The position numbers and the translations under genes were made by a program. Below the pieces are notes generated by a model. That model ran no database searches and had not been told where the DNA came from. It saw only the letters and a list, made by a program, of their open reading frames with translations. Below are positions 1-64,000 of a stretch of 64,000 nucleotides of DNA, piece by piece. Each line of letters starts with the position of its first letter. The stretch's first letter is position 1. This DNA is from Campylobacteraceae bacterium (GTDB lineage Bacteria; Campylobacterota; Campylobacteria; Campylobacterales; Arcobacteraceae), in the NCBI GenBank assembly GCA_013215945.1, contig JABSOM010000006.1:124001-188000 (forward strand), in the 5' to 3' direction.

Positions 1-373
1 CGGCTTCACCCTCATAATTTACTTCGGACACATACATTCTATCTACTAGATCAAATGCCAAATCATAAATTAATGCCCCACCTATAATAAACAATTCTTT
101 TTCACCCTTTTCTTTAGCATAGTTGATGGCTTTTTTTAAATCAGTATAAACATTCACACCCACATATTCAAAAGTACTTTGTGATAAAACAAGAGAGGTT
201 CTATTGGGTAAAGGTTTTCCAATAGACTCAAACGTTTTTCTTCCCATTAAAATATGATGACCTGATGTTATTTTTTTGAAGTTCTTAAAATCTTGCGAAA
301 TATGCCAAAGCATTTGATTGTTTAAACCAATTTGATAATCTTTTCCATAAGCAACGATAAGTGAAACTATCAT
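1..373 (-). CDS. folA: Dihydrofolate reductase, C-terminal end missing (window edge)
   Basis: Reading leftward from the ATG at 371-373 gives about 124 residues of a dihydrofolate reductase, which reduces dihydrofolate to tetrahydrofolate with NADPH in the cytoplasm. Visible family features are the N-terminal beta strand [10 protein letters not shown], the LWH segment, the NADPH-binding GRKTFESIGKPLPNR stretch, and the GG-containing strand IIGGALIYD followed by an acidic YVSEV strand. The rest lies beyond position 1. Its ATG overlaps the thyA stop codon by one base (TAATG), so the two are translationally coupled. The pairing is functional: thymidylate synthase makes the dihydrofolate that this enzyme recycles. 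Confidence 0.93.
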   Translation of the reverse strand, partial: MIVSLIVAYGKDYQIGLNNQMLWHISQDFKNFKKITSGHHILMGRKTFESIGKPLPNRTSLVLSQSTFEYVGVNVYTDLKKAINYAKEKGEKELFIIGGALIYDLAFDLVDRMYVSEVNYEGEA

Positions 374-1236
374 TATACTGCCATCTTTGCTTTAATAGAA
401 TCATGACATTTATAATCTTCTAAAACAAAATCTTCCATCTTAAAATCAAAAATAGATTTAATATCTTTATTAATTTTCATTCTTGGTTTTGCAAAGGGTG
501 TTCTGCTTAATTGTAAAGTACTTTGTTCAATATGATTAGAGTACAAATGCGCATCCCCAAAGGTATGTACAAAGTCTCCTAACTCTAAATCACATACTTG
601 TGCAATCATCATAGTTAAAAGAGCATAAGAAGCGATATTAAAAGGCACGCCTAAAAAGATATCCGCACTTCGTTGATACAATTGGCAAGACAGTTTCCCC
701 TTAGCAACATAAAATTGGAAAAAGGTATGACAAGGAGGCAAGGCCATTTTATCAATCTCACCTGCATTCCATGCGGATAAGATTAAACGTCTTGAATCGG
801 GATTGGTTTTTATTTGATGAATAAGCTCACTTAATTGATCAAGTGACTCTCCATTGTTTTTCTTCCATGAACGCCACTGTGATCCATAAACAGGTCCTAA
901 TTCTTTAATAGTATCACTGTTCGTATAACCTAAGTCTTTTCCTTGTTGATCTGCATTTGCAGTCCATACTGTTTTTTTACCAATTAAATTTTTAGCTTCA
1001 TCTGCATAATGAATTTCAGCCAAACGTCTTTCATCAGTAGAACCTTCTATAAACCATAATAATTCAGAAACAATTGCTTTTAGATGACATTTTTTTGTAG
1101 TAACTAAAGGGAAACCTTCATTTAAATCAAAACGCATTTGGTAACCAAATACAGAGGTAGTTCCCGTACCCGTTCTGTCTTCTTTTTTTACGCCATTAGC
1201 TAAGACGTGTTGCATTAAATCTAAATATTGTTTCAT
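373..1236 (-). CDS. thyA: Thymidylate synthase ThyA
   Basis: Converts dUMP and methylene-tetrahydrofolate to dTMP and dihydrofolate. The 287-residue protein carries the full ThyA signature: DRTGTGT near residue 20, FPLVTTKK near 42, the arginine pair RRLILSAWN at 149-157 and the nucleophilic cysteine in ALPPCH (C169), followed by QLYQRSAD and the C-terminal folate-site region. It is slightly longer than the 264-residue E. coli enzyme, mostly through an insertion near residues 80-115, which is usual in this family. A clear ribosome site (AGGA, 7 bases upstream) supports the start. It is followed by overlapping folA. Confidence 0.97.
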
Positions 1237-1307
1237 TAAAATTCCTGTAAGATAAAACCTATGGTTTTTATTTTTTGTATTTTACAATAATGTAGATTAA
1301 GAAGAAT

Positions 1308-1339
1308 AAAACAAAAGTAAAATAATTTACTTTTGTTTT
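1308..1339 (-). terminator. Hairpin terminator of the DUF2333-like gene
   Basis: A 14-base perfect inverted repeat (arms 1308-1321 and 1326-1339, 4-base loop) begins at the stop codon of the leftward gene at 1339-2256. On the minus strand the second arm ends in a U-rich stretch, as in intrinsic terminators. The remainder of the 102-base gap up to thyA holds nothing else recognisable. Confidence 0.6.
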
Positions 1340-2256
1340 TAGCCGTTTCTTAGTTTGTCTCTTAATTCACCCAGTTTTTGAGCAATAATATTGGCTTGTT
1401 TTTCTAGTTTGGAAACATGTCCTAAAGCTTCTAATATAACAATATGGTTTTGTGAAATAGCTTCATTTACTAACTCTAATAAGGGAACAAAGTTTTCAAC
1501 ATAAGAAGATTTATCTTTCATTTTGTCTTTAAAATCATAATCAATACCTTGCAAAAATTTAGATATTGCGATTAAATTTCCTTTTAACTGATAAAATTTA
1601 TCATCATCAGTAAAAAAACTTGATTTCACCATAGTATTGGTTTGTAATTGTTGTTTTAATTTATCAAGAACTTCTGCTAAATTATCAGAATTTATAATAA
1701 ATACAGCTTCTTTTTTATTCATGCCTACATTTTTATCTTTTTGCAATTGTACGACATAAGAATCAATATTAGATACTGTTTGTTTTAATCTTGTAGTATA
1801 AGAAGTAAAAATAGGCAAGGTATAATCGGCATAAATATTTGATCGCGCTTTTACTAAATATTTATTAGCCCCACCCGTACCCCTATTTCTTGCAAGATTA
1901 TTTTCTAAGGTATTAACAGCAATACGGTACATTTCAATTTGACCTACTTGCTCATAATATTTATTATCAATGTATAAATTAACCCCTGTAAAATTAGTAA
2001 CTAAACCCTCATCTAAAAGATCATTAATTCCATTGCGTACTGAGTATACTGTTGTTTTTCCTAATAGGTTGTTGTATTGTTTAATACTTTTAACGTCATC
2101 AGTCGTAATGCTGTAAAAGGGAGCTACTACAAGACTTAAAGGAAAGAACCACAATATAATTGAGATAAGAGCTACAAACACAATATTAAAAAGTACTTTA
2201 AAAAATGATTTCCAATCTTGTCAGTTTGCGAACAATTTATCCTGTAGCGTTTCCAT
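1339..2256 (-). pseudogene. DUF2333-like membrane-anchored protein with in-frame TGA at codon 12
   Basis: The open frame starting with GTG at 2181 encodes 280 residues: an N-terminal membrane segment (VALISIILWFFPLSLVV) followed by a helical extracytoplasmic part. The spacing of conserved-looking blocks (membrane anchor, then a VKSI/N-rich start, a GVNL block near residue 65, a YADYTLP block near 118 and FYQLKGNLIAISKFL near 196) resembles the DUF2333 family, whose function is unknown. The GTG has no ribosome site. The same frame continues upstream to an ATG at 2254-2256 with AAGGAA eight bases before it; codon 12 (2221-2223) is TGA where TGG would give ...FANWQDWKSFF. I therefore read it as a gene with a nonsense mutation, or one rescued by weak internal initiation. 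A hairpin terminator follows. Confidence 0.55.
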
Positions 2257-2441
2257 ATATATTCCTTATTCTAATTGACTTTTATTTTATCACAATAAGG
2301 GCACTGTTTGCTTAAATAAGTCTCATTATATATAATCTTTTGTATTATTATATTTATATTAAGAAGAAATATTAACTCAAGTAAAGAAGATAATTTCTAT
2401 TAATACTTTATTATAATAAAAAGAGTAAAAAAGGGAAAGTT

Positions 2442-5400
2442 ATGAAAAGCCTGTTAAAGATTTTATTTATTATAGTTCTTTGTGATAACCTTTTAAATGC
2501 TGAAATACATTATAATTTAAAAGAAAATAATATTTTAACAGCCCAAGAAAAACTCTTCTTAGAAAAAAAACCAAGTATAAATATTGCTGTATTTGAAAAT
2601 TGGGAGAATTTTTCTTACAAAGATAAAAATGGAAAATTCATTGGTTATCATATAGACTTAATAAAAATTATTAATAAAAATCTAAAAACCAATTTTGAAA
2701 TACAAGGTTTTTCTTCTTGGTCAGAGGCTTATACCTCTGCTAAAAATACAAAAGTAGATGGAATCATGGGTTTGTATTGGTCAAAAGAAAGAGAAAAAGA
2801 CTTTATTTATTCTCCTAGTTATTATAACTCCCCTACTTATCTTATTGCAAGACAAAATGACAATAGTGTTAATAACATTAATGATATAAAAGATAAAACA
2901 GTTGTTAGCATAAAAGACGCTTTAATACTTAAATTATTAAAAACATACTATCCAAGTACTAAAGTAATATTAGTAAAAACGCTGAAACAAAGATATGAAA
3001 AAGTTCAAAATAAAGAAGCAGATGTATTTTTTGTAAATAATGTAAACAATCAAGATTTAAAAAAATACAAGTTAAAAATTTTCTATACCCTGTATTTAAA
3101 AGCAGGTGAATTTTCTTTAGGAACTTCAATTAACAATAAAGTATTAGCAGGAATATTTAAAAAAGGTGTAGATTCTTTAAGTCAAGAACAAAAAGACTCT
3201 TTAAGAAACAAGTGGTTGGAAAATACAAATAATTCAATCTTTTCAAAAGAGGAATTAATATATATAAAAAAAACTCCTCCATTAAAAGTAGGAGTGGAGC
3301 AATGGCCTCCTTTTATTTTCTCTGAAGATGGAAATAAAGTACAGGGGATAGTAGCAGATCTACTTAAGAAGATAGGAAATATATCTGGTCTTAAATTTAA
3401 TTATATTCTAGGAGATTGGCCTTGGATTCTAAATAAATTTAAAAAACAAGAACTTGATATTCTACCGGCTACTGCATTTTTAAAAGAAAGAACAAGATAT
3501 GGTTTATATACTCCCTCTTATCTAACAAATCTTAGTGCTTTATTTGTAAAGAAATCCAATAGTACAATTAAATCCTTTAAAGATTTAAACTTTAAAACAT
3601 TAAGTATGATAAGAGGTTATGCATCCATTGAAAAAATTAAAAAGAAATTCCCCAATATTAAAATTAAAGAAGTATCTAGCCTTGATGAATCAATTCAACT
3701 TTTATTAAATAATGAAGTAGATGCTTTTTATGGTTTTGAGCTGAATGGAAATTATATTTTAAAAAAATCCCTTATTACGTCTATTAAAACAATCTTTCAA
3801 AATGATATACAAAAAGAGGACGTTCGTATTTTCTCCAGAAAAGACGATTATGTGTTAAATTCTATTTTAAAAAAATCCCTTAGTGCTATTTCTTTAAAAG
3901 AGAAAGAGGCAATATTTGAAAACTGGATAAAAGAAAAAAAACAAACAAAAGAAGTAAATATAATTTTAGGGCAAAATGGAGAACCTTATTCTTTTGAGAA
4001 TTCCTTTTTAACTGGTATTGAATACGATTTACTTGAGTTTATTTTAAAGAAGATGAATATTTCTATTAATAAGGAAAGAATAAGCTCTATGGAAAATATC
4101 TATAAAGAATTTAAAAATAATAAAGAATTTGATATAGCTTTTTCCCTAAAAAAAAGAAACAATGATTTTTATTATTCAGATAATTTTATCACGTTTGATG
4201 ATACAGCCATTACACGATATAAAGACAATATAGTTATTAAAGATATTTCCGCACTAAAAAACAAAAAAATACTCTCTTTTAATTTAGCAACAAAGCACTT
4301 AGGTTATGAATTCTTTAATGCGGTAACAAATAATGAGCAATATAAGGAATATAAATCACAAAGAAAACAAGTAAAAGACTTTTTAAATAGTGAATCTAGC
4401 GTATTAATCATTGATAGAAATATTTTTAAGTGGCAGTTGAGGGAATTAAGTTCAAAAAGTATTTCAGAATATAAATTTGATGATATTTTTAGTGAAAAGA
4501 ACACATTATACGTTGCTTTTAAAAACAAGAAATTAAGAGATATCTTCAATACAAAATTACGTGAAATAAAAGACTCAGGAAAATATCAAGAAATAATTAA
4601 TAACTATACAAGATACGATATTAAATCCAAAAAAAAACTCAGTCTTTTTTTATCTGCAATACTTGGAAAAAGTATTGCATTAAATAACATAAAAGAAATA
4701 AAAGAAATTTCTAGAATCTTTTTAGCATTAGGCTATATAGATAAACTTGAGGTATTCAATGAAAAAGGAAAGATTATTTTTACATCTAAAAATAATGAGA
4801 AAAAGTTTTTTTTAGAAGGAAAAAGTTTTTACAATGCTTTTTTTAAGCCCATTGAAGTTGGTTTTATTAGAATTTATTTTGATGAAAAAAAACTCAAGGA
4901 AAAAGTTTCTAATAATGTGCTTATTCCAGAGATAGGAAAATTTAAGCATTTGAATATATTTCCACAAATAAAAAAAATTTATCAAAGGTTTGACTATTTA
5001 ACACAACAACTAAGCTTTACAAAAAAAGAACTAGAATACATCAAAAACAAGCCTATAGTAACTTATGCAGAAACCAACTGGGAACCTTTTGCATTTTTAG
5101 ATAAAGACAATAACGATGAAGGAATAATAGCTGAATACAAAAAAATAATTGAGAATAAAACGAATTTGAGATTTAAACATATTAAATCTATTAATCATGA
5201 TAACTGGGGAAATGTAGTCAAGGCATTTAAAGACAAAGAACTTGATATATTATTATCCTATAATCCTTTTGAATTGAATCCAACAAGAGGTTTAGTCTCT
5301 AATGCGTATGAAACCTTTAAATATGTCATCGTTACAAAAAAAGATACTGCTTTTGTAGATAATATAAGTGATTTAAATAACAAAACTATTGCTTTAAGAA

Positions 5401-7448
5401 AAAACTTTTCGATAAAAAGATTTATTGAAAAATCCTACCCAAATATTAAAACTTTAGAAGCAAAAAATGAAGAAGATGTTTTCAAACTCATTTCTTCAAA
5501 AAAAGCGTATGCCACTATTGAACATTATGCCATTGCATCTTACAAAATCAATACGATTTATAAAGATTTAAAAATCGCAGGGGTATTAGAAAAAAAATAC
5601 AGTCATCATCTTTTAGTACAAGAAAATAATCCTATTTTATTGTCAATTTTAAATAAAGTCATTAAAAGCATTACTTTAGACCAAAAAAACAAAATTCGAA
5701 ATAAATGGATTCACAGCTCAAAAAAAACCATTACTGATTACACGCTGGTGTATCAATTGTTAGCTGTATTTATTCTTATTCTTATTATCATATTCTTTTT
5801 TATGAGAAAATTAAACAAAGCAAAAAATTTAATTGAAGCAGAGAAAAAGAATCTTGAAACATTATTTATGGATATACAAGATGCTGTAATACTTGCTAAG
5901 GATGGTAGGTATATTAATGTTAATAATTCTTTATTAAAACTTTTTAATATAAAAAACAAAAAAGACTTTTTAGATCAAGTTCCTGGTTCAATGGCACCTA
6001 AGTACCAGGCCAATGGAGAATTATCTCATAATGAAATGCATAAATTTTTAGACATAGCTTACAAAAAAGGAAACATTCGTTTTCAATGGCAAAGTAGAAG
6101 AACTTCAGGAGAGATTCTTTGGATTGAGTTTGTTGTAAGTAAAGTAAAATATTTCAATGAAGATATTTTACATATGTTATGCAGAGATATTACAAAAACC
6201 AAACTCTTAGAACTGGAGTTAAAAGAGCAAAAAAATATCTTTGAAACTTTATTTAATGACAGTGCAGATGGTGTTGCTTTAATTAAAGATGGTCTTTTAG
6301 TTGATTGTAATAATGCAGTACTAAGTATGTTTGGTTTTAAAAACAAAAGTGAGCTTGTCTCTTTAAGTTTTAGTGATATATCTCCTTTATATCAAGAAAA
6401 TAATAAAAAATCCAGCAAAGAAGCAAAACTTAAAATGATTGACAGTGTTAGATATGGCTCAAATCGTTTTGAATGGATACATAAAAAAGTCTCTGGCGAG
6501 ATTTTTTGGGCTGAGATTGTATTAAGCCATATAAAAATTAACAATGAAAATATTATTCATGTAGTTCTTAGAAATATTTCTGCAACAAAACGATTACAAG
6601 AGCAAATTAAAAACAGAACCAATGATTTAGAATACAGTAACAAAGAATTAGAAAATTCAAATGAAGAATTACAAAAAACCATACTAAATTTAAAACAAAC
6701 ACAAGAACAACTTGTAGCATCTGAGAAAATGGCCTCTTTAGGGGGTTTAGTTGCAGGAGTTGCTCATGAGATTAATACACCAGTAGGCATTGGACTTACT
6801 GGAATATCTCACTTAGAAGTACTTACTGAAACTATAAACAAACAATATAATAAAGATATTATGACTCAAAATGATTTTGAAGAGTATTTATTAACCTCAA
6901 AAGATTTAAGTAATTTAATTCACAAGAATTTGCAAAAAGCAGCATCTTTAGTTAGATCTTTTAAACAAGTAGCAGTTGATCAAAGCAGTGAAGAAAAAAG
7001 AGTTTTTAATTTAAAAGAATACATGGATGAAATTTTGCAAAGCATACATTCAGTTACTAAAAAAGCAGATATTCAAATAGATGTACTGTGTGAAAAAGAT
7101 ATTGTTATCAACTCTTATGCCGGTGAGTATTCACAAATTATGACAAATTTGATTATGAACTCAATAGTTCATGCTTTTAAGAAAAAAGAAAAAGGTAAGA
7201 TTATCATCAGTATTACACAAAACAACGATGAACTTATTATTGTATATACAGATAATGGGAAAGGCATTAAAAAAGAAAATCTGCACAAAATATTTGATCC
7301 ATTTTTTACAACCAATAGAAACAATGGGGGGTCTGGTTTGGGATTAAATATTATTTATAATATTATTACCTCAAGATTCAAAGGAAATATTACGTGCAAG
7401 AGTACTGAAAACGAAGGTGCTGAATTTTTTATTCACTTAAAAGTATAA
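2442..7448 (+). CDS. Giant BvgS-like sensor histidine kinase with four periplasmic SBP domains and two PAS domains
   Basis: A 1668-residue hybrid of receptors and kinase. After a signal peptide (about 1-20) come bacterial extracellular solute-binding (SBP family 3) modules at about 45-262, 280-500 and 505-720, an insert at about 735-830 that looks Cache-like (LEVFNEKGKIIF ... VGFIRIYFD), and a fourth SBP module at about 871-1092. A single membrane segment follows (about 1098-1125), then PAS domains at about 1138-1255 and 1265-1382, a coiled coil, a HisKA domain with the phospho-acceptor H1442 in GVAHEINTP, and a HATPase domain (N-box NLIMNSIVHA, DNGKGI, GSGLGLN). No receiver domain is fused and no response regulator adjoins it. 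It stands alone between leftward genes. SBP family 3 modules often sense amino acids or small organic ligands; the ligands here are unknown. Confidence 0.9.
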   Translation: MKSLLKILFIIVLCDNLLNAEIHYNLKENNILTAQEKLFLEKKPSINIAVFENWENFSYKDKNGKFIGYHIDLIKIINKNLKTNFEIQGFSSWSEAYTSAKNTKVDGIMGLYWSKEREKDFIYSPSYYNSPTYLIARQNDNSVNNINDIKDKTVVSIKDALILKLLKTYYPSTKVILVKTLKQRYEKVQNKEADVFFVNNVNNQDLKKYKLKIFYTLYLKAGEFSLGTSINNKVLAGIFKKGVDSLSQEQKDSLRNKWLENTNNSIFSKEELIYIKKTPPLKVGVEQWPPFIFSEDGNKVQGIVADLLKKIGNISGLKFNYILGDWPWILNKFKKQELDILPATAFLKERTRYGLYTPSYLTNLSALFVKKSNSTIKSFKDLNFKTLSMIRGYASIEKIKKKFPNIKIKEVSSLDESIQLLLNNEVDAFYGFELNGNYILKKSLITSIKTIFQNDIQKEDVRIFSRKDDYVLNSILKKSLSAISLKEKEAIFENWIKEKKQTKEVNIILGQNGEPYSFENSFLTGIEYDLLEFILKKMNISINKERISSMENIYKEFKNNKEFDIAFSLKKRNNDFYYSDNFITFDDTAITRYKDNIVIKDISALKNKKILSFNLATKHLGYEFFNAVTNNEQYKEYKSQRKQVKDFLNSESSVLIIDRNIFKWQLRELSSKSISEYKFDDIFSEKNTLYVAFKNKKLRDIFNTKLREIKDSGKYQEIINNYTRYDIKSKKKLSLFLSAILGKSIALNNIKEIKEISRIFLALGYIDKLEVFNEKGKIIFTSKNNEKKFFLEGKSFYNAFFKPIEVGFIRIYFDEKKLKEKVSNNVLIPEIGKFKHLNIFPQIKKIYQRFDYLTQQLSFTKKELEYIKNKPIVTYAETNWEPFAFLDKDNNDEGIIAEYKKIIENKTNLRFKHIKSINHDNWGNVVKAFKDKELDILLSYNPFELNPTRGLVSNAYETFKYVIVTKKDTAFVDNISDLNNKTIALRKNFSIKRFIEKSYPNIKTLEAKNEEDVFKLISSKKAYATIEHYAIASYKINTIYKDLKIAGVLEKKYSHHLLVQENNPILLSILNKVIKSITLDQKNKIRNKWIHSSKKTITDYTLVYQLLAVFILILIIIFFFMRKLNKAKNLIEAEKKNLETLFMDIQDAVILAKDGRYINVNNSLLKLFNIKNKKDFLDQVPGSMAPKYQANGELSHNEMHKFLDIAYKKGNIRFQWQSRRTSGEILWIEFVVSKVKYFNEDILHMLCRDITKTKLLELELKEQKNIFETLFNDSADGVALIKDGLLVDCNNAVLSMFGFKNKSELVSLSFSDISPLYQENNKKSSKEAKLKMIDSVRYGSNRFEWIHKKVSGEIFWAEIVLSHIKINNENIIHVVLRNISATKRLQEQIKNRTNDLEYSNKELENSNEELQKTILNLKQTQEQLVASEKMASLGGLVAGVAHEINTPVGIGLTGISHLEVLTETINKQYNKDIMTQNDFEEYLLTSKDLSNLIHKNLQKAASLVRSFKQVAVDQSSEEKRVFNLKEYMDEILQSIHSVTKKADIQIDVLCEKDIVINSYAGEYSQIMTNLIMNSIVHAFKKKEKGKIIISITQNNDELIIVYTDNGKGIKKENLHKIFDPFFTTNRNNGGSGLGLNIIYNIITSRFKGNITCKSTENEGAEFFIHLKV

Positions 7449-7481
7449 AAAATTCAACGATGTTAAGAAAAAAAGAATTTA

Positions 7482-8411
7482 TTATTTAGCCTTAAATGTT
7501 TCTATATTTTTAGCCACTGCTTTAATAAGCCTAGTCCTAGCTTCTATACTTGCCCAGCCAATATGTGGAGTAAGAAGTAATTGTTCCTTGTTTTTTACTT
7601 TTAAGAGTGGGTTTGTGCTTAATATTGGTTCTTTTGAAACCACATCTATTCCACAATATATCTCTTGTTCATCAATAATTTTTGCTAAGTCTTTCTCATT
7701 AATAATTCCACCACGACCAAGATTTAATAAAATAGCCCCTTTTTTAATGCTCTTCATATTCTCATAATTTAATAAATCTTGAGTTTTATCATTTAAAGGG
7801 CAGTGAATTGAGATAATATCTGAGCTTCTAAGAAGTTCTTCTAAACTTACTTGTTTGTATTTACTGTTATTATTAGCTCCAGATGTAGAATAATATACGA
7901 CTTCACAATCAAAAGCTTGGGCTTTTTTAGCAAGGTTTTCTCCGATATTTCCCAAACCAATGATTCCCAGTCTTTTTTTATCTAAATCATAAAAAGGTTC
8001 ATCTATATGGGTAAAAATATCAGACTTTTCCCATTTACCATCATCTACATATTTTTTATAATACGAAAGTTTTTGTATAAAATGAAACATCATTGCAAAA
8101 GAGAGTTGTACTACTGATGACGTAGAATAACCTGCTACATTTTTAACTTCAATATTGGATTTTTTTGCATGTTCTAAATCCACATTATTCATACCCGTAG
8201 CACTTATACAAATTAGCTTTAAAGAACTTTTATCCATATGATCTTTAGTTATAATTACTTTATTCGTAATTACAATATCTGCATCTTTAATACGTTCTTG
8301 CACGTCTTTCTCTAAAGTAACATCATAAGAGATAAACTCTCCTAAATCCTTAAAAACATCTACCTTTGCATCAAAACCTAGGGTTGCACGATCTAACATT
8401 ATTATCTTCAT
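7482..8411 (-). CDS. D-2-hydroxyacid dehydrogenase, NAD-binding
   Basis: Member of the D-isomer-specific 2-hydroxyacid dehydrogenase family (309 residues), reversibly reducing a 2-oxoacid to the D-hydroxyacid with NAD(P)H. The Rossmann motif LGIIGLGNIGENLAKKA is in the middle of the chain, followed by the catalytic arginine in LNLGRGGIIN, the acidic residue in the GIDVVSKEP strand and the catalytic histidine in LTPHIGWAS. The early ITNKVIITKD block suggests a hydroxypyruvate/glycerate-dehydrogenase-like subgroup, but the substrate cannot be fixed from sequence. It is the last gene of a leftward run and lies 16 bases after the LysE-type exporter, so it is probably co-transcribed with it. It converges with the sensor kinase gene across 33 bases with no clear terminator. 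Confidence 0.85.
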   Translation of the reverse strand: MKIIMLDRATLGFDAKVDVFKDLGEFISYDVTLEKDVQERIKDADIVITNKVIITKDHMDKSSLKLICISATGMNNVDLEHAKKSNIEVKNVAGYSTSSVVQLSFAMMFHFIQKLSYYKKYVDDGKWEKSDIFTHIDEPFYDLDKKRLGIIGLGNIGENLAKKAQAFDCEVVYYSTSGANNNSKYKQVSLEELLRSSDIISIHCPLNDKTQDLLNYENMKSIKKGAILLNLGRGGIINEKDLAKIIDEQEIYCGIDVVSKEPILSTNPLLKVKNKEQLLLTPHIGWASIEARTRLIKAVAKNIETFKAK

Positions 8412-8427
8412 ATTTTTTCCTAATTTT

Positions 8428-9063
8428 TTATTTACTTAAAGCCACTGAAATACCCATAGAAATAAGTACCGCACCTACTGTTCTATCAAACATTTTTCCA
8501 AAAGAATTAAAAAACTTTCTTACTTTGTTTTTTGAAAGAATTAAACTTAAACATACAAACCATAATGTTGTTGCCAACATTGCAAAAATTCCATAAAATA
8601 TTTGTACACTCATTGGTGTACTTGGACTAATTACTACTGTAAACATAGAGATGAAAAATAAGGTAGCTTTTGGATTCAGGGCATTGCACAAAAAACCAAG
8701 TACAAAAGACTTTTTATCTGAAATATCACTGTAGTTTTGTACTTGCTGTTTTTTTAATTTTAAACCAGCTGATTTTAAACTTTGGTAACCAATATATATT
8801 AAATATGCAGCACCTAAATATTTAACAATAGAAAACAATAAAATCGATTGAGAGATAATAAAACCAATTCCCAATAATGTATAAATAATATGAACAGAAA
8901 TTCCTAAACCAACACCAAAGCTAGCAATTACTGAAGAGCGTTTTCCATAAGTAATACTTTGTTTTAAAATCATTGCAAAATCAGGGCCAGGGGAAAGAAG
9001 CGCTAAAAGTAATGCAAAAGCAAAAATTAAAAATTCATTTAAGTACATAGTATATTCAAACAT
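8428..9063 (-). CDS. LysE/RhtB-family amino acid exporter
   Basis: A 211-residue inner-membrane protein of the LysE/RhtB superfamily, which exports amino acids or their derivatives. It starts with a hydrophobic helix containing the family signature LSPGPDFAMILKQS (about residues 24-37), followed by GxxxGIxVH (GVGLGISVHIIYT) and about five further membrane helices. The motif FLCNALNPKATLFFISMF near residues 130-147 is also diagnostic. The start is supported by AAAAGGA upstream. It sits between a DMT permease and a hydroxyacid dehydrogenase in a run headed by a TetR regulator, which suggests a small efflux locus. The transported compound is unknown. Confidence 0.88.
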   Translation of the reverse strand: MFEYTMYLNEFLIFAFALLLALLSPGPDFAMILKQSITYGKRSSVIASFGVGLGISVHIIYTLLGIGFIISQSILLFSIVKYLGAAYLIYIGYQSLKSAGLKLKKQQVQNYSDISDKKSFVLGFLCNALNPKATLFFISMFTVVISPSTPMSVQIFYGIFAMLATTLWFVCLSLILSKNKVRKFFNSFGKMFDRTVGAVLISMGISVALSK

Positions 9064-9117
9064 GTTTATCCTTTTTATTCTAAGCAGTGTAACATAAAAT
9101 AATAGTCATCTGCTTTC

Positions 9118-10023
9118 TTATATCTTTGCATTTACTGTTTTTATTTCTTCTGTTTTTTGCTGTTTTTTGTGAATTTCTCTAAGACCTAAAAGAACCATTC
9201 CAATGCCAAATAGCACCAATAAATCTATACTCTCATCTAATAAAAAATATGAAATTACAACAGCACTTACAGGTACTAAATAAAATAAAGAAGCCACTTT
9301 AGAAATATTATTCTTTTTTATCATTAAATACAACAGAGATAAAGCCCCAATACTAACACCTATTGACATATAAAACAAAGCAATAAAAAAATCTTTGTTA
9401 TATATAATATAACTTTCTTCTAAAAATAAAAAAGGTATTACTAAGAGCGAAGAACTTAATGTTCCAATAGCTCCCCCTGTAAATAAATTCATATTAGAAC
9501 AATATTTTTTTTGATAAATATTTCCAAAGGATAATCCAATAAGTGCTACAAAAGCACAAAAAAGTGAAAGAATATTCAAATTCTGCGTATTTAATTTAAA
9601 TAAAACAATACAAAACACACCAAAAAAAGCAATAAATAAACCTCTCCAAATATATTTATTAATACGTTCATTTAAATATTTTTGTGCTATTAATGTTACT
9701 AATAAAGGTTGTAGTGAAATAATTAAAGCGCATAAAGAAACGGATAAACCATAAGATAAAGCCAAATATACACCAATAGAAAAGGTTCCTACAGTTAACG
9801 TACCAGCAAATGCTATATGCAAAAATTCTTTTTGTGTTTTTGGCCAAGAACTTTTTAATAACAAAGAAAGAATAAATAAAATTAAAAAAGCAATAAAGAA
9901 ACGAAGAATTAAAAATGCCATAGGACTTGCAAATGCTAAACCCATTTTAGTAAAAACAAAACCACTTCCATATAAAACAATAAAAACAAAAGGCATACTC
10001 AAACTTAGGTATTTCATATTCAT
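9118..10023 (-). CDS. EamA/DMT-superfamily permease
   Basis: A 301-residue drug/metabolite transporter with ten predicted membrane helices in two EamA repeats (about 10-140 and 150-285). Typical features are the first-helix VLYGSGFVFTKMGL block, a proline- and glycine-rich second helix, and ISLQPLLVTLIAQKYLNERI closing the first repeat. The second repeat ends with YFLLDESIDLLVLFGIGMVLLG. A charged, lysine-rich tail follows. The start ATG has AAGGAG upstream, and a perfect 18-base palindrome (10032-10049) abuts this ribosome site. The TetR gene directly upstream is the likely regulator. The substrate is not predictable. Confidence 0.88.
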   Translation of the reverse strand: MNMKYLSLSMPFVFIVLYGSGFVFTKMGLAFASPMAFLILRFFIAFLILFILSLLLKSSWPKTQKEFLHIAFAGTLTVGTFSIGVYLALSYGLSVSLCALIISLQPLLVTLIAQKYLNERINKYIWRGLFIAFFGVFCIVLFKLNTQNLNILSLFCAFVALIGLSFGNIYQKKYCSNMNLFTGGAIGTLSSSLLVIPFLFLEESYIIYNKDFFIALFYMSIGVSIGALSLLYLMIKKNNISKVASLFYLVPVSAVVISYFLLDESIDLLVLFGIGMVLLGLREIHKKQQKTEEIKTVNAKI

Positions 10024-10031
10024 TTCAACTC

Positions 10032-10081
10032 CTTGACTGTTTAGTCAAGAAATTATAGCACGATTAAACTATGCAGTCAAG
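10032..10081. promoter_or_regulatory. Paired TetR-type operator candidates
   Basis: A perfect palindrome CTTGACT-GTTT-AGTCAAG lies at 10032-10049. A second, imperfect copy in the opposite orientation (minus strand CTTGACTGCATAGTTTAA) lies at 10064-10081, 32 bases away, about three helical turns. They fill the 59-base gap between the TetR gene and the permease gene. The palindrome abuts the permease ribosome site on the minus strand, so binding, or an RNA hairpin, could block expression. Assignment to the adjacent TetR protein is inference. Confidence 0.6.
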
Positions 10082-10082
10082 T

Positions 10083-10646
10083 TTATACTCTAAGAGAATT
10101 TAAATACGCCTCTAGTTCACAAATACAGCTAGAAAATACAGCTAAGCTTTGAGATTTTTTACCTGTTCCTAAACAACCTTCAAAAGAAGCTACTACAAAA
10201 AGAGCAAGTGATTTACTGTTTTTATGTTGTATTTCTTTATTTTTTATGGCATTTTTCAATACTTCTTCTATAACTTCTTCAAATCTTAAATATACTTTTT
10301 CTAGGGCTGTTTTAAAATCTGCATCTTTGCAAGACAGTTCTTGTACTAAGTTATTTAATTTGCATCCATGGGCTACATCAAACTCTTTTCTGTTTTTAAA
10401 AATAAAAAGAAGTCCCTCAATAATATTATCTTCAAGTTCTAATAAAGTCTCATATTTTTTCATATTATTAGCTAAATTTATGTTTATACTTGCTAATACC
10501 AATTCTTTTTTTGATTTAAAAAAATGGTACATAGAACCCTTGTTCATATTTGCTTTTTTTAGTATTTTGTCAACAGAAGTGGCATGGTAACCATTTAAAT
10601 AAATTTCCTCAAAAGCAATACTAAGAAGTTTTTCTTTGCTGTTCAT
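10083..10646 (-). CDS. TetR/AcrR-family transcriptional repressor
   Basis: A 187-residue regulator with the TetR N-terminal helix-turn-helix at about residues 5-50 (AFEEIYLNGYHATSVDKIL, then NKGSMYHFFKSKKEL, with the usual Y-HF turn). The C-terminal ligand-binding helices contain two cysteines (C95 and C106) in HGCKLNNLVQELSCKD, like YxaF/LmrA-type repressors that sense small electrophiles or drugs. It lies 8 bases after the HTH regulator gene at 10655-11632 and 59 bases before a permease gene that carries palindromic operator candidates. It probably autoregulates and controls the permease and LysE-type exporter downstream. Confidence 0.87.
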   Translation of the reverse strand: MNSKEKLLSIAFEEIYLNGYHATSVDKILKKANMNKGSMYHFFKSKKELVLASININLANNMKKYETLLELEDNIIEGLLFIFKNRKEFDVAHGCKLNNLVQELSCKDADFKTALEKVYLRFEEVIEEVLKNAIKNKEIQHKNSKSLALFVVASFEGCLGTGKKSQSLAVFSSCICELEAYLNSLRV

Positions 10647-10654
10647 GCTTATCC

Positions 10655-11632
10655 TTAATGTCTTTTTTGACCCTCTTTGGGAGGTGTAACTTCTTTTTGC
10701 AAATCATAAGATAAATTATTGAAAAACAATTCCCCATAATCTGTTGTTCTATTAATTGTTTCATAGGCTTGAACCAAAGTATTATTATATCTTAGCGCAT
10801 CTTGTAAGATTTTGATAATTTTAATAGATTCTAAAAAATTCACATGTGAAGGAGCTTCTATAGGGGAGCTGTAATATTTATGCATACGCTCAACTAAGTT
10901 TTTATTTCTTATTTCTATAAAAACAGACTCAATGGGAGATTTGAAAAAGAGTATTTTTTGTTTAACATTAATAGATATATAAGTAGTCTCCATGCCATAT
11001 ATTTTTCTTGAAAAAGAATCAAAAAGAAAGAGTTTTTTATTATAGTTGTTATGAAATAGTTCATATATTAAGTCTAAAATTTTAACTTTTTCTTCTTTTT
11101 TGTAGAAATTTCCAATACTTGCAAAACAAAAACCTAAAATAGATTTAATAGAATACCACTCTGTTGTATCATAATCGTACCTCAGCATTTGTTTGATTCT
11201 TTTTTGTTTTAAGTCTTCAATATCTTTTGAGTTTTTTGTTCTATAAACTTTTTGCACAGCAGTATCTCTGTACATAGGTCCTGGAAATTGTGCCTGTATT
11301 ACAAAACGTCTGTTTTGTTCTATTTCCATAATATAATTTAATCGACCATAATAGTCTTCATCAATAATACGCACTTCTTTTTGTGGAATTTGAGTGATGC
11401 TGCGTACAAACTCGTCATCATTACAACCCTCTTCCCAAATATAATCAGGATATCTAAAAATAGAACATATACTTTTTTTAATTTCTTCTGAGGGTTCTAT
11501 ACTGGTTACCCCATCAATCCAAGACGTTACTGTTCGTCTGTCTTTCTTTATAAGTGAAGAAAACTTTGATATACTCAAATTAGATCGTTTATAAATTTCT
11601 ATGATTTTTTCTATTCCTGATTTTAATGACAT
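10655..11632 (-). CDS. HTH-domain regulator divergent from the methylcitrate operon
   Basis: A 325-residue protein I cannot place in a named family. Residues about 1-60 look like an XRE/Cro-type helix-turn-helix (ISKFSSLIKKDRRTVTSWIDG). The rest is a mixed alpha/beta domain, predicted cytosolic, with no membrane segment, no sigma-54 AAA domain and no IrrE-like metalloprotease motif, so it differs from the known PrpR types (sigma-54 activator, GntR, actinobacterial XRE-DUF955). Its start has AAGGAA seven bases upstream. It is divergent from prpB across 168 bases containing TACATAA inverted repeats. By position it is the best candidate regulator of propionate catabolism here. It shares a transcript direction with the TetR gene (8-base gap). 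Confidence 0.6.
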   Translation of the reverse strand: MSLKSGIEKIIEIYKRSNLSISKFSSLIKKDRRTVTSWIDGVTSIEPSEEIKKSICSIFRYPDYIWEEGCNDDEFVRSITQIPQKEVRIIDEDYYGRLNYIMEIEQNRRFVIQAQFPGPMYRDTAVQKVYRTKNSKDIEDLKQKRIKQMLRYDYDTTEWYSIKSILGFCFASIGNFYKKEEKVKILDLIYELFHNNYNKKLFLFDSFSRKIYGMETTYISINVKQKILFFKSPIESVFIEIRNKNLVERMHKYYSSPIEAPSHVNFLESIKIIKILQDALRYNNTLVQAYETINRTTDYGELFFNNLSYDLQKEVTPPKEGQKRH

Positions 11633-11673
11633 GGGCTTCCTTACAAAAATTATTCAACAGTGTACTATTTTTT

Positions 11674-11713
11674 TACATAAAAACAAATATTGTACATAAA
11701 TTCAAATTATGTA
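11674..11713. promoter_or_regulatory. TACATAA half-sites in the prp divergent promoter
   Basis: Three copies of one half-site lie between the HTH regulator gene and prpB: TACATAA at 11674-11680 and 11693-11699, and its inverse TTATGTA at 11707-11713. The last two form a perfect 7-7-7 inverted repeat. The sites sit nearer the regulator's own start than prpB's, suggesting autoregulation as well as control of prpB, whose probable -10 (TATACT) is at 11769-11774. Ligand and binder are inferred, not shown. Confidence 0.5.
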
Positions 11714-11800
11714 AATAAATTGTGAATGCTCCCTCAATAAATATACATATCTGACAAACAATATCCTGTATACTTTAATACAAGAATAAAAAGGAATCAC

Positions 11801-12679
11801 ATGAGCGCAGGAAAAAAATTTAGAAAAGCCTTAGAAGAAGAAAGTCCCTTACAAATTGTAGGAGCAGTTAATGCATACTCTGCATTACAAGCTACAAAAG
11901 TTGGATACAAAGCTTTATATCTTTCAGGAGCAGGTGTTGCAAACTCATCGTATGGTTTACCTGATTTAGGTATGACTATGTTAGAAGATGTTTGTATTGA
12001 TATTAGAAGAATTACTTCTATTACAGATTTACCTTTATTAGTTGATGCAGATACGGGTTGGGGACATGCTTTTAATATAGTAAGAACCGTACAAGAAATG
12101 ACAAAAGCAGGTGCTGCTGGTATTCATATTGAAGATCAAGTTGCTGCTAAAAGATGTGGTCACAGACCCAATAAAGAACTTGTAAGTACAGAAGAAATGT
12201 GTGATCGTATTAGAGCTGCGGTATCTGGTAAAACAGATCCTGATTTTGTAATCATGGCAAGAACAGATGCACATGCGAGCGAAGGTCAACAAGCAGCAAT
12301 TGAGCGAGCTTTGGCTTATGTTGAAGCAGGTGCAGATATGATTTTTGCAGAAGCTATTCATACACTTAAAGAGTATAAACAATTTACAGATGTAATTAAA
12401 GTTCCAGTTCTTGCAAATATTACTGAATTTGGTTCTACTCCTATGTTCACAACAGAAGAATTAGGAAGTGTCGGTATTTCTATGGTTTTATATCCTTTAT
12501 CAGCATTTCGTGCAATGAACAAAGCTGCTTTAAACGTATACCAAGACTTAAGAGAAAAAGGTACACAACAAGGTACTCTGGAAATTATGCAAACAAGAAT
12601 GGAGCTTTACGATATGTTAGGTTACCATGAATACGAAGAAAAAATGGATTCATTATTTACTGCTGGTAAAGCTAAATAA
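11801..12679 (+). CDS. prpB: Methylisocitrate lyase PrpB
   Basis: Cleaves 2-methylisocitrate to pyruvate and succinate, the last step of the methylcitrate cycle. The 292-residue chain has the isocitrate-lyase superfamily metal site VDADTGWG (aspartates 82 and 84), [11 protein letters not shown] (catalytic cysteine C119 in the KRCGH motif that distinguishes PrpB and AceA from other members) and MARTDAHA. The length and the absence of the AceA insertion favour PrpB. The strong ribosome site AAGGAATCAC supports the start. It opens a four-gene operon and is divergent from an HTH regulator gene. Confidence 0.95.
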
Positions 12680-12713
12680 TTTAACAATACAAAAATAATA
12701 CTAAGGAAGAATT

Positions 12714-13862
12714 ATGAGCACTACAGCTACAGGATTTAAACCAAAAAAATCAGTTGCACTTTCTGGAATATCAGCTGGAAATACAGCACTTTGTTCCGTT
12801 GGTAAAACGGGAAATGACTTACATTACAGAGGATATGATATTTTAGAATTTGCTGACAAAGCAGAATTTGAAGAAATTGCCTATTTAATTGTTCATGAAA
12901 AATTGCCAAATCAAGCAGAGTTAGATGCCTACAAAAAAAAACTTAGAGCTTTTAGAGATATTCCAAAGGGTGTAAAAGTTGCTTTAGAGCAATTACCAAA
13001 AGATTGTCATCCAATGGATGTTATGAGAACAGGTTGTTCTGTTCTTGGGGCTCTTGATCAAGAAAATGAAGCACATGATAAAAGTGAAGCTCAAGATATT
13101 ATTAACAGATTAATGGGATCATTTTCATCTATTTTATTATATTGGTACCACTTCGCATATAATGGTAAAAGAATTAATGTAGTTACAAATGATGATACCG
13201 TTGGTGGTCACTTCTTACATTTATTACATGGAAAGAAACCAAAAGAATCATGGGTAAAAGCTATGCATGTATCGTTAATTTTATATGCTGAACATGAGTT
13301 TAATGCTTCAACATTTACAGGGCGTGTAATTGCTGGTACTAATTCTGATATGTTTTCATGTATTACTGGTTCTATTGGAGCTTTACGAGGTCCAAAACAT
13401 GGTGGGGCGAATGAAGTTGCATTTAGAATTCAACAAAGATACACCTCAGCAGATCAAGCAGAAGAAGATATCAAAAAAAGAATGGCGAAAAAAGAAATCA
13501 TTATTGGCTTTGGACATCCTGTTTATACTACAAGCGATCCAAGAAACGTAGTTATTAAAAAAGTTGCTCATGATTTATCGCAAGAAAATGATGATATGGA
13601 CATGTATGATGTTGCTGAGCGAATTGAAACAATTATGTGGGAACAAAAGAAAATGTTCCCAAATCTTGACTGGTTCTCAGCAGTTTCTTATAATCAAATG
13701 GGAATTCCAACTGATATGTTTACTCCTCTTTTTATAATTGCACGAGTAACAGGTTGGGGAGCTCATGTAATTGAGCAAAGAGAAGATGGAAAAATCATTA
13801 GACCCTCAGCTACTTATACAGGACCAGAAGGTTTAAAATTTGTTCCTATTGAAGAGCGATAA
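12714..13862 (+). CDS. prpC: 2-Methylcitrate synthase PrpC
   Basis: Condenses propionyl-CoA with oxaloacetate to 2-methylcitrate. The 382-residue protein is a short citrate-synthase-type enzyme: [10 protein letters not shown] near residue 39, LLHG near 170, GPKHGGANE with catalytic H229, [15 protein letters not shown] with catalytic H268, and a late aspartate-containing NLDWFSAV block. Gene context and the short type I chain without an N-terminal extension favour PrpC over the housekeeping GltA. It follows prpB by 34 bases with an AAGGA ribosome site and precedes acnD after a hairpin. Confidence 0.95.
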
Positions 13863-13906
13863 GAATAAACAATTTTAATACCAAAGTGCCCTATAGGCAA
13901 TCAAAT

Positions 13907-13937
13907 AAGGATGAGTTATGCTCATCCTTTTTAATTT
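13907..13937 (+). terminator. Intra-operon hairpin between prpC and acnD
   Basis: A 9-base-pair perfect stem (AAGGATGAG at 13907-13915, loop TTATG, CTCATCCTT at 13921-13929) is followed by a T-rich run. It has the form of an intrinsic terminator yet sits inside the prp operon, 8-16 bases before the acnD start region, so it may act as a partial terminator that lowers acnD and prpF expression. No internal promoter is obvious. Confidence 0.6.
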
Positions 13938-13944
13938 AAAGTAA

Positions 13945-16548
13945 ATGGATATAAATATGACAAGTGAAAAATATCTTAAAGAATTAGAAGGTTTTAATAC
14001 AAAATATTATGATGTAAAAGCGGCTGTTGAGGATATTACTCCTGGAAGTTTTTCAAAACTTAATTATACATCCAGAGTATTAGCAGAAAACCTTTTACGA
14101 AAATGTCCAAGTGTTGATTTAGAAGATTCTCTAATTCAATTAATCGAAAAAAGAACAGACAAAGATTTCCCTTGGTATCCAAGCCGTGTGGTTACTCATG
14201 ATATTTTAGGTCTTACTGCTTTGGTTGATTTAGCTGGTTTAAGAGAAGCAATAGCAGATAAAGGTGGAGATCCTAAGAAAGTTAATCCTGTTGTTCCAAC
14301 ACAGTTAATTGTGGATCACTCTTTAGCTGTTGAGTGCGGTGGTTTTATTGAAGATGCATTCCAACAAAACAGAGATATTGAAGACAGAAGAAATGCGGAC
14401 CGATTTCATTTTATTAACTGGACGAAAGAAGCTTTTGATAATGTAGATGTAATACCTCCTGGTAATGGAATTATGCATCAAATCAATTTAGAAAAAATGT
14501 CACCAGTAATTCATAATATTGATGGCATTGCCTCACCTGACACATTAGTAGGAACAGATTCTCATACACCTCATGTTGATGCACTTGGAGTTTTTGCTCT
14601 TGGAGTGGGAGGATTAGAGGCCGAGAATGTAATGCTTGGAAATCCTTCTTATATGAGAGTTCCTGAGTTTGTAGGAGTAAATATTGTAGGAGTTCGAGCC
14701 CCTGGAATTACTGCTACAGATATAGCTCTTAATTTAACTTCCTTTCTAAGACAAAATAATGTTATCTCTTCTTATTTAGAATTTTACGGAGAAGGATTAG
14801 AATATTTAAACTTAGGCGATCGTGCGACTATTTCGAATATGACTCCTGAATACGGAGCCAGTGCCGCTATGTTTGCGATTGATGAACAAACCTTAGATTA
14901 TTTAAAATTAACGGGAAGAGAATCTTCACAAGTCAAACTGGTTGAAGCATATGCAAAAGCCAATGGTTTGTGGGCAAGTAGTTTAAAAGATGCTACATAT
15001 GCAAGAGAATTAATTTTTGATTTATCACAAGTAAGCAGATCCTTAGCAGGACCTTCAAAACCACATAAGTTAGTTCCTACTAACACTTTAAAAAAAGAAG
15101 GAATTATAAAAGACTTTACAATTGATGGAAATAAAATGCCCGACGGTGCTATTTTAATCGCAGCAATTACTTCTTGTACCAATACTTCAAATCCAAGAAA
15201 TGTAGTTGCAGCGGGACTTTTAGCAAAAAAAGCAAATGCCTTGGGATTAAAAAGAAAATCATGGGTGAAAACATCACTTGCACCTGGTTCTAAAGTAGTT
15301 GAAACCTATTTAAAAGATGCCAATTTACTTAAAGAATTAGAAAGTTTAGGTTTTGGAATTGTTGGTTTTGCCTGTACTACCTGTAATGGAATGAGCGGCG
15401 CTCTTGATCCATTAATTCAAAAAGAAGCCGTTGATAATGATATTTATACAACAGCCGTATTATCAGGAAATAGAAACTTTGATGGAAGAATTCATCCCTA
15501 TGTAAAAGATGCATTTTTAGCTTCGCCACCTCTTGTTGTAGCCTATGCTTTAGCTGGTACAATTAGGTTTGATATTGAAAATGGTATTTTAGGTAAGGAT
15601 AAAGATGGAAATCCTATTACATTAAATGACTTATGGCCAAGTGATGAAGAAATAGATGCAGTAGTAAAAGAATCTGTTCGTCCAGAAATGTTTGATGAAA
15701 TCTATGATCCAATGTTTGCCAAAAGAATTTTAGGAGATATTGAGATTTCACCTTTTTATAAGTGGAACAGAAAAAGTACTTATATAAATAAACCCCCATA
15801 TTGGGACGATGAATTTATGGGAAAACCAGCCTTGAAAAACATGTTAGCGCTTGGTGTATTTCCTGATAATATAACAACAGATCATTTATCTCCTTCAAAT
15901 GCAATCTTACCTGAAAGTGCTGCAGGAGAGTATTGTTTAAAAATGGGTTTACCTATAAATGATTTAAACTCTTATGCAACACATAGAGGGGATCATTATA
16001 CTGCTCAAAGAGCAACCTTAGCTAATCCAAAACTCTTTAATGAAATGGTTAAAGATGAAAAGGGGCAAACAAAACAAGGCTCTCTTACAACTATAATGCC
16101 AGAAGGTAAAGAGTCAAGAATGTGGGAAGCTATTGAGACGTATATGGAGAGAAAACAGCCTTTAATTATAATAGCTGGTACTAACTATGGTCAAGGGAGC
16201 TCAAGAGATTGGGCTGCAAAAGGCGTTAGATTAGCGGGTGTTGAAGTTTTAATTGCTGAATCAATTGAGAGAATTCACAGAACAAATCTTGTAGGAATGG
16301 GAGTACTTCCATTACAATTTAAAGATGGAGATACCAGACATACTTACAGTATTGTGGGAAGTGAATCCTATGAAGTAAAAGGGGATATTGAAGCAAGAGG
16401 AAGTCTTACTGTTATTATGACAAGAAAGAACGGCGAAGTTATAAATATTCCTGTTATATGTAGACTTGATACATCTGCTGAAGTTGAAGTATATAATGCT
16501 GGTGGGATACTGCAAAAATTTGCTGTTGATTTCGTAGCAAGTAAATAA
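13945..16548 (+). CDS. acnD: 2-Methylcitrate dehydratase, Fe/S-dependent AcnD
   Basis: Aconitase-family enzyme that dehydrates 2-methylcitrate; with PrpF it replaces the cofactor-free PrpD. The 867-residue chain has the aconitase swivel architecture: GTDSHTPHVDALG in the first third, cluster ligands in SCTNTSNPRN (about C412) and FACTTCNG (about C476 and C479), then the C-terminal domain with DHLSPS and GSSRDWAAKG. It is AcnA/AcnD-like in domain order. Context next to prpF identifies it as AcnD. The start may be the ATG at 13945 or the one at 13957, the latter having a better GGAT ribosome site. A terminator-like hairpin precedes the gene. Confidence 0.93.
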   Translation: MDINMTSEKYLKELEGFNTKYYDVKAAVEDITPGSFSKLNYTSRVLAENLLRKCPSVDLEDSLIQLIEKRTDKDFPWYPSRVVTHDILGLTALVDLAGLREAIADKGGDPKKVNPVVPTQLIVDHSLAVECGGFIEDAFQQNRDIEDRRNADRFHFINWTKEAFDNVDVIPPGNGIMHQINLEKMSPVIHNIDGIASPDTLVGTDSHTPHVDALGVFALGVGGLEAENVMLGNPSYMRVPEFVGVNIVGVRAPGITATDIALNLTSFLRQNNVISSYLEFYGEGLEYLNLGDRATISNMTPEYGASAAMFAIDEQTLDYLKLTGRESSQVKLVEAYAKANGLWASSLKDATYARELIFDLSQVSRSLAGPSKPHKLVPTNTLKKEGIIKDFTIDGNKMPDGAILIAAITSCTNTSNPRNVVAAGLLAKKANALGLKRKSWVKTSLAPGSKVVETYLKDANLLKELESLGFGIVGFACTTCNGMSGALDPLIQKEAVDNDIYTTAVLSGNRNFDGRIHPYVKDAFLASPPLVVAYALAGTIRFDIENGILGKDKDGNPITLNDLWPSDEEIDAVVKESVRPEMFDEIYDPMFAKRILGDIEISPFYKWNRKSTYINKPPYWDDEFMGKPALKNMLALGVFPDNITTDHLSPSNAILPESAAGEYCLKMGLPINDLNSYATHRGDHYTAQRATLANPKLFNEMVKDEKGQTKQGSLTTIMPEGKESRMWEAIETYMERKQPLIIIAGTNYGQGSSRDWAAKGVRLAGVEVLIAESIERIHRTNLVGMGVLPLQFKDGDTRHTYSIVGSESYEVKGDIEARGSLTVIMTRKNGEVINIPVICRLDTSAEVEVYNAGGILQKFAVDFVASK

Positions 16549-16561
16549 AACTAATACAAAT

Positions 16562-16657
16562 CTTTTAGGGTAAGGCCCTAAAAGTATTTAGAAGAAATTA
16601 TAAAATTTTTTCTAAATACTTTTACAAAACTAAAACAATAATTCCCTTTAAAAAGGG
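16562..16657 (+). promoter_or_regulatory. Three hairpins in the acnD-prpF leader
   Basis: The 131-base gap contains three inverted repeats: 16562-16570 with 16576-16584 (9 bp), 16580-16593 with 16610-16623 (14 bp perfect) and 16644-16649 with 16652-16657 (6 bp, just before the prpF ribosome site). The first two share bases 16580-16584, so they cannot form together. This could be overlapping terminator/anti-terminator structures or an mRNA-processing site. No ligand or protein is known. Confidence 0.5.
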
Positions 16658-16679
16658 GATATTTTCTAAGGATATTCAA

Positions 16680-17855
16680 ATGGCATATACACCACAATTT
16701 AAAGTAAAAGCTACCTTTATGAGAGGTGGTACTTCAAAAGGTACTTTCTTTAATATCAAAAATCTTCCCAAAGAAGTACAAAAAGATACAAAAAAAAGAG
16801 ATAAACTTCTTCAAAGAATTGTAGGAAGTCCTGATGTATACAAAAAACAAATGGATGGCATGGGAGGTGCAAGTTCTAGTACTTCTAAAGCTATTTTAGT
16901 TGGAAAATCTGAAGTAGAAGGTCATGATGTAGATTATTATTTTTGTCAAGTAGCAATAGATAAAGATTTTGTGGATATGAGCGGAAACTGCGGAAACTTA
17001 AGCTCAGCCGTTGGTCCTTTTGCAATACATGAAGGTTTAGTGCCTAATGTTCCCAAAGATGGTGTTTGTTGTGTAAAAATTTGGCAAGCCAATATCAAAA
17101 AAACTATTCTTTGTTATGTAACAATGGAAAATGGCATGGTAAAAGAAATGGGCGATTATTTTATTGATGGAGTAGCTTTTGCAGCAGAAGAAATAAAACT
17201 TGAATTTGTGGAACCTGTTGATCCAGACGAAAACCTGTTTCCTACAGGAAACGTAGTTGATGATTTAGAAGTTGAAGGAGTAGGAACATTTAAAGCTACT
17301 ATGATAACAGCTGGAATTCCTACTATTTTTGTAAATGCACATGAAATTGGATACAAAGGAACTGAACTTCAAGGGGATATCAACTCTGATAAAAAAGCCC
17401 TAGAAAGATTCGAAAAAATCAGAATTGCAGGCGCTCTTAAAATGGGTCTTATAAAAGATGCAAAAGAAGCCCAAACAAAACAACATACTCCAAAAATTGC
17501 TTTTGTTTCTCCAGCAAAAGATTTTATAACATCAAGTGGAAAAGAAGTAAAAGCTTCTGAAATGGATTTACAAGTACGTGCTTTATCTATGCAACAATTA
17601 CATCATGCAATGATGGGAACAGCGAGTGTTGCCATTGGTGTTGCTGCTTGTATTCAAGGAACGCTTGTTAATATTGCAGCAGGTGGCGGAGAAAAAGATA
17701 CAGTGACTTTTGGTCACCCTTCTGGTGCTATGAAAGTAGGAGCCATTATTAGTAAAAAAAACAATAAATTAATAGTAGAAAAAGCTTCTATGAGTAGAAG
17801 TGCAAGAATCATTATGGACGGTTTTGTGCATGTACCTGCGGACACTTATAAATAA
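16680..17855 (+). CDS. prpF: 2-Methylaconitate cis-trans isomerase PrpF
   Basis: Isomerises the 2-methylaconitate produced by AcnD so that aconitase can hydrate it to 2-methylisocitrate. The 391-residue protein matches PrpF in length and motifs: TFMRGGTSKGTFF at residues 12-24, MDGMGGASSSTSK, the DMSGNCGNLSSAVGPFA block around residue 102 (cysteine near the active site), and the HPSGAMKVGA and SRSARIIMDG blocks near the end. The fold is diaminopimelate-epimerase-like. It has a ribosome site AAGGATATTCAA and lies 131 bases after acnD behind three potential hairpins. It is the last gene of the operon; no prpE or prpD is present in the window. Confidence 0.95.
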   Translation: MAYTPQFKVKATFMRGGTSKGTFFNIKNLPKEVQKDTKKRDKLLQRIVGSPDVYKKQMDGMGGASSSTSKAILVGKSEVEGHDVDYYFCQVAIDKDFVDMSGNCGNLSSAVGPFAIHEGLVPNVPKDGVCCVKIWQANIKKTILCYVTMENGMVKEMGDYFIDGVAFAAEEIKLEFVEPVDPDENLFPTGNVVDDLEVEGVGTFKATMITAGIPTIFVNAHEIGYKGTELQGDINSDKKALERFEKIRIAGALKMGLIKDAKEAQTKQHTPKIAFVSPAKDFITSSGKEVKASEMDLQVRALSMQQLHHAMMGTASVAIGVAACIQGTLVNIAAGGGEKDTVTFGHPSGAMKVGAIISKKNNKLIVEKASMSRSARIIMDGFVHVPADTYK

Positions 17856-17878
17856 AAATAGGTAAAGATGTTAAATGC

Positions 17879-17921
17879 TTTACTTTTATACAAAAAAAGA
17901 TGCACTTTGTATAAAAGTAAA
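17879..17921. terminator. Hairpin between convergent prpF and isochorismatase gene
   Basis: A 16-base perfect inverted repeat (17879-17894 with 17906-17921, 11-base loop) lies between the ends of two converging operons. Both flanks are only moderately T/A-rich, so it may serve either direction. It is the only structure in this 75-base gap. Confidence 0.6.
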
Positions 17922-17930
17922 TAAGCTTGT

Positions 17931-18473
17931 TTATTTTACTAAAGAAGAAATAGTTTTAAAAGCTTCGTGTTTTGAGTGAACAGTTAATTCAAATAATATT
18001 GATTCATAACTTGTAGGAATAACACCTGCTTGAACGAGACGTTCAATTGCCATAATATTATTAAAATCACTTCTTGAAGAAATACAATCTGTAACTAAAA
18101 CAGGCTGAAACCCTTCTTCTAATAAATCTAAACACGTTTGTAAAATACAAACATGTGTTTCAATACCAGCAACTATCACTACTTTTTTATTTGATTTTTT
18201 AAGAGCAGCTAATATAGCTTCATTTTTACAAATTGAAAAACTTACTTTTTCAAAATGAGGTTCATCTTTTACAAGCTCTTTAATAGAAGCAATAGTATCT
18301 CCTAAACCTTTTTTGTACTGTTCATTTATAATAAAAGGAACTTTTAATGCTTGTAAACCTTTTATTAAAATAAGTAAGTTATTCTCAACAGCTTCATGAT
18401 TGCTTACCAAAGGGAATAATTTTTCTTGAACATCAACCAAACAAAACAAACACTCATCTATATTAATTCTCAT
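17931..18473 (-). CDS. Isochorismatase-family cysteine hydrolase
   Basis: A 180-residue YcaC-like cysteine hydrolase of the isochorismatase superfamily. The catalytic triad is visible as D14 in CLVDVQEKL, K76 in FEKVSFS and C109 in AGIETHVCILQT, with the conserved cis-peptide GIETH before the cysteine. Members hydrolyse amides or ethers such as nicotinamide, N-carbamoyl compounds or isochorismate; the substrate cannot be assigned here. It lies 24 bases after hemC at the end of the murI-dnaX-hemC run and is probably co-transcribed, with no obvious functional tie. Confidence 0.82.
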   Translation of the reverse strand: MRINIDECLFCLVDVQEKLFPLVSNHEAVENNLLILIKGLQALKVPFIINEQYKKGLGDTIASIKELVKDEPHFEKVSFSICKNEAILAALKKSNKKVVIVAGIETHVCILQTCLDLLEEGFQPVLVTDCISSRSDFNNIMAIERLVQAGVIPTSYESILFELTVHSKHEAFKTISSLVK

Positions 18474-18497
18474 ATCTACTCCTTAAAATGTATTAAA

Positions 18498-19436
18498 CTA
18501 TTTAAACGCTAATTTCTCTGCTCTTGCCAATAACTCTTTAGCACCTTGTTTTATAAAAAGCTGGGCAAATTCTTCGCCAACTGTACTATAATCATCAATA
18601 GAAGCTATCATTTCTTCTTTTATATATTCACTTCCATCAGGCAAACCAACTATTGCTTCTACATGAATCTTTTCATCTTTTATAAGAGTAGCTTTAACAC
18701 CAATTGGAACTTGACAGCCACCTTCTAGTGTATGAACAAAACTTCTTTCAATAAACGATTCAATATGTGCATTTTTATCATTTAAAACAGAAACCAATTT
18801 TATGATTTCTGGTTCATCAAGCGTTTCTATAGCCAGCGTTGCTTGTCCCATTGAAGGAATCATTAGGCTTGTATCAATAGGTGTAAAATATTTCACTTCA
18901 TCTTGGATACCTAGTTTTTGAACACCTGTTGCTGCTAAAATAATAGCATCGTATTCGCCATTATTTAACTTCTTAATTCGTGTATTTATATTTCCACGTA
19001 AATCTTTTAGTTCAATATCTGGACGTAATAATTTAAGAGCCATTCTTCTTCGCAAAGAGGTAGTTCCAATTACAGCACCTTTAGGTAAATCTTCAATATT
19101 TTTGTATTTATTACTTAATAATGCATCTCTTGGATCATATCTTTTAGAAACAGCAGCCAAAGTCAAACCTTCTTCAAATTGAGTAGGAACATCTTTTAAA
19201 GAATGCACGGCTAAGTCGGCATTTCCTTCTAACATTGCAACTTCAAGTTCTTTAGTAAACAAACCTTTTCCACCAATTTTAGCCAGGGGAACATCAAGAA
19301 TTTTATCGCCTTTGGTTACAAACTCTTGTAAAGTAATTTCCATATCTGGATAATGTTTTAACAACTCAGCTTTTATGTATTCACTTTGCCATAAAGCCAA
19401 TTTACTTCTTCTTGTTGCAATTACTAATTTTTTCAA
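18498..19436 (-). CDS. hemC: Hydroxymethylbilane synthase HemC
   Basis: Polymerises four porphobilinogen units into hydroxymethylbilane for haem and related tetrapyrroles. The 312-residue chain has IATRRSKLALWQ at the N-terminus, the ALHSLKDVP-type motif as AVHSLKDVPT, the arginine-rich GTTSLRRRMALK block, DLRGNINTRIKKL, and the dipyrromethane-cofactor cysteine in EGGCQVPIGV (about residue 241). Length and motifs are normal for the family. It follows dnaX by 9 bases in a leftward run. Confidence 0.96.
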   Translation of the reverse strand: MKKLVIATRRSKLALWQSEYIKAELLKHYPDMEITLQEFVTKGDKILDVPLAKIGGKGLFTKELEVAMLEGNADLAVHSLKDVPTQFEEGLTLAAVSKRYDPRDALLSNKYKNIEDLPKGAVIGTTSLRRRMALKLLRPDIELKDLRGNINTRIKKLNNGEYDAIILAATGVQKLGIQDEVKYFTPIDTSLMIPSMGQATLAIETLDEPEIIKLVSVLNDKNAHIESFIERSFVHTLEGGCQVPIGVKATLIKDEKIHVEAIVGLPDGSEYIKEEMIASIDDYSTVGEEFAQLFIKQGAKELLARAEKLAFK

Positions 19437-19445
19437 TTCTTTACC

Positions 19446-21632
19446 TTATGTTTTAGTTTTAACGGTTATTTTTCTTACATCAAAGAGTTCTTTTGCTTTA
19501 TTAAGCATAGGAGATTCTAAAATATCTTTTATTTGTAATTCTTGTTGTGCAGGGCTTTGAGTAGATGTCTTGTGCATATCAGCAACACATCCAGAACCGT
19601 AGTTATCTGGATTTTGATCCATTACTACGTCTTCTACCATAGAAGCTATATTAGCATCTATACTTACTTCATTATTTAGCTCACTGGGCTTTTTTTTTTG
19701 CTCTTCTATTTCTTCTTTTACAAATTCTATTTCAATAGTATTTCCATAAACATCGTACATAAACGATTTTAAAAGTGCAAAATGTTTAAATAATAATTTC
19801 CGTTCTTCTCCTTGTGCAAAAGAAGAGATGTATAAAATACTTTCTTCAAACTTTTTGTAAATAAAGTTTTCTTCAAAAACCTCACCCAATTGAATATCTC
19901 TGTCATACACTTTATTAATTACCAGTTCAAACTTATCTTTAAATTCATCATGAACTTTTTCTTCAATATTTTCTTCTGTTTTTTCTTCCGCTTTTTCTTC
20001 TGTTTTGTTTTCTAAATTTTTTGTTAAGTCGTTTTCTAAACTACTTGTTTCTTCTACTGTTTTTTCTTTTAAAGTATTTACTGCTTCAAGATCATTTTTA
20101 CTTAAAAAATCTTCTAGGGATTTTGTTTGTTCAATAATATTATTATTTGTACTTGTAATATTTTCATTTGTATTTAAAGAAAGTTCTTCTTGGATAATTA
20201 CTTTTTCACTTATTACAAGAGAAGGAGAATCAAAAGGATTTGCATAATTTACGGCTGCATTATGTGAAACAATATCTTCAATAATAGCTTCTTTTGAGTT
20301 TTGCGTTAAATTTATCACTTCTATTTTTTCTGTTTTTAAAGAAACAAGTGTGTTGTTTGTATCTTCTTCTTTGTTAGGAGTTTGAGTAGGTGTTGCTTCT
20401 TTTTTCACTTCTTCACTTGTTTCTATTGTTTGATTTTGACTTTCACTTTTTATAATAGGAGTATCTTCAGTCTTAAGGTTTTCATAAACATGTTTCTCAT
20501 CTGTTTTTGCATGAGAACTTACAATATTTGTATTGATTGCATCTTTAATAGGATGGATTATTTCAACATTTTGTACTTTGTTAATCAAATCGTCAATTGA
20601 TCTAATATTTGTAGCTTCTTGCATTTTTAATAAAGACAATAACATTACAAAAGAAGCATCCGAATTTAAACCCAAAAGATGTTTTGCATCTGCTAAAATT
20701 CTAAAAAATCGATCAAATAATAAAATATCAAAATGAGGATCTCTTGAAAGCATTTTGTCTTTTAAATAAATTGACATTTCATCACATACGGAACTAGCTT
20801 CATATTCTTCTAGTTTGAAAATAATATCATTAATGTCTTTTTTATTTAATACAATATCAAATATCTCATCCATAAAAGCTGGATCAATAAGACCCAACAT
20901 ATCAACAACACTCGTTGTTGTTATTTTTCCTTTTGAAAAGATAATAGCTTGATCTAAGAGCGTTAAGGTATCACGTAAACTTCCTTGCCCAGATCTTGCA
21001 ATTATGTCTAAACACTCACTTTCAAAATCAACATTTTCTTCATTTAAAATATGAGAAAGATGATGAATAACATCTTTATTAGATATTTTTTTAAATCTAA
21101 AGTGTTGTGTTCGTGAAAGAATTGTTGCTGGCAATTTTAAAGCATCTGTTGTTGCTAAAATGAATTTTACAAAACCAGGAGGTTCTTCCAGAGTTTTTAA
21201 TAAAGCATTAAAAGCTTGAGTAGTTAACATATGTACTTCATCAATAATAAATACTTTGAATCTAGCAGAAGAAGGTTTATATTTTGTATGCTCAATCAAG
21301 TCTTTAATATCATCAATACCTCTATTGGATGCAGCATCCATCTCAATAATATCTAAATGCCTGTTACTATTAGCGCTTTTACAATGTTCACATGTTTCAC
21401 AAGGTTTTGATGTTGGTCCTGTTTCACATAATAAAGCTTTTGCCATTATTCGTGCAGTTGATGTTTTTCCACTACCTCGTAAACCAGAAAACAAATAAGC
21501 ATGAGATAACCTATCTGTATCAAGGGCTAAACTTAATGTTTGAGAAATAGTACTTTGACCTACTAAATCTTCAAATCGTTTTGGTCTGTACTTTAAGGCT
21601 AAAACCTTCGTATTATTTGCTACATTACTCAT
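19446..21632 (-). CDS. dnaX: DNA polymerase III subunit tau/gamma
   Basis: Clamp-loader ATPase of the replisome, 728 residues. Walker A GLRGSGKTS is at residues 50-58, zinc ligands C69, C78, C81 and C84 form the usual C-x8-C-x2-C-x2-C module, Walker B/DEVH is at 131-134, and a sensor-1 ATTDALKLPATILSRT block follows. Residues about 380-600 are a low-complexity Glu/Lys/Thr-rich linker with repeats such as EEKAEEKTEEN. The C-terminal part is a tau-like domain. A run of ten A residues on the coding strand (19690-19699, near residue 645) could cause slippage. It overlaps murI by four bases (ATGA). Confidence 0.95.
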   Translation of the reverse strand: MSNVANNTKVLALKYRPKRFEDLVGQSTISQTLSLALDTDRLSHAYLFSGLRGSGKTSTARIMAKALLCETGPTSKPCETCEHCKSANSNRHLDIIEMDAASNRGIDDIKDLIEHTKYKPSSARFKVFIIDEVHMLTTQAFNALLKTLEEPPGFVKFILATTDALKLPATILSRTQHFRFKKISNKDVIHHLSHILNEENVDFESECLDIIARSGQGSLRDTLTLLDQAIIFSKGKITTTSVVDMLGLIDPAFMDEIFDIVLNKKDINDIIFKLEEYEASSVCDEMSIYLKDKMLSRDPHFDILLFDRFFRILADAKHLLGLNSDASFVMLLSLLKMQEATNIRSIDDLINKVQNVEIIHPIKDAINTNIVSSHAKTDEKHVYENLKTEDTPIIKSESQNQTIETSEEVKKEATPTQTPNKEEDTNNTLVSLKTEKIEVINLTQNSKEAIIEDIVSHNAAVNYANPFDSPSLVISEKVIIQEELSLNTNENITSTNNNIIEQTKSLEDFLSKNDLEAVNTLKEKTVEETSSLENDLTKNLENKTEEKAEEKTEENIEEKVHDEFKDKFELVINKVYDRDIQLGEVFEENFIYKKFEESILYISSFAQGEERKLLFKHFALLKSFMYDVYGNTIEIEFVKEEIEEQKKKPSELNNEVSIDANIASMVEDVVMDQNPDNYGSGCVADMHKTSTQSPAQQELQIKDILESPMLNKAKELFDVRKITVKTKT
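19690..19699 (-). other. A10 slippery tract inside dnaX
   Basis: The coding strand reads CAA AAA AAA AAG at codons about 645-648 of dnaX. Slippage by one base in either direction leads to a stop within about five codons (TGA after K-A-Q, or TAA after S-P-V-S). That would yield a product of about 650 residues lacking the last 80, comparable in principle with the shorter gamma form of other bacteria. Such A-runs also occur by chance in AT-rich genomes. Confidence 0.4.
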
Positions 21633-22411
21633 ATTTTATATTTTCCTAGTATCATTTTTTCTTGTTTTTCAAATATCATATTTACCATATTTATATTAAT
21701 TTTTCCTGTATAAAAGATTTTAATTGTTAATAAACCTTCATTTAAGTGACCTCTTTCAAGGCTTAATTCCATTAATCTATTAGCCAAAGCTTTGCTTGTT
21801 TCTATAAGAGTAATTTTATATTGCATTATTTGTTTAATAATCTCACTTACTAATGAATAATGTGTACATCCAAGAACAATTGTATCTACATTTTTATCTT
21901 TCATTGGCAAAAGCCACTTTCTTAACATGTCCTTTGTTTTACTTATATTTCCTTCTTCAATTTTTTCTACTAAACCAGGACAAGCTTGCTCAAAAAAACT
22001 TACGTTTTTATTTAGAGACAATTGTTTTTCTAAATCTTGGTATTTTTGACCTTTTAGTGTCAAAGACGTAGCAAGAACACCTATTTTCGAACTTTTGCTT
22101 AATGCAGTGGCTGGTTTAAGTCCTGGCTCACAACCAATAACAATCATCGAAGGAAATAATATACGCAGCTCTTTAATAGCAACAGAGGTTGCTGTATTAC
22201 AAGCAAGTACTAAAGCATCAATCTTATGCTTTTTTATTAAAGAATATGTTATTTCAATACAACGCGCTAAGATTTTTTCTTTGCTTTTATCTCCATAAGG
22301 AGCATAAGCAGTATCCGCTAAATAAAATATTTCTAAGCCTTTAAAACGTTGAGAAATCTCACGTACTACGCTTAATCCTCCAAGTCCTGAATCAAATATG
22401 CCAACATTCAA
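21629..22411 (-). CDS. murI: Glutamate racemase MurI
   Basis: Interconverts L- and D-glutamate for peptidoglycan synthesis. The 260-residue protein has the start signature IGxFDSGLGGLSV (here VGIFDSGLGGLSVV), ADTAYAPYGDKS, the two catalytic cysteines in LACNTATS (about C72) and LGCTHYSL (about C182), and the usual GCEPGLKPA block. It heads the leftward run murI-dnaX-hemC, with its stop overlapping the dnaX start by four bases, implying translational coupling of a cell-wall and a replication gene. Confidence 0.95.
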   Translation of the reverse strand: MNVGIFDSGLGGLSVVREISQRFKGLEIFYLADTAYAPYGDKSKEKILARCIEITYSLIKKHKIDALVLACNTATSVAIKELRILFPSMIVIGCEPGLKPATALSKSSKIGVLATSLTLKGQKYQDLEKQLSLNKNVSFFEQACPGLVEKIEEGNISKTKDMLRKWLLPMKDKNVDTIVLGCTHYSLVSEIIKQIMQYKITLIETSKALANRLMELSLERGHLNEGLLTIKIFYTGKININMVNMIFEKQEKMILGKYKI

Positions 22412-22465
22412 ATTTTGCCTTTTATCTGCTTATGCTTTTTGTCTAAGTATTTTACATTTTGATTA

Positions 22466-22485
22466 TTATAACAAAAAAGTTATAA
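22466..22485. promoter_or_regulatory. TTATAAC inverted repeat between murI and the UDG-like gene
   Basis: A perfect 7-base inverted repeat with six-base spacer (TTATAAC, AAAAAA, GTTATAA) occupies the divergent gap of about 126 bases. Its position suggests an operator serving one or both divergent promoters. In such AT-rich DNA a chance origin is possible. Confidence 0.3.
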
Positions 22486-22537
22486 CTACTGTGTTAAAAT
22501 AAAGCTAAAATATTTCTTAGTAATATTGAGGAAAAAC

Positions 22538-23197
22538 ATGTTTAAGCATTTTCACCCACACAAGCCTTTTTTGTTTAAAAGTGCAAAAAAAATGATAGTA
22601 GGAACACTTCCCCCACCTAGGTTTTGTACAAAAGATTTAAAAGTAAAAGATGTCAATTTCTCTTATGGTTCATGTGATGGTTTATTGTGGCCTAGTTTGG
22701 ACAGAATTTTTACCTTAAACTTAGTATATGAAAATACAAATAAAGCCATCACACAAAGGAAAGATTTTTTATATAAACATAATATTTCCATTTGTGATAT
22801 TGTAGAGTCTTGCAGTAGGGAAAAAATTGATGCCAGTGATTTAGGTATGCAAAATGTAGTATTAAGAGATATCTTGTCCTACTTAAAAGAATACAAAAAT
22901 ATAGATACGATTATATTTACAGGTGGAAACTCAAAAAATGGCCCAGAATATTTTTTTAGGAAAATACTCAAAGAAGAAAACATAAAATTTATTTCTATGA
23001 ATAAAGAAATACCAAAAGTACACTCATTTAATTATGATAACCGGGTAATTCAAAGTATTTCTTTAACCTCGCCTTCCAATGCTGCCAACAGATTTATTGG
23101 AAGCACCAAAATTTATAAAGAAAACAAAAGAAACAATAAAAACTACAGTACTTTTGATTTTAGAGTTGAGCAATATCAAAAAGTATTTATGGCTTAA
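22538..23197 (+). CDS. Uracil-DNA-glycosylase-superfamily protein
   Basis: Starting at the ATG at 22538, which has AGGAAAAA just upstream, gives 219 residues (a TTG 12 bases earlier is less likely). The layout fits the uracil-DNA glycosylase superfamily: HPHKPF near the start, a GTLPPP motif (equivalent to motif 1, GxxPG/GTFPP), [32 protein letters not shown], the strand DTIIFTGG, and the late [14 protein letters not shown] motif resembling LPSxSPAN. This would be a DNA base-excision or related nucleic-acid-binding activity; substrate specificity is unknown. Its 3' end overlaps the convergent chemoreceptor gene by four bases. Confidence 0.65.
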
Positions 23198-25272
23198 AAA
23201 CTTTCCCATTCGTCTTTTGAATTTGAATTGTCTTTTATTCTTCCAGTATTTTTAGAAAGAGGTGAAGCTTGGGCTACACTTCTTGCTTCAATGCCAGTAT
23301 TTATTTCATCCGTACTTGTATTATTTTGATTTATTTTTTTTGAAAAAGATTTTGCTTGTACAGAATCTTTTCCTTTAAATTCTTTTTCATCCGCATTTGA
23401 AACAACCAGTCTTGCTATACTTTGTGTTTCTTGCGCGACAAGTTCTGTATTACTAGCAACAGCTGCATTTTTTTGGGTTTGTTGATCAAGTGCATTAAGC
23501 GTATCATTAATTTGTTCAATTCCCAATAATTGTTCTTTCGACGAAGTTTCTATATTGGATATTAACTCAATTGTATTTTTTACGTTCTCATTTAAGTTTT
23601 TATAACCTTTAATCATTTCAAGTGAAATATTTTTTCCTTCATTTGCTTTTGCACTTGCATTTTCAACTAAACCTTTAATTTCTTTTGCAGCTTCTGCTGA
23701 TCTATTTGCAAGATTTCTTACTTCTTGAGCTACGACTGCAAAACCTTTCCCAGCTTCCCCTGCTGTTGCAGCTTCAACAGCTGCATTAAGAGAGAGAATA
23801 TTCGTTTGAAAAGATATTTGATCAATTACAGTAATGGCGTCATTAATAGCTGTAACTTGTGTATCAATTTCATCCATACTCTGTGTTGTTTTGCTTGCTA
23901 AGTCTTCCCCTTTTTCAGCAGAATTATTTAACTCATTTGCAAAACTTGTCATATTTACTATGGTTTGATTGTTTGCTCTTACATTAGCCGTAATTTCTTC
24001 TAATGCAGCAGATGTTTCTTCTAGAGAAGCTGCTGCTTTATTTGAAGATTGGTTTAATGCACTTACATCAGATAATAAAACTTCTGAACTGTTTTGCAAA
24101 CTTAAACCATTGGATTTATTCTCACATAATAAATGTGTCGTTGCATCGCCTAAAGAATTAATACCTTTTGCTAGTTTTAAAATATGACCTTCTAAACCAA
24201 GTGTATCAATTTGTTTTAAATAATTGTATTTGCAATACTCATTAAGTATACTTAATACTGCATCAATATTTTTTTCCGTATTCGCTCCCATTTCATTTAG
24301 AACTATTTTTAAATTATTCAGTGTTTCATCTTTTATATCAATATTAATTCTTTGTGATAATTCACCTTTCCCAAACTTACCTAAAACATTAATTGATTCA
24401 TCAATTAATGCTTGGCTTTCATCAAGATTTCTTTTTGCATAATCAATATTTTCATTTACTGCTTTTGACATTAATCCAAACTCATCACTATATCGATCAT
24501 CTAAGCGAACAATTACATTGCTTTCTTTATTCAAATATTTAAAAAATTCTAGTAAACCTGAATTAAAATTTACCATTAGTTTTTTAATATTTCGTATAAG
24601 TAAAAGTGAGAATATCAATACAAAAATTAACATTGAAATTGAAATAACTTCAATAATAAGTAAAAGATTTTTTTCTTCATCTTCTGCCTCACTCGTAGAA
24701 TAGTCTAATAAATCTTGCATTTGAGATACTAATTCCTGTATATTTCCATCCATTTCATCTAATTCAGTATGTAAGAGATCTTTCATTTTTTGTAAATCTT
24801 CCTTACTTCCATTTTTTAAATTATTTTCAAAAATACTCAAGTCTTTCTTGAATACATCTTGCTCTTTTTCTAATACCTGTAATTCTTTAGCAAAGAGTTT
24901 ATAAATATCTTTAATTTTTCCAAGCTGTGCATGATTGATAGCAAGGCTAACCATTTTTTTGGTTTCACTTAAGGTTTTATCCGTTTCTTCTTCTAAATGT
25001 AGGATTCTTTTTTTAATCTCCTTAAAAGAAGTACTATTAATATCTTTACTCTCTACAATTAGTTCATAGGTTAGAATCTCTTCTTTAAGAATATCTTTTT
25101 CTAATTCTGTAATAAGACGGTTTAATGGAATTTGATATTCAGCAATTTCTTCAATTTTAACACCCAATTTTGAGATTCCACTGTAAGAACTTCCGGCAAT
25201 AATAAGCATGCCTAAAACACCTGCAAAAACAGCAAGTATGACTTTTGTTGTTAATTTTATATTATTAAACAT
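23194..25272 (-). CDS. Methyl-accepting chemotaxis protein with CheR-docking pentapeptide
   Basis: Transmembrane chemoreceptor, 692 residues from the ATG at 25270-25272 (GAGGTG ribosome site; the TTG at 25284 is rejected). Membrane helix 1 is at about 6-28, a helical-bundle sensor domain at about 30-195 and helix 2 at about 200-225, followed by HAMP-like helices. The signalling domain contains [18 protein letters not shown] and the hairpin tip [19 protein letters not shown], with E in place of the usual H after AG. The chain ends in a flexible tail and the sequence DEWESF, closely resembling the E. coli NWETF CheR/CheB-binding pentapeptide. The ligand is unknown. Confidence 0.92.
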
Positions 25273-25522
25273 TTTACACCTCAATTAATTAATATCTAAT
25301 AGTATAATAAAAAACTTAATAACTAATTAAATAATTTATCTATACAAATATTTGTGGGAAAAAGAATAAAATAAGTAAAAAAATAATTATATTAGAAAGA
25401 ATGGTAACCAAAAATCACTTAATTCCTTAAGAAAATTATATAGTGTATATTAATTATATATTACGAAGAAATTAGTCTTATTAATATACTAAATAAATTT
25501 CATATATATCTCTTGCACATAT

Positions 25523-25573
25523 GAAAACTATCTTCTTATTATTTTACAGTTGAACAATATAAAAAAGTTTTAA
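25523..25573 (+). repeat. Vestigial copy of the UDG-like gene 3' end
   Basis: About 51 bases here align with the last coding part of the UDG-like gene (about 23139-23189) at roughly 40 of 51 positions with one single-base gap, including a nearly gap-free VEQY-K-V coding block. The copies are in the same orientation and flank the chemoreceptor gene. The rest of the 324-base gap 25273-25596 is very AT-rich and holds the chemoreceptor promoter region but no other gene. Confidence 0.4.
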
Positions 25574-25596
25574 AACGTAGTATCTTATTTCAATGT

Positions 25597-26205
25597 TTAC
25601 GAAAGTGTTGGTAAGAGTGTTCTTATACCATCTACAAACATTTGTACAGACATAATAAGAAGTAACATTCCCATTAACCTCTCCAAAGCATTAAGTCCTT
25701 TTGTTTTAAGTACTTTATACAATAAGGGAGAAAAAAATAAAACCAAAGAAGATAAAAACCATGCAAGCAGTAAAGACAAAAATAAATTACTTGTTTCATT
25801 GGGGTTGGTTTTAGACAATACCAATAAAGTAGCAATAGCAGCAGGCCCAGATATCATTGGCATTGCAATAGGAACAACCAAAGGATCTTCTCCTTTTTTA
25901 GAAGAAAACAATTCAGAATTAGCATCAGGAAAAATCATTTTTAAAGAAATAATAAAAAATATAATAGCACCTGCTATGGTAATAGAATGAGTTTCTAGAT
26001 GAAAAATACTTAAAAACTCTTCCCCAAAAAACAAAAATACTAATAAGATTATAAGTCCAATAAAAGTCTCTCTAATAATAATGAAATGATGTTTCTCTTT
26101 GTCAATATTCTTTAAAATACTTAATAATAAAGGTACATTACCAAAAGGGTCTAAAATAAAAAACAATAATATTGCTGTAGAGATAATTGAAAAAGATGAA
26201 TCCAT
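25597..26205 (-). CDS. MarC/YchE-family membrane protein
   Basis: A 202-residue inner-membrane protein with six hydrophobic helices of the MarC (UPF0056) family. Family hallmarks are FFILDPFGNVPLLLSIL near residues 15-31, RETFIGLIILL, and the PIAMPMISGPAAIATLL block near 112-128. The family was once linked to multiple-antibiotic resistance, but that role was not supported for E. coli MarC, so the function is open. It stands alone between the chemoreceptor and the NfeD/SPFH pair, 85 bases downstream of nfeD in the same direction. Confidence 0.85.
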   Translation of the reverse strand: MDSSFSIISTAILLFFILDPFGNVPLLLSILKNIDKEKHHFIIIRETFIGLIILLVFLFFGEEFLSIFHLETHSITIAGAIIFFIISLKMIFPDANSELFSSKKGEDPLVVPIAMPMISGPAAIATLLVLSKTNPNETSNLFLSLLLAWFLSSLVLFFSPLLYKVLKTKGLNALERLMGMLLLIMSVQMFVDGIRTLLPTLS

Positions 26206-26290
26206 TTATATTCCTTTGAAGCCAAGATTGTAACATAAAGACTGGAATTTAATTCTAAGTATTTTGTTAAATCACTGCATCACGCTTAGG

Positions 26291-26740
26291 CTACTTTTTT
26301 ATTATTTTTCTAATTTTTGCCTTGCCTTTTAAAGCCTCAAGGACATCAACAACCTCACCTTCTTCGAAATCATTAATATTCGCAAGATCAGAAGGAGTCC
26401 AAAAAATAGATTTATAATAAACCTTTCCATCTTTTATAACTCCTTGCCCTTCTTCGTTTAAGAAATTCTCTTCAGGTAATTTATCTACAGGACTTAAAAA
26501 CTTACGAACAAACTTATTTCGTAAAACTATTAACAACAAGAGTGCAATAATTGAAGCACTGGCTAATTGCCAGATACCATCAGTATATGAATAGAAATAA
26601 CTAATTATACCTACAATGATGATACCAAGACCAAACCAAAGCATAACAAATGCAGTAACAAGCATCTCGCTTGCTATTAATAAAAACCCTAAACCAATTA
26701 AAAGAAAAGGATCGAGAGGATTAAGAATTAGGCTTTCCAT
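26291..26740 (-). CDS. NfeD-family membrane protein
   Basis: A short NfeD of 149 residues from the ATG at 26738-26740, chosen because AAGGAG lies seven bases upstream; the ATG at 26764 has no such site. It has two or three membrane helices (about residues 8-75) and a C-terminal OB-fold-like beta domain (VIKDGKVYYKSIFW ... EEGEVVDVLEALKGKAKIRKI). NfeD proteins partner with SPFH/stomatin proteins in membrane quality control. The gene overlaps the end of the SPFH gene by 20 bases, a conserved pairing. Confidence 0.85.
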   Translation of the reverse strand: MESLILNPLDPFLLIGLGFLLIASEMLVTAFVMLWFGLGIIIVGIISYFYSYTDGIWQLASASIIALLLLIVLRNKFVRKFLSPVDKLPEENFLNEEGQGVIKDGKVYYKSIFWTPSDLANINDFEEGEVVDVLEALKGKAKIRKIIKK

Positions 26741-27653
26741 TACTGACTCCTTTAAAAAATGCATCCCCCATCAAACTAACGGCACCTATACTGTTAGCTA
26801 CTTCATAAGGAAGAATCATTTTATCAACAGATGAACTTTGGGCAAGTGCTTTAAATGCTGCAATACTGTCTTTTGCTAATAAGAATGTAGAAGCATCTTT
26901 GTTTTCTTTCATTGCTTGATTTATACTTTCCATTGCACTTTTTTCACCTTCAGCAATCTTCTCTTTCTCATATTTTAAAGCATCGGCCATTCTTTCGATT
27001 GCTTCAGCTTTTAGTACTTCTGATTGTTTAAAAGCTTCTGCATTTCTAATCGTTGCTTCTTTATCTGCTTCTGCTTTGGTTAAAGTAGCTCTTTTAGCTC
27101 GCTCAGCTTCCATTTGCATATTCATTGCTTTTTCAATTTCAATAGGAACGGATATATCACTAATTTCTACTCTTGTAATAGTAACACCCCAGTTTTGAGT
27201 TGCAGCTCCCAGTGATTCTTGAAGTTTAGAGTTTAACGATTCTCTGTTTGAAAGCGTGCTGTCCAGTTCCATTGAACCAATTTCACTTCTTAATGTAGTC
27301 ATTGCAAGGTTAGAGATAGCCTTTTTAAAATCAATAATATTATAAGTAGCTTCTTTAGCATCATCAACTTTACAAAATACAATGCCATCAATAGATATAT
27401 TTACATTATCTTTCGTAATTACGGCTTGTTTAGGAATATCTACCATTTGTTCTCTTGTTGTTAATTTTGTTCTAACAGTATCAACAAAAGGTATAATGAA
27501 ATTTAAACCACCTAAAAGTACCTTATTGTACTTACCTAGTCTTTCTACTACATACATATCAGACTGAGGTACAATCTTTAAACCCTGTATTATGATAATA
27601 ATTGCAATTATTATCAATGCTATAGGTAAAACTGCCATTGTTATACTTTCCAT
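26721..27653 (-). CDS. SPFH/stomatin-family membrane scaffold (QmcA-like)
   Basis: A 310-residue paraslipin-type SPFH protein. One N-terminal membrane helix (about 6-25) is followed by the SPFH domain (VVERLGKYNKVLLGGLNFIIPF, TREQMVDIPKQAVITKDN, VFCKVDDAKEATYNI) and a coiled coil rich in Ala/Glu/Lys (MQMEAERAKRATLTKAEADK). The C-terminal ALAQSSSVDKMILPYE block is typical of QmcA/SLP-2 relatives. It oligomerises on the membrane and works with the overlapping NfeD gene product. Promoter sequence must lie in the 226-base gap shared with the divergent TauE-family gene. Confidence 0.9.
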   Translation of the reverse strand: MESITMAVLPIALIIIAIIIIIQGLKIVPQSDMYVVERLGKYNKVLLGGLNFIIPFVDTVRTKLTTREQMVDIPKQAVITKDNVNISIDGIVFCKVDDAKEATYNIIDFKKAISNLAMTTLRSEIGSMELDSTLSNRESLNSKLQESLGAATQNWGVTITRVEISDISVPIEIEKAMNMQMEAERAKRATLTKAEADKEATIRNAEAFKQSEVLKAEAIERMADALKYEKEKIAEGEKSAMESINQAMKENKDASTFLLAKDSIAAFKALAQSSSVDKMILPYEVANSIGAVSLMGDAFFKGVSNGKPNS

Positions 27654-27879
27654 ATTAATCCTTTTTTTATAATTAATCTCTTAGTATTATACAACTTAAA
27701 TATAATTTTATAATTAATTTTAATTTTATTAGATGACAGTTCTCAAACATATAATATTTTCACCTATACTATAATAATCTCCTTCTTTTAAACACTCATT
27801 TTCATTTGTTTTTTATATTGTGCTTACGCTAATATTATAAACCTTTTAAATAATTAGACAATAAAATAAGCAGGATTAT

Positions 27880-28611
27880 ATGGAATTATCTTATTTAGTA
27901 CTTTTTTATCTTTTTTTATCTGCTTTTTTGGCTGGTTTTTCTAAAACTTCTGTAGGTGGTCTTGGCATCATTGTTGTTTTATTAATGGCTTTGGCTTTTG
28001 ATGCAAAAACATCTGTTGGCATTTTATTGCCAATGTTAATTGTTGCCGATGCTTTTGCTGTTTTTTATTATAGAAAAGACTGCGATTATACTCTGTTAAA
28101 AAAGATATTTCCAACAACCGCTATGGGTGTAATTTTAGGTTATTTTATTATGGATAATTTAGATAAAGATGTATTTGAGAAAACCTTGGGTTTTGTTATT
28201 CTATTAATGTTATTTATTGGTTATTACCTTGAAAATAAAACAATTAAACCCTATCAAAACAATATTATTCTTATTGTAGTTGGTTTAGGTGCAGGAATTG
28301 CTACTATGTTAGCAAATGCGGCAGGTCCTTTACTTGCTATTTATTTTTTACAATTGGGTTTAAATAAAAACACTTTTGTAGGTACAAGAAGCATGTATTT
28401 TTTAATTTTAAATCTCTTTAAATTACCTTTTTCAATTGGACTTGGATTAATTACTTTTGAAACACTTACGCTTAATATGTATTTTGTTCCTGTTATTGTA
28501 GTAGGTGCTTTTTTGGGGGTAAAATTCTTGAAAATGATAAATATGAGTATTTTTAAAACACTTATTCGTTTTGCATCTGTTATAGTTGCATTAAAATTTT
28601 TATTGTTTTAA
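27880..28611 (+). CDS. TauE/SafE-family anion permease
   Basis: A 243-residue membrane protein with about seven or eight helices. The FLAGFSKTSVGGLGII start, MLIVADAFAVFYYRKDCDY loop and the ANAAGPLLAIYFLQLGLNK motif near residue 148 are typical of the TauE/SafE (formerly DUF81) family, which moves sulfite, sulfoacetate or related organosulfur anions. It is a single gene between the SPFH operon and rho, so the substrate cannot be inferred from context. A hairpin lies between it and convergent rho. Confidence 0.87.
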   Translation: MELSYLVLFYLFLSAFLAGFSKTSVGGLGIIVVLLMALAFDAKTSVGILLPMLIVADAFAVFYYRKDCDYTLLKKIFPTTAMGVILGYFIMDNLDKDVFEKTLGFVILLMLFIGYYLENKTIKPYQNNIILIVVGLGAGIATMLANAAGPLLAIYFLQLGLNKNTFVGTRSMYFLILNLFKLPFSIGLGLITFETLTLNMYFVPVIVVGAFLGVKFLKMINMSIFKTLIRFASVIVALKFLLF

Positions 28612-28632
28612 AAGTGATTTTTATATAAGAAA

Positions 28633-28656
28633 GAACTCCAAATAGTATTGGAGTTC
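28633..28656 (-). terminator. Terminator of rho
   Basis: A 9-base-pair perfect stem (28633-28641 and 28648-28656, five-base loop) lies just past the rho stop codon. On the minus strand it is followed by a T-rich run, fitting an intrinsic terminator for rho; the plus-strand flank is not T-rich. Confidence 0.7.
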
Positions 28657-28666
28657 ACAAAAGATA

Positions 28667-30025
28667 TTATTCGTTCATACCTGCAAAAAAGGCGTCATTA
28701 TTTTTTGTTTTTTTCATTTTACTGTATAAGAATTTAAGTGCTTCTACTTCATCCATAGAAGCAATTGCATTTCTTAAAATCCACGTTTTTTGTAAAATTT
28801 CTGGATCTAATAATAATTCTTCTTTTCTTGTTCCTGATTTGATAATATCTAAGGCAGGATAAATTCTTCTATTTGCAGCTTTTCTACCTAATACAACTTC
28901 TGAGTTTCCAGTACCTTTGAATTCTTCAAAAATAACTTCATCCATTTTAGAACCTGTTTCAATTAATGCAGTAGAAATAATTGTTAAAGAACCACCCTCT
29001 TCAATATTACGTGCAGCTCCAAAAAATCGTTTTGGTTTGTGTAAAGCATTTGAATCAACTCCACCAGAAAGTACTTTTCCAGAACTAGGTGTTACTGAGT
29101 TATAAGCCCGTGCTAACCTCGTAATAGAATCTAATAAAATAACAACATCTTTTTTCATTTCAACTAAACGTTTTGCTTTTTCAATTACAATTTCAGCCAC
29201 TCGTACATGATTATGTGCTGGTAAATCAAAAGTAGAAGAATACACTTCTCCTTTAACTGAACGTTGCATATCAGTCACTTCTTCTGGTCTTTCATCAATT
29301 AATAAAACCATTAAATGTACATCGGGATGATTTCTAGAAATTCCATGTGCCAGTTCTTTTAATAACTCTGTTTTTCCTGTTTTTGGAGGAGCAACAATTA
29401 AACCACGTTGTCCCTTACCCATAGGAGCAAATAAATCTAACATTCGTCCTGTCATTCTTTCTGATTCATATTCAAAAGTATAACGTTCAGTAGGGTATAA
29501 AGGAGTTAAGTTGTCAAAGAGAGGTCTGTTTTTTGATTCTTTTATAGGTAGGTAGTTAATAGCTTCTATTTTTAGAAGTGCGTAATACTTTTCACTTTCT
29601 TTATTAGGAGGTCGTACTTGTCCAGTTACAATATCTCCTGTCCTTAAAGCAAATTTTCTAATTTGCGTAGCAGATACATAAGAATCATTAGAGGTATCAG
29701 AGAAATTTCCATCCATTGCTCTTAAAAATCCAAAACCTCCGTCTTTTATCTCTAAAATACCTGTGAAAAGTATAAAACCACCTGCATCAATTTGAGATTT
29801 TAAAATTGCGAACATCAATTCTTGTCGTTTGAGTTCTTGAGGATTTTCAACATCAACTTCATTGGCAATAACCAAGAGCTCTTCTAATGTTAATTGTCTT
29901 AATTTTTCAATTTTATATCCATCAACAGGAATATGTGTTCTAGGTTTCCTAGGACTGTTCTTCGTATTTTTTGCTTTTATATTTTGTTTAGCATTCGGGT
30001 TTGCTTGAGTTTTTGGCTCTTCCAT
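28667..30025 (-). CDS. rho: Transcription termination factor Rho
   Basis: Hexameric RNA-dependent ATPase that ends transcription. The 452-residue protein has a basic, low-complexity N-terminal extension (about 1-32, rich in Lys, Asn and Pro), the Rho N domain ([13 protein letters not shown]), the cold-shock-like RNA-binding domain with GFGFLR near residue 98, Walker A APPKTGKT at 212-219, Walker [17 protein letters not shown], the Q-loop/R-loop region and GTRKEELLL near the end. The length is slightly above the 419 of E. coli because of the N-terminal extension. It is a single gene. Confidence 0.97.
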
Positions 30026-30179
30026 ATGAAATATGACCTTTTTATTTTTACATTAAGTATGTAGATTTTGGTAGTTTAATTTGATGATTCTTTAGATTAC
30101 CTTATTGTAGTCTATATTTAGTATTTTGTCAAATTATTCATTAAATAATATTAATTAAGGGGAAAAGAGTTAAAAGAAG

Positions 30180-30207
30180 TGGCAAAAAGCATTAATGCTT
30201 TTTGCCA
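30180..30207 (-). terminator. Terminator of the peroxiredoxin gene
   Basis: A perfect 28-base palindrome with 14-base arms starts 32 bases beyond the peroxiredoxin stop codon. On the minus strand it is followed by a pyrimidine-rich stretch. The rest of the 213-base gap to rho is AT-rich and must contain the rho promoter; nothing else is recognisable. Confidence 0.65.
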
Positions 30208-30238
30208 AGCTATGTAAATAATTTTATTTACAAAAGGC

Positions 30239-30835
30239 TTATAGTTTGTCTTCGTTAGAACCTAAGTATTTTGCAACACCTTCAGTTGTAGCAGTCATAC
30301 CTTCGTCACCTTTAGTCCAACCAGCAGGACAAACTTCACCATGCTCATTAGTAAATAACATAGTATCAACCATTCTAACCATTTCATCAATATTTCTACC
30401 TAATGGTAAATCATTAATAACTGCATGTCTAACAGTTCCGTCTTTGTCAATTAAAAATGATCCTCTTAATGCAACTGAATCATCAAGTAAAACATCATAA
30501 TCTCTAGCAATTGATTTAGTGATATCAGCAACTAATGGAAAATTAACTCTTCCAATTCCACCATTTTTAACATCAGTTTCTCTCCATGCAAAGTGAGAAA
30601 ATTGTGAATCAACAGAAACACCAATAACATTTACACCTCTTTCTTTAAAATCAGCTACTCTTTTAGAGAAAGCAATGATTTCTGAAGGACAAACAAAAGT
30701 AAAGTCTAGTGGGTAAAAGAATAGAACAGTACCGTTTTCTCCGAAGTTTTCATATAAGTTAAAATTGTCAACGATTTGACCATCAGCAAGTACAGTTGTA
30801 GCTGTAAAATCTGGAGCTTTTTTTGTTACTAACAT
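30239..30835 (-). CDS. 2-Cys peroxiredoxin (AhpC/Tsa family)
   Basis: Reduces hydrogen peroxide and organic hydroperoxides in the cytoplasm. The 198-residue chain has the peroxidatic cysteine C49 in FTFVCPSEI, the resolving cysteine C169 in GEVCPAGW, FYPLDFTF and the active-site arginine in LRGSFLID. This is the eukaryote-like Tsa/typical 2-Cys type found across Campylobacterota, usually recycled by thioredoxin or a rubredoxin-like partner. It is a single gene with its own terminator. The 340-base upstream gap contains a tandem repeat that could be an operator. Confidence 0.95.
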   Translation of the reverse strand: MLVTKKAPDFTATTVLADGQIVDNFNLYENFGENGTVLFFYPLDFTFVCPSEIIAFSKRVADFKERGVNVIGVSVDSQFSHFAWRETDVKNGGIGRVNFPLVADITKSIARDYDVLLDDSVALRGSFLIDKDGTVRHAVINDLPLGRNIDEMVRMVDTMLFTNEHGEVCPAGWTKGDEGMTATTEGVAKYLGSNEDKL

Positions 30836-30953
30836 ATTTAATTCCTTGTTTATAATTAATTTGATTTAAGAAAAGTTTTGTTTTTCTTTTGCAGTATTGT
30901 ATTATAAAATTCTAAAATTTAAACACAGTTTAGGAATAAATTTTTAAATTTAA

Positions 30954-30984
30954 GATAATTTTTATTTATGGATAATTTTTATCC
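30954..30984. promoter_or_regulatory. Tandem GATAATTTTTAT repeats upstream of the peroxiredoxin and ferredoxin genes
   Basis: Two direct copies of a 12-base sequence (30954-30965 and 30971-30982) are spaced 17 bases; the second forms part of a perfect inverted repeat GGATAA-TTT-TTATCC (30970-30984). They lie in the 340-base divergent gap between the peroxiredoxin and ferredoxin genes, about 120 bases from the former. Control by a peroxide or iron regulator (PerR or Fur) is a guess. The remainder of the gap is AT-rich without genes. Confidence 0.35.
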
Positions 30985-31175
30985 TTTAAAGTAAGAACTA
31001 CTATCATTTTTAATAATAAAAATAGATAAATTTTAATCACAAGCAAAAAACTTGTCTATAGTATGTTTCTTTTTGATACATAATACTCTGCTTTAGTACT
31101 TAATATACTGTATATATTAAAGAAATATTTATTATTACTGTGATAAAGTAAAATATAAATACATTAGGAAAAGAT

Positions 31176-31433
31176 ATGGCAGTAAGAATAACGGATACAT
31201 GTATCTCATGTGATGCATGTTTAGATGAATGTCCAACAGAGTCAATTGTGGACAACGACGATAACCCAACTGGTGAAGATATTTATTATGTAAACCCAGA
31301 AACCTGTACAGAATGTGTTGGAGATAATGATGAACCAGCATGTGCAGAAGCCTGTCCAACAGAAGGATGTATTGTTTGGGATAATCCAACTACATCTGGT
31401 GCTGTTCATAATGAAGCAGTAGTCGAAGAATAA
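31176..31433 (+). CDS. fdx: Alvin-type 2[4Fe-4S] ferredoxin
   Basis: An 85-residue electron carrier with two cubane clusters. The first motif is C9-x2-C12-x2-C15-x3-C19-P; the second is C44-x2-C47-x8-C56-x3-C60-P, the eight-residue insertion being the mark of Allochromatium-type ferredoxins with very low potential clusters. An additional cysteine (C65) follows. In Campylobacterota such ferredoxins serve pyruvate and 2-oxoglutarate oxidoreductases; that link is from general knowledge. The ribosome site AGGAAAAG precedes the ATG. A terminator follows. Confidence 0.94.
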   Translation: MAVRITDTCISCDACLDECPTESIVDNDDNPTGEDIYYVNPETCTECVGDNDEPACAEACPTEGCIVWDNPTTSGAVHNEAVVEE

Positions 31434-31449
31434 AAAGTATTCTTTATAT

Positions 31450-31474
31450 AAAGGTTAAGTAAAACTTAACCTTT
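31450..31474 (+). terminator. Terminator of the ferredoxin gene
   Basis: An 11-base-pair stem (31450-31460 and 31464-31474, three-base loop) begins 16 bases after the ferredoxin stop and is followed by ATTTCA. A weaker hairpin (AAAAAGAG/CTCTTTTT, 31505-31529) follows before the ndk promoter. Confidence 0.65.
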
Positions 31475-31572
31475 ATTTCACTTAAACAAATTTTATTTTA
31501 TGCAAAAAAGAGTAAATACAGCTCTTTTTACTAAATAAGAAATCAAGCCTTGCCTTTTAAATTTTATTTAGG

Positions 31573-31578
31573 TATAAT
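31573..31578 (+). promoter_or_regulatory. Probable -10 element of the ndk operon
   Basis: TATAAT in the context GGTATAATCCGCGAC, 35 bases upstream of the ndk start, is a consensus housekeeping -10 box followed by an unusually GC-rich start region. Campylobacterota promoters usually lack a strong -35, as here. It would drive ndk and probably yceD-rpmF-plsX-fabH. Confidence 0.6.
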
Positions 31579-31612
31579 CCGCGACTTAAAAACAAAAAAT
31601 AGGAAAATATAA

Positions 31613-32026
31613 ATGGAACAAACATTATCTATCATTAAACCTGACGCAGTTGCAAAAAATGTAGTTGGTCAAATTCTATCTAGATTTGAAGCTGCAAACT
31701 TAAGAATTGTTGCTACAAAAAAGTTACAATTAAGCCAAGCTGATGCAGAAGCTTTTTATGCAGTTCATGCAGAAAGACCTTTTTTCGCTGATTTAGTTAA
31801 ATTCATGATTTCTGGGCCAGTTGTTGTAACTGTTTTAGAAGGTGAAAACGCTATGCAAATCAATAGAGACTTAATGGGTGCTACTAACCCTAAAGAAGCA
31901 GAAGCTGGTACAATTAGAGCAGACTTTGCAGATTCAATTGATGCAAATGCAGTTCATGGTTCAGATTCTGTTGAAAATGCAAAAAATGAAATCGCTTTCT
32001 ATTTTGCAACAAGAGAACTTTCTTAA
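31613..32026 (+). CDS. ndk: Nucleoside diphosphate kinase
   Basis: Transfers the gamma phosphate between nucleoside di- and triphosphates. The 137-residue chain is full length, with SIIKPDAV at the N-terminus, [13 protein letters not shown], the [15 protein letters not shown] loop, and the phosphorylated histidine H115 in AVHGSDS. It heads the run ndk-yceD-rpmF-plsX-fabH, each gene following within 12 bases or overlapping. Confidence 0.97.
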
Positions 32027-32038
32027 TAAGTAATTATT

Positions 32039-32416
32039 ATGAAAATTGAATTTAGAAAGTTACCAACAGTAAAGAAAGATTTCTCAACTTCTTTGCTTTC
32101 AGTTAAATTTGAAGGTACTTTCTGTAAGATATCATCAACATTAGCGAAATTTGAAACCACCTTGCGTGGAACAATTGAGTGTGCGTGTTGTAGATGTAGC
32201 GAAACTGATACATTAGACCTTGATGAAACGTTTGATTTTTTAGTAAGCGATAGAGTACACAAAAATGAAGAATCGGAAGATTTAATCATAGAACTAAACA
32301 ATGACATCATTGATTTTGATGAAATTATACAAAGTGAAGTCGCATCTTTTCAAAGTGAGTATTACTTATGTGATACCTGCAAAGAAAACAATGAGGACTT
32401 CGAAAAAGAATTTTAA
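32039..32416 (+). CDS. YceD/DUF177-family protein
   Basis: A 125-residue acidic protein in the position of YceD, directly upstream of rpmF. It has the family's beta-rich N-terminal half and two cysteine clusters, ECACCRC (about residues 42-48) and CDTC (about 112-115), which could together bind a metal. YceD (DUF177) family members are linked to 23S rRNA accumulation and ribosome assembly; the exact role is not settled. It lies 12 bases after ndk and 9 before rpmF. Confidence 0.8.
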   Translation: MKIEFRKLPTVKKDFSTSLLSVKFEGTFCKISSTLAKFETTLRGTIECACCRCSETDTLDLDETFDFLVSDRVHKNEESEDLIIELNNDIIDFDEIIQSEVASFQSEYYLCDTCKENNEDFEKEF

Positions 32417-32425
32417 GGAAATATT

Positions 32426-32578
32426 ATGGCAGTACCAAAAAGACGAGTCTCTCATTCCAGAGCGGCTAAAAGAAGAACACATTACAAGATTACATTAAAA
32501 AGACCTGTTAAAGATACTGATGGAACTTGGAAGATGCCTCATACGGTTAACCCTAACACTGGTGAATACAAAAACTAA
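32426..32578 (+). CDS. rpmF: 50S ribosomal protein L32
   Basis: A 50-residue basic protein starting [17 protein letters not shown], the L32 signature. It has none of the four zinc-binding cysteines found in C-plus L32 proteins, so it is the zinc-free type. The ribosome site is AAGGAAAT. Its TAA stop overlaps the plsX ATG by one base (TAATG), so the two are coupled; the rpmF-plsX-fabH order is conserved in many bacteria. Confidence 0.96.
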
Positions 32579-33570
32579 TGTTAAAGATCGCAATTGATGC
32601 GATGGGTGGGGACTTTGGTCCCGAGCCTATTGTAGATGGACTTTTAGCGGCACTCAAAAACAACAACAAATTTACAGCTATTGCTGTAGGTGATGAAGAA
32701 CAACTCCTAAGATTAATCCCCGAAAAATACCTTAATAGAATAGAAATACTTGATACTAAAGATGTAATATCTATGTCTGATTCTGCAACTGATGCATTAA
32801 AAAGAAAAGAATCAACTATTTATAAAGCCATTGAACTTGTAAGAAATAATGAAGCAGCAGCTGTTGTTTCAGCAGGACATTCAGGCGCTTCAATGTCTTT
32901 AGCTACTTTACGAATAGGTAGGATTAAAGGGGTTACTAGACCCGCAATTGCTACATTAATGCCAACAAGTGAAAATCAAAATACTTTGGTTTTAGATGTT
33001 GGTGCGAATGTAGATTGTGATGCAAAAAACCTTTTAGAATTTGCTATTATGGGACAAGTATATGCAGAAGATGTACTAGAACTTGATGAACCAATTATTG
33101 GTTTATTATCAAATGGTGAAGAAGAATCAAAAGGGAACGAAGCAACAAAAGAAGCTTACAAGCTAATTTCTGCGCTTCCAAATTTTGCTGGTAATATTGA
33201 AGGTGCTGATATCTTTAAAGGTACTGTTGATGTTGTTGTGTGTGATGGTTTCATTGGAAATATTGTATTAAAAACAGCAGAAGGTGTTGCTGATACTATT
33301 GGTTTGATTCTTAAAAAGAATCTAAAAAGATCATTAATATCAATAGCTGGTGCTGTTTTAATGAGAAAAGTATTTAAGAGTTTAAAAGTTAGAGTTGATT
33401 ATGCTGAATATGGTGGAGCTCCTTTATTAGGGGTTAAAGCTCCTGTTATTATTGCCCATGGAAAATCCAATCCAAAAGCAATAAAAAATGCTATTTTTCA
33501 AGCAATTAATGCAGCTAGTTCAAATCTCAACCAAGATATTGAAGACAGATTAAAAAAATACAAAGACTAA
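32578..33570 (+). CDS. plsX: Phosphate acyltransferase PlsX
   Basis: Makes acyl-phosphate from acyl-ACP for the first acylation of glycerol-3-phosphate. The 330-residue protein has [18 protein letters not shown] at the N-terminus, the [14 protein letters not shown] motif, [18 protein letters not shown], and the [17 protein letters not shown] block near residue 220; all are diagnostic. It starts on the last base of rpmF and is followed after 9 bases by fabH. Confidence 0.96.
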
Positions 33571-33579
33571 GGAAGATAT

Positions 33580-34578
33580 ATGGCTTATGCAGCTTTTAAG
33601 TCTATTGGTGCTTATATTCCACCAAAAATAATGACGAATGCAGATTTTGAAAAAATTATCGATACCACCGATGAATGGATTGTCAAAAGAACAGGAATCC
33701 GAGAAAGAAGAATCTCTGAAGAAAATGAAGCATCATCTGATTTAGGATACAGAGCAGCAGAAGTTGCTATTAAAAGAGCAGGCATAAACAAAGAAGATAT
33801 AGATTTGGTTATTTGTGCTACTGTGACACCTGATTATTTATGCATGCCTTCAACAGCATGTTTAATCGCATCAAAATTAGATTTACCACCTGTTCAAGCT
33901 TTTGATATTTCAGCTGCTTGTACTGGTTTTGTATATGCTCTTAGTATTGCAAAAGCATTTATTGAAGCTGGAATGAAAAAAAATGTTCTTATAGTTGGAG
34001 CTGAAACCTACACTTCTATTTTAGATTATACAGACAGGGGAACCTGTTTTATTTTTGGAGATGGTGCCGGTGCTGCAATGATATGTGCTACGTCTAATAA
34101 AGATGAAGCGATTATTGATGTTAACTGCTGCAGTGATGGTAATTATAGTGATTTAATTAAAACTCCTGGTGGCGGAAGTTTGCATCCATGCAGCCAAGAA
34201 GTTTTGGATCAAAAAATGGCTTGCATTAAAATGAAGGGAAATGAAACCTTTAAACTTGCAGTTAAAACCCTGACTTCTGATGTTCAAGTTATGATGAAAA
34301 AACATAATTTAATTAATGAAGATATTAATCATTTTATACCACATCAGGCAAATATGAGAATTATTAAAGCTGTTGGAACTGCTTTAAAACTTACTGAAGA
34401 ACAAACTGTTGTAACTGTTGATAGATACGGTAATACATCAGCAGCTTCTATTCCTATGGCTATGAATTATGCTTATGAACAAGGTAAAATTAAAGCAGGT
34501 CATACTATTTTATTTGATGCTTTTGGTTCTGGTCTTACTTGGGGTTCTGCTCTTTTTCCTTTTGCAGGAAAAGAATAA
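33580..34578 (+). CDS. fabH: 3-Oxoacyl-ACP synthase III FabH
   Basis: Starts fatty-acid synthesis by condensing acetyl-CoA with malonyl-ACP. The 332-residue chain has the catalytic triad: cysteine C114 in DISAACTGF, histidine in FIPHQANMRI and asparagine in RYGNTSAAS. TTDEWIVKRTGIRERR near residue 30 and FGDGAGAAM are also typical. It ends the operon and is followed by a strong terminator. Confidence 0.97.
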   Translation: MAYAAFKSIGAYIPPKIMTNADFEKIIDTTDEWIVKRTGIRERRISEENEASSDLGYRAAEVAIKRAGINKEDIDLVICATVTPDYLCMPSTACLIASKLDLPPVQAFDISAACTGFVYALSIAKAFIEAGMKKNVLIVGAETYTSILDYTDRGTCFIFGDGAGAAMICATSNKDEAIIDVNCCSDGNYSDLIKTPGGGSLHPCSQEVLDQKMACIKMKGNETFKLAVKTLTSDVQVMMKKHNLINEDINHFIPHQANMRIIKAVGTALKLTEEQTVVTVDRYGNTSAASIPMAMNYAYEQGKIKAGHTILFDAFGSGLTWGSALFPFAGKE

Positions 34579-34590
34579 AATTTCTTGATT

Positions 34591-34624
34591 AAAAAAAGCT
34601 TGAAGATTTCTTCAAGCTTTTTTT
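34591..34624 (+). terminator. Strong intrinsic terminator after fabH
   Basis: Arms of 16 bases (34591-34606 and 34609-34624) form a near loop-free stem around GCTTGAAGA/TCTTCAAGC, ending in seven Ts. This is the clearest terminator in the window and closes the ndk-fabH operon. Confidence 0.9.
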
Positions 34625-34691
34625 ATGCCAAAATACTTCTACTAAACCCTATTTCACTCTTTTATTAAGTACTTTATGATAATGTATAGTT

Positions 34692-35366
34692 ATGAAAATA
34701 CTAGTTATTGAGGACAATTTTACCCTAGCAGATGCACTTGAATCTATACTTACTCATGCCAATTACATTGTAGATGTATTTAGTGATGGAGAAGAAGGTA
34801 TTTATGCATTAAAGAACCATGTGTATGATTTATTAATTCTTGACTTAGGACTTCCCAAACTTGATGGCATTGATATTTTAACGCAATTACGAAAAGAGAA
34901 AAATGATATTCCAGTTATTATTATTTCAGCTCGAGATAAATTGGATCAAAGAATATTGGGATTACACTCAGGAGCAGATGATTACATTTGTAAACCTTTT
35001 GAATTTGAAGAAATATTAGCCAGGATAGAAGCTGTATTAAGACGAAAAAATAAAAAAGTGGAAAAAAGCATTATACACAATGATTTGCACTTCGACTTAT
35101 TTACAAAAACACTCAGAAAAAACAATATTATTGTCAATTTAAGTAAAAGAGAAAATGATATTTTAGAATACTTATTAAAAAATGCGAATAACATTATTTC
35201 AAAAAACAATCTTGCTCAATATATTACTTCTTTTGATGAAGATTTTAATCCAACCGCTATAGAAACCTATATTTCGCGTTTACGTAAAAAATTAAATACT
35301 TCTATAGATTTAAAAACAATAAGGGGCTTGGGATATATTTTAAAAAAACCTCTCTACAATGAATAA
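34692..35366 (+). CDS. OmpR/TctD-like response regulator
   Basis: A 224-residue response regulator with receiver domain (acidic pair E7-D8, phospho-acceptor D51 in LILDLGLP, the SARDK threonine/serine position and K102-like KPF) and an OmpR-type winged helix (about 130-222) containing SKREN-DILEYLL and AIETYISRLRKKL. It overlaps the partner kinase gene by eight bases. The kinase's TctE-like sensor suggests control of a transporter for a carboxylate or organophosphate, and an ABC importer operon lies just beyond on the other strand. Confidence 0.92.
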   Translation: MKILVIEDNFTLADALESILTHANYIVDVFSDGEEGIYALKNHVYDLLILDLGLPKLDGIDILTQLRKEKNDIPVIIISARDKLDQRILGLHSGADDYICKPFEFEEILARIEAVLRRKNKKVEKSIIHNDLHFDLFTKTLRKNNIIVNLSKRENDILEYLLKNANNIISKNNLAQYITSFDEDFNPTAIETYISRLRKKLNTSIDLKTIRGLGYILKKPLYNE

Positions 35367-36729
35367 TAACTCGATATACAACAGATTAATACTTCGTCTT
35401 ATCATCCCCATGATTTTAATTAATATACTTATTTTTGCTCTGGTGTATTTATTATTTGGGCAAAAAGTAAATACCTTTTTTGATCACAATCTTTTAGCAG
35501 CCGCAAAAAGTATTAAAGAAAAGACGCTGGTTGAATACGATAAGTTAATTGTAAATCTGCCTTATTTTTCTATTGATATGCTTGAAAATAACAATAAAGG
35601 ACATGCTTTTTATAGTGTTCAAAATGAAGATGGCAAAATAATTGCTGGTTTTAAAAATATTCCAGATCCATTAAATAAAGAAAATGAAATACAATTTTAT
35701 TATGCAAACTATTATGATAAAGAAGTCAGAGTTATTTATTTAAAAACACAAATCTTGCAAAAAGACTCTATTTATAATGCAACCATTAAATTAGCTGTAA
35801 CCTTAGACAATAGAGAAGAAGTATTAAGGGAGATATTATTACTTGTAATCTTCATTTCTCTTATTATCATTATTACAGCAACTGTTATTTCAAAGTGGGG
35901 AGTTAAAAATGCCCTTTCCCCTTTATACAGTTTACAAAAAACATTACAATCAAGGGATGCACATGATCTAAATCCCATCCATGTAAAAGTACCAAATGAA
36001 GTACAAATAATGATTGATGGTATTAATGCTTTATTACAAAGAATCAAAGGCAATATTTCTTATATGGAACGTTTTAATGCTGACGTTTCTCATCAATTAA
36101 GAACACCACTTGCTGAGTTAAAAGCTTTTGTACAACTCAATGATAAAAAAGTAGATAAAAACTACTATAAAAAAATAAAATTAATCGATAGCATGGCGCA
36201 TACTGTTAATCAGCTTTTATTTTATGCTAAAACCAATCCTGGTGCTTTTAATAAAGAACATTTTAGAACTGTTAATCTTGTATCTTTATGCCAAGACATA
36301 TTTGAGAAAATTGTGCCAACAATTTACGATAATAATTTTGAATTTGAATTTATTTATTCAAGAAAAGAGATTAATATTAATTGTGATGTTATTTTAATAG
36401 AAGCCTTAGTTAGTAATGTAATTAATAATTCATTAAAATATGCTAAAAATGCTTTAGGAGAAGATTTAATTACTTTTGAAATAAAAGAATCAAAAGATTG
36501 TGTCTATTTAATTATGAAGGATAAAGGAGAAGGTATTGAAGAAATACATCATAAAAATGTTTTTGAGCGTTTTGTACGATTAGATTGTAATACTCAAGGT
36601 ACGGGTTTAGGATTAAATATTGTAGCTCAAATTGTAGAACTACATAAAGCTAAGGTATCGCTAGAAAATACAGAAAATGAGTTTTGTGTTATTATTGAAT
36701 TTAAGAAAGAAGAACTCTTTAATACTTAA
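35359..36729 (+). CDS. TctE-like sensor histidine kinase
   Basis: A 456-residue membrane kinase. Membrane helix 1 is at about 9-29; the periplasmic part (about 30-155) has the arrangement of the 2CSK_N domain of TctE kinases (ALLAAAKSIKEK-like opening, LPYFSIDML, a GKIIAGFKNIPDP turn). Helix 2 is at about 156-178, then HAMP, HisKA with H245 in DVSHQLRTPLAE, and a HATPase domain (N-box NVINNSLKYA, DKGEGI, GTGLGLN). It overlaps both the regulator gene (8 bases) and the convergent phosphatase gene (4 bases). TctE kinases sense external tricarboxylates or similar anions. Confidence 0.9.
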   Translation: MNNNSIYNRLILRLIIPMILINILIFALVYLLFGQKVNTFFDHNLLAAAKSIKEKTLVEYDKLIVNLPYFSIDMLENNNKGHAFYSVQNEDGKIIAGFKNIPDPLNKENEIQFYYANYYDKEVRVIYLKTQILQKDSIYNATIKLAVTLDNREEVLREILLLVIFISLIIIITATVISKWGVKNALSPLYSLQKTLQSRDAHDLNPIHVKVPNEVQIMIDGINALLQRIKGNISYMERFNADVSHQLRTPLAELKAFVQLNDKKVDKNYYKKIKLIDSMAHTVNQLLFYAKTNPGAFNKEHFRTVNLVSLCQDIFEKIVPTIYDNNFEFEFIYSRKEININCDVILIEALVSNVINNSLKYAKNALGEDLITFEIKESKDCVYLIMKDKGEGIEEIHHKNVFERFVRLDCNTQGTGLGLNIVAQIVELHKAKVSLENTENEFCVIIEFKKEELFNT

Positions 36730-37313
36730 AGAATACTAACCTTCTCTCCTATTTTTTGGAAACGCAGTATTTGTGCATTTTGGGGATCAGCGATACTTGA
36801 TAATTCGCTTAAGTCTTTTTCTAAATAGTGTGCCAGTGCCACTTTAATTGCCACCCAATGAGAAACAACAACAATATTTTTTCCTTGATTATTCTCAAAA
36901 ATATTTTCCAAAGCTTTTATCATACGTTCTTGTACTTCTAAAAAACTTTCCGCCCCGATCACATCAAATAAATGAGATTCATTCCAAAAGTTATGAGTTT
37001 GTACTGCATCATTTTTTTTGATCTCATCTTGCGTTTTACCTTCCCAAACACCTAAAGATATCTCTTTTAATCCCTCTACACAAATAGCTTCTAAGTTAGA
37101 TTCTTTTAAAATAATGGCAATAGTATCTATTGTTCGTTTCAAAGGACTCACATAAGCTTTATGAAGTGTAATTTCTTGCATCAAATCTTTTGCTTTATGC
37201 GCTTGAGATATACCCTCTTGTGTTAAGTCTGCATTTAAAGAACCCTGCCATCTTTTTTCAAGGTTCCATTTGGTTTGTCCATGTCTGATTAAATATATAT
37301 TCGTTTCTAACAT
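36726..37313 (-). CDS. Histidine phosphatase family protein
   Basis: A 195-residue branch-1 histidine phosphatase. The catalytic motif LIRHGQTKWN (nucleophile H11), ADLTQEG, SPLKRTIDT with the second arginine, the acidic residue in EISLGVWEGK, and the final VVVSHWVAI histidine are all visible. Members include phosphoglycerate mutases, CobC and small-metabolite phosphatases; this one is not assignable by sequence alone. It is the last gene of the ABC-importer run, 43 bases after the ATPase gene, separated by a hairpin. A role in dephosphorylating an imported compound is a context-based guess. Confidence 0.83.
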   Translation of the reverse strand: MLETNIYLIRHGQTKWNLEKRWQGSLNADLTQEGISQAHKAKDLMQEITLHKAYVSPLKRTIDTIAIILKESNLEAICVEGLKEISLGVWEGKTQDEIKKNDAVQTHNFWNESHLFDVIGAESFLEVQERMIKALENIFENNQGKNIVVVSHWVAIKVALAHYLEKDLSELSSIADPQNAQILRFQKIGEKVSIL

Positions 37314-37325
37314 TCTATTTCCTTG

Positions 37326-37354
37326 TTTTACCTAAGATTTTATCTTAGGTAAAA
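37326..37354. terminator. Hairpin between ABC ATPase and phosphatase genes
   Basis: A 12-base-pair perfect stem (37326-37337 and 37343-37354, five-base loop) fills the gap between the ATPase stop and the phosphatase ribosome site. There is no T-run on the minus strand, so it is more likely an mRNA stabiliser or attenuator than a full terminator. Confidence 0.5.
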
Positions 37355-37356
37355 TT

Positions 37357-38412
37357 TTATTCGTTTTTTAAAATATAATTTTCATTTTCATTTGTTTTAA
37401 TATAAATAAGTTTTCCTATATCTAACAATACACTCGATTTAAAATGAATTGAGTCAATAATTAATTCATTGTTTAAGACTTTTACAAAATATCGAACCAT
37501 ATTTCCTAAAAATTCTTTATTTATTACTTTTCCTTCTAAATGACAATCCTCTTTCGTACTTACTACAAGCGTATGCGGACGTAAAAGGATGCTGCACTTC
37601 CCAAGAATGTCTGTTTTTACAGGAATCTTAAAATTATCAGAAGTAATAAAAATACACTCACCATTTTCTTTAACAACATTTCCTTTTAAAATATTAGCAG
37701 AACCAATAAAGTTAGCAACAAATAAGTTTTTAGGGGTATCATAAAGATTATTAGGCGTATCTATTTGCTGAACAATTCCTGCTTTAAGCAAAGCTATTCT
37801 ATCAGAAGTCGTATTGGCTTCTTCTTGGTCATGGGTTACAAAAATAGTTGTTAGATTTAATTCTCTTTGTAAAGAAAGTAATTCTTGCCTCATTTCAACT
37901 CTTAATGAAGCATCAAGATTGGATAAGGGTTCATCTAAAAGTAAAACTTTAGGCTCAGTAACTACTGTTCTAGCTAGTGCAACTCTTTGTTGTTGACCTC
38001 CAGATAATTGATTGGGATACCTTGAAGCAAACTCTGTTAATGAAACCAATTCTAAAACTTTGTCAACTTTATAATTTACTTCTTTTTGCGGCATTTTTTG
38101 CTCTTTTAATCCAAACTCAATATTTTGTCTAATAGTCATATGTGGCCACAATGCATAGGATTGAAAAACCATTCCTACTTTTCTTTTCCAAGGAGGAAGA
38201 TTGGTAATATCTTTCCCCTCTATGAGTATTTGACCTTTTTGGCAGTGCTCAAAACCAGCTATTAGTCGTAATAAAGTGGACTTACCACACCCAGAGGGGC
38301 CTAAAAAAGTAAAAAACTCTCCATGCTTTATCTCTATGCTGACATTTTTAATAACCTTTACTGAACCAAAAGACAATTCAATATTTTTTAGTGAAATTCC
38401 ATGTTTACTCAT
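37357..38412 (-). CDS. ABC importer ATPase, FbpC/PotA type
   Basis: A 351-residue ATPase from the ATG at 38410-38412, chosen for its GGAG ribosome site rather than the longer upstream frame. Walker A is GPSGCGKST, the Q-loop is MVFQSYALWPHMT, the signature LSGGQQQRVALAR, Walker B VLLLDEPLSNLD and the switch VTHDQEEA. The C-terminal part (about 240-351) is a TOBE-type regulatory domain (NILKGNVV, ILLRPHTL). This is the CUT1/iron type that pairs with a fused two-unit permease. It overlaps the permease gene by eight bases. Confidence 0.92.
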   Translation of the reverse strand: MSKHGISLKNIELSFGSVKVIKNVSIEIKHGEFFTFLGPSGCGKSTLLRLIAGFEHCQKGQILIEGKDITNLPPWKRKVGMVFQSYALWPHMTIRQNIEFGLKEQKMPQKEVNYKVDKVLELVSLTEFASRYPNQLSGGQQQRVALARTVVTEPKVLLLDEPLSNLDASLRVEMRQELLSLQRELNLTTIFVTHDQEEANTTSDRIALLKAGIVQQIDTPNNLYDTPKNLFVANFIGSANILKGNVVKENGECIFITSDNFKIPVKTDILGKCSILLRPHTLVVSTKEDCHLEGKVINKEFLGNMVRYFVKVLNNELIIDSIHFKSSVLLDIGKLIYIKTNENENYILKNE

Positions 38413-40096
38413 CTTTACTCTCCACTTCTCTTTGTTTTCTACTATTTTCCATAAATCTATACGATATATACGTTCCAAGAGCTACAATAACAACAGCAAT
38501 AATTCCTAAAGCTGCTCCGGCACCTCTTCCCGATGCACTTTGCATAAAAATATAAATACCATAAGCTAAAGGGGCATCTGATTCGGATGAAATCAACATA
38601 ATCGTTGCTGATAATTCAACAGCAGCGGTTGCAAAACTGGTGACAAAACCAGCTAAAATTCCTCCTGCCATTAAAGGAATAGTAATTTTTCTCATGGTTT
38701 TAAATTTTGAAGCACCAAGATTTTCACTGGCTTCTTCTAAAGAAACAGAAACTTGCTGCATGGCAGCAGTACAAGCTCTAAGTGCATAAGGTAATCTTCT
38801 TACAGCTAAAGCAATCACTAACATTAACCACCAAGAAGCTAACATTTGTCCATTTGGTAATTCCACATCTGAGAACGTTCTTAAATAACCAATAGCTAGA
38901 ACCAAACCAGGAACTGCTAGGGCTGACATAGCTACGTAATCCAGAGTTTTTCTAATCTTTATTTTACTTCGTATTACTAAATAAGCAATACTAACGCCTA
39001 AAATAATATCCATAATGGCTGCGCCTGAAGCATAAATAAGTGTATTGGTAATAAACTCAGGTGTTTCTGTAAATACTTCTGCATAATGTGCAGTTGTATA
39101 CGCATCTGGAAAAATACTATAAGACCAAATTGTTGCAAAAGATAATAAAGTCAAAGCAAAATGAGGTGATAAAACAATCAACAAAGTAAAAATAACAATA
39201 CTATAGGCACCAATGGCTTCCATTGTTGTCATTTTCCTTTTATTAAGACCACCCCCACCTTTTTGTGTGGTTGAATAATCTTTTCCTTTTAAGGCCCAGC
39301 CTGCAATTCCCAGCGCCCCCAAAGAAAATACAACTAATACAACAGCAATAACATATCCCATAGGATCATCAATACCAATAGAAGAAATTCGTAAATACGC
39401 CTGAGGTGCAAGCATATTATTTACATTTAATAACAAAGGAGTTCCTAAATCATCAAATACTTTTATAAATACTAAAACAGCCCCTGCTATATAACCAGGC
39501 ATTGCTAAAGGAAATACAATTTTTCTAAATAAACCAAAACCAGAAGATCCTAAGTTTTGAGCTGATTCTTCCATACTTCTATCAATATTATTTAATGCAG
39601 CAGAAAGATTTAATAATATAAAAGGAAAATAATGAATACTTTGTACAAATATTACTCCATTTAAACCATCCATAAAAGGAATTTTAAATCCCAAAGTATC
39701 TTCTAAAAATAAATTTACACTTCCATTTTCTCCAAAAAACAGCTGCATTGCAACGGCACCTACAAAAGGAGGCATAATTAACGGAATAAATCCTAAGCTT
39801 TGTATTATTACACTACCTTTAAAATCAAAGCGTGAAGTATAATACGCCAAAGGTAGTGCAATAATAGAAGCCACAACAACAGACATTGATGCCACATAAA
39901 AAGAATTATAAAATGATTCCATAAATAAAGAGGTATTAAAAAAGTCCACAAAATTAATAAGACTTAAGTTACCTGTGCTAACATCAATAAATGCAACATA
40001 AAAGACCTGTACAACAGGTCCTACTAAAAAAACAAGTAAAAAAAGGGCTATTATTAAAAATAACCCTTTTTCACCTAATGTACCGTTCTTAGCCAT
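38405..40096 (-). CDS. Fused two-unit ABC permease, FbpB type
   Basis: A 563-residue inner-membrane permease made of two six-helix units in one chain. Each unit has an EAA loop where the ATPase docks: MEESAQNLGSSGFGLFRKIV in the first half and LEEASENLGASKFKTMRKIT in the second. FbpB-like permeases serve Fe3+, 2-aminoethylphosphonate and sugar-phosphate importers. It lies seven bases after the binding-protein gene and overlaps the ATPase gene. Confidence 0.92.
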   Translation of the reverse strand: MAKNGTLGEKGLFLIIALFLLVFLVGPVVQVFYVAFIDVSTGNLSLINFVDFFNTSLFMESFYNSFYVASMSVVVASIIALPLAYYTSRFDFKGSVIIQSLGFIPLIMPPFVGAVAMQLFFGENGSVNLFLEDTLGFKIPFMDGLNGVIFVQSIHYFPFILLNLSAALNNIDRSMEESAQNLGSSGFGLFRKIVFPLAMPGYIAGAVLVFIKVFDDLGTPLLLNVNNMLAPQAYLRISSIGIDDPMGYVIAVVLVVFSLGALGIAGWALKGKDYSTTQKGGGGLNKRKMTTMEAIGAYSIVIFTLLIVLSPHFALTLLSFATIWSYSIFPDAYTTAHYAEVFTETPEFITNTLIYASGAAIMDIILGVSIAYLVIRSKIKIRKTLDYVAMSALAVPGLVLAIGYLRTFSDVELPNGQMLASWWLMLVIALAVRRLPYALRACTAAMQQVSVSLEEASENLGASKFKTMRKITIPLMAGGILAGFVTSFATAAVELSATIMLISSESDAPLAYGIYIFMQSASGRGAGAALGIIAVVIVALGTYISYRFMENSRKQREVESKDE

Positions 40097-40103
40097 ATTA
40101 AGA

Positions 40104-41447
40104 CTAATTCAAAATATCAATAGCTAAATTAGCTAAGGTTTTTGCTTGTTGGTAATTGTCTTTTACTTCTCGATCCCATTTTTCTTCAACTTGAGCTTGT
40201 CTTCCAAATACTTTGTCTGTTCTTTTTTTACGTTTGGTTTTAAAAATAGCTGTAAAATCATCATTTAATGCCAATTCTTCGCTTACTGGCGTTTTATCTA
40301 TTAAAAGCCAAGCATCTGCAATTAATTTTTTTGCTTTGTCATTCCCATTACTTGCTAATAGTTTTTCAGCTTCTTGTAAAGCTTTGGTAGCTTCATTTAA
40401 ATCTGCTAATCTATATGTAATCATCACATCAAACAAAGCATTTACTAGGTTATATCTTGATTTTGATAATTTTACATCAAAATTAATATCTTGCCCAATA
40501 CTAGAGTCTTTAAAAGGATTAGGAAAATTTGCAGGCGCATTTTTATATGCATCTGGATTAATAGGTAATCTGGAAATCTTTGGTTCCAATAAAATACTTT
40601 GACCTTCGCTTGATCTTAAAAAATCTACAAAAGCACGTGCCGTGTTTACATGAGGTGCATTGGCAATAATTCCAACATTTGCAGGAACAACAGCTGTATA
40701 TCTAGGGTAGGTAAAATCAACGGGGAAACCACTTGCTTTTGAGCTTAAACCAAAAAAGTCAATCACAATTCCTATACCAAAAGAACCAGTATTAACCCCA
40801 TCTGGAACACCAAAACTTCTCTCTGTTACTGTTTTAAAGTTTCCAGCCATTCGTTTAATATTTCTCCAACCACCTTTCCAACCTTCATCACTTTGAAGCA
40901 TGGTTTCAACAGTTAAATGCGTAGTACCTGAACGAGAAGGTGCGGACATACCTATATGTCTATAATATATTGCTTTGGATAAATCTTTCCACTGTTGTGG
41001 CGCTGGTAATTTTTTAGCTTTTAAATATCTATTATTCCACATAATTCCGTATCCAGCAGCTGCTACTCCTGAATAAAAACCATCGGGATCACTTAAAGGA
41101 TAAGATCCAATTGTTTCAGGAATTCCTTTTGTCACTGATTTATACACTTGCAACAAATCATCGTCTTTTAATACTTCAAAAGCATCTGGAGCAGAGACCC
41201 AATAAATATCTGCTTTATTATTCTTTTTTGTTTCTTGGATGTATTTAATACCTGCTGTGGTTTTTTTCTTTAACATCTCCACTTTAACATTGGGGTATTT
41301 TTTTTCAAAGGCTTTTTTAAAAGATTTTGTTAAATCTTTAGGAAAAGACGTAATAACTACTAACTTGTTCTCTAATTCTTTTGCACTTAAGGGTGCAAAA
41401 AAAACAACGCTTGCAAGAGTACTTGCAATAACATTTTTCACATTCAT
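40104..41447 (-). CDS. ABC extracellular solute-binding protein with C-terminal helical extension
   Basis: A 447-residue secreted binding protein. The signal peptide (about 1-22) is followed by a family-1 binding fold (LVVITSFPKDLTKSFKKAF, DIYWVSAPDAF, PSRSGTTHLTVETML), with FGIGIVIDFFG and PANVGIIANAPHVNTARAF typical of iron, thiamine and organophosphate SBPs (FbpA/AfuA/PhnS relatives). These are normally about 340 residues; here roughly 100 extra charged, helical residues (about 345-447) follow. The ligand is unknown. It heads the importer operon. Confidence 0.87.
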   Translation of the reverse strand: MNVKNVIASTLASVVFFAPLSAKELENKLVVITSFPKDLTKSFKKAFEKKYPNVKVEMLKKKTTAGIKYIQETKKNNKADIYWVSAPDAFEVLKDDDLLQVYKSVTKGIPETIGSYPLSDPDGFYSGVAAAGYGIMWNNRYLKAKKLPAPQQWKDLSKAIYYRHIGMSAPSRSGTTHLTVETMLQSDEGWKGGWRNIKRMAGNFKTVTERSFGVPDGVNTGSFGIGIVIDFFGLSSKASGFPVDFTYPRYTAVVPANVGIIANAPHVNTARAFVDFLRSSEGQSILLEPKISRLPINPDAYKNAPANFPNPFKDSSIGQDINFDVKLSKSRYNLVNALFDVMITYRLADLNEATKALQEAEKLLASNGNDKAKKLIADAWLLIDKTPVSEELALNDDFTAIFKTKRKKRTDKVFGRQAQVEEKWDREVKDNYQQAKTLANLAIDILN

Positions 41448-41573
41448 AATAACTCCTTTAATTTACAAAAATATTCTAACATTGAATGCTGTCAGTAAAC
41501 TTGCATCTAAAAAAAGATTTATGTTATTAAAAAGAGTTGTTATCAAAGCTAAGAATTTCTATTATTTCTTTCT

Positions 41574-41894
41574 TTAAAAATATTGTATGAGTATCATATA
41601 AAACAGTGTTCCTAGAAAAATAGACACTAAATAGTTTCTTAAAAATATATGTAAAAGTCCAGTAAAAACAATTCCGCTTATTTCTTTAAACCCATAAGGA
41701 ACAGTAACAAAAGAGATGTCTTTTAGCGTATATAATACAAGTATAGTCATAATAACAGCAGGAAAGTACTTTTCAATATAAACCAAAAATGCCGGCAGTT
41801 CTTTTTTTCTAAAAAATAAAAAAGGAAATAATCTTGTCGCATAATTAACAAGTGCCATAATAACTATGGCTATATATATCTCATTATTGTTCAT
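41574..41894 (-). CDS. AzlD-family branched-chain amino acid export subunit
   Basis: A 106-residue membrane protein with about four helices, NYATRLFPFLFFRKKELPAF near residues 16-35 being the AzlD signature. AzlD works with AzlC to export branched-chain amino acids. It overlaps the azlC gene by 11 bases, as usual for the pair. Confidence 0.87.
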   Translation of the reverse strand: MNNNEIYIAIVIMALVNYATRLFPFLFFRKKELPAFLVYIEKYFPAVIMTILVLYTLKDISFVTVPYGFKEISGIVFTGLLHIFLRNYLVSIFLGTLFYMILIQYF

Positions 41895-42567
41895 TAATCA
41901 CCCTAGATTTTAATACTAAGAGAGATATTATTGAAATCACAATAGAAGCAATTAACATTTTATCACTGCTTACAAAACATAAAGAAAATAAAGCAGAACT
42001 CCCACCAATAAGAAAAGGGTAAATATTTCTTAAATTTTTATATTGTTCCAAACATAAAACAACAAATAAGGCGGTTAGAGAAAATTCCAAACCTGCTGTA
42101 TTAAAATGAATATTTAGACCAATAATTGAACCAAGAAGTGTACCAAATATCCAATAGGATTGATTAAGCGCGGCTAAATAAAAATAAAAATGTTTTTTGG
42201 ATAAGGTTTTATCCTCTTTTATACTTGTTAATAAACCATAGGTTTCATCTGTTAATGCAAAAATTAAATAGTTTTTAAAGGGTTTAGTATCTTTAAAACG
42301 TTTTAATAAAGACAAACCATAAAAACTCTGTCTTATATTAATGAATAAAGAAGCAATAGCAATATCAATAAACCCCATTTTTGCATTAAAAAAACCAATG
42401 GCAACAAATTGTAAAGCTCCTGCATAAATAAATACAGACATAAGGGGTGCTAAATACCAATCATAGGACATAGAAACCAATAAAAGACCAAATGCAAAGC
42501 CTAAAACCAAATATCCCATCATTACGGGAATAGAGACCTCAAAAGCTTTTTTAAATTCTTTTTGCAT
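41884..42567 (-). CDS. AzlC-family branched-chain amino acid exporter
   Basis: A 227-residue membrane protein with the AzlC signature: GYLVLGFAFGLLL near residue 18, APLMSVFIYAGALQFVA near 41 and NIRQSFYGLSLL near 77, then DETYGLLTS. It exports branched-chain amino acids or analogues together with AzlD. Its ATG overlaps by one base (TAATG) the stop codon of the upstream SspB-like gene, so the three are translationally linked. Confidence 0.9.
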   Translation of the reverse strand: MQKEFKKAFEVSIPVMMGYLVLGFAFGLLLVSMSYDWYLAPLMSVFIYAGALQFVAIGFFNAKMGFIDIAIASLFINIRQSFYGLSLLKRFKDTKPFKNYLIFALTDETYGLLTSIKEDKTLSKKHFYFYLAALNQSYWIFGTLLGSIIGLNIHFNTAGLEFSLTALFVVLCLEQYKNLRNIYPFLIGGSSALFSLCFVSSDKMLIASIVISIISLLVLKSRVINEQ

Positions 42568-43010
42568 TAATCCAATAAATCTTTATTAGATGGGTTGTTT
42601 TTAAACACATTCATAGATTTGTCATGAAAGTTATTTTGTTCTTGTAAATCATCCATAGTTGCAAGCGTATTTATGAAAATAATTGATTCATCAATAACGA
42701 TTTGAAAAATCGAAATATAAGGAACACTTACTATTGTAGCAAAGTTTTCAGCCCCAAAACCAGCTTCAAAAGTCATAGTCGTATCGCTTAAGGATATTGT
42801 AGTATAAGTATAATTACTTAAAACAAATAGTGAGAAATTAGCCAACTTGGATTTAATACTTTTAGGTAAGTCTGGTTCAAAATGCAAACCTTTTAAATTT
42901 GCTGTAACTGCGAACTCAACGTTTTTTGCCATTAATAATTCAATTGTTTCTTTGCTTTGTTTTAAAATTAAGTGTTTATATTCTTCATCTTTTAATATAT
43001 TATTTATCAT
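42567..43010 (-). CDS. Possible SspB-like ClpXP adaptor
   Basis: A 147-residue cytosolic protein from the ATG at 43008-43010, preferred because GGAG lies seven bases upstream. I do not recognise it with certainty. Residues about 30-105 (VEFAVTANLKGLHF ... ISLSDTTMTFEAGFGAENF ... VSVPYISIFQIVID) resemble the SspB core of E. coli, where VRFNARFGG precedes VSVPLAAVLAIY. The acidic, low-complexity tail is compatible, but the ClpX-binding C-terminal motif of SspB is not evident. SspB delivers ssrA-tagged peptides to ClpXP. Its stop overlaps azlC. Confidence 0.4.
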   Translation of the reverse strand: MINNILKDEEYKHLILKQSKETIELLMAKNVEFAVTANLKGLHFEPDLPKSIKSKLANFSLFVLSNYTYTTISLSDTTMTFEAGFGAENFATIVSVPYISIFQIVIDESIIFINTLATMDDLQEQNNFHDKSMNVFKNNPSNKDLLD

Positions 43011-43074
43011 ATTCTTACTCCATATTTTTTTCATATTTATTTCTTTAAAGTACAATTTTATGCTAAACTAACTT

Positions 43075-43716
43075 ATGAAACAACTAATTTTATCATTAAT
43101 TTTGCTTTTTAATGTTTTAGAGGCTAATCGTTTAAGTTTTACAAAAAAAGATGTGGAAACAATAAAACACTTACCCCAAAAAAAAGCTGCATTAAAACGT
43201 ATCCTTATGTACAATGAATTAAAAGAAAAAATAAAAGATTATTCAACAATACGCAAACTCTCTCATATTAATGCTTTTTACAATAAGATTATGCCCGTTT
43301 TAGACCAAACACAATATAAAATTGGCGATCATTGGGCAACAAGAAAAGAATTTTTAATTCAAGGAAAAGGAGATTGTGAAGATTATGTTATTGCAAAATA
43401 CTTTTCACTCATTGAATTAGGAATTCCAAAGAAAAAACTCTATTTATCTGTTGTTAAAGTAAAAGGCGCAAAAACAGATCATATGGTTCTTTTGTATTTA
43501 CAACATAAAAAAGCCATTCCTTTGGTTATGGATAACTTAAGTTTTAAAGTTGTTCCTTTGACCATACGAAAAAAATTAAGTCCAAAGTTTGCTTTTAATG
43601 AAAGTGCTTCTTATTTACTTTCAAATGAAAGTTTTGGAAAAAAAGTTAGAATTAATTGGAAAGGTAACAATAAGTGGGAAGAATTATTAACAAGAGTTTA
43701 TGATAAACACGAATAA
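43075..43716 (+). CDS. LapG-like transglutaminase-fold cysteine protease
   Basis: A 213-residue exported protein (signal peptide about 1-17) of the bacterial transglutaminase-like cysteine proteinase family. The catalytic triad is C101 in GKGDCEDYVIAK, H136 in KTDHMVL and D153 in LVMDNLS; the preceding DHWATRKEFL block is characteristic of LapG, which releases biofilm adhesins by cutting a TAAG-type linker. No LapD-like receptor or large adhesin lies nearby. It is divergent from the SspB-like gene and converges with pabC with a 19-base overlap. Confidence 0.85.
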   Translation: MKQLILSLILLFNVLEANRLSFTKKDVETIKHLPQKKAALKRILMYNELKEKIKDYSTIRKLSHINAFYNKIMPVLDQTQYKIGDHWATRKEFLIQGKGDCEDYVIAKYFSLIELGIPKKKLYLSVVKVKGAKTDHMVLLYLQHKKAIPLVMDNLSFKVVPLTIRKKLSPKFAFNESASYLLSNESFGKKVRINWKGNNKWEELLTRVYDKHE

Positions 43717-44261
43717 GTCTTAAGTACATCAAAACCAATCATTGCATTAAGTAAAGCTACTTTTTTTGCTTTTTTAAACATCTTTACACTAATGTCTATT
43801 TCAAATATTTCACCATTTTGCAGTAACTTTTCTCTCATAGTTCCTTTTAATAAAGGTATTTTAGGTGTTAACCATATATCCCCATCAAAAATTGCTATAT
43901 TCGCTATTGAAGTATCACTTATCAAATTATTTTTAACAATAATAATTTCGTCAGCATTTTCTTTTTGTAGATACAAAAGATTTATTTTTTCTCTGTTTAA
44001 CATTTTTTTAGAATACTCTATTTTATTATCACGAACAAATTTAAAACGTTTAATCTCTTTTTTTATATAAGGTGAGAATTCTATACTTAAAATTTCATCT
44101 TCATTGTAGATTACTTTACATTTCAATAATTCTTTTGAAGGAGGATAAATAAATTCACTTAAAGAAAAATTTCTTGATATAGCATTCATAATACGTTTTT
44201 CATGATAGTGTAAATTATATACATCCAAATTTTCGCATTTAATTGTCTCAAAATATTCCAT
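43698..44261 (-). CDS. pabC: Class IV aminotransferase, probable 4-amino-4-deoxychorismate lyase
   Basis: A short (187-residue) PLP fold-type IV protein. Visible marks are the N-terminal YFETIKCENLDVYNLHYHEKR block, the probable PLP lysine in the IEYSKKML segment, NLISDTSIANIAIFD, and the LLKGTMREKLL phosphate-binding block. It lies 8 bases after pabB, supporting 4-amino-4-deoxychorismate lyase in p-aminobenzoate and folate synthesis. The chain is much shorter than the 269-residue E. coli PabC, as is common in this phylum. Confidence 0.78.
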   Translation of the reverse strand: MEYFETIKCENLDVYNLHYHEKRIMNAISRNFSLSEFIYPPSKELLKCKVIYNEDEILSIEFSPYIKKEIKRFKFVRDNKIEYSKKMLNREKINLLYLQKENADEIIIVKNNLISDTSIANIAIFDGDIWLTPKIPLLKGTMREKLLQNGEIFEIDISVKMFKKAKKVALLNAMIGFDVLKTYSCLS

Positions 44262-44269
44262 TATTTTCC

Positions 44270-45223
44270 TTAAGCAGGGATATATATTTTATCTTCAAGT
44301 TCTTTATATTCACTAGAAACATCAGAATCACAAGTAATTCCACCACCACTTTTGTAAAATAAATCTTCTTTTGATTTCTCTATAAATCGAATCATTATAA
44401 AAGTGTCTAAATTTTCTCCATCAAAAACGCCACATATACCCGTATAATACCCACGCTCATAAGCTTCTACGTTTTTTAAAATTTTAACAGTATTTATTTT
44501 AGGGCAACCTGTAATGGAACCAGCAGGCAAAAGTTTGTCTAAGATGTCTCCAATATTGTTACGCCATGAACTTTCTAGGTTTCCAGAAATTTTGGAGCTT
44601 ATTTGTAAAAGTTCTTTATTTCCTGCATTTATTTTATCAATATATCTAAAGGTATTTACCCTTACATTAGATGAAACCATAGATAAATCATTTCGTAATA
44701 AATCAACAACCATAGTATGTTCGGCCATTTCTTTTAAATCTCCCAAAATTCTTGTTTTTGCATTAGGAAGATTGGCGTCAATTGTGCCTTTCATAGGATA
44801 GGTAGAAATTTTATTTTTTTTAATTTCAATAAAACGCTCAGGAGAAAAACACACAAATTCATTTTTATATTTTATTTTAAATTTACTTTTTGCTAAATCA
44901 TATATTTGCACTAAAGATAAATCACAGTTGATTTTTGTTTTACAGGTTAAGTTTAATAAATAGGAGTTTCCACTTTTTATTTCTTCTTGAATAGTGTCAA
45001 ATTTTTTTTTATAGGCTTTAAAAGAGATCAGCTCTTTTTTTATTTGAATATTTTTATTTATTTTTGAAGAAACTTTTACATTCATTTCAAAATTTACATC
45101 CTGTGGAAGATCTTTTAGTAAGAAAAAATCATTCATAGAAGAATCATATGAATTAATAAATAAAAAGGGCTCTTTTAATGAGCCATAGTGATTAAGTTTG
45201 TTTTTAAGATTTTCTTTAATCAT
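44270..45223 (-). CDS. pabB: Aminodeoxychorismate synthase component I
   Basis: A 317-residue chorismate-binding enzyme that aminates chorismate to 4-amino-4-deoxychorismate. It has the late motifs of the anthranilate/PabB family: YPMKGTID, EMAEHTMVVDLLRND, LPAGSITGCPKINTVKIL and YYTGICGVFD, plus the YKSGGGITCDSD end. The N-terminal part is shortened compared with E. coli PabB (453 residues). It directly follows pyrB (adjacent stop and start) and precedes pabC. Confidence 0.9.
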   Translation of the reverse strand: MIKENLKNKLNHYGSLKEPFLFINSYDSSMNDFFLLKDLPQDVNFEMNVKVSSKINKNIQIKKELISFKAYKKKFDTIQEEIKSGNSYLLNLTCKTKINCDLSLVQIYDLAKSKFKIKYKNEFVCFSPERFIEIKKNKISTYPMKGTIDANLPNAKTRILGDLKEMAEHTMVVDLLRNDLSMVSSNVRVNTFRYIDKINAGNKELLQISSKISGNLESSWRNNIGDILDKLLPAGSITGCPKINTVKILKNVEAYERGYYTGICGVFDGENLDTFIMIRFIEKSKEDLFYKSGGGITCDSDVSSEYKELEDKIYIPA

Positions 45224-46099
45224 TTACTTTATTAATTTTTTTAATATTGCCATTCTAACAGCTACACCATTTGAAACTTGTTCAAGAATCTTATTTCTTT
45301 TATCTTTTAACATTTCATCTGAAATATCTACATTTCTATTTACAGGACCTGGATGTAATAATAAAATGTCTCGATCTCCAAAAACTTCTTTAGTAATACA
45401 ATAATCTTTTGCATATTCTTGAATGGAAGCAAAGTAGATTTCATTGTGTCTTTCAAGCTGTGTTCTTAAACTCATTACAATATCAATATCATCAATAATT
45501 TCACTTAAATTGTCATATTGTTTAAAATCATTTCCTTCAAGTTTAAAACAATCTGGAGCTACAAAACAAACATCAATTCCAAATCTTGGTAAAAGCATTT
45601 TATTCGAACCTGCAACTCTTGATGTTCTAGCATCTCCTACAATTGCTATACGTTTTCCTTTTACATCATCATTAAAATGTTCCATTATGGTGAATAAATC
45701 TAACAAAGCTTGTGTAGGGTGGGCATTTTTCCCATCCCCTGCATTAATTAAAGGACAATCGACATGTTGTGCAAGTGTTGCAGGTAAACCACATTCAGAA
45801 TGTCTAATTATAATAGCATCTGGTTTCATAGCATTGATATTAGCAACTGTATCAAAAATAGTTTCACCCTTAGAACCAGATGAAGTTCCAATATCCAAAG
45901 AAACAATATCCGCCCCTAATCGTTTAGCAGCAATTTCAAAAGCAGACCTCGTACGCGTTGAGTTTTCAAAAAACAAAGTTACTATTAATTTTCCACTAAG
46001 AGCCTTATTTGTAGTCAAATCTTTAAATATTTTGGCTTCTGCAAATAAGTCTAAAATTTCTTCATTCGTAAAATCAGAGCTAGTAATTAAATGCTGCAT
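45224..46099 (-). CDS. pyrB: Aspartate carbamoyltransferase catalytic subunit
   Basis: Forms carbamoyl-aspartate in pyrimidine synthesis. The 291-residue protein (ATG at 46097-46099, with AAGGA five bases upstream; a nearer ATG at 46105 overlaps that site) has the carbamoyl-phosphate loop FENSTRTRSAFE, HPTQALLDLFT, MSLRTQLERH and LLHPGPVNRNVD. There is no regulatory PyrI gene next to it. It heads the run pyrB-pabB-pabC. Confidence 0.96.
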   Translation of the reverse strand: MQHLITSSDFTNEEILDLFAEAKIFKDLTTNKALSGKLIVTLFFENSTRTRSAFEIAAKRLGADIVSLDIGTSSGSKGETIFDTVANINAMKPDAIIIRHSECGLPATLAQHVDCPLINAGDGKNAHPTQALLDLFTIMEHFNDDVKGKRIAIVGDARTSRVAGSNKMLLPRFGIDVCFVAPDCFKLEGNDFKQYDNLSEIIDDIDIVMSLRTQLERHNEIYFASIQEYAKDYCITKEVFGDRDILLLHPGPVNRNVDISDEMLKDKRNKILEQVSNGVAVRMAILKKLIK

Positions 46100-46378
46100 T
46101 ATCATCCTTATTTTTTAAGTATCTTAGCTAAGTTCCAATAAAGAGGAGCTGACAATTGCATTGAAAGAATCCTTCTTTTTAATAACTTAAATTAGCTTTA
46201 CATTATCATGTTACATTGTAATTTTATATTTAAATTAATAATTTTTATTTTCTTTTAATAATCTTACTTTGTCATAATCATGTCATTATTTATTTATATA
46301 CTTTATCAATGTTAATGGTGATAGTTTATAAGATGAAGATATCTTTATCGTAAACATTTATAAAATTAGCGCAATAAA

Positions 46379-46441
46379 TATAAAATTATAGGCAAAGAAG
46401 TTCGGTTTTTCAAAAAAAACCACTTCTATTATAATTTTATA
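46379..46441. repeat. Long interrupted hairpin upstream of the TAXI TRAP operon
   Basis: A nested inverted repeat: outer arms TATAAAATTATA (46379-46390) and TATAATTTTATA (46430-46441), inner arms AGAAGT/ACTTCT (46396-46401, 46422-46427) and GGTTTTT/AAAAACC (46404-46410, 46415-46421). It could be an RNA leader structure, an operator array or a small palindromic repeat element. It lies in the 399-base gap 46100-46498, which otherwise shows only AT-rich sequence and must hold the pyrB and TRAP promoters. Confidence 0.5.
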
Positions 46442-46498
46442 GATTATTTGTTATTTATGAAATACATATAAATTAGCATTAAAATTAAAGGAGATATA

Positions 46499-47452
46499 AT
46501 GAATAAAAAATTAGCAACTATTGTTTTAGCAGGTGCAATATCAATTCCAGCTTTCGCGGCAGAATTTATAACAATTGGTACTGGTGGAGTTACTGGTGTT
46601 TATTACCCACTAGGTGGATCAATTTGTAGATTAGTAAATAAAGGTAAAAAAGAGCATGGGGTTAGATGTTCTGTAGAATCAACTGGTGGGTCAACGTATA
46701 ACTTGAATACAATTAGAGCTGGCGAATTAGATATGGGTGTTGCACAAGCGGATTGGCAATATCATGCATACAATGGTAGTGATAAATTTAAAGCAAATGG
46801 TGCAGATAAAAACTTAAGAGCTGTATTCTCTGTACATTCAGAGCCTTTTACTGTTATTGCAAGAGCTGATTCTGGAATTAAAACACTTGCTGATTTAAAA
46901 GGTAAAAGAGTTAATATTGGAAATCCTGGTTCTGGTAGTAGAAGTACTATGGAAGTTGTAATGAAAGCAAATGGTTGGACAAAATCTGACTTTAAATTAG
47001 CAGGTGAATTAAAAGCATCTGAGCAATCAAAAGCACTTTGTGATAATAAAATTGATGCAATGATTTATGTTGTTGGACATCCATCTGGAGCGATTAAAGA
47101 AGCAACTACTACTTGTGATAGTAAAGTAGTTTCATTTGAAGGACCAAATTTAGAGAAAATGCTTGCTGCTCATCCTTACTATGGAAAAGATATTGTTCCT
47201 GGTGGAATGTACAGAGGAAACCCTGATGATATTAATACATTCTCAATGGCTGCAACATTTGTAACTTCTTCAAAAATTTCTGAAAAAGTTGTTTATAATG
47301 TAGTTAAAGCAGTATTTGAAAACTTTGAAGCATTTAAAAAACTTCACCCAGCATTTACTAATCTTACTAAAGAAGCAATGATTAAAAATGGTTTATCAGC
47401 TCCTTTACATAGAGGCGCAATCAAATATTATAAAGAAGCAGGTTTACTGTAA
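46499..47452 (+). CDS. TAXI-family TRAP transporter solute-binding protein
   Basis: A 317-residue periplasmic binding protein. Signal peptide about 1-20 (AxA cleavage at FAA), then the TAXI family signature [20 protein letters not shown] and the paired [11 protein letters not shown] and DMGVAQADW blocks, [20 protein letters not shown], and a C-terminal helical part. TAXI proteins bind glutamate, 2-oxoglutarate or related acids; the ligand here is unknown. The ribosome site AAAGGAG is strong. It heads the operon with the fused permease and a small membrane protein. Confidence 0.93.
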
Positions 47453-47476
47453 GCCCAGCTTTCATTAAACTTACAC

Positions 47477-47500
47477 GTAAGGGAAAGAAATTTCCCTTAC
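47477..47500 (+). other. GAAA-loop hairpin between TRAP binding protein and permease genes
   Basis: A 10-base-pair perfect stem (47477-47486 and 47491-47500) with a GAAA tetraloop follows the binding-protein stop. Such hairpins commonly raise binding-protein mRNA stability or partly terminate, giving more binding protein than permease. The remaining gap before the permease gene is AT-rich. Confidence 0.6.
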
Positions 47501-47578
47501 AAAATTAATTTTTAAAATTCATTTCGTTTATTTGTCACATCTTTGAGATTTAAAAATTCATTTTCATAAGGAGTATTT

Positions 47579-50158
47579 ATGAATGAAGAAAAAAAACCTG
47601 AACTTTCTGGTGCAGAAATAGCAGCAGAATCAGAATCAGGAGGAAGAACACCCTCTAACCCTAATTTAGCTAATTTTATTGTTTATTTAGCGCTAGCATG
47701 GTCTGTATTCCAACTATATGTTTCATCCCCTTTGGTATTAGAGTTTACACCATGGATGAATGCCGATGTTGTTAAAAGAATTCACTTAATGTTTGCAGGT
47801 TTTCTTGCTTATATGAGTTATTTGCCATTAAAAAATTCTCCAAAACACTATGTTCCTATTACTGACTGGATTATGGGAATATTATTATTATTATGTGTTT
47901 CTTATTTAATTTACAATCAAGTATGGAATTCAGAAGTATTTGAAATGAGATTAGGAGTTCCAAATCAACTTGATTTAATTACATCTCTTATTGGTTTAGG
48001 GTTATTACTTGAAGCTGCAAGAAGATCACTTGGCCCTCCTCTTATGATAGTTGCGCTTTGTGCTTTAGTTTATGCATATTTTGGTTTAGGCGATTATGGT
48101 GGAGCTTCAATTAATAAAATTGTTTCTCATATGTGGATTACAACAGAAGGTACCTTTGGTATTGCTATTGGTGTATCTGCCACTATGGTTTTCTTATTTG
48201 TACTTTTTGGTGCACTTTTAGAGCAAGCAGGAGCAGGTAATTATTTTATTAGAGTTGCTTTCTCATTAATGGGTCACTTTAAAGGTGGACCTGCTAAAGC
48301 TGCTGTTGTATCTTCTGCGATGACGGGAATGATTTCTGGTTCTTCAATTGCAAATGTTGTTACAACAGGAACGTTTACTATTCCGTTGATGAAAAAAGTT
48401 GGGTTTTCGGCTGAAAAAGCAGGTGCTATTGAAGTTGCTGCTTCGACCAACGGGCAATTAACTCCTCCAATTATGGGAGCTGCCGCTTTTTTAATGGTTG
48501 AATATGTAGGAATTCCTTTTGTAGAGATTATTAAACATGCCTTTTTACCTGCAATTATTTCTTATATCGCACTTATTTATATTGTGCATTTGGAAGCAAT
48601 GAAGATGGATATGAAAGGTTTACCTAGAGTACATTTCATGACTAAAAAAGCAAAAATGATTGGTGTTTTATCTGTTATTATTATAATTAGTTTTTTAATG
48701 TATGTGCTCCCTCCTGTTATAGCATTTATTAAAATGACTATGGGTGATGATACTTTTATTTCTATTTTAGTTTTAATTCTAATTTCTTATGTAACGTTGG
48801 TGTATTTATCATCTAAGGTACCTGATTTAACAGATGATGATATTGTTGAATTACCGGAAGTTGGACTTACTGTTAAATCAGGTTTCCATTATTTATTACC
48901 TATTGTTGTTTTGGTTTGGTTATTAACAGTTGAAAGACTAAGCCCCGATTTATCAGCATTTTGGGCATCTATTTTTATGATATTTATAGTTCTTACTCAA
49001 AAACCATTAATGGACTTTTTTAGAAAAGAAGAGACTATTTTTGGAAGAATGGGTGAGAGTATTTACGATCTTAAAGAAGGTCTTGTAAATGGTGCTAAAA
49101 ATATGATTGGGATTGGAGTTGCTACTGCAGTTGCTGGAATTATTGTTGGAACAGTTACCTTAACAGGTGTTGGACAAGTGGTAATTGGATTAGTAGAGAC
49201 TATTTCTGGCGGAAATATTTTCTTAATTTTATTATTAACTGCAATCATTTCACTTATTCTTGGAATGGGATTACCTACAACTGCTAACTATATTGTAGTT
49301 TCTAGTTTAATGGCTCCTGTAATTGTAAGTTTAGGAGCAGCTAATGATATTGCTATTCCTTTAATTGCAGCGCATATGTTTGTATTTTATTTTGGTATTC
49401 TAGCCGATGATACACCACCTGTCGGGCTTGCCGCCTTTGCAGCCGCAGCCATATCAGGTGGAGATCCAATTAAAACAGGTATTCAAGGTTTTACTTATGA
49501 TATAAGGACTGCTTTATTACCATTTATGTTTATATTTAATACACAGTTATTAATGATAGGGATTGAAAATACTTTTGATTTTATTGTAGTAGTAATTACA
49601 GCCATTGTGGGAATGATGCTCTTTGCAGCAGCAACTCAAGGCTTCTGGTTGGTTAGAAATAAATGGTGGGAAACACTATTATTATTAGCAATAACATTCT
49701 TAATGTTTAGACCAGGATATATTTGGGACAAGGTACAAGCACCTTTTGAAAACAGACCAGGGTCTGAAATCTTCCAAATTGCGGGAACTATGCCTGCTGG
49801 TTCTACTTTAGAATTCACGGTAAAAGGAGAAACAATTGATGGAGATGAAAGAGTTTTTACTTTTGGACTTCCTTTATCAGAAGGTAAAAATGGAAAAGAA
49901 AGATTAGATGGTACTGGTTTTATGTTGGATAATATGTTTGGACCAATGGAAGTAGCAATGGTTAATCCAGGGCATAATAAACAAGTACAAGCGATGAAAA
50001 CTGCTGGTGTTGATAGCGGATGGATTGTTCAATCCGTAAGAGTTAAAACAGACAGATTACCAAAACAAATTGTTTTAATTCCTGTTTTTGCATTTTTATT
50101 CTTCATGGCATGGATGCAACTAAAACGTAAAAAAAGACAAGAAGAACAAAAATCTTAA
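47579..50158 (+). CDS. TRAP transporter fused 4TM/12TM permease with C-terminal DUF3394 domain
   Basis: An 859-residue membrane protein carrying small (about 30-180) and large (about 190-690) TRAP permease units in one chain, typical of TAXI systems. The large unit shows GALLEQAGAGNYFIRVA, AKAAVVSSAMTGMISGSS and LGMGLPTTANYIVVSSLMAP. After residue about 730 there is a non-membrane domain (GSTLEFTVKGETIDGDERV ...) that fits the DUF3394 extension, ending in a last helix and a lysine-rich tail. It is energised by an ion gradient and depends on the adjacent TAXI binding protein. Confidence 0.93.
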   Translation: MNEEKKPELSGAEIAAESESGGRTPSNPNLANFIVYLALAWSVFQLYVSSPLVLEFTPWMNADVVKRIHLMFAGFLAYMSYLPLKNSPKHYVPITDWIMGILLLLCVSYLIYNQVWNSEVFEMRLGVPNQLDLITSLIGLGLLLEAARRSLGPPLMIVALCALVYAYFGLGDYGGASINKIVSHMWITTEGTFGIAIGVSATMVFLFVLFGALLEQAGAGNYFIRVAFSLMGHFKGGPAKAAVVSSAMTGMISGSSIANVVTTGTFTIPLMKKVGFSAEKAGAIEVAASTNGQLTPPIMGAAAFLMVEYVGIPFVEIIKHAFLPAIISYIALIYIVHLEAMKMDMKGLPRVHFMTKKAKMIGVLSVIIIISFLMYVLPPVIAFIKMTMGDDTFISILVLILISYVTLVYLSSKVPDLTDDDIVELPEVGLTVKSGFHYLLPIVVLVWLLTVERLSPDLSAFWASIFMIFIVLTQKPLMDFFRKEETIFGRMGESIYDLKEGLVNGAKNMIGIGVATAVAGIIVGTVTLTGVGQVVIGLVETISGGNIFLILLLTAIISLILGMGLPTTANYIVVSSLMAPVIVSLGAANDIAIPLIAAHMFVFYFGILADDTPPVGLAAFAAAAISGGDPIKTGIQGFTYDIRTALLPFMFIFNTQLLMIGIENTFDFIVVVITAIVGMMLFAAATQGFWLVRNKWWETLLLLAITFLMFRPGYIWDKVQAPFENRPGSEIFQIAGTMPAGSTLEFTVKGETIDGDERVFTFGLPLSEGKNGKERLDGTGFMLDNMFGPMEVAMVNPGHNKQVQAMKTAGVDSGWIVQSVRVKTDRLPKQIVLIPVFAFLFFMAWMQLKRKKRQEEQKS

Positions 50159-50173
50159 AAAGAAGGATTTAAT

Positions 50174-50449
50174 ATGATTGAGTGGATTATACTTGTTGGT
50201 ATTGCAGTTGCAATGTATGTAATTATTTATAAGTACGAACAAAAGATGAACAAAATGCAAGAATTAATTGATGAGAATCGAAAGAATATTGATTCAAATA
50301 GAGACAGTATTCAAAACAATCAAGATAAAATCGTGAAAAATCATTCACGATTGGATGATCATTATAACCATATTGAGAAATTATGGGTTTCTTCTCCTAA
50401 AAAGAAAAAAAAGAAAAAAGAAGAGAGTTCAGAGGATAAAAGCCTTTAA
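50174..50449 (+). CDS. Small membrane protein with coiled coil, TRAP operon
   Basis: A 91-residue protein of unrecognised family. Residues about 3-21 form one membrane helix; residues about 25-70 are a heptad-like coiled coil rich in Asn, Asp and Lys (DENRKNIDSNRDSIQNNQDK), and the tail is a run of lysines followed by acidic residues. It lies 15 bases after the permease with an AAGGA ribosome site and before the operon terminator, so it is expressed with the transporter. An accessory or scaffolding role is conjecture. Confidence 0.7.
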   Translation: MIEWIILVGIAVAMYVIIYKYEQKMNKMQELIDENRKNIDSNRDSIQNNQDKIVKNHSRLDDHYNHIEKLWVSSPKKKKKKKEESSEDKSL

Positions 50450-50469
50450 TCTTTCTCTCTTATAAATCT

Positions 50470-50503
50470 AAGCCTAGTTATTTTATAACTAGGCTTTTTT
50501 TTT
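50470..50503 (+). terminator. Strong terminator of the TAXI TRAP operon
   Basis: A 12-base-pair stem (50470-50481 and 50485-50496, loop TTT) around AAGCCTAGTTAT runs into a T tract ending at 50503. It separates the TRAP operon from the GntR-aminotransferase-BKACE operon. Confidence 0.9.
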
Positions 50504-50615
50504 CTATTTTTTTTACCTACTATACTTACCTTTATTAGGAAACTAAAGTCCTCAACAAATCCTATTTAATTATTATTTTTAATTTAAAGTATTTTTAAGC
50601 AAAAAGAGCCTAAAA

Positions 50616-50646
50616 TTGTCGACAATAATATATATATTGTCGACAA
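50616..50646 (+). promoter_or_regulatory. Twin palindromic operators TTGTCGACAA of the GntR operon
   Basis: Two perfect copies of the 10-base palindrome TTGTCGACAA lie at 50616-50625 and 50637-50646, centred 21 bases (two helical turns) apart. The first abuts a TAAAAT that could be the -10 box; the second ends 11 bases before the GntR ATG. TnGTnnnACnA-like palindromes are typical operators of FCD-type GntR proteins, so autorepression is likely. GTCGAC is rare in such AT-rich DNA; I saw no other copy in the intergenic gaps I inspected. Confidence 0.8.
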
Positions 50647-50657
50647 AAGGAAATACT

Positions 50658-51296
50658 ATGTCCCTTAAAATAAAGGACAATTTAAAAAACATGATAGTGG
50701 ATTATATTTTTGAAGCCATACTTAATAATGAATTCAAAAGTAAAGATCAAATAAAAGAAACCCACCTAGCAAATAAGTTAAAAGTAAGTAGAGCCCCAAT
50801 AAGAGAAGCTTTTTCACATTTGGTAAGTTTAGGAATTCTTGAGCAAATAGAAAAAAGAGGTGTATTTGTAAAAGAAATTAATAAACAAGATATTATTGAT
50901 ACCTATGAAGCAAAAGGAATAATAGAAGGTTTTTTAGCAACCTCTTTTATTACACATGCAACTAAAAAAGATTATGATTTATTAAATGCTTATGTAATAA
51001 AGATGAGTAAAAATACCAACAGTGAAAAAGATATTGCTGGTATTGGAACTCTTTTTCATAAACATTATTTAAAGTACGCTAAAAATCTTCTTTTATTAAA
51101 TGAATTGGAAAAACTAAATAAAAAGTCTCATTTACTTTTTTCAAAAAATCTTTCAAAATTATATTCAAGAGAAGAAATAAAACAAAGACATCAATTAATT
51201 GCAGATGCTTTGATAAGCAAAAATACACAAAACATTGAAAATACAATAAAAGAACACTATTTCCATACAGGAAATAAGATTATTTTATTACGTTAA
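50658..51296 (+). CDS. GntR-family (FCD) transcriptional regulator
   Basis: A 212-residue regulator from the ATG at 50658 (AAGGAAAT upstream; the TTG at 50616 lies inside the operator and is rejected). Winged helix at about 1-70, with the GntR recognition block KLKVSRAPIREAFSHLVSLG, then an all-helical FCD ligand domain with conserved metal-site histidines (FHKHY and HQLIADAL regions). The two upstream palindromes point to autoregulation. It is followed by an aminotransferase after 9 bases, so it probably controls that operon in response to its substrate. Confidence 0.9.
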   Translation: MSLKIKDNLKNMIVDYIFEAILNNEFKSKDQIKETHLANKLKVSRAPIREAFSHLVSLGILEQIEKRGVFVKEINKQDIIDTYEAKGIIEGFLATSFITHATKKDYDLLNAYVIKMSKNTNSEKDIAGIGTLFHKHYLKYAKNLLLLNELEKLNKKSHLLFSKNLSKLYSREEIKQRHQLIADALISKNTQNIENTIKEHYFHTGNKIILLR

Positions 51297-51305
51297 GGAT
51301 AAAAC

Positions 51306-52652
51306 ATGAGTTCAAAATATATTTTACAAAGAAGTTTAAAAGCAGATCTTCCTGTTGCTGTAAAAGGTGATGGTATTTATCTCATTGATGAAAATGGGAA
51401 AAGATACTTAGATGGTTCCTCAGGTGCCGCCGTATCTTGTTTAGGACATAGCAATCAAAATATTAAAGATGCCATAATAAAACAGTTAGATGCTTTACCT
51501 TATGCACATACTTCTTTTATGACGTCTAAACCAGCAGAAGAATTAGCACAAATGCTTATCTCTAGAGCTCCTGATAATTTTGATAAGGTTTATTTTTTAA
51601 CGGGAGGTTCTGAAGCAGTTGAAACGGCTTTAAAACTAGTAAGACAGTATCATCTTGAAAATAAGGAACCACAGCGTAAAAATATTATTGCGCGCTTACA
51701 AAGTTATCATGGAAATACGCTGGCCACTTTAGCAACAGGTGGAAATATAAAAAGAAAAGAAGCTTTTCTACCATATCTGCCTACATGTATGCACCATATT
51801 GACCCCGTTTATGCTTACAGACTTAAAAAAGACAATGAAAGTTTGAGCGAATATGGTTTGAGAGCTGCTAATTTATTAGAAGAAAAAATCTTAGAATTAG
51901 GAGCCCATACTGTATCCGCATTTATTTTTGAACCTTTAGTTGGTTCAACCCTAGGTGCTGTTGAAGCACCTCTGTCTTATTATAAAAGAGTAAGAGAAAT
52001 CTGCGATAAATATGGAGTATTACTTGTATTTGATGAAATCATGTGTGGAACAGGAAGAACGGGATATTTATTTGCAAGTGAATATACCCATGTCAAACCA
52101 GATTTAATTACTATTGCTAAAGGAATTGGTGCTGGTTATCAGCCCTTAGCTGCTTGTTTAATTTCTAAAAAAATTTGTAAAGCTATTGAAGAAGGTTCTG
52201 GAGATTTTTCTCATGGACATACTTATATTGCACATGCAACAGCTTGTGCTGCAGGAATTGCTGTTTTAAAAGAATTTGAGAATGAAAATTTATTAGAAAA
52301 TGTTCAAAAAATGGGGCATTATTTAAAAAGCACCTTAGAAAAAAGATTTTTTAATCACAAGCATGTAGGAGATATCAGAGGAAGAGGTTTATTTATTGGT
52401 TTAGAGCTTGTAAAAAACAGAAAAACAAAAGAATGTTTTGATCCCAAACATAAACTTTTTGCACATATAAAATCAACAGCAAAAAACTTAGGATTACTTT
52501 GTTATCCAATGGGTGGAACTAACTTTGGAAAAGAAGGTGACCACATTTTATTAGCACCTCCTTTTATAATTAATAAAGAACAAGTTTTAGAACTCGTTGA
52601 TATTTTAGAAAAAGCAATTAATCAAAGTTTAGAAGAAAAAGGTTTAGTATGA
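51306..52652 (+). CDS. Class III (omega-amino acid type) aminotransferase
   Basis: A 448-residue PLP enzyme of fold type I, class III. Marks are YLDGSSGAAVSCLGH near the start, LTGGSEAVETALKL (about 98-111), the DEIMCGTGRTGYLF block after the PLP-pyridine aspartate, the PLP-binding lysine K272 in TIAKGIGAGYQP and a HGHTYIAHATACAAG block. Class III enzymes act on terminal amino groups (beta-alanine, GABA, taurine, polyamines) or beta-amino acids. Pairing with a beta-keto acid cleavage enzyme four bases overlapped downstream suggests the product is a beta-keto acid, so a beta-amino acid substrate is plausible. Confidence 0.9.
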   Translation: MSSKYILQRSLKADLPVAVKGDGIYLIDENGKRYLDGSSGAAVSCLGHSNQNIKDAIIKQLDALPYAHTSFMTSKPAEELAQMLISRAPDNFDKVYFLTGGSEAVETALKLVRQYHLENKEPQRKNIIARLQSYHGNTLATLATGGNIKRKEAFLPYLPTCMHHIDPVYAYRLKKDNESLSEYGLRAANLLEEKILELGAHTVSAFIFEPLVGSTLGAVEAPLSYYKRVREICDKYGVLLVFDEIMCGTGRTGYLFASEYTHVKPDLITIAKGIGAGYQPLAACLISKKICKAIEEGSGDFSHGHTYIAHATACAAGIAVLKEFENENLLENVQKMGHYLKSTLEKRFFNHKHVGDIRGRGLFIGLELVKNRKTKECFDPKHKLFAHIKSTAKNLGLLCYPMGGTNFGKEGDHILLAPPFIINKEQVLELVDILEKAINQSLEEKGLV

Positions 52653-53485
52653 ATGCAGGAATAATGGTAGCACCTAATGGGGCAAGGTTATTACAAGATG
52701 AACATGAAGCTTTACCCTTAAAAGAAGAGCATATTGCAAATACGGCTTATGAATGTGAACAAGCAGGAGCGCAAGCAATACATTTACATGTAAGAGCCGA
52801 TAATTTCAAACATATTTTAGATGTAAAAAAATATCAAGATACAACAAAAGCTATAAAAAAACTTTGTTCAAAAGATTTTATCATACAAGCTACTACAGAA
52901 GCAGTTGGAATGTATAAAGCAAATGAAATGATATCCTTAATAAAAGAGTTAAAACCACAGGCAACATCTGTTGCAATTAGAGAGCTTATTTTAAATGATA
53001 CAAAAGAAGAACTGCATGCTGCAAAAGATTTTTATTCTTTTGCAAGAGAAGAAAATATTGGGGTTCAGCATATTTTATATTCGATTGAAGATGTCAAACG
53101 TTTTGCGAATCTTTTGGAGCGAGAAATCATTCAAGGAAATAAACACAGTATTTTATTTGTCTTGGGACGTTATGCAAAAGATCAGCGCTGTGATGCTAAA
53201 GATTTAATTCCGTATTTACAAAGTTTAAAAGACTTGTCTTTAGAAAAAGATGTACATTGGATGTTATGTGCTTTTGGAGAAATGGAAATTCCTTCTTTAT
53301 CAGCAGCTGCTGTTTTAGGAGGGCATAATAGAATTGGTTTCGAAAACTCAAGAAAACTTCCTAATGGAGATATAGCCTTAAGTAATCAAAAACAAGTAGA
53401 ATATTTAAGAAATCAATTAAAAGCCTTAAATATTAAAAAAGTGTCAACACAAAATATGAGAGAAATATTAGGAATATTTAAATAA
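52649..53485 (+). CDS. Beta-keto acid cleavage enzyme (BKACE, DUF849)
   Basis: A 278-residue TIM-barrel metal enzyme of the Kce/BKACE family, which converts a beta-keto acid plus acetyl-CoA to acetoacetate plus a shorter acyl-CoA. The zinc-site histidines H45 and H47 are in AIHLHVRA; VAPNGARL and the C-terminal GGHNRIGFEN are also family motifs. The usual aspartate after HLHVR is replaced by alanine here (RADN), a small deviation. The start overlaps the aminotransferase stop by four bases. The keto acid substrate is not predictable, but acetoacetate would be expected as product and the genes to use it lie within 10 kb. Confidence 0.85.
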   Translation: MNAGIMVAPNGARLLQDEHEALPLKEEHIANTAYECEQAGAQAIHLHVRADNFKHILDVKKYQDTTKAIKKLCSKDFIIQATTEAVGMYKANEMISLIKELKPQATSVAIRELILNDTKEELHAAKDFYSFAREENIGVQHILYSIEDVKRFANLLEREIIQGNKHSILFVLGRYAKDQRCDAKDLIPYLQSLKDLSLEKDVHWMLCAFGEMEIPSLSAAAVLGGHNRIGFENSRKLPNGDIALSNQKQVEYLRNQLKALNIKKVSTQNMREILGIFK

Positions 53486-53494
53486 ATTCCTAAT

Positions 53495-54139
53495 TTATTC
53501 TACTTCAAACATATAACCTCGATTAGAAGAAGCAAGAATGTAGGTTTTTTCGAATTTTTTTCTTAATCTTTTAATCAGTGTTCTAATAGCATCCAAAGAA
53601 GCATAGTTTCCTTCCCAAACATAGTTTTGTATGTTCTCATAAGAAACAATTTCATTTTTATTTCTTAAAAATAAATTCATTAATAAATTCTCTTTTTGTG
53701 TCAATTGGCTTTTTTTATTTTCAATACTAATACAACTCTCTGAAAAAGAAAAATAACAATTTTTATCAAAAGCTACTGTTTTTTTAGTAATATTACACAG
53801 TTTATCTACTTTAATTTCTAGTTCATCGATAAAAAAAGGTTTTTTTAAATAATCATTACAACCAAAATCATAGGATTCTTTAATAATATCTAATTCTACG
53901 GTTGCTGAAATAATAATAACAGGAACATCATCATAATATTCTCTTATTTTTTTAAGAATTTTAATACCATTAACATTAGGAACATTAATATCTAAAATAA
54001 AACAAGAATATCCATTTGTGATATTAGAATAGGCTTCTTTTCCATCAATAAAAGAGTCTACTTGATAACCTTTTAATTCAAATTTTAGAATAATGGTTTC
54101 ATTTAATGTTTTGTTATCTTCTAATAATAGTATTTTCAT
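53495..54139 (-). CDS. OmpR-type response regulator of a cytosolic two-component pair
   Basis: A 214-residue regulator with receiver domain (acidic pair E7-D8, phospho-acceptor D50 in CFILDINVP, ISATVE threonine position replaced by A-T, KKPFFID lysine) and a C-terminal winged helix containing LTQKENLLMNLFLRNK and LDAIRTLIKRLRKKF. It follows the kinase gene by one base and converges with the BKACE gene at 9 bases. Position suggests that it could regulate the surrounding catabolic genes, but no target site was identified. Confidence 0.9.
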   Translation of the reverse strand: MKILLLEDNKTLNETIILKFELKGYQVDSFIDGKEAYSNITNGYSCFILDINVPNVNGIKILKKIREYYDDVPVIIISATVELDIIKESYDFGCNDYLKKPFFIDELEIKVDKLCNITKKTVAFDKNCYFSFSESCISIENKKSQLTQKENLLMNLFLRNKNEIVSYENIQNYVWEGNYASLDAIRTLIKRLRKKFEKTYILASSNRGYMFEVE

Positions 54140-54140
54140 G

Positions 54141-55256
54141 TTATTTCTCTTTACTTTTAGGAATTTTTATGGTGAAAATTGCATTGTTTTTGTCATTATG
54201 CGCAGTAATTTTCCCATGCATTTTATCTTCTATAATTATTTTTGCCATGTATAAACCAAAACCTGTACCATTTACATTGGTAGTAAAAAAAGGCTCAAAA
54301 AGCTGTTCTTTTATCTCTTCATTAATAGCCCCCGCATTGTCTTTTATTTCTATTAAATTATAATCATTACAAAAAGAAAGACGAATATTTATTTTTCCTT
54401 TAAAATCTGAGCTTTCATTGACTTTAACTATTTTGTTTTTAGCATTGTTAATAATATTCAATAACACTTGTTTCATTTCATTTTCATAACCATAAATAAA
54501 CATTTCATCTTTCACTTCTTCAAAATCAAAAATGACTTGAATATTAAAATAAAAAATCTGTTTTCCTACAATATCAAAAATATCACGTATGGCTTTTTTG
54601 ATACCAAAACTTTTTTTTAGTGTAGAAGGTTTTAAAAAGTTTCTAAAATCACTTAAGGTTTCTGACATATATTGTATTTGAATCATAGAGTCATTAACAA
54701 AATCAGACATTTTGTCTTTATTGATTTTATCCATGTTGTAATACAACTGCATTCTTTGAATTTGTGCAGAGAGTTCTACTAAAGGTTCATTCCATTGATG
54801 AGCAATAGAAGCAATCATTTCTCCCATTTCAGCAAACTTGCTTTGTTGAATTAAAAACTCTTTTTCTTTTATTCTTTCTGTAATATCATTCATCACACAG
54901 ACAATACCAGCCACTTCTCCATTAGGATGCAAAGAGACTGCTTTGTTTAAAATAAAATATAAAATTTCACCTTTATTGCTTATAAAATAGACTTCATCTT
55001 CATAAGGTTTTAAGGTACTCATAATATTTTTATCAATTATTTTATGTCTGTCAGTTACTGTTTTAGGGAAAAAGTCATAGGCAGAGTTACCTATGATTTT
55101 TTGTTTACTCGTGCCAAGAAGTTTAGCAAAAGAGGTATTACAACGAATAAACATTCCTTGCATATCTTTATAATAAACAGGATTGGGAAGGGTATCTAAT
55201 AAAACATCCTCAAAGGTTAAGTTGCCTCGTAAAGATTTTTTCTTTTTTGTTTTCAT
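54141..55256 (-). CDS. PAS-domain soluble histidine kinase
   Basis: A kinase of 371 residues from the ATG at 55254-55256 (AAAAGG six bases upstream; the ATG at 55274 lacks a site). No membrane helix or signal peptide is visible. PAS domain at about 20-125 (LLDTLPNPVYYKDMQGMFIR ... GNSAYDFFP ... VCVMNDITE), HisKA with H153 in SIAHQWNEP, then HATPase (NIINNAKNKIVK N-box, EIKDNAGAI, GTGFGLYMAK). It would sense a cytosolic signal such as redox state or a metabolite. It lies 53 bases downstream of the thiolase gene. Confidence 0.88.
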   Translation of the reverse strand: MKTKKKKSLRGNLTFEDVLLDTLPNPVYYKDMQGMFIRCNTSFAKLLGTSKQKIIGNSAYDFFPKTVTDRHKIIDKNIMSTLKPYEDEVYFISNKGEILYFILNKAVSLHPNGEVAGIVCVMNDITERIKEKEFLIQQSKFAEMGEMIASIAHQWNEPLVELSAQIQRMQLYYNMDKINKDKMSDFVNDSMIQIQYMSETLSDFRNFLKPSTLKKSFGIKKAIRDIFDIVGKQIFYFNIQVIFDFEEVKDEMFIYGYENEMKQVLLNIINNAKNKIVKVNESSDFKGKINIRLSFCNDYNLIEIKDNAGAINEEIKEQLFEPFFTTNVNGTGFGLYMAKIIIEDKMHGKITAHNDKNNAIFTIKIPKSKEK

Positions 55257-55309
55257 TACATACCTTTTTAACATTTTAGAATTATATCAAAGAGTATTTA
55301 ATAATACTA

Positions 55310-56509
55310 TTAGTTTACTCTTTTTAATAAAACAGCCGTTCCTAAGCCTCCACCTATACATAAAGAAGCAATGCCATATTCACTTTTTCTTTTTAACATT
55401 TCATGTACCAATGAAACAATAATTCTATTTCCACTTGCACCTACTGGGTGACCTAATGCAATACCAGAACCATTTACATTGATTTTTTCATTGATATCTT
55501 TCTCACTTAAGTGACATGTTTCTTTTAACATTTCAAAAACTCCCAAACTTTGAGCAGCAAAAGCTTCATTAATTTCCATAATATCAATATCCTCAAAGGT
55601 CATTTTCGTTTTTTCAAGCAAAGCTTTAATAGCATAAGCAGGGCTTAAACCCATCACATTAGGATCGATTCCAACTTGAGTATGAGCAATAATTTCAACT
55701 AATGGTTTTAAATTTAATTCTTTAACTGCTTTTTCAGAAGCAAGAAGAGTAAAACTAGCACCATCATTTATTCCAGAAGCATTACCAGCAGTTACACTTC
55801 CACCTTTTTTAAAAGCAGGTCTTAAACTTGATAATTTTTCCAAAGAGGTTCTTCTATTTATATATTCATCTTTTGAAAAAATAGTATCCCCTTTTCTGTT
55901 TTTTATAACAATAGGCGTAATTTCATCTTTAAATTTATTCTCATCATCAGCTTTTATCGCTTTCTTTTGAGAATTAATTGCATATTCGTCTTGTTTTTCT
56001 CTTGATATAGAATATTTGTCCGCAATATTTTCAGCAGTAATACCCATATGGTAACCACCAAAAGCATCCATTAAAGCATCATTAACCATAGAATCAACCA
56101 TAGTTACATTTCCAAGCCCTAAACCACTTCTTCCTTTTCCTGGAAGTAAATAAGGTGCGCTTGACATAGATTCAACCCCACCTGCAATAATGACATCTTT
56201 TTCACCTGCTTTAATTTCAGAAACACCTGTCATTAACGCTTTCATTCCAGAACCACATAACATATTTAAAGAATAAGCAACAGTAGATTCACTAAGGCCT
56301 CCATAAATTGAAGCCTGTCTTCCTATTCCTTGAGAATGTCCAGCAGATAAAATATTCCCAACAATCACTTCATCTACTCTGTTTTTATCAAAATCTTTTA
56401 CAAGATCTTTTATTACTTCACCTGCTAAATGTCCAGGATCTAAATCTTTTAAAGATCCTAAATAACTTCCAATTGCAGATCGTTTTGCTTCTACTATATA
56501 TACTTTCAT
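55310..56509 (-). CDS. Acetyl-CoA C-acetyltransferase (thiolase)
   Basis: A 399-residue degradative/biosynthetic thiolase (AtoB/PhaA type) splitting acetoacetyl-CoA with CoA into two acetyl-CoA. The nucleophilic C85 is in NMLCGSGMKA, the general-base H354 in ALGHPVGASG and the second cysteine C384 in SLCIGGGLGTA. It lies 8 bases after the CoA-transferase B gene, forming an acetoacetate-activating and cleaving module with the two transferase subunits. Confidence 0.94.
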   Translation of the reverse strand: MKVYIVEAKRSAIGSYLGSLKDLDPGHLAGEVIKDLVKDFDKNRVDEVIVGNILSAGHSQGIGRQASIYGGLSESTVAYSLNMLCGSGMKALMTGVSEIKAGEKDVIIAGGVESMSSAPYLLPGKGRSGLGLGNVTMVDSMVNDALMDAFGGYHMGITAENIADKYSISREKQDEYAINSQKKAIKADDENKFKDEITPIVIKNRKGDTIFSKDEYINRRTSLEKLSSLRPAFKKGGSVTAGNASGINDGASFTLLASEKAVKELNLKPLVEIIAHTQVGIDPNVMGLSPAYAIKALLEKTKMTFEDIDIMEINEAFAAQSLGVFEMLKETCHLSEKDINEKINVNGSGIALGHPVGASGNRIIVSLVHEMLKRKSEYGIASLCIGGGLGTAVLLKRVN

Positions 56510-56517
56510 ATTATTCC

Positions 56518-57153
56518 TTAGTCTTTTAACGCTACAACATAAGAAGCAGGGGTTAATGCTTTAATTTCTTCTAAACTAACACCCTTACTTAATTCAGTTA
56601 AATGAAGTTTATTATTAATAAACTCAAAAACGCCCATTTCAGTAATAATCATATCTACTACTGCTTTTCCTGTTAAAGGAAGAGTACATTTTTTAAGTAT
56701 TTTAGGATTCCCACGTGCCGTATGAACCATAGAAATAATCACTTTTTTAGCACCATTGACTAAATCCATTGCTCCTCCCATTCCAGGTAATAGTTTTCCA
56801 GGAATTTTCCAGTTAGCAAGATTTCCTTCTTCATCTACTTCAAGAGCTCCTAATACTGTCATATCCAAATGCCCTCCTCTGATGATTTCAAAAGAGGTAA
56901 CAGAATCAAAGAAAATACCCCCTTTTTGAAGCACCACATTCGTACCTCCTGCATCTACAACATCTTTATCTAAGGTTTCTTCGTTAGCTTTATCCCAAAC
57001 ACCAGCAAATCCATTTTCAGAATGAAGATTAATATGAATATCTTTTGAAATATAATCTACTGCTAAAGTAGGTAGTCCAATTCCTAAATTAACAAAATCA
57101 CCATTTTTGAATTCTTGTGCAACACGTGCAGCTATTATTTGTTTTGCTTCCAT
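56518..57153 (-). CDS. 3-Oxoacid CoA-transferase subunit B
   Basis: A 211-residue beta subunit of a type I CoA-transferase (AtoA/ScoB type) moving CoA from an acyl-CoA such as succinyl-CoA to acetoacetate. The catalytic glutamate is E46 in HSENGFAG; VNLGIGLPTL and the GGHLDMTVLGALEVD block are family motifs. It follows subunit A with a 2-base gap and precedes the thiolase. Confidence 0.93.
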   Translation of the reverse strand: MEAKQIIAARVAQEFKNGDFVNLGIGLPTLAVDYISKDIHINLHSENGFAGVWDKANEETLDKDVVDAGGTNVVLQKGGIFFDSVTSFEIIRGGHLDMTVLGALEVDEEGNLANWKIPGKLLPGMGGAMDLVNGAKKVIISMVHTARGNPKILKKCTLPLTGKAVVDMIITEMGVFEFINNKLHLTELSKGVSLEEIKALTPASYVVALKD

Positions 57154-57155
57154 CT

Positions 57156-57803
57156 TTAGGCCTTTATAATATGATTAATGTAAATAAATGGAGTATGGAT
57201 AAAATTGGGATCTAATTCGCCATTTTTAACAATTTCTTCTACCTCAGCAATTGTTACTTTTGCAGCTCCAGCCATTGGAACATTAAAGTTTCTAGTTGCT
57301 CCATTAAATACCAAGTTCCCGGCTTCATCTGCTTTTTGTGCTGAAATAAATGCCAGATCAATTTTAATTGGTAATTCTAAAATATAATCTTTTCCATCAA
57401 TTGTAATTACTTCTTTTCCAATTTCAACTTCAGTACCTAAACCTGTTTGTGTTAACACTCCCCCAAGTCCTGCAGCCCTCGCTCGTATACGTTCAGCCAA
57501 GGTTCCTTGAGGTACAAGTTCTAAATCAATAAAGCCTTCAATAACTTGTTTTTGTGTTTCTTTATTCGTACCAATATGAGAAGCCAACAGTTTTGTAATT
57601 CTTCTGTCATCAATTAAACGTCCAATACCATATCCATCTCTTGCAGTATCTGTAGCAATTAGTGTTAAATTTTTAACATTGCTTTTTAAAATTTCGTCAA
57701 TGATATTATGTGCATTACCACAGCCCATAAAACCACCAATTGCAATAGTCATTCCATCTTTTAAAAATTCAGAAATTTGGTGTATTTGTATTTGTTTTTC
57801 CAT
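57156..57803 (-). CDS. 3-Oxoacid CoA-transferase subunit A
   Basis: A 215-residue alpha subunit (AtoD/ScoA type) with the CoA-transferase glycine loop IAIGGFMGCGNAHNII near residue 21, LTLIATDTARDGYGIG, and AERIRARAAGLGGVLTQTG. It pairs with the adjacent subunit B to activate acetoacetate. A 14-bp inverted repeat lies 28 bases before its start, and the preceding bdhA terminator separates it from that gene, so it probably has its own promoter. Confidence 0.93.
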   Translation of the reverse strand: MEKQIQIHQISEFLKDGMTIAIGGFMGCGNAHNIIDEILKSNVKNLTLIATDTARDGYGIGRLIDDRRITKLLASHIGTNKETQKQVIEGFIDLELVPQGTLAERIRARAAGLGGVLTQTGLGTEVEIGKEVITIDGKDYILELPIKIDLAFISAQKADEAGNLVFNGATRNFNVPMAGAAKVTIAEVEEIVKNGELDPNFIHTPFIYINHIIKA

Positions 57804-57830
57804 ATTGTTTTCCTTAATAAACAGCTAATA

Positions 57831-57870
57831 AATCACAAATAAAAGAATCTAAATTATTTTATTTGTGATT
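57831..57870. promoter_or_regulatory. 14-base inverted repeat in the CoA-transferase leader
   Basis: AATCACAAATAAAA (57831-57844) and its perfect inverse (57857-57870) flank a 12-base loop, 28 bases upstream of the subunit A start. It may be an operator or an mRNA hairpin. The gap to bdhA otherwise holds a terminator and AT-rich sequence. Confidence 0.5.
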
Positions 57871-57960
57871 TTCTTCTTCTAATTATAAAACGAAAAAATG
57901 ATATTATTATGACAGTTTGAGAGAAAATGATTTATTTAGCTATAAACACTTTTTTTACCC

Positions 57961-57984
57961 AAAAAATAAGACAAAAGCTGCCTT
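57961..57984 (-). terminator. Weak terminator after bdhA
   Basis: On the minus strand a six-base-pair stem with one G-U pair (57968-57973 with 57979-57984, loop of five) follows the dehydrogenase stop by eight bases and runs into a T-rich tract at 57961-57967. It likely ends the mmsA-bdhA transcript. Confidence 0.5.
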
Positions 57985-57992
57985 ATTCTTCT

Positions 57993-58769
57993 TTATTGAA
58001 TCGTATATCCACCATCCATTACTAAAGCTTGTCCTGTAATTGATCTTCCATGTTCGCTTGCTATAAACATGGCGTAATTGGCAATTTCATCACAGCTTAA
58101 TAATTTCTTTTGAGGAACCAGTTTTAAAATGACTTCTTCTAAAACATCTTCTTCACTCATATTCCTGTTTTTGGCAATATCTGCTAATTGATTTCTTACT
58201 AATGGTGTATCCACATATCCAGGACAAATTGAATTAACCGTAATATTATCTTCTGCACCTTCTAACGCTGCCACTTTTGTAAGCCCCAATAAACCATGTT
58301 TTGCAGAGTTGTATCCTGCTTTTCCAGCAAATCCAACCAGGCCATTAATAGAAGCCATATTAATTATTCTTCCAAAACCTTGTTTTTTCATAATAGGGAA
58401 CAACTCTTTTATCGCAATAAAAGGACCCACTAACATTAGTTTTAACATAAACTCATATTTAGAAGTAGGAAAATCTTCTATTTTATCAACATGTTGAATC
58501 CCCGCATTTGAGATAAAAATATCAATACGTCCATAATGTTTCATACTTTGTTTAATTAAGTTTTTAATATCTTCTTCTTTAGAAATATCACAAGGTATTG
58601 CTAAAACGTCATATCCTGCATTAATAAATTCTTGATGAACCTTAGTTAATGCTTCTTCATTAATATCAGATAATACAATTTTTGCTTCATTTTTTGCAAA
58701 TACTCTTGCTATACTTAAGCCAATTCCAGATGCGGAACCCGTAATTATTGTTATTTTATTTTTTACCAT
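57993..58769 (-). CDS. 3-Hydroxybutyrate dehydrogenase (SDR family)
   Basis: A 258-residue short-chain dehydrogenase from the ATG at 58767-58769. The longer frame to 58841 would overlap mmsA and lacks support. NAD motif TGSASGIG (10-17), NAG at 88-90, catalytic S140, Y153 and K157 in GYNSAKHG, and the GIQHVDKIEDFP block (about 90-101) typical of D-3-hydroxybutyrate dehydrogenases. It would oxidise 3-hydroxybutyrate to acetoacetate, feeding the CoA-transferase and thiolase beside it. Confidence 0.87.
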   Translation of the reverse strand: MVKNKITIITGSASGIGLSIARVFAKNEAKIVLSDINEEALTKVHQEFINAGYDVLAIPCDISKEEDIKNLIKQSMKHYGRIDIFISNAGIQHVDKIEDFPTSKYEFMLKLMLVGPFIAIKELFPIMKKQGFGRIINMASINGLVGFAGKAGYNSAKHGLLGLTKVAALEGAEDNITVNSICPGYVDTPLVRNQLADIAKNRNMSEEDVLEEVILKLVPQKKLLSCDEIANYAMFIASEHGRSITGQALVMDGGYTIQ

Positions 58770-58782
58770 AATTCTACTTTTA

Positions 58783-60282
58783 TTATTTTGAGTGGTCTTC
58801 TTTAAAATTAAAAGCAACCTCTTCATGTTCTTCTTCTTCAAACCATTTCTCTGTTACTGTTTTTGTTTCTGTATAAAAGGTTATTGCCTGTTTTCCATAA
58901 GCATGCAAATCCCCATAAAAAGAGCCTCTCCATCCAGTAAAGGAGAAAAAAGGTAAAGGAACAGGTATGGGTACATTAATACCCACTTGCCCAACTTTCA
59001 CTTCTCTTCTAAACTTAGTTGAACTGGCCCCACTGGAAGTAAAAATAGAAGTTCCATTACCAAACATATTGTTATTAATAATATCTAAGGCTTCATTTAA
59101 GTTTTTAGGTTGCATTATGCTTAATACAGGTCCAAAAATCTCTTCTTTATAAATACTCATATCAGTAGTAACTTCTGAAAAAACGGTAGGCCCAATCCAA
59201 TTTCCTTTATCATACCCTTTTACTTTTGCCCCTCTTCCATCTAATAATAATGAGGCTCCAGCATCCACACCTTCTTGAATAAATCCTTCAATTCGATTAA
59301 GTGCCATTTTTGTCATAACAGGCCCATAAGAAGCACTCTTATCGTTCCATGCTCCTGGTTTTACTTTACTTAAGGCTTCTACTAACTCAGAAATCCATGC
59401 TTTTGCTTGTCCTACAAATAAAACAACAGATATACCCATACATCTCTGTCCTGCTGCTCCCATAGAAGCTCCAATGAGCGCATTTATAACATTTTGTTTA
59501 TTCGCATCAGGCATAACGACTAAGTGATTTTTTGCTCCCACAAAAGCTTGTGCTCTTTTTAAATTAGCAGTAGCTCTTGAATAAATGTAAGAACCAACAG
59601 CAGGAGAACCTACAAAAGAATATGCTTGTACTAAATCATGATCTAATAAAACATCCACTTGTTCTTTTTGTCCATGTATTATTTGTAATAAATCTTTTGG
59701 TGCTCCTGCTTGAATAAACAGCTCTGCTAACTTCATTGCTGTATTGGGAACCATCTCTGAAGGTTTTAAAATAAATGCATTTCCACATACAATAGCTAAA
59801 GGAAACATCCACAAAGGTATCATTGCAGGAAAATTAAAAGGTGTAACTCCTGCACAAACTCCTAAAGCTTGTCTATAAGAGTAAGTATTCATTTTAGTGG
59901 AAACATTTTCAATGGTTTCCCCCATCATTAAAGTAGGAGCAGAACAAGCAAACTCAACCACTTCATAACCTCTTACGATATCTCCTTTTGCATCATCTAA
60001 GGTTTTACCTTGTTCAATACTTAAAATTTCTGCAAGTTCATCAATATTTTCTTTAATCAATGCTTGATATTTTAACATTAGACGTGTACGTGTCATTATA
60101 GGCGTATCTTTCCATGACAAATAAGCACGGTGCGATTTCTCAATAGCTGCACTTATTTCATCTTTTGTACTTAAGGGAACCAATACTTGTACCTCTTGCG
60201 TTAAGGGACAAATTTTCTCATAAAACTTATCTGTATTACTTTGTATAAATTCATTACTTACCATTATGTTTAATTTTTTCAT
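58783..60282 (-). CDS. mmsA: CoA-acylating methylmalonate-semialdehyde dehydrogenase
   Basis: A 499-residue aldehyde dehydrogenase. Catalytic C281 sits in [10 protein letters not shown], the family-specific form that replaces the usual GQ-C-x-A; N150 in TPFNFPAM and the EEIFGPVL block fit MmsA. It converts methylmalonate semialdehyde (from valine or 3-hydroxyisobutyrate) to propionyl-CoA, and malonate semialdehyde to acetyl-CoA. Start chosen at the ATG with AAGGA upstream. Neighbours are bdhA and the TRAP genes; mmsB lies at the end of the window. Confidence 0.93.
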
Positions 60283-60370
60283 TGTATTCCTTGTTTTATA
60301 ATTTGATTTATTTGAAAGTATTTTCTTTGAAAACTAAGTAGCTGTGCTAAATATGTACTCAAGAATGAAG

Positions 60371-60393
60371 GCAGTTTCAAAAGATGAAACTGC
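60371..60393 (-). terminator. Hairpin between dctM and mmsA
   Basis: A nine-base-pair perfect stem (60371-60379 and 60385-60393, five-base loop) follows the dctM stop by six bases. There is no clear T-run on the minus strand, so partial termination or RNA stabilisation is possible before mmsA. Confidence 0.5.
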
Positions 60394-60399
60394 ATTTAT

Positions 60400-61788
60400 T
60401 TACGTATAAGCGATGGATGGTAACCATGTAACAATTTCTGGAAAAGAAAAGACAATGGCCAAACCAATAAGTTGCAAGATAATAAAAGGAATAACCCCTT
60501 TATAAATATCACTTAATTGTATTTCAGGAGGACAAACCCCTTTTAAATAAAATAAAGCAAAACCAACAGGAGGGGTTAAAAATGACGTTTGTAAGGTCAT
60601 TGCAACTAAAAGAACGAACCAGACTAAAGTAGGGTTTTCAATTCCAAAACCATTAATTTCTAAAGCAAGTTCACTAATAATAGGTGCTACTAAAGGTAAA
60701 ATAATTAAAGTAATTTCAATCCAATCAAGAACAAAACCTAAAACAAATATCAATCCAAGTATAAATAAGATAATAATAACAGGGTCTTCAGAGATAGAAT
60801 TAAGAGCTGACATAATTAATTCATCTCCACCTAATTCTCTTAATACCAAAGAAAAACAAGTAGCTCCTACAAAAATTGCAAAAATATATCCTGTCGTATT
60901 CATAGTTGCTTTTGAAATCTTTAGCACTTTCTTAAAAGTAAGTTGATGGTTCATAAGCATTAACAATAAAGAGCCAAATGCTCCAATTCCAGCAGCTTCA
61001 GTAGAAGTTGCCAAACCAAAAAAGATAGAACCTAAAACAGCTAAAATTAAAAATGCAGGAGGAAGAATATTTTTAAATAAATCCCATACTAGGTTTATTT
61101 CGCTTTCATCATCCAAAGAACTAGTAACTAAAGGCATTTTTCTAGGCCGAACTATTCCTAAAATAACTAAATAACCTACGTATAAAGCACCTAAAATCAA
61201 GCCAGGAAAGACTGCACCCATAAAAAGATTTCCCACAGAAATACTCAATTGATCAGCCATAATAATAAGCATAATACTAGGAGGAATAAGTATTCCCAGA
61301 GTCCCAGAACTAGCAATTACTCCAAGTGCAGTTTGTTTATCATAACCTTGTTTTAGCATTACAGGTAAAGACATTACCGCCAATAAAACAACAGATGCAC
61401 CAATAATACCTGTAGAAGCTGCTAATAAAACTCCTAAAATGACAACAGTAATAGCTAAACCACCTCTCATTTTTCCAAAAAATCTTTGCAAAGACGTAAG
61501 AAGTTTTGCTGCAATTCCAGATTCATCTAAAGCAAGACCCATAAAAATAAACATAGGCAAAGCAACTAGAATCCAGTTGTCCATAATTTTAAAAATTCTA
61601 TTACTTAATAAACCAATTGTATTATAATCTAAGCCTGTAATAGTGCCTAAATATAAATCAGATAAATACCCAATACCAGCAAAAGCAATACCAACACCTG
61701 CTAAAACCCATGCAACAGGAATTCCAGAAATTAATAAAAATATAAATGAAAGAAACATTGAGATGACTAGATATTCGTTAATTTCCAT
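60400..61788 (-). CDS. TRAP transporter large permease (DctM)
   Basis: A 462-residue DctM-type permease with about twelve membrane helices. Family blocks are GIPVAWVLAGVGIAFAG near the start, VALPMFIFMGLALDESGIA near residue 75, GSGTLGILIPPSIMLIIM and QTSFLTPPVGFALFYLKG near residue 414. Together with DctQ and DctP it imports a carboxylate-like substrate on a sodium gradient. It overlaps dctQ by 11 bases. Context suggests a hydroxy- or oxo-acid such as 3-hydroxybutyrate or 3-hydroxyisobutyrate. Confidence 0.93.
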   Translation of the reverse strand: MEINEYLVISMFLSFIFLLISGIPVAWVLAGVGIAFAGIGYLSDLYLGTITGLDYNTIGLLSNRIFKIMDNWILVALPMFIFMGLALDESGIAAKLLTSLQRFFGKMRGGLAITVVILGVLLAASTGIIGASVVLLAVMSLPVMLKQGYDKQTALGVIASSGTLGILIPPSIMLIIMADQLSISVGNLFMGAVFPGLILGALYVGYLVILGIVRPRKMPLVTSSLDDESEINLVWDLFKNILPPAFLILAVLGSIFFGLATSTEAAGIGAFGSLLLMLMNHQLTFKKVLKISKATMNTTGYIFAIFVGATCFSLVLRELGGDELIMSALNSISEDPVIIILFILGLIFVLGFVLDWIEITLIILPLVAPIISELALEINGFGIENPTLVWFVLLVAMTLQTSFLTPPVGFALFYLKGVCPPEIQLSDIYKGVIPFIILQLIGLAIVFSFPEIVTWLPSIAYT

Positions 61789-62383
61789 TTTTCACTCCTT
61801 TTGTTAAAAATGAGATATGCCGTATTAAACGAGAAAAACTCGCAATTAACAATAATATAAAACTAAGTGGCAAAACACTTTTTATGAGCCAACGATAAGG
61901 CAAACCCTCAGGAGAACCGGAACGCTCATTTATTCTTAAGGCTTGCATTGTCATATCAATTCCGTAATCAATAACAATCAACATAAAAGGAAGCATTAAA
62001 AATAAAATTCCTATAATTTCTATTTTCCGTTGGGTTTTTGTTGAGAAATGTATTCGAGCAATATCCACACGAACGTGAGAATGATTAACCATTGCATACG
62101 ACAATCCAAACATAACAATCATGGCATATAAGTGCCATTGTAATTCTTCTAATTGTATAAAATTAATACTAAGCGTATATCGAAAAAAGACTTGAATAAC
62201 AATGATAGCAATTAATAATAGGCACAGTCCAGAAATGACTGTCCCTATTTTATAGACTATAGAATCCAAAAGAATACAAATCTTTGGTATTTTTTCATTT
62301 TTGAGTCCTCCTTGAAGTTCAAGAGTATGACTCACCTCATCATAACTTTTAACAGGCTCTACAATATGATCTTTTGCTTCCAT
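61778..62383 (-). CDS. TRAP transporter small permease (DctQ)
   Basis: A 201-residue small subunit with a longer cytosolic N-terminus (about 1-35) and four membrane helices, showing the DctQ ELQWHLYAMIVMFGLSYAM motif (about 80-98) and the DIARIHFSTKTQRKIEIIG loop. It lies 28 bases after dctP and overlaps dctM. Confidence 0.88.
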   Translation of the reverse strand: MEAKDHIVEPVKSYDEVSHTLELQGGLKNEKIPKICILLDSIVYKIGTVISGLCLLLIAIIVIQVFFRYTLSINFIQLEELQWHLYAMIVMFGLSYAMVNHSHVRVDIARIHFSTKTQRKIEIIGILFLMLPFMLIVIDYGIDMTMQALRINERSGSPEGLPYRWLIKSVLPLSFILLLIASFSRLIRHISFLTKGVKNGN

Positions 62384-62411
62384 AATAATCCTTTAATTTT
62401 CTAAATTAATA

Positions 62412-63461
62412 CTATCTTGGTAAAAATGCTAATTTACTCCAATAAGAATAATCTGCTCTAAATTTTTCTAAGTCACTCCAAACTGTATTAAAAGTTTCAT
62501 CTTGTTTAAGATCAACCAGTGCTTCTTTCCAAGCACCTTTAAATGCATCTAACATTTCAGGAGACCATTTTTTAACAATTACACCACGGTTTTCAATATT
62601 TTCTTTAATAACTGCACCTTGAACTGCTTCACTTTCAGCCAATGAATCTGTCATATTTGCTTTACAAGTCATTTCAATTGCACTTTGTTGCATATTAGAC
62701 ATTTTATTCCATGTTTTATTATTAATTAATAATTCAAAAACAGTAGCTTGTTGATGCCATCCTGGGAAATAATTAAATTTTGCAATTTTGTAAAACCCTA
62801 ATAGTTGATCAACTACGGGCATTGAGAATTCACTGGCATCAATTACCCCTTTTTCTAAAGCAGAAAAAATCTCACCACCTGGTAAGAGAGATATTGAAGC
62901 CCCAAGTTTAGTCATAACATCTCCACCTAAACCAAAGAATCTCATTTTAAGACCTTTTAAATCCTCAGGAGAATTAATCTCTTTTTTATACCAACCAGCA
63001 GTTTCTGGTGAAGAAATGGAACAAGGTAATACATGAACATTGTATTTCGCATCATCATACATTTTTTGATACAATTTTAAACCATTTCCTTTGTATAACC
63101 ATGAGAAAAACTCAGGTGCTTCTGGTCCAAAAGGAACAGATGAAAAAATGGCTGCCGCAGGCATTTTCCCTTTCCAATAACCAGCTGTTGACCAACCCGC
63201 ATTTACTTTTCCACTTGAAACTGCATCTAATATTTCAAAGGGAGCTACTAGTTTCTTAGGCTCATATATTTTAACTTTTAATGTTGAAGAAATTGATTCA
63301 AGACCTTTTTTAAATGCAGGTAAGGGTGTACCTAAACCAATCAGATTTGTAGAAAACGTTGTTGGAACTTTTAATAAAACTTTTTTCTCAGCTGCTGCAA
63401 CACTTGTTGCACAAATACTTAAGGATACTAATCCTGTTACTGCTAAATTTTTAATATTCAT
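62412..63461 (-). CDS. TRAP transporter solute-binding protein (DctP)
   Basis: A 349-residue secreted binding protein (signal peptide about 1-23). The DctP pattern includes LKIYEPKKLVAPFEILDAVSSG, SAGWYKKEINSPEDLKGLKM-like selectivity-helix region (ETAGWYKKEI, then KGLKMRFFG with the carboxylate-binding arginine), LPGGEIFSALEKGVIDASEF and a C-terminal helical part. Such proteins bind organic acids; by context a branched or 3-hydroxy acid is likely. Its gene heads the transporter genes, 85 bases after mmsB in the same direction. Confidence 0.9.
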   Translation of the reverse strand: MNIKNLAVTGLVSLSICATSVAAAEKKVLLKVPTTFSTNLIGLGTPLPAFKKGLESISSTLKVKIYEPKKLVAPFEILDAVSSGKVNAGWSTAGYWKGKMPAAAIFSSVPFGPEAPEFFSWLYKGNGLKLYQKMYDDAKYNVHVLPCSISSPETAGWYKKEINSPEDLKGLKMRFFGLGGDVMTKLGASISLLPGGEIFSALEKGVIDASEFSMPVVDQLLGFYKIAKFNYFPGWHQQATVFELLINNKTWNKMSNMQQSAIEMTCKANMTDSLAESEAVQGAVIKENIENRGVIVKKWSPEMLDAFKGAWKEALVDLKQDETFNTVWSDLEKFRADYSYWSKLAFLPR

Positions 63462-63546
63462 AATCTTCCTTTTGTTTTTTAATTTTTTCTAACGTACTTC
63501 TTAAGAATTAAATAAAGCCTCCTTTTAAAATTTTTTATATATATTG

Positions 63547-64000
63547 TTATTTTTGTGAAAAGAGATTAAAAATATTTGAAAAATCTTTTTCTCCCTTTCC
63601 TTCATTTGAGTATTGTGCATACAGATTTCTTGATATCGAACCTAAGGGGGTGGGAGAATTACTCTCTATACTTGCTTTCATTGCTAGGTTCATATCTTTT
63701 AACATCAAGTCTAAAGCAAAACCTCCTTCATAATTATTAGAAGAAGGTACATTCTTTTGAACATCTGGGCAGGGATTATATACTTCTAATGTCCAATTTC
63801 GTGAAGAGCTTTTAAGCATAATTTCTGATAATACTTTAGGATCTAAACCATTAGCAATTCCAAGTTGTAAAGCTTCAGATGTTCCTGCCATTAAGATTCC
63901 CAATAACATATTATTACAGGCTTTTGCCATTTGGCCAGAACCTGCATTTCCCGCATGAAAAATATTTTCTCCCATATCTTTTAATATTGTTTCTACTAAA
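63547..64000 (-). CDS. mmsB: 3-Hydroxyisobutyrate dehydrogenase, N-terminal part missing (window edge)
   Basis: The reading frame continues beyond 64000, so only the C-terminal 150 residues are visible; the ATG at 63975 is internal. The visible part begins with VETILKDMGENIFHAG and contains the catalytic-lysine motif GSGQMAKACNNMLL and the substrate-site block FALDLMLKDMNLAM, both typical of 3-hydroxyisobutyrate dehydrogenases. It oxidises 3-hydroxyisobutyrate to methylmalonate semialdehyde, the substrate of MmsA. Other beta-hydroxyacid dehydrogenases (tartronate semialdehyde reductase) share the motif, so substrate is inferred from context. Confidence 0.85.
   Translation of the reverse strand, partial: LVETILKDMGENIFHAGNAGSGQMAKACNNMLLGILMAGTSEALQLGIANGLDPKVLSEIMLKSSSRNWTLEVYNPCPDVQKNVPSSNNYEGGFALDLMLKDMNLAMKASIESNSPTPLGSISRNLYAQYSNEGKGEKDFSNIFNLFSQK

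Follow-up and report, generated by a model that had tools for sequence, protein, structure and literature searches.

A three-gene operon in a 64,000-nucleotide stretch of a Campylobacteraceae genome (assembly GCA_013215945.1, contig JABSOM010000006.1, positions 124,001 to 188,000; hereafter the window) has, judged from its sequence, an even chance of being a catabolic module for beta-glutamate (3-aminoglutarate) that works through decarboxylation by a DUF849 protein. A broader proposal, held a little less firmly than that, is that the operon represents an undescribed and widespread beta-glutamate pathway, that its DUF849 enzyme has given up CoA-dependent cleavage to serve as a dedicated zinc 3-oxoglutarate decarboxylase, and that the GntR regulon governs a glutamate-2,3-aminomutase-like enzyme instead in related bacteria.

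The operon lies on the forward strand and consists of a GntR/FCD transcriptional regulator (50658..51296, 212 aa; PF00392 and PF07729), a class III aminotransferase of the PRK07483 group (51306..52652, 448 aa; PF00202 and NF005685), and a DUF849 protein, a non-canonical BKACE-fold enzyme and putative 3-oxoglutarate decarboxylase (52649..53485, 278 aa; PF05853). Profile matches of the Pfam and NCBI type bear out the coordinates and families given to the three genes in the initial annotation, and its gaps of 9 bases (regulator to aminotransferase) and -4 bases (aminotransferase to DUF849) are correct. For the regulator, ATG 50658 (AAAGGAAATACTATG) is very probably the true start; TTG 50616, the other candidate, was rejected as falling within the first operator. 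The aminotransferase scores 328 bits against Aminotran_3 (PF00202) and 654 bits against NF005685/PRK07483 (cut-off 485), and its PLP lysine, Lys272, is invariant. Residues R9, H48, H68, H164, H310 and Y400 are invariant among the aminotransferase copies linked to DUF849 genes, and an HMMER alignment to 4a6r places no Arg at the position of the canonical flipping Arg.

The DUF849 protein belongs to the Pfam BKACE family (PF05853, 173.8 bits; gathering cut-off 24.8), as do canonical BKACE/Kce enzymes (PDB 2y7d, 8rio), and it keeps their zinc ligands His46, His48 and Glu230 (here H45, H47 and E232) along with Arg226 (R228) and Tyr145 (Y144). It differs from them in its aminotransferase neighbor, in scoring below all curated BKACE equivalog cut-offs (99.9 of 382, 75 of 430 and 61 of 350 bits), and in carrying R13 for Kce Glu14, I142 for Glu143, N233 for Asp231, and Glu for Gly84. 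The changes at Glu143, Asp231 and Gly84 are present in all 24 subfamily members and that at Glu14 in 23 of them; new acidic residues occur at E84, E112 and E213, the new Glu being invariant in the subfamily. Glu143 of Kce occupies the same position as Glu171 of BKACE15, the catalytic base, whose replacement by Leu abolishes activity (PMC11961710). On these substitutions the protein is not a canonical BKACE, and the ordinary acetyl-CoA-dependent enzyme proposed in the initial annotation is not supported, given the loss of the catalytic Glu and of Asp231 throughout the subfamily. The Ala that follows the HLHVR motif, previously singled out as a notable change, carries no such weight, as relatives may have A, G, D, K or R at that position. 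According to the group summary in PMC4922564, DUF849 group G6 is "not BKACE" and has decarboxylation activity, with 16 beta-ketoglutarate cases, an activity that fits the reaction proposed for the window protein. Together with the lost catalytic residues, this published group, as summarized there, favors decarboxylation to acetoacetate over acetyl-CoA-dependent cleavage. In the subfamily tree, copies adjacent to 3-hydroxyacyl-CoA/carnitine-dehydrogenase-like genes are intermixed with the aminotransferase-linked copies, a pattern that would follow if either a 3-amino or a 3-hydroxy acid can give rise to one and the same keto acid. An AlphaFold model of the DUF849 protein, built from two sequences, had a mean pLDDT of 50 and was too poor for a fold search.

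The initial annotation gave lysine fermentation and carnitine degradation enzymes, and no transaminase, as known BKACE partners, a view at odds with two published cases and with gene pairs on alphaproteobacterial plasmids. In a variant of lysine fermentation, the Cloacamonas acyl-CoA beta-transaminase shares a pathway with Kce (PMC3149608), but that enzyme is HemL-like and acts after the cleavage, on 3-aminobutyryl-CoA, whereas the window enzyme is of the PRK07483 type and is proposed to act before the DUF849 protein. The engineered CORE cycle combines a beta-alanine transaminase with BKACEs, so that a transaminase-made beta-oxo acid is consumed by a BKACE (PMC11961710); this module differs in being man-made, in proceeding through malonate semialdehyde, and in using a canonical BKACE.

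The 4 of 104 family genomes that carry the aminotransferase (E<1e-120) are precisely those that carry a true DUF849 orthologue, and the two genes are always adjacent. A search for such pairs and their transporters, suggested in the initial annotation, found that they recur, often beside a VcGluP-type TAXI-TRAP system or a glutamine-type GlnHPQ transporter. Neighboring aminotransferase and DUF849 genes are found in Thalassospira, Vibrio, Haematobacter, Paracoccus and rhizobia, and on many alphaproteobacterial plasmids, the survey outside Campylobacterota having covered plasmid records, a biased sample. The pair is accompanied by a TAXI protein in Thalassospira, Haematobacter, Vibrio and R. sullae, and by GlnHPQ in Paracoccus, Shinella (where GlnH exceeds the curated GlnH cut-off), Sinorhizobium chiapasense and R. 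leguminosarum; GlnHPQ is in turn accompanied by a C45 hydrolase. A single-protein search of genome contigs matched only a 92% relative. This genome is not alone in having the enzyme pairing; the substrate and the altered DUF849 active site appear to be undescribed. That the operon encodes an undescribed amino acid catabolic route, as initially suggested, is plausible, and the aminotransferase and DUF849 genes form a recurrent functional pair. A published S. meliloti expression study covers the neighboring SMb20278-85 genes.

Upstream of the operon in the window is a TRAP transporter operon, also on the forward strand. Its TAXI-family solute-binding protein is of the glutamate-binding VcGluP type (46499..47452; TIGR02122, 362 bits), and its closest solved structure is Vibrio cholerae VcGluP, which binds L-glutamate (8s4j; 455 bits, 65% identity). 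The amino-group ligands are kept; Y45, S75, Q93, E125 and Y200 are retained, and the changes are D157S, M201V and S40G. Mutation of VcGluP Tyr45 or Gln93 causes severe loss (PMC11574862). The TRAP membrane subunit, a fused protein that ends in DUF3394 (47579..50158; TIGR02123, 639 bits, and PF11874), has a C-terminal extension, as VcGluQM does, and is syntenic in relatives (L014, L021, L023) and in Thalassospira (L020). The window system differs from VcGluP/VcGluQM in D157S and M201V and in its linkage to aminotransferase and DUF849 genes. The last gene of the TRAP operon is a conserved 91-aa ORF (50174..50449) that is 56-96% identical in L021 and L023 and has no Pfam match. It is separated from the GntR operon by a terminator-like stem-loop on the forward strand (AAGCCTAGTTAT..TAACTAGGCTT plus a T-run, 50470..50505), recognized by eye and unscored. 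A family-wide TAXI search also found VcGluP-like genes in genomes that lack the enzyme pair, so the transporter alone is no marker. The TAXI pocket was rejected as a discriminator because linked and unlinked copies overlap in their pocket differences.

Two exact copies of TTGTCGACAA (50616..50625 and 50637..50646), 21 bp apart, precede the regulator, confirming the twin perfect operators reported earlier. These are the only two sites in the 3.24-Mb genome, as compared with 14 for a reversed-pattern control, and the chance expectation for such close pairs is about 1e-4. The first site is kept at L021, L022 and L023; the pair was found again upstream of orthologous regulators in relatives and is present in 7 of 104 family genomes (1 for the reversed control). 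It also lies upstream of the TAXI gene in genome G266; the TAXI genes of the window, L021 and L023 have no recognizable operator of their own. Genus g8 has no copy of the enzyme pair, but there the operator pair lies upstream of an operon of GntR, ATP-grasp and radical-SAM aminomutase genes, headed by a homologue 40-44% identical to the window regulator.

The best score of the g8 aminomutase among all matching curated models is to glutamate 2,3-aminomutase (TIGR04368), at 323 bits, which is below that model's cut-off of 650; it scores 267 bits against lysine 2,3-aminomutase. Aligned to 2a5h, it has Ser and Thr in place of Asp293 and Asp330 of the lysine enzyme, which we take to bind the lysine side chain. 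Beta-glutamate is the product of glutamate 2,3-aminomutase (as cited in PMC7835215). The window genome lacks a glutamate 2,3-aminomutase, and the related g8 gene, under the same operator as the window operon, may belong to a biosynthetic operon. The TAXI and GlnHPQ neighbors, and the operator common to a TAXI gene and the g8 aminomutase operon, point to conversion of beta-glutamate to 3-oxoglutarate. The reading first proposed, in which a beta-amino acid is transaminated to give a beta-keto acid, remains the best and is sharpened to this substrate, to which the overlooked transporter and common operator both point.

In the proposed pathway, the VcGluP-type TAXI-TRAP system would import beta-glutamate, and the class III aminotransferase would transfer the amino group of beta-glutamate to an acceptor keto acid, yielding 3-oxoglutarate. 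The DUF849 enzyme, of a zinc TIM-barrel family, would convert 3-oxoglutarate to acetoacetate and CO2 without acetyl-CoA. Activation and thiolysis of acetoacetate would follow, and the products of nearby reverse-strand genes are one possibility for these steps: CoA-transferase subunits (atoA- and atoD-like, 56518..57803; best matches TIGR02428, TIGR02429 and NF007394) are possible candidates for its activation, and an acetyl-CoA C-acetyltransferase (atoB-like, 55310..56509; TIGR01930, 455 bits) for its downstream use. As atoD is present in 15 of 104 family genomes, including all four that carry the operon but not exclusive to them, this co-occurrence is only supportive. The GntR/FCD protein is predicted to bind the paired TTGTCGACAA sites and to keep the operon repressed unless an effector related to beta-glutamate is present.

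Class III aminotransferases often have broad substrate ranges, and a rather unlikely alternative is that another beta-amino acid (beta-glutamine, beta-alanine, 3-aminoisobutyrate, 3-aminobutyrate or a longer one) is the substrate and that the transporter and aminomutase links mislead. In some species an amide is suggested by the GlnH-type transporters; GlnHPQ also has the accompanying C45 hydrolase, and both the window and G273 have mmsA close by. Against this, isomers of glutamate are indicated by the VcGluP-type TAXI protein and by the aminomutase operon, and beta-alanine routes need no DUF849 enzyme; mmsA itself was rejected as a pathway partner, since it adjoins inositol-type genes in G273 and belongs to another operon in the window. 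Canonical chemistry on the same substrate, in which 3-oxoglutarate and acetyl-CoA would yield acetoacetate and malonyl-CoA with E84, E112 or E213 as the base, is less probable again. The retained zinc ligands and Arg226 and Tyr145 equivalents would suit it, the invariant new Glu residues could replace the lost base, and the nearby AtoDA/AtoB genes fit acetoacetate, but the base position is Ile in 24 of 24 members, resembling the dead E171L variant (PMC11961710), Asp231 is Asn, and the scores fall far below every equivalog cut-off.

Synthesis of beta-glutamate as an osmolyte, with the aminotransferase aminating 3-oxoglutarate, is very unlikely: although the g8 operon under the same operator resembles an aminomutase plus ligase, possibly for osmolyte synthesis, importers are co-clustered with the pair, the operator is common to an importer gene in G266, dedicated GntR/FCD regulators typically accompany catabolic genes, and 3-oxoglutarate has no evident source. 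The least probable alternative has the aminotransferase acting on an alpha- or omega-amino acid (e.g. aspartate to oxaloacetate, also a beta-keto acid) whose product the DUF849 enzyme uses. The C4-dicarboxylate enzyme cis-epoxysuccinate hydrolase (5zmy) is a distant relative of the subfamily, and the structural relative ObcA breaks down oxaloacetate (PMC12871164); however, cells generally already have class I aspartate aminotransferases, and the aminomutase link would be left unexplained.

Methanogens have beta-glutamate as a major osmolyte (PMC1224877). In the ocean ammonia oxidizer Nitrosopumilus maritimus it reaches 730 mM inside the cells, more than any other identified metabolite, and it increases with depth in two seawater profiles (PMC8269262). 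No description of genes for beta-glutamate breakdown turned up in our literature search. If the proposed pathway is correct, a PRK07483 aminotransferase gene adjoining an I143/N231 DUF849 gene would be a marker for beta-glutamate consumers, the non-canonical DUF849 subfamily would gain a function, and "3-keto-5-aminohexanoate cleavage protein" would be the wrong name for its members.

In G276, a class V aminotransferase, an IclR protein and a TAXI protein are encoded together.

The 3.24 Mb window genome belongs to the Arcobacter group of the Campylobacterota, and its closest named relative is Arcobacter sp. NORP36 (92% identity in the DUF849 protein). The operon at 50658-53485 (forward strand) encodes a GntR/FCD regulator, a class III aminotransferase and a DUF849 protein, with families and positions as in the initial annotation. 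The annotated regulator start, TTG at 50616, falls on the first base of operator 1; ATG at 50658 is preferred and should be the start. The operator, TTGTCGACAA, has two copies in the whole genome, both ahead of the operon (50616-50625 and 50637-50646) and 21 bp apart; the same count gave 14 copies of its reversed control, and chance would yield ~3 single sites and ~1e-4 close pairs. A terminator-like stem-loop was seen by eye at about 50470-50505, between the upstream TAXI-TRAP transporter operon and the GntR operon. The last ORF of the TRAP operon (50174-50449) is small, conserved, lysine-rich and coiled-coil-like, with no Pfam match.

Among 104 family genomes, true DUF849 orthologues (53-92% identity) were found only in the window genome, G271, G273 and G266; two further matches were 26-27% identical stretches inside longer frames. 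Those four genomes, and no others of the 104, also carry the aminotransferase (E<1e-120), which was absent from a sample of 396 further genomes of the phylum. All four keep the order GntR-aminotransferase-DUF849 and have a VcGluP-like TAXI gene close by. The pairing is not unique to the window genome. Outside the family, where the survey consisted of plasmid records, the order is RpiR-aminotransferase-DUF849-TAXI-permease in Thalassospira and Haematobacter and aminotransferase-DUF849-TAXI in Vibrio sp. THAF64; Rhizobium sullae carries the pair with TAXI-TRAP near, and Paracoccus pantotrophus, Shinella, Sinorhizobium chiapasense and R. leguminosarum have C45 hydrolase-GlnQPH-aminotransferase with DUF849. 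The two genes also adjoin in Limimaricola, Tritonibacter, S. meliloti pSymB and Microvirga. The pair stays constant as regulator and transporter vary, which marks it as a functional unit. The C45 acyltransferase/hydrolase beside GlnQPH recurs in several of these loci; in Shinella HZN7 (L063:3421-4464 and 11822-12964) an S58/P1 peptidase, of a family that includes beta-aminopeptidases, is nearby, and these enzymes may release beta-amino acids from conjugates.

The window TAXI protein shares 65% identity with VcGluP, which binds L-glutamate (PMC11574862), and retains its Tyr45, Ser75, Gln93, Glu125 and Tyr200. The ABC alternative in other loci scores above the curated GlnH cut-off, so one enzyme pair accompanies two unrelated types of glutamate-like amino acid transporter. 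In G276 (L075:4676-10757), genes for an IclR regulator and a class V aminotransferase/cysteine desulfurase-like protein are grouped with those of a VcGluP-like TAXI-TRAP system, perhaps for another use of such an amino acid.

The operator pair with an 11-bp spacer occurs in 7 of the 104 family genomes (reversed control, 1). It precedes GntR in the window genome, G271 and G273; in G266 GntR has a single site upstream and the pair lies ahead of the TAXI gene, which probably places importer and enzymes in one regulon. Three genomes of one genus have the pair and lack both enzymes: there it precedes a GntR homologue (40-44% identity to the window regulator; effector domain, 41-45%), an ATP-grasp ligase weakly like the BesA/MfnD glutamate ligases, and a radical-SAM aminomutase (G229, L090:3466-7370; G230, L091:57-4276; G231, L092:160-4102). 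Of the curated models, that for glutamate 2,3-aminomutase gives this aminomutase its highest score (323 bits, below the model cut-off, vs 267 for lysine 2,3-aminomutase). The protein has Ser and Thr at Asp293 and Asp330 of the lysine enzyme, and was not found in the four genomes with the enzyme pair. Beta-glutamate is the product of glutamate 2,3-aminomutase, as cited in PMC7835215, and this operon may make or use it, or perhaps a beta-glutamyl compound. Beta-glutamate is the simplest reading common to the transporter and regulon evidence, and its transamination yields 3-oxoglutarate, a beta-keto acid.

The window DUF849 protein and 23 relatives were aligned with Kce (2y7d), a 3-keto-5-aminohexanoate cleavage enzyme, and the R. 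pomeroyi pca (protocatechuate) operon protein. The zinc ligands, Arg226 and Tyr145 (Kce numbering) are retained; relative to Kce, Ser82 is Thr, Gly84 is Glu, Glu143 is Ile and Asp231 is Asn in 24/24, and Glu14 and Val175 are each Arg in 23/24. Kce Glu143 aligns with BKACE15 Glu171, a numbering match relying on Tyr173/Tyr145 equivalence (PMC12871164); Glu171 is the proposed catalytic base, and changing it to Leu left BKACE15 inactive (PMC11961710). Glu is present at position 143 in the solved DUF849 structures aligned over the region (2y7d, 9zsc, 3no5). The window protein thus belongs to the DUF849 family but departs from canonical beta-keto acid cleavage enzymes (BKACEs) in some of the features tested: Glu143 and Asp231 are lost, and it falls far below the cut-offs of all curated BKACE equivalog models. 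In the summary of published DUF849 groups in PMC4922564, G6 is labelled 'not BKACE, presenting decarboxylation activity' and has 16 cases for beta-ketoglutarate (3-oxoglutarate); the window subfamily may belong to this group.

On these comparisons, we consider it an even prospect that the substrate is beta-glutamate and that CO2 is lost independently of CoA: the aminotransferase would form 3-oxoglutarate, and the DUF849 enzyme would decarboxylate it to acetoacetate and CO2. CoA-dependent cleavage, with the same substrate, is improbable for a DUF849 protein with this altered active site. Another beta-amino acid as substrate is also unlikely, though somewhat less so, and little weight is given to a biosynthetic operon or a C4 substrate. 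The regulator is predicted to repress through the operator pair and to respond to an effector related to beta-glutamate.

The window DUF849 subfamily has 100/100 support in the tree. Some members with Ile143 and Asn231 lie next to or near 3-hydroxyacyl-CoA/carnitine-dehydrogenase-like 3-hydroxyacid dehydrogenase genes and tripartite tricarboxylate or TAXI transporters (L016:8066-9798, L060:2311-9816, L062:7940-9804), possibly for 3-hydroxyglutarate catabolism. They are intermixed with aminotransferase-linked members, as would be explained if 3-amino and 3-hydroxy acids could both lead to one beta-keto acid.

The separate components (DUF849 enzymes, beta-transaminases, VcGluP transporters) are already known; no description of their combination, the altered active site or the proposed substrate was found in the literature searched. 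In Nitrosopumilus the concentration of beta-glutamate is as high as 730 mM, and the compound was more plentiful in deep than in surface water (PMC8269262), so its consumers matter.

AtoDA/AtoB genes lie 2 kb from the operon and, as predicted acetoacetate users, lend weak support, since atoD occurs in 15/104 family genomes. They belong to a cluster (55310-63999, reverse strand; atoB-atoA-atoD-3-hydroxybutyrate dehydrogenase-mmsA-DctMQP TRAP-3-hydroxyisobutyrate dehydrogenase-like) that is syntenic in NORP36 (L014) and is probably a 3-hydroxybutyrate/3-hydroxyisobutyrate catabolic unit. Between operon and atoB, a response regulator and PAS-type sensor kinase (53495-55274, reverse strand), 98% conserved in NORP36, could control either neighbour.
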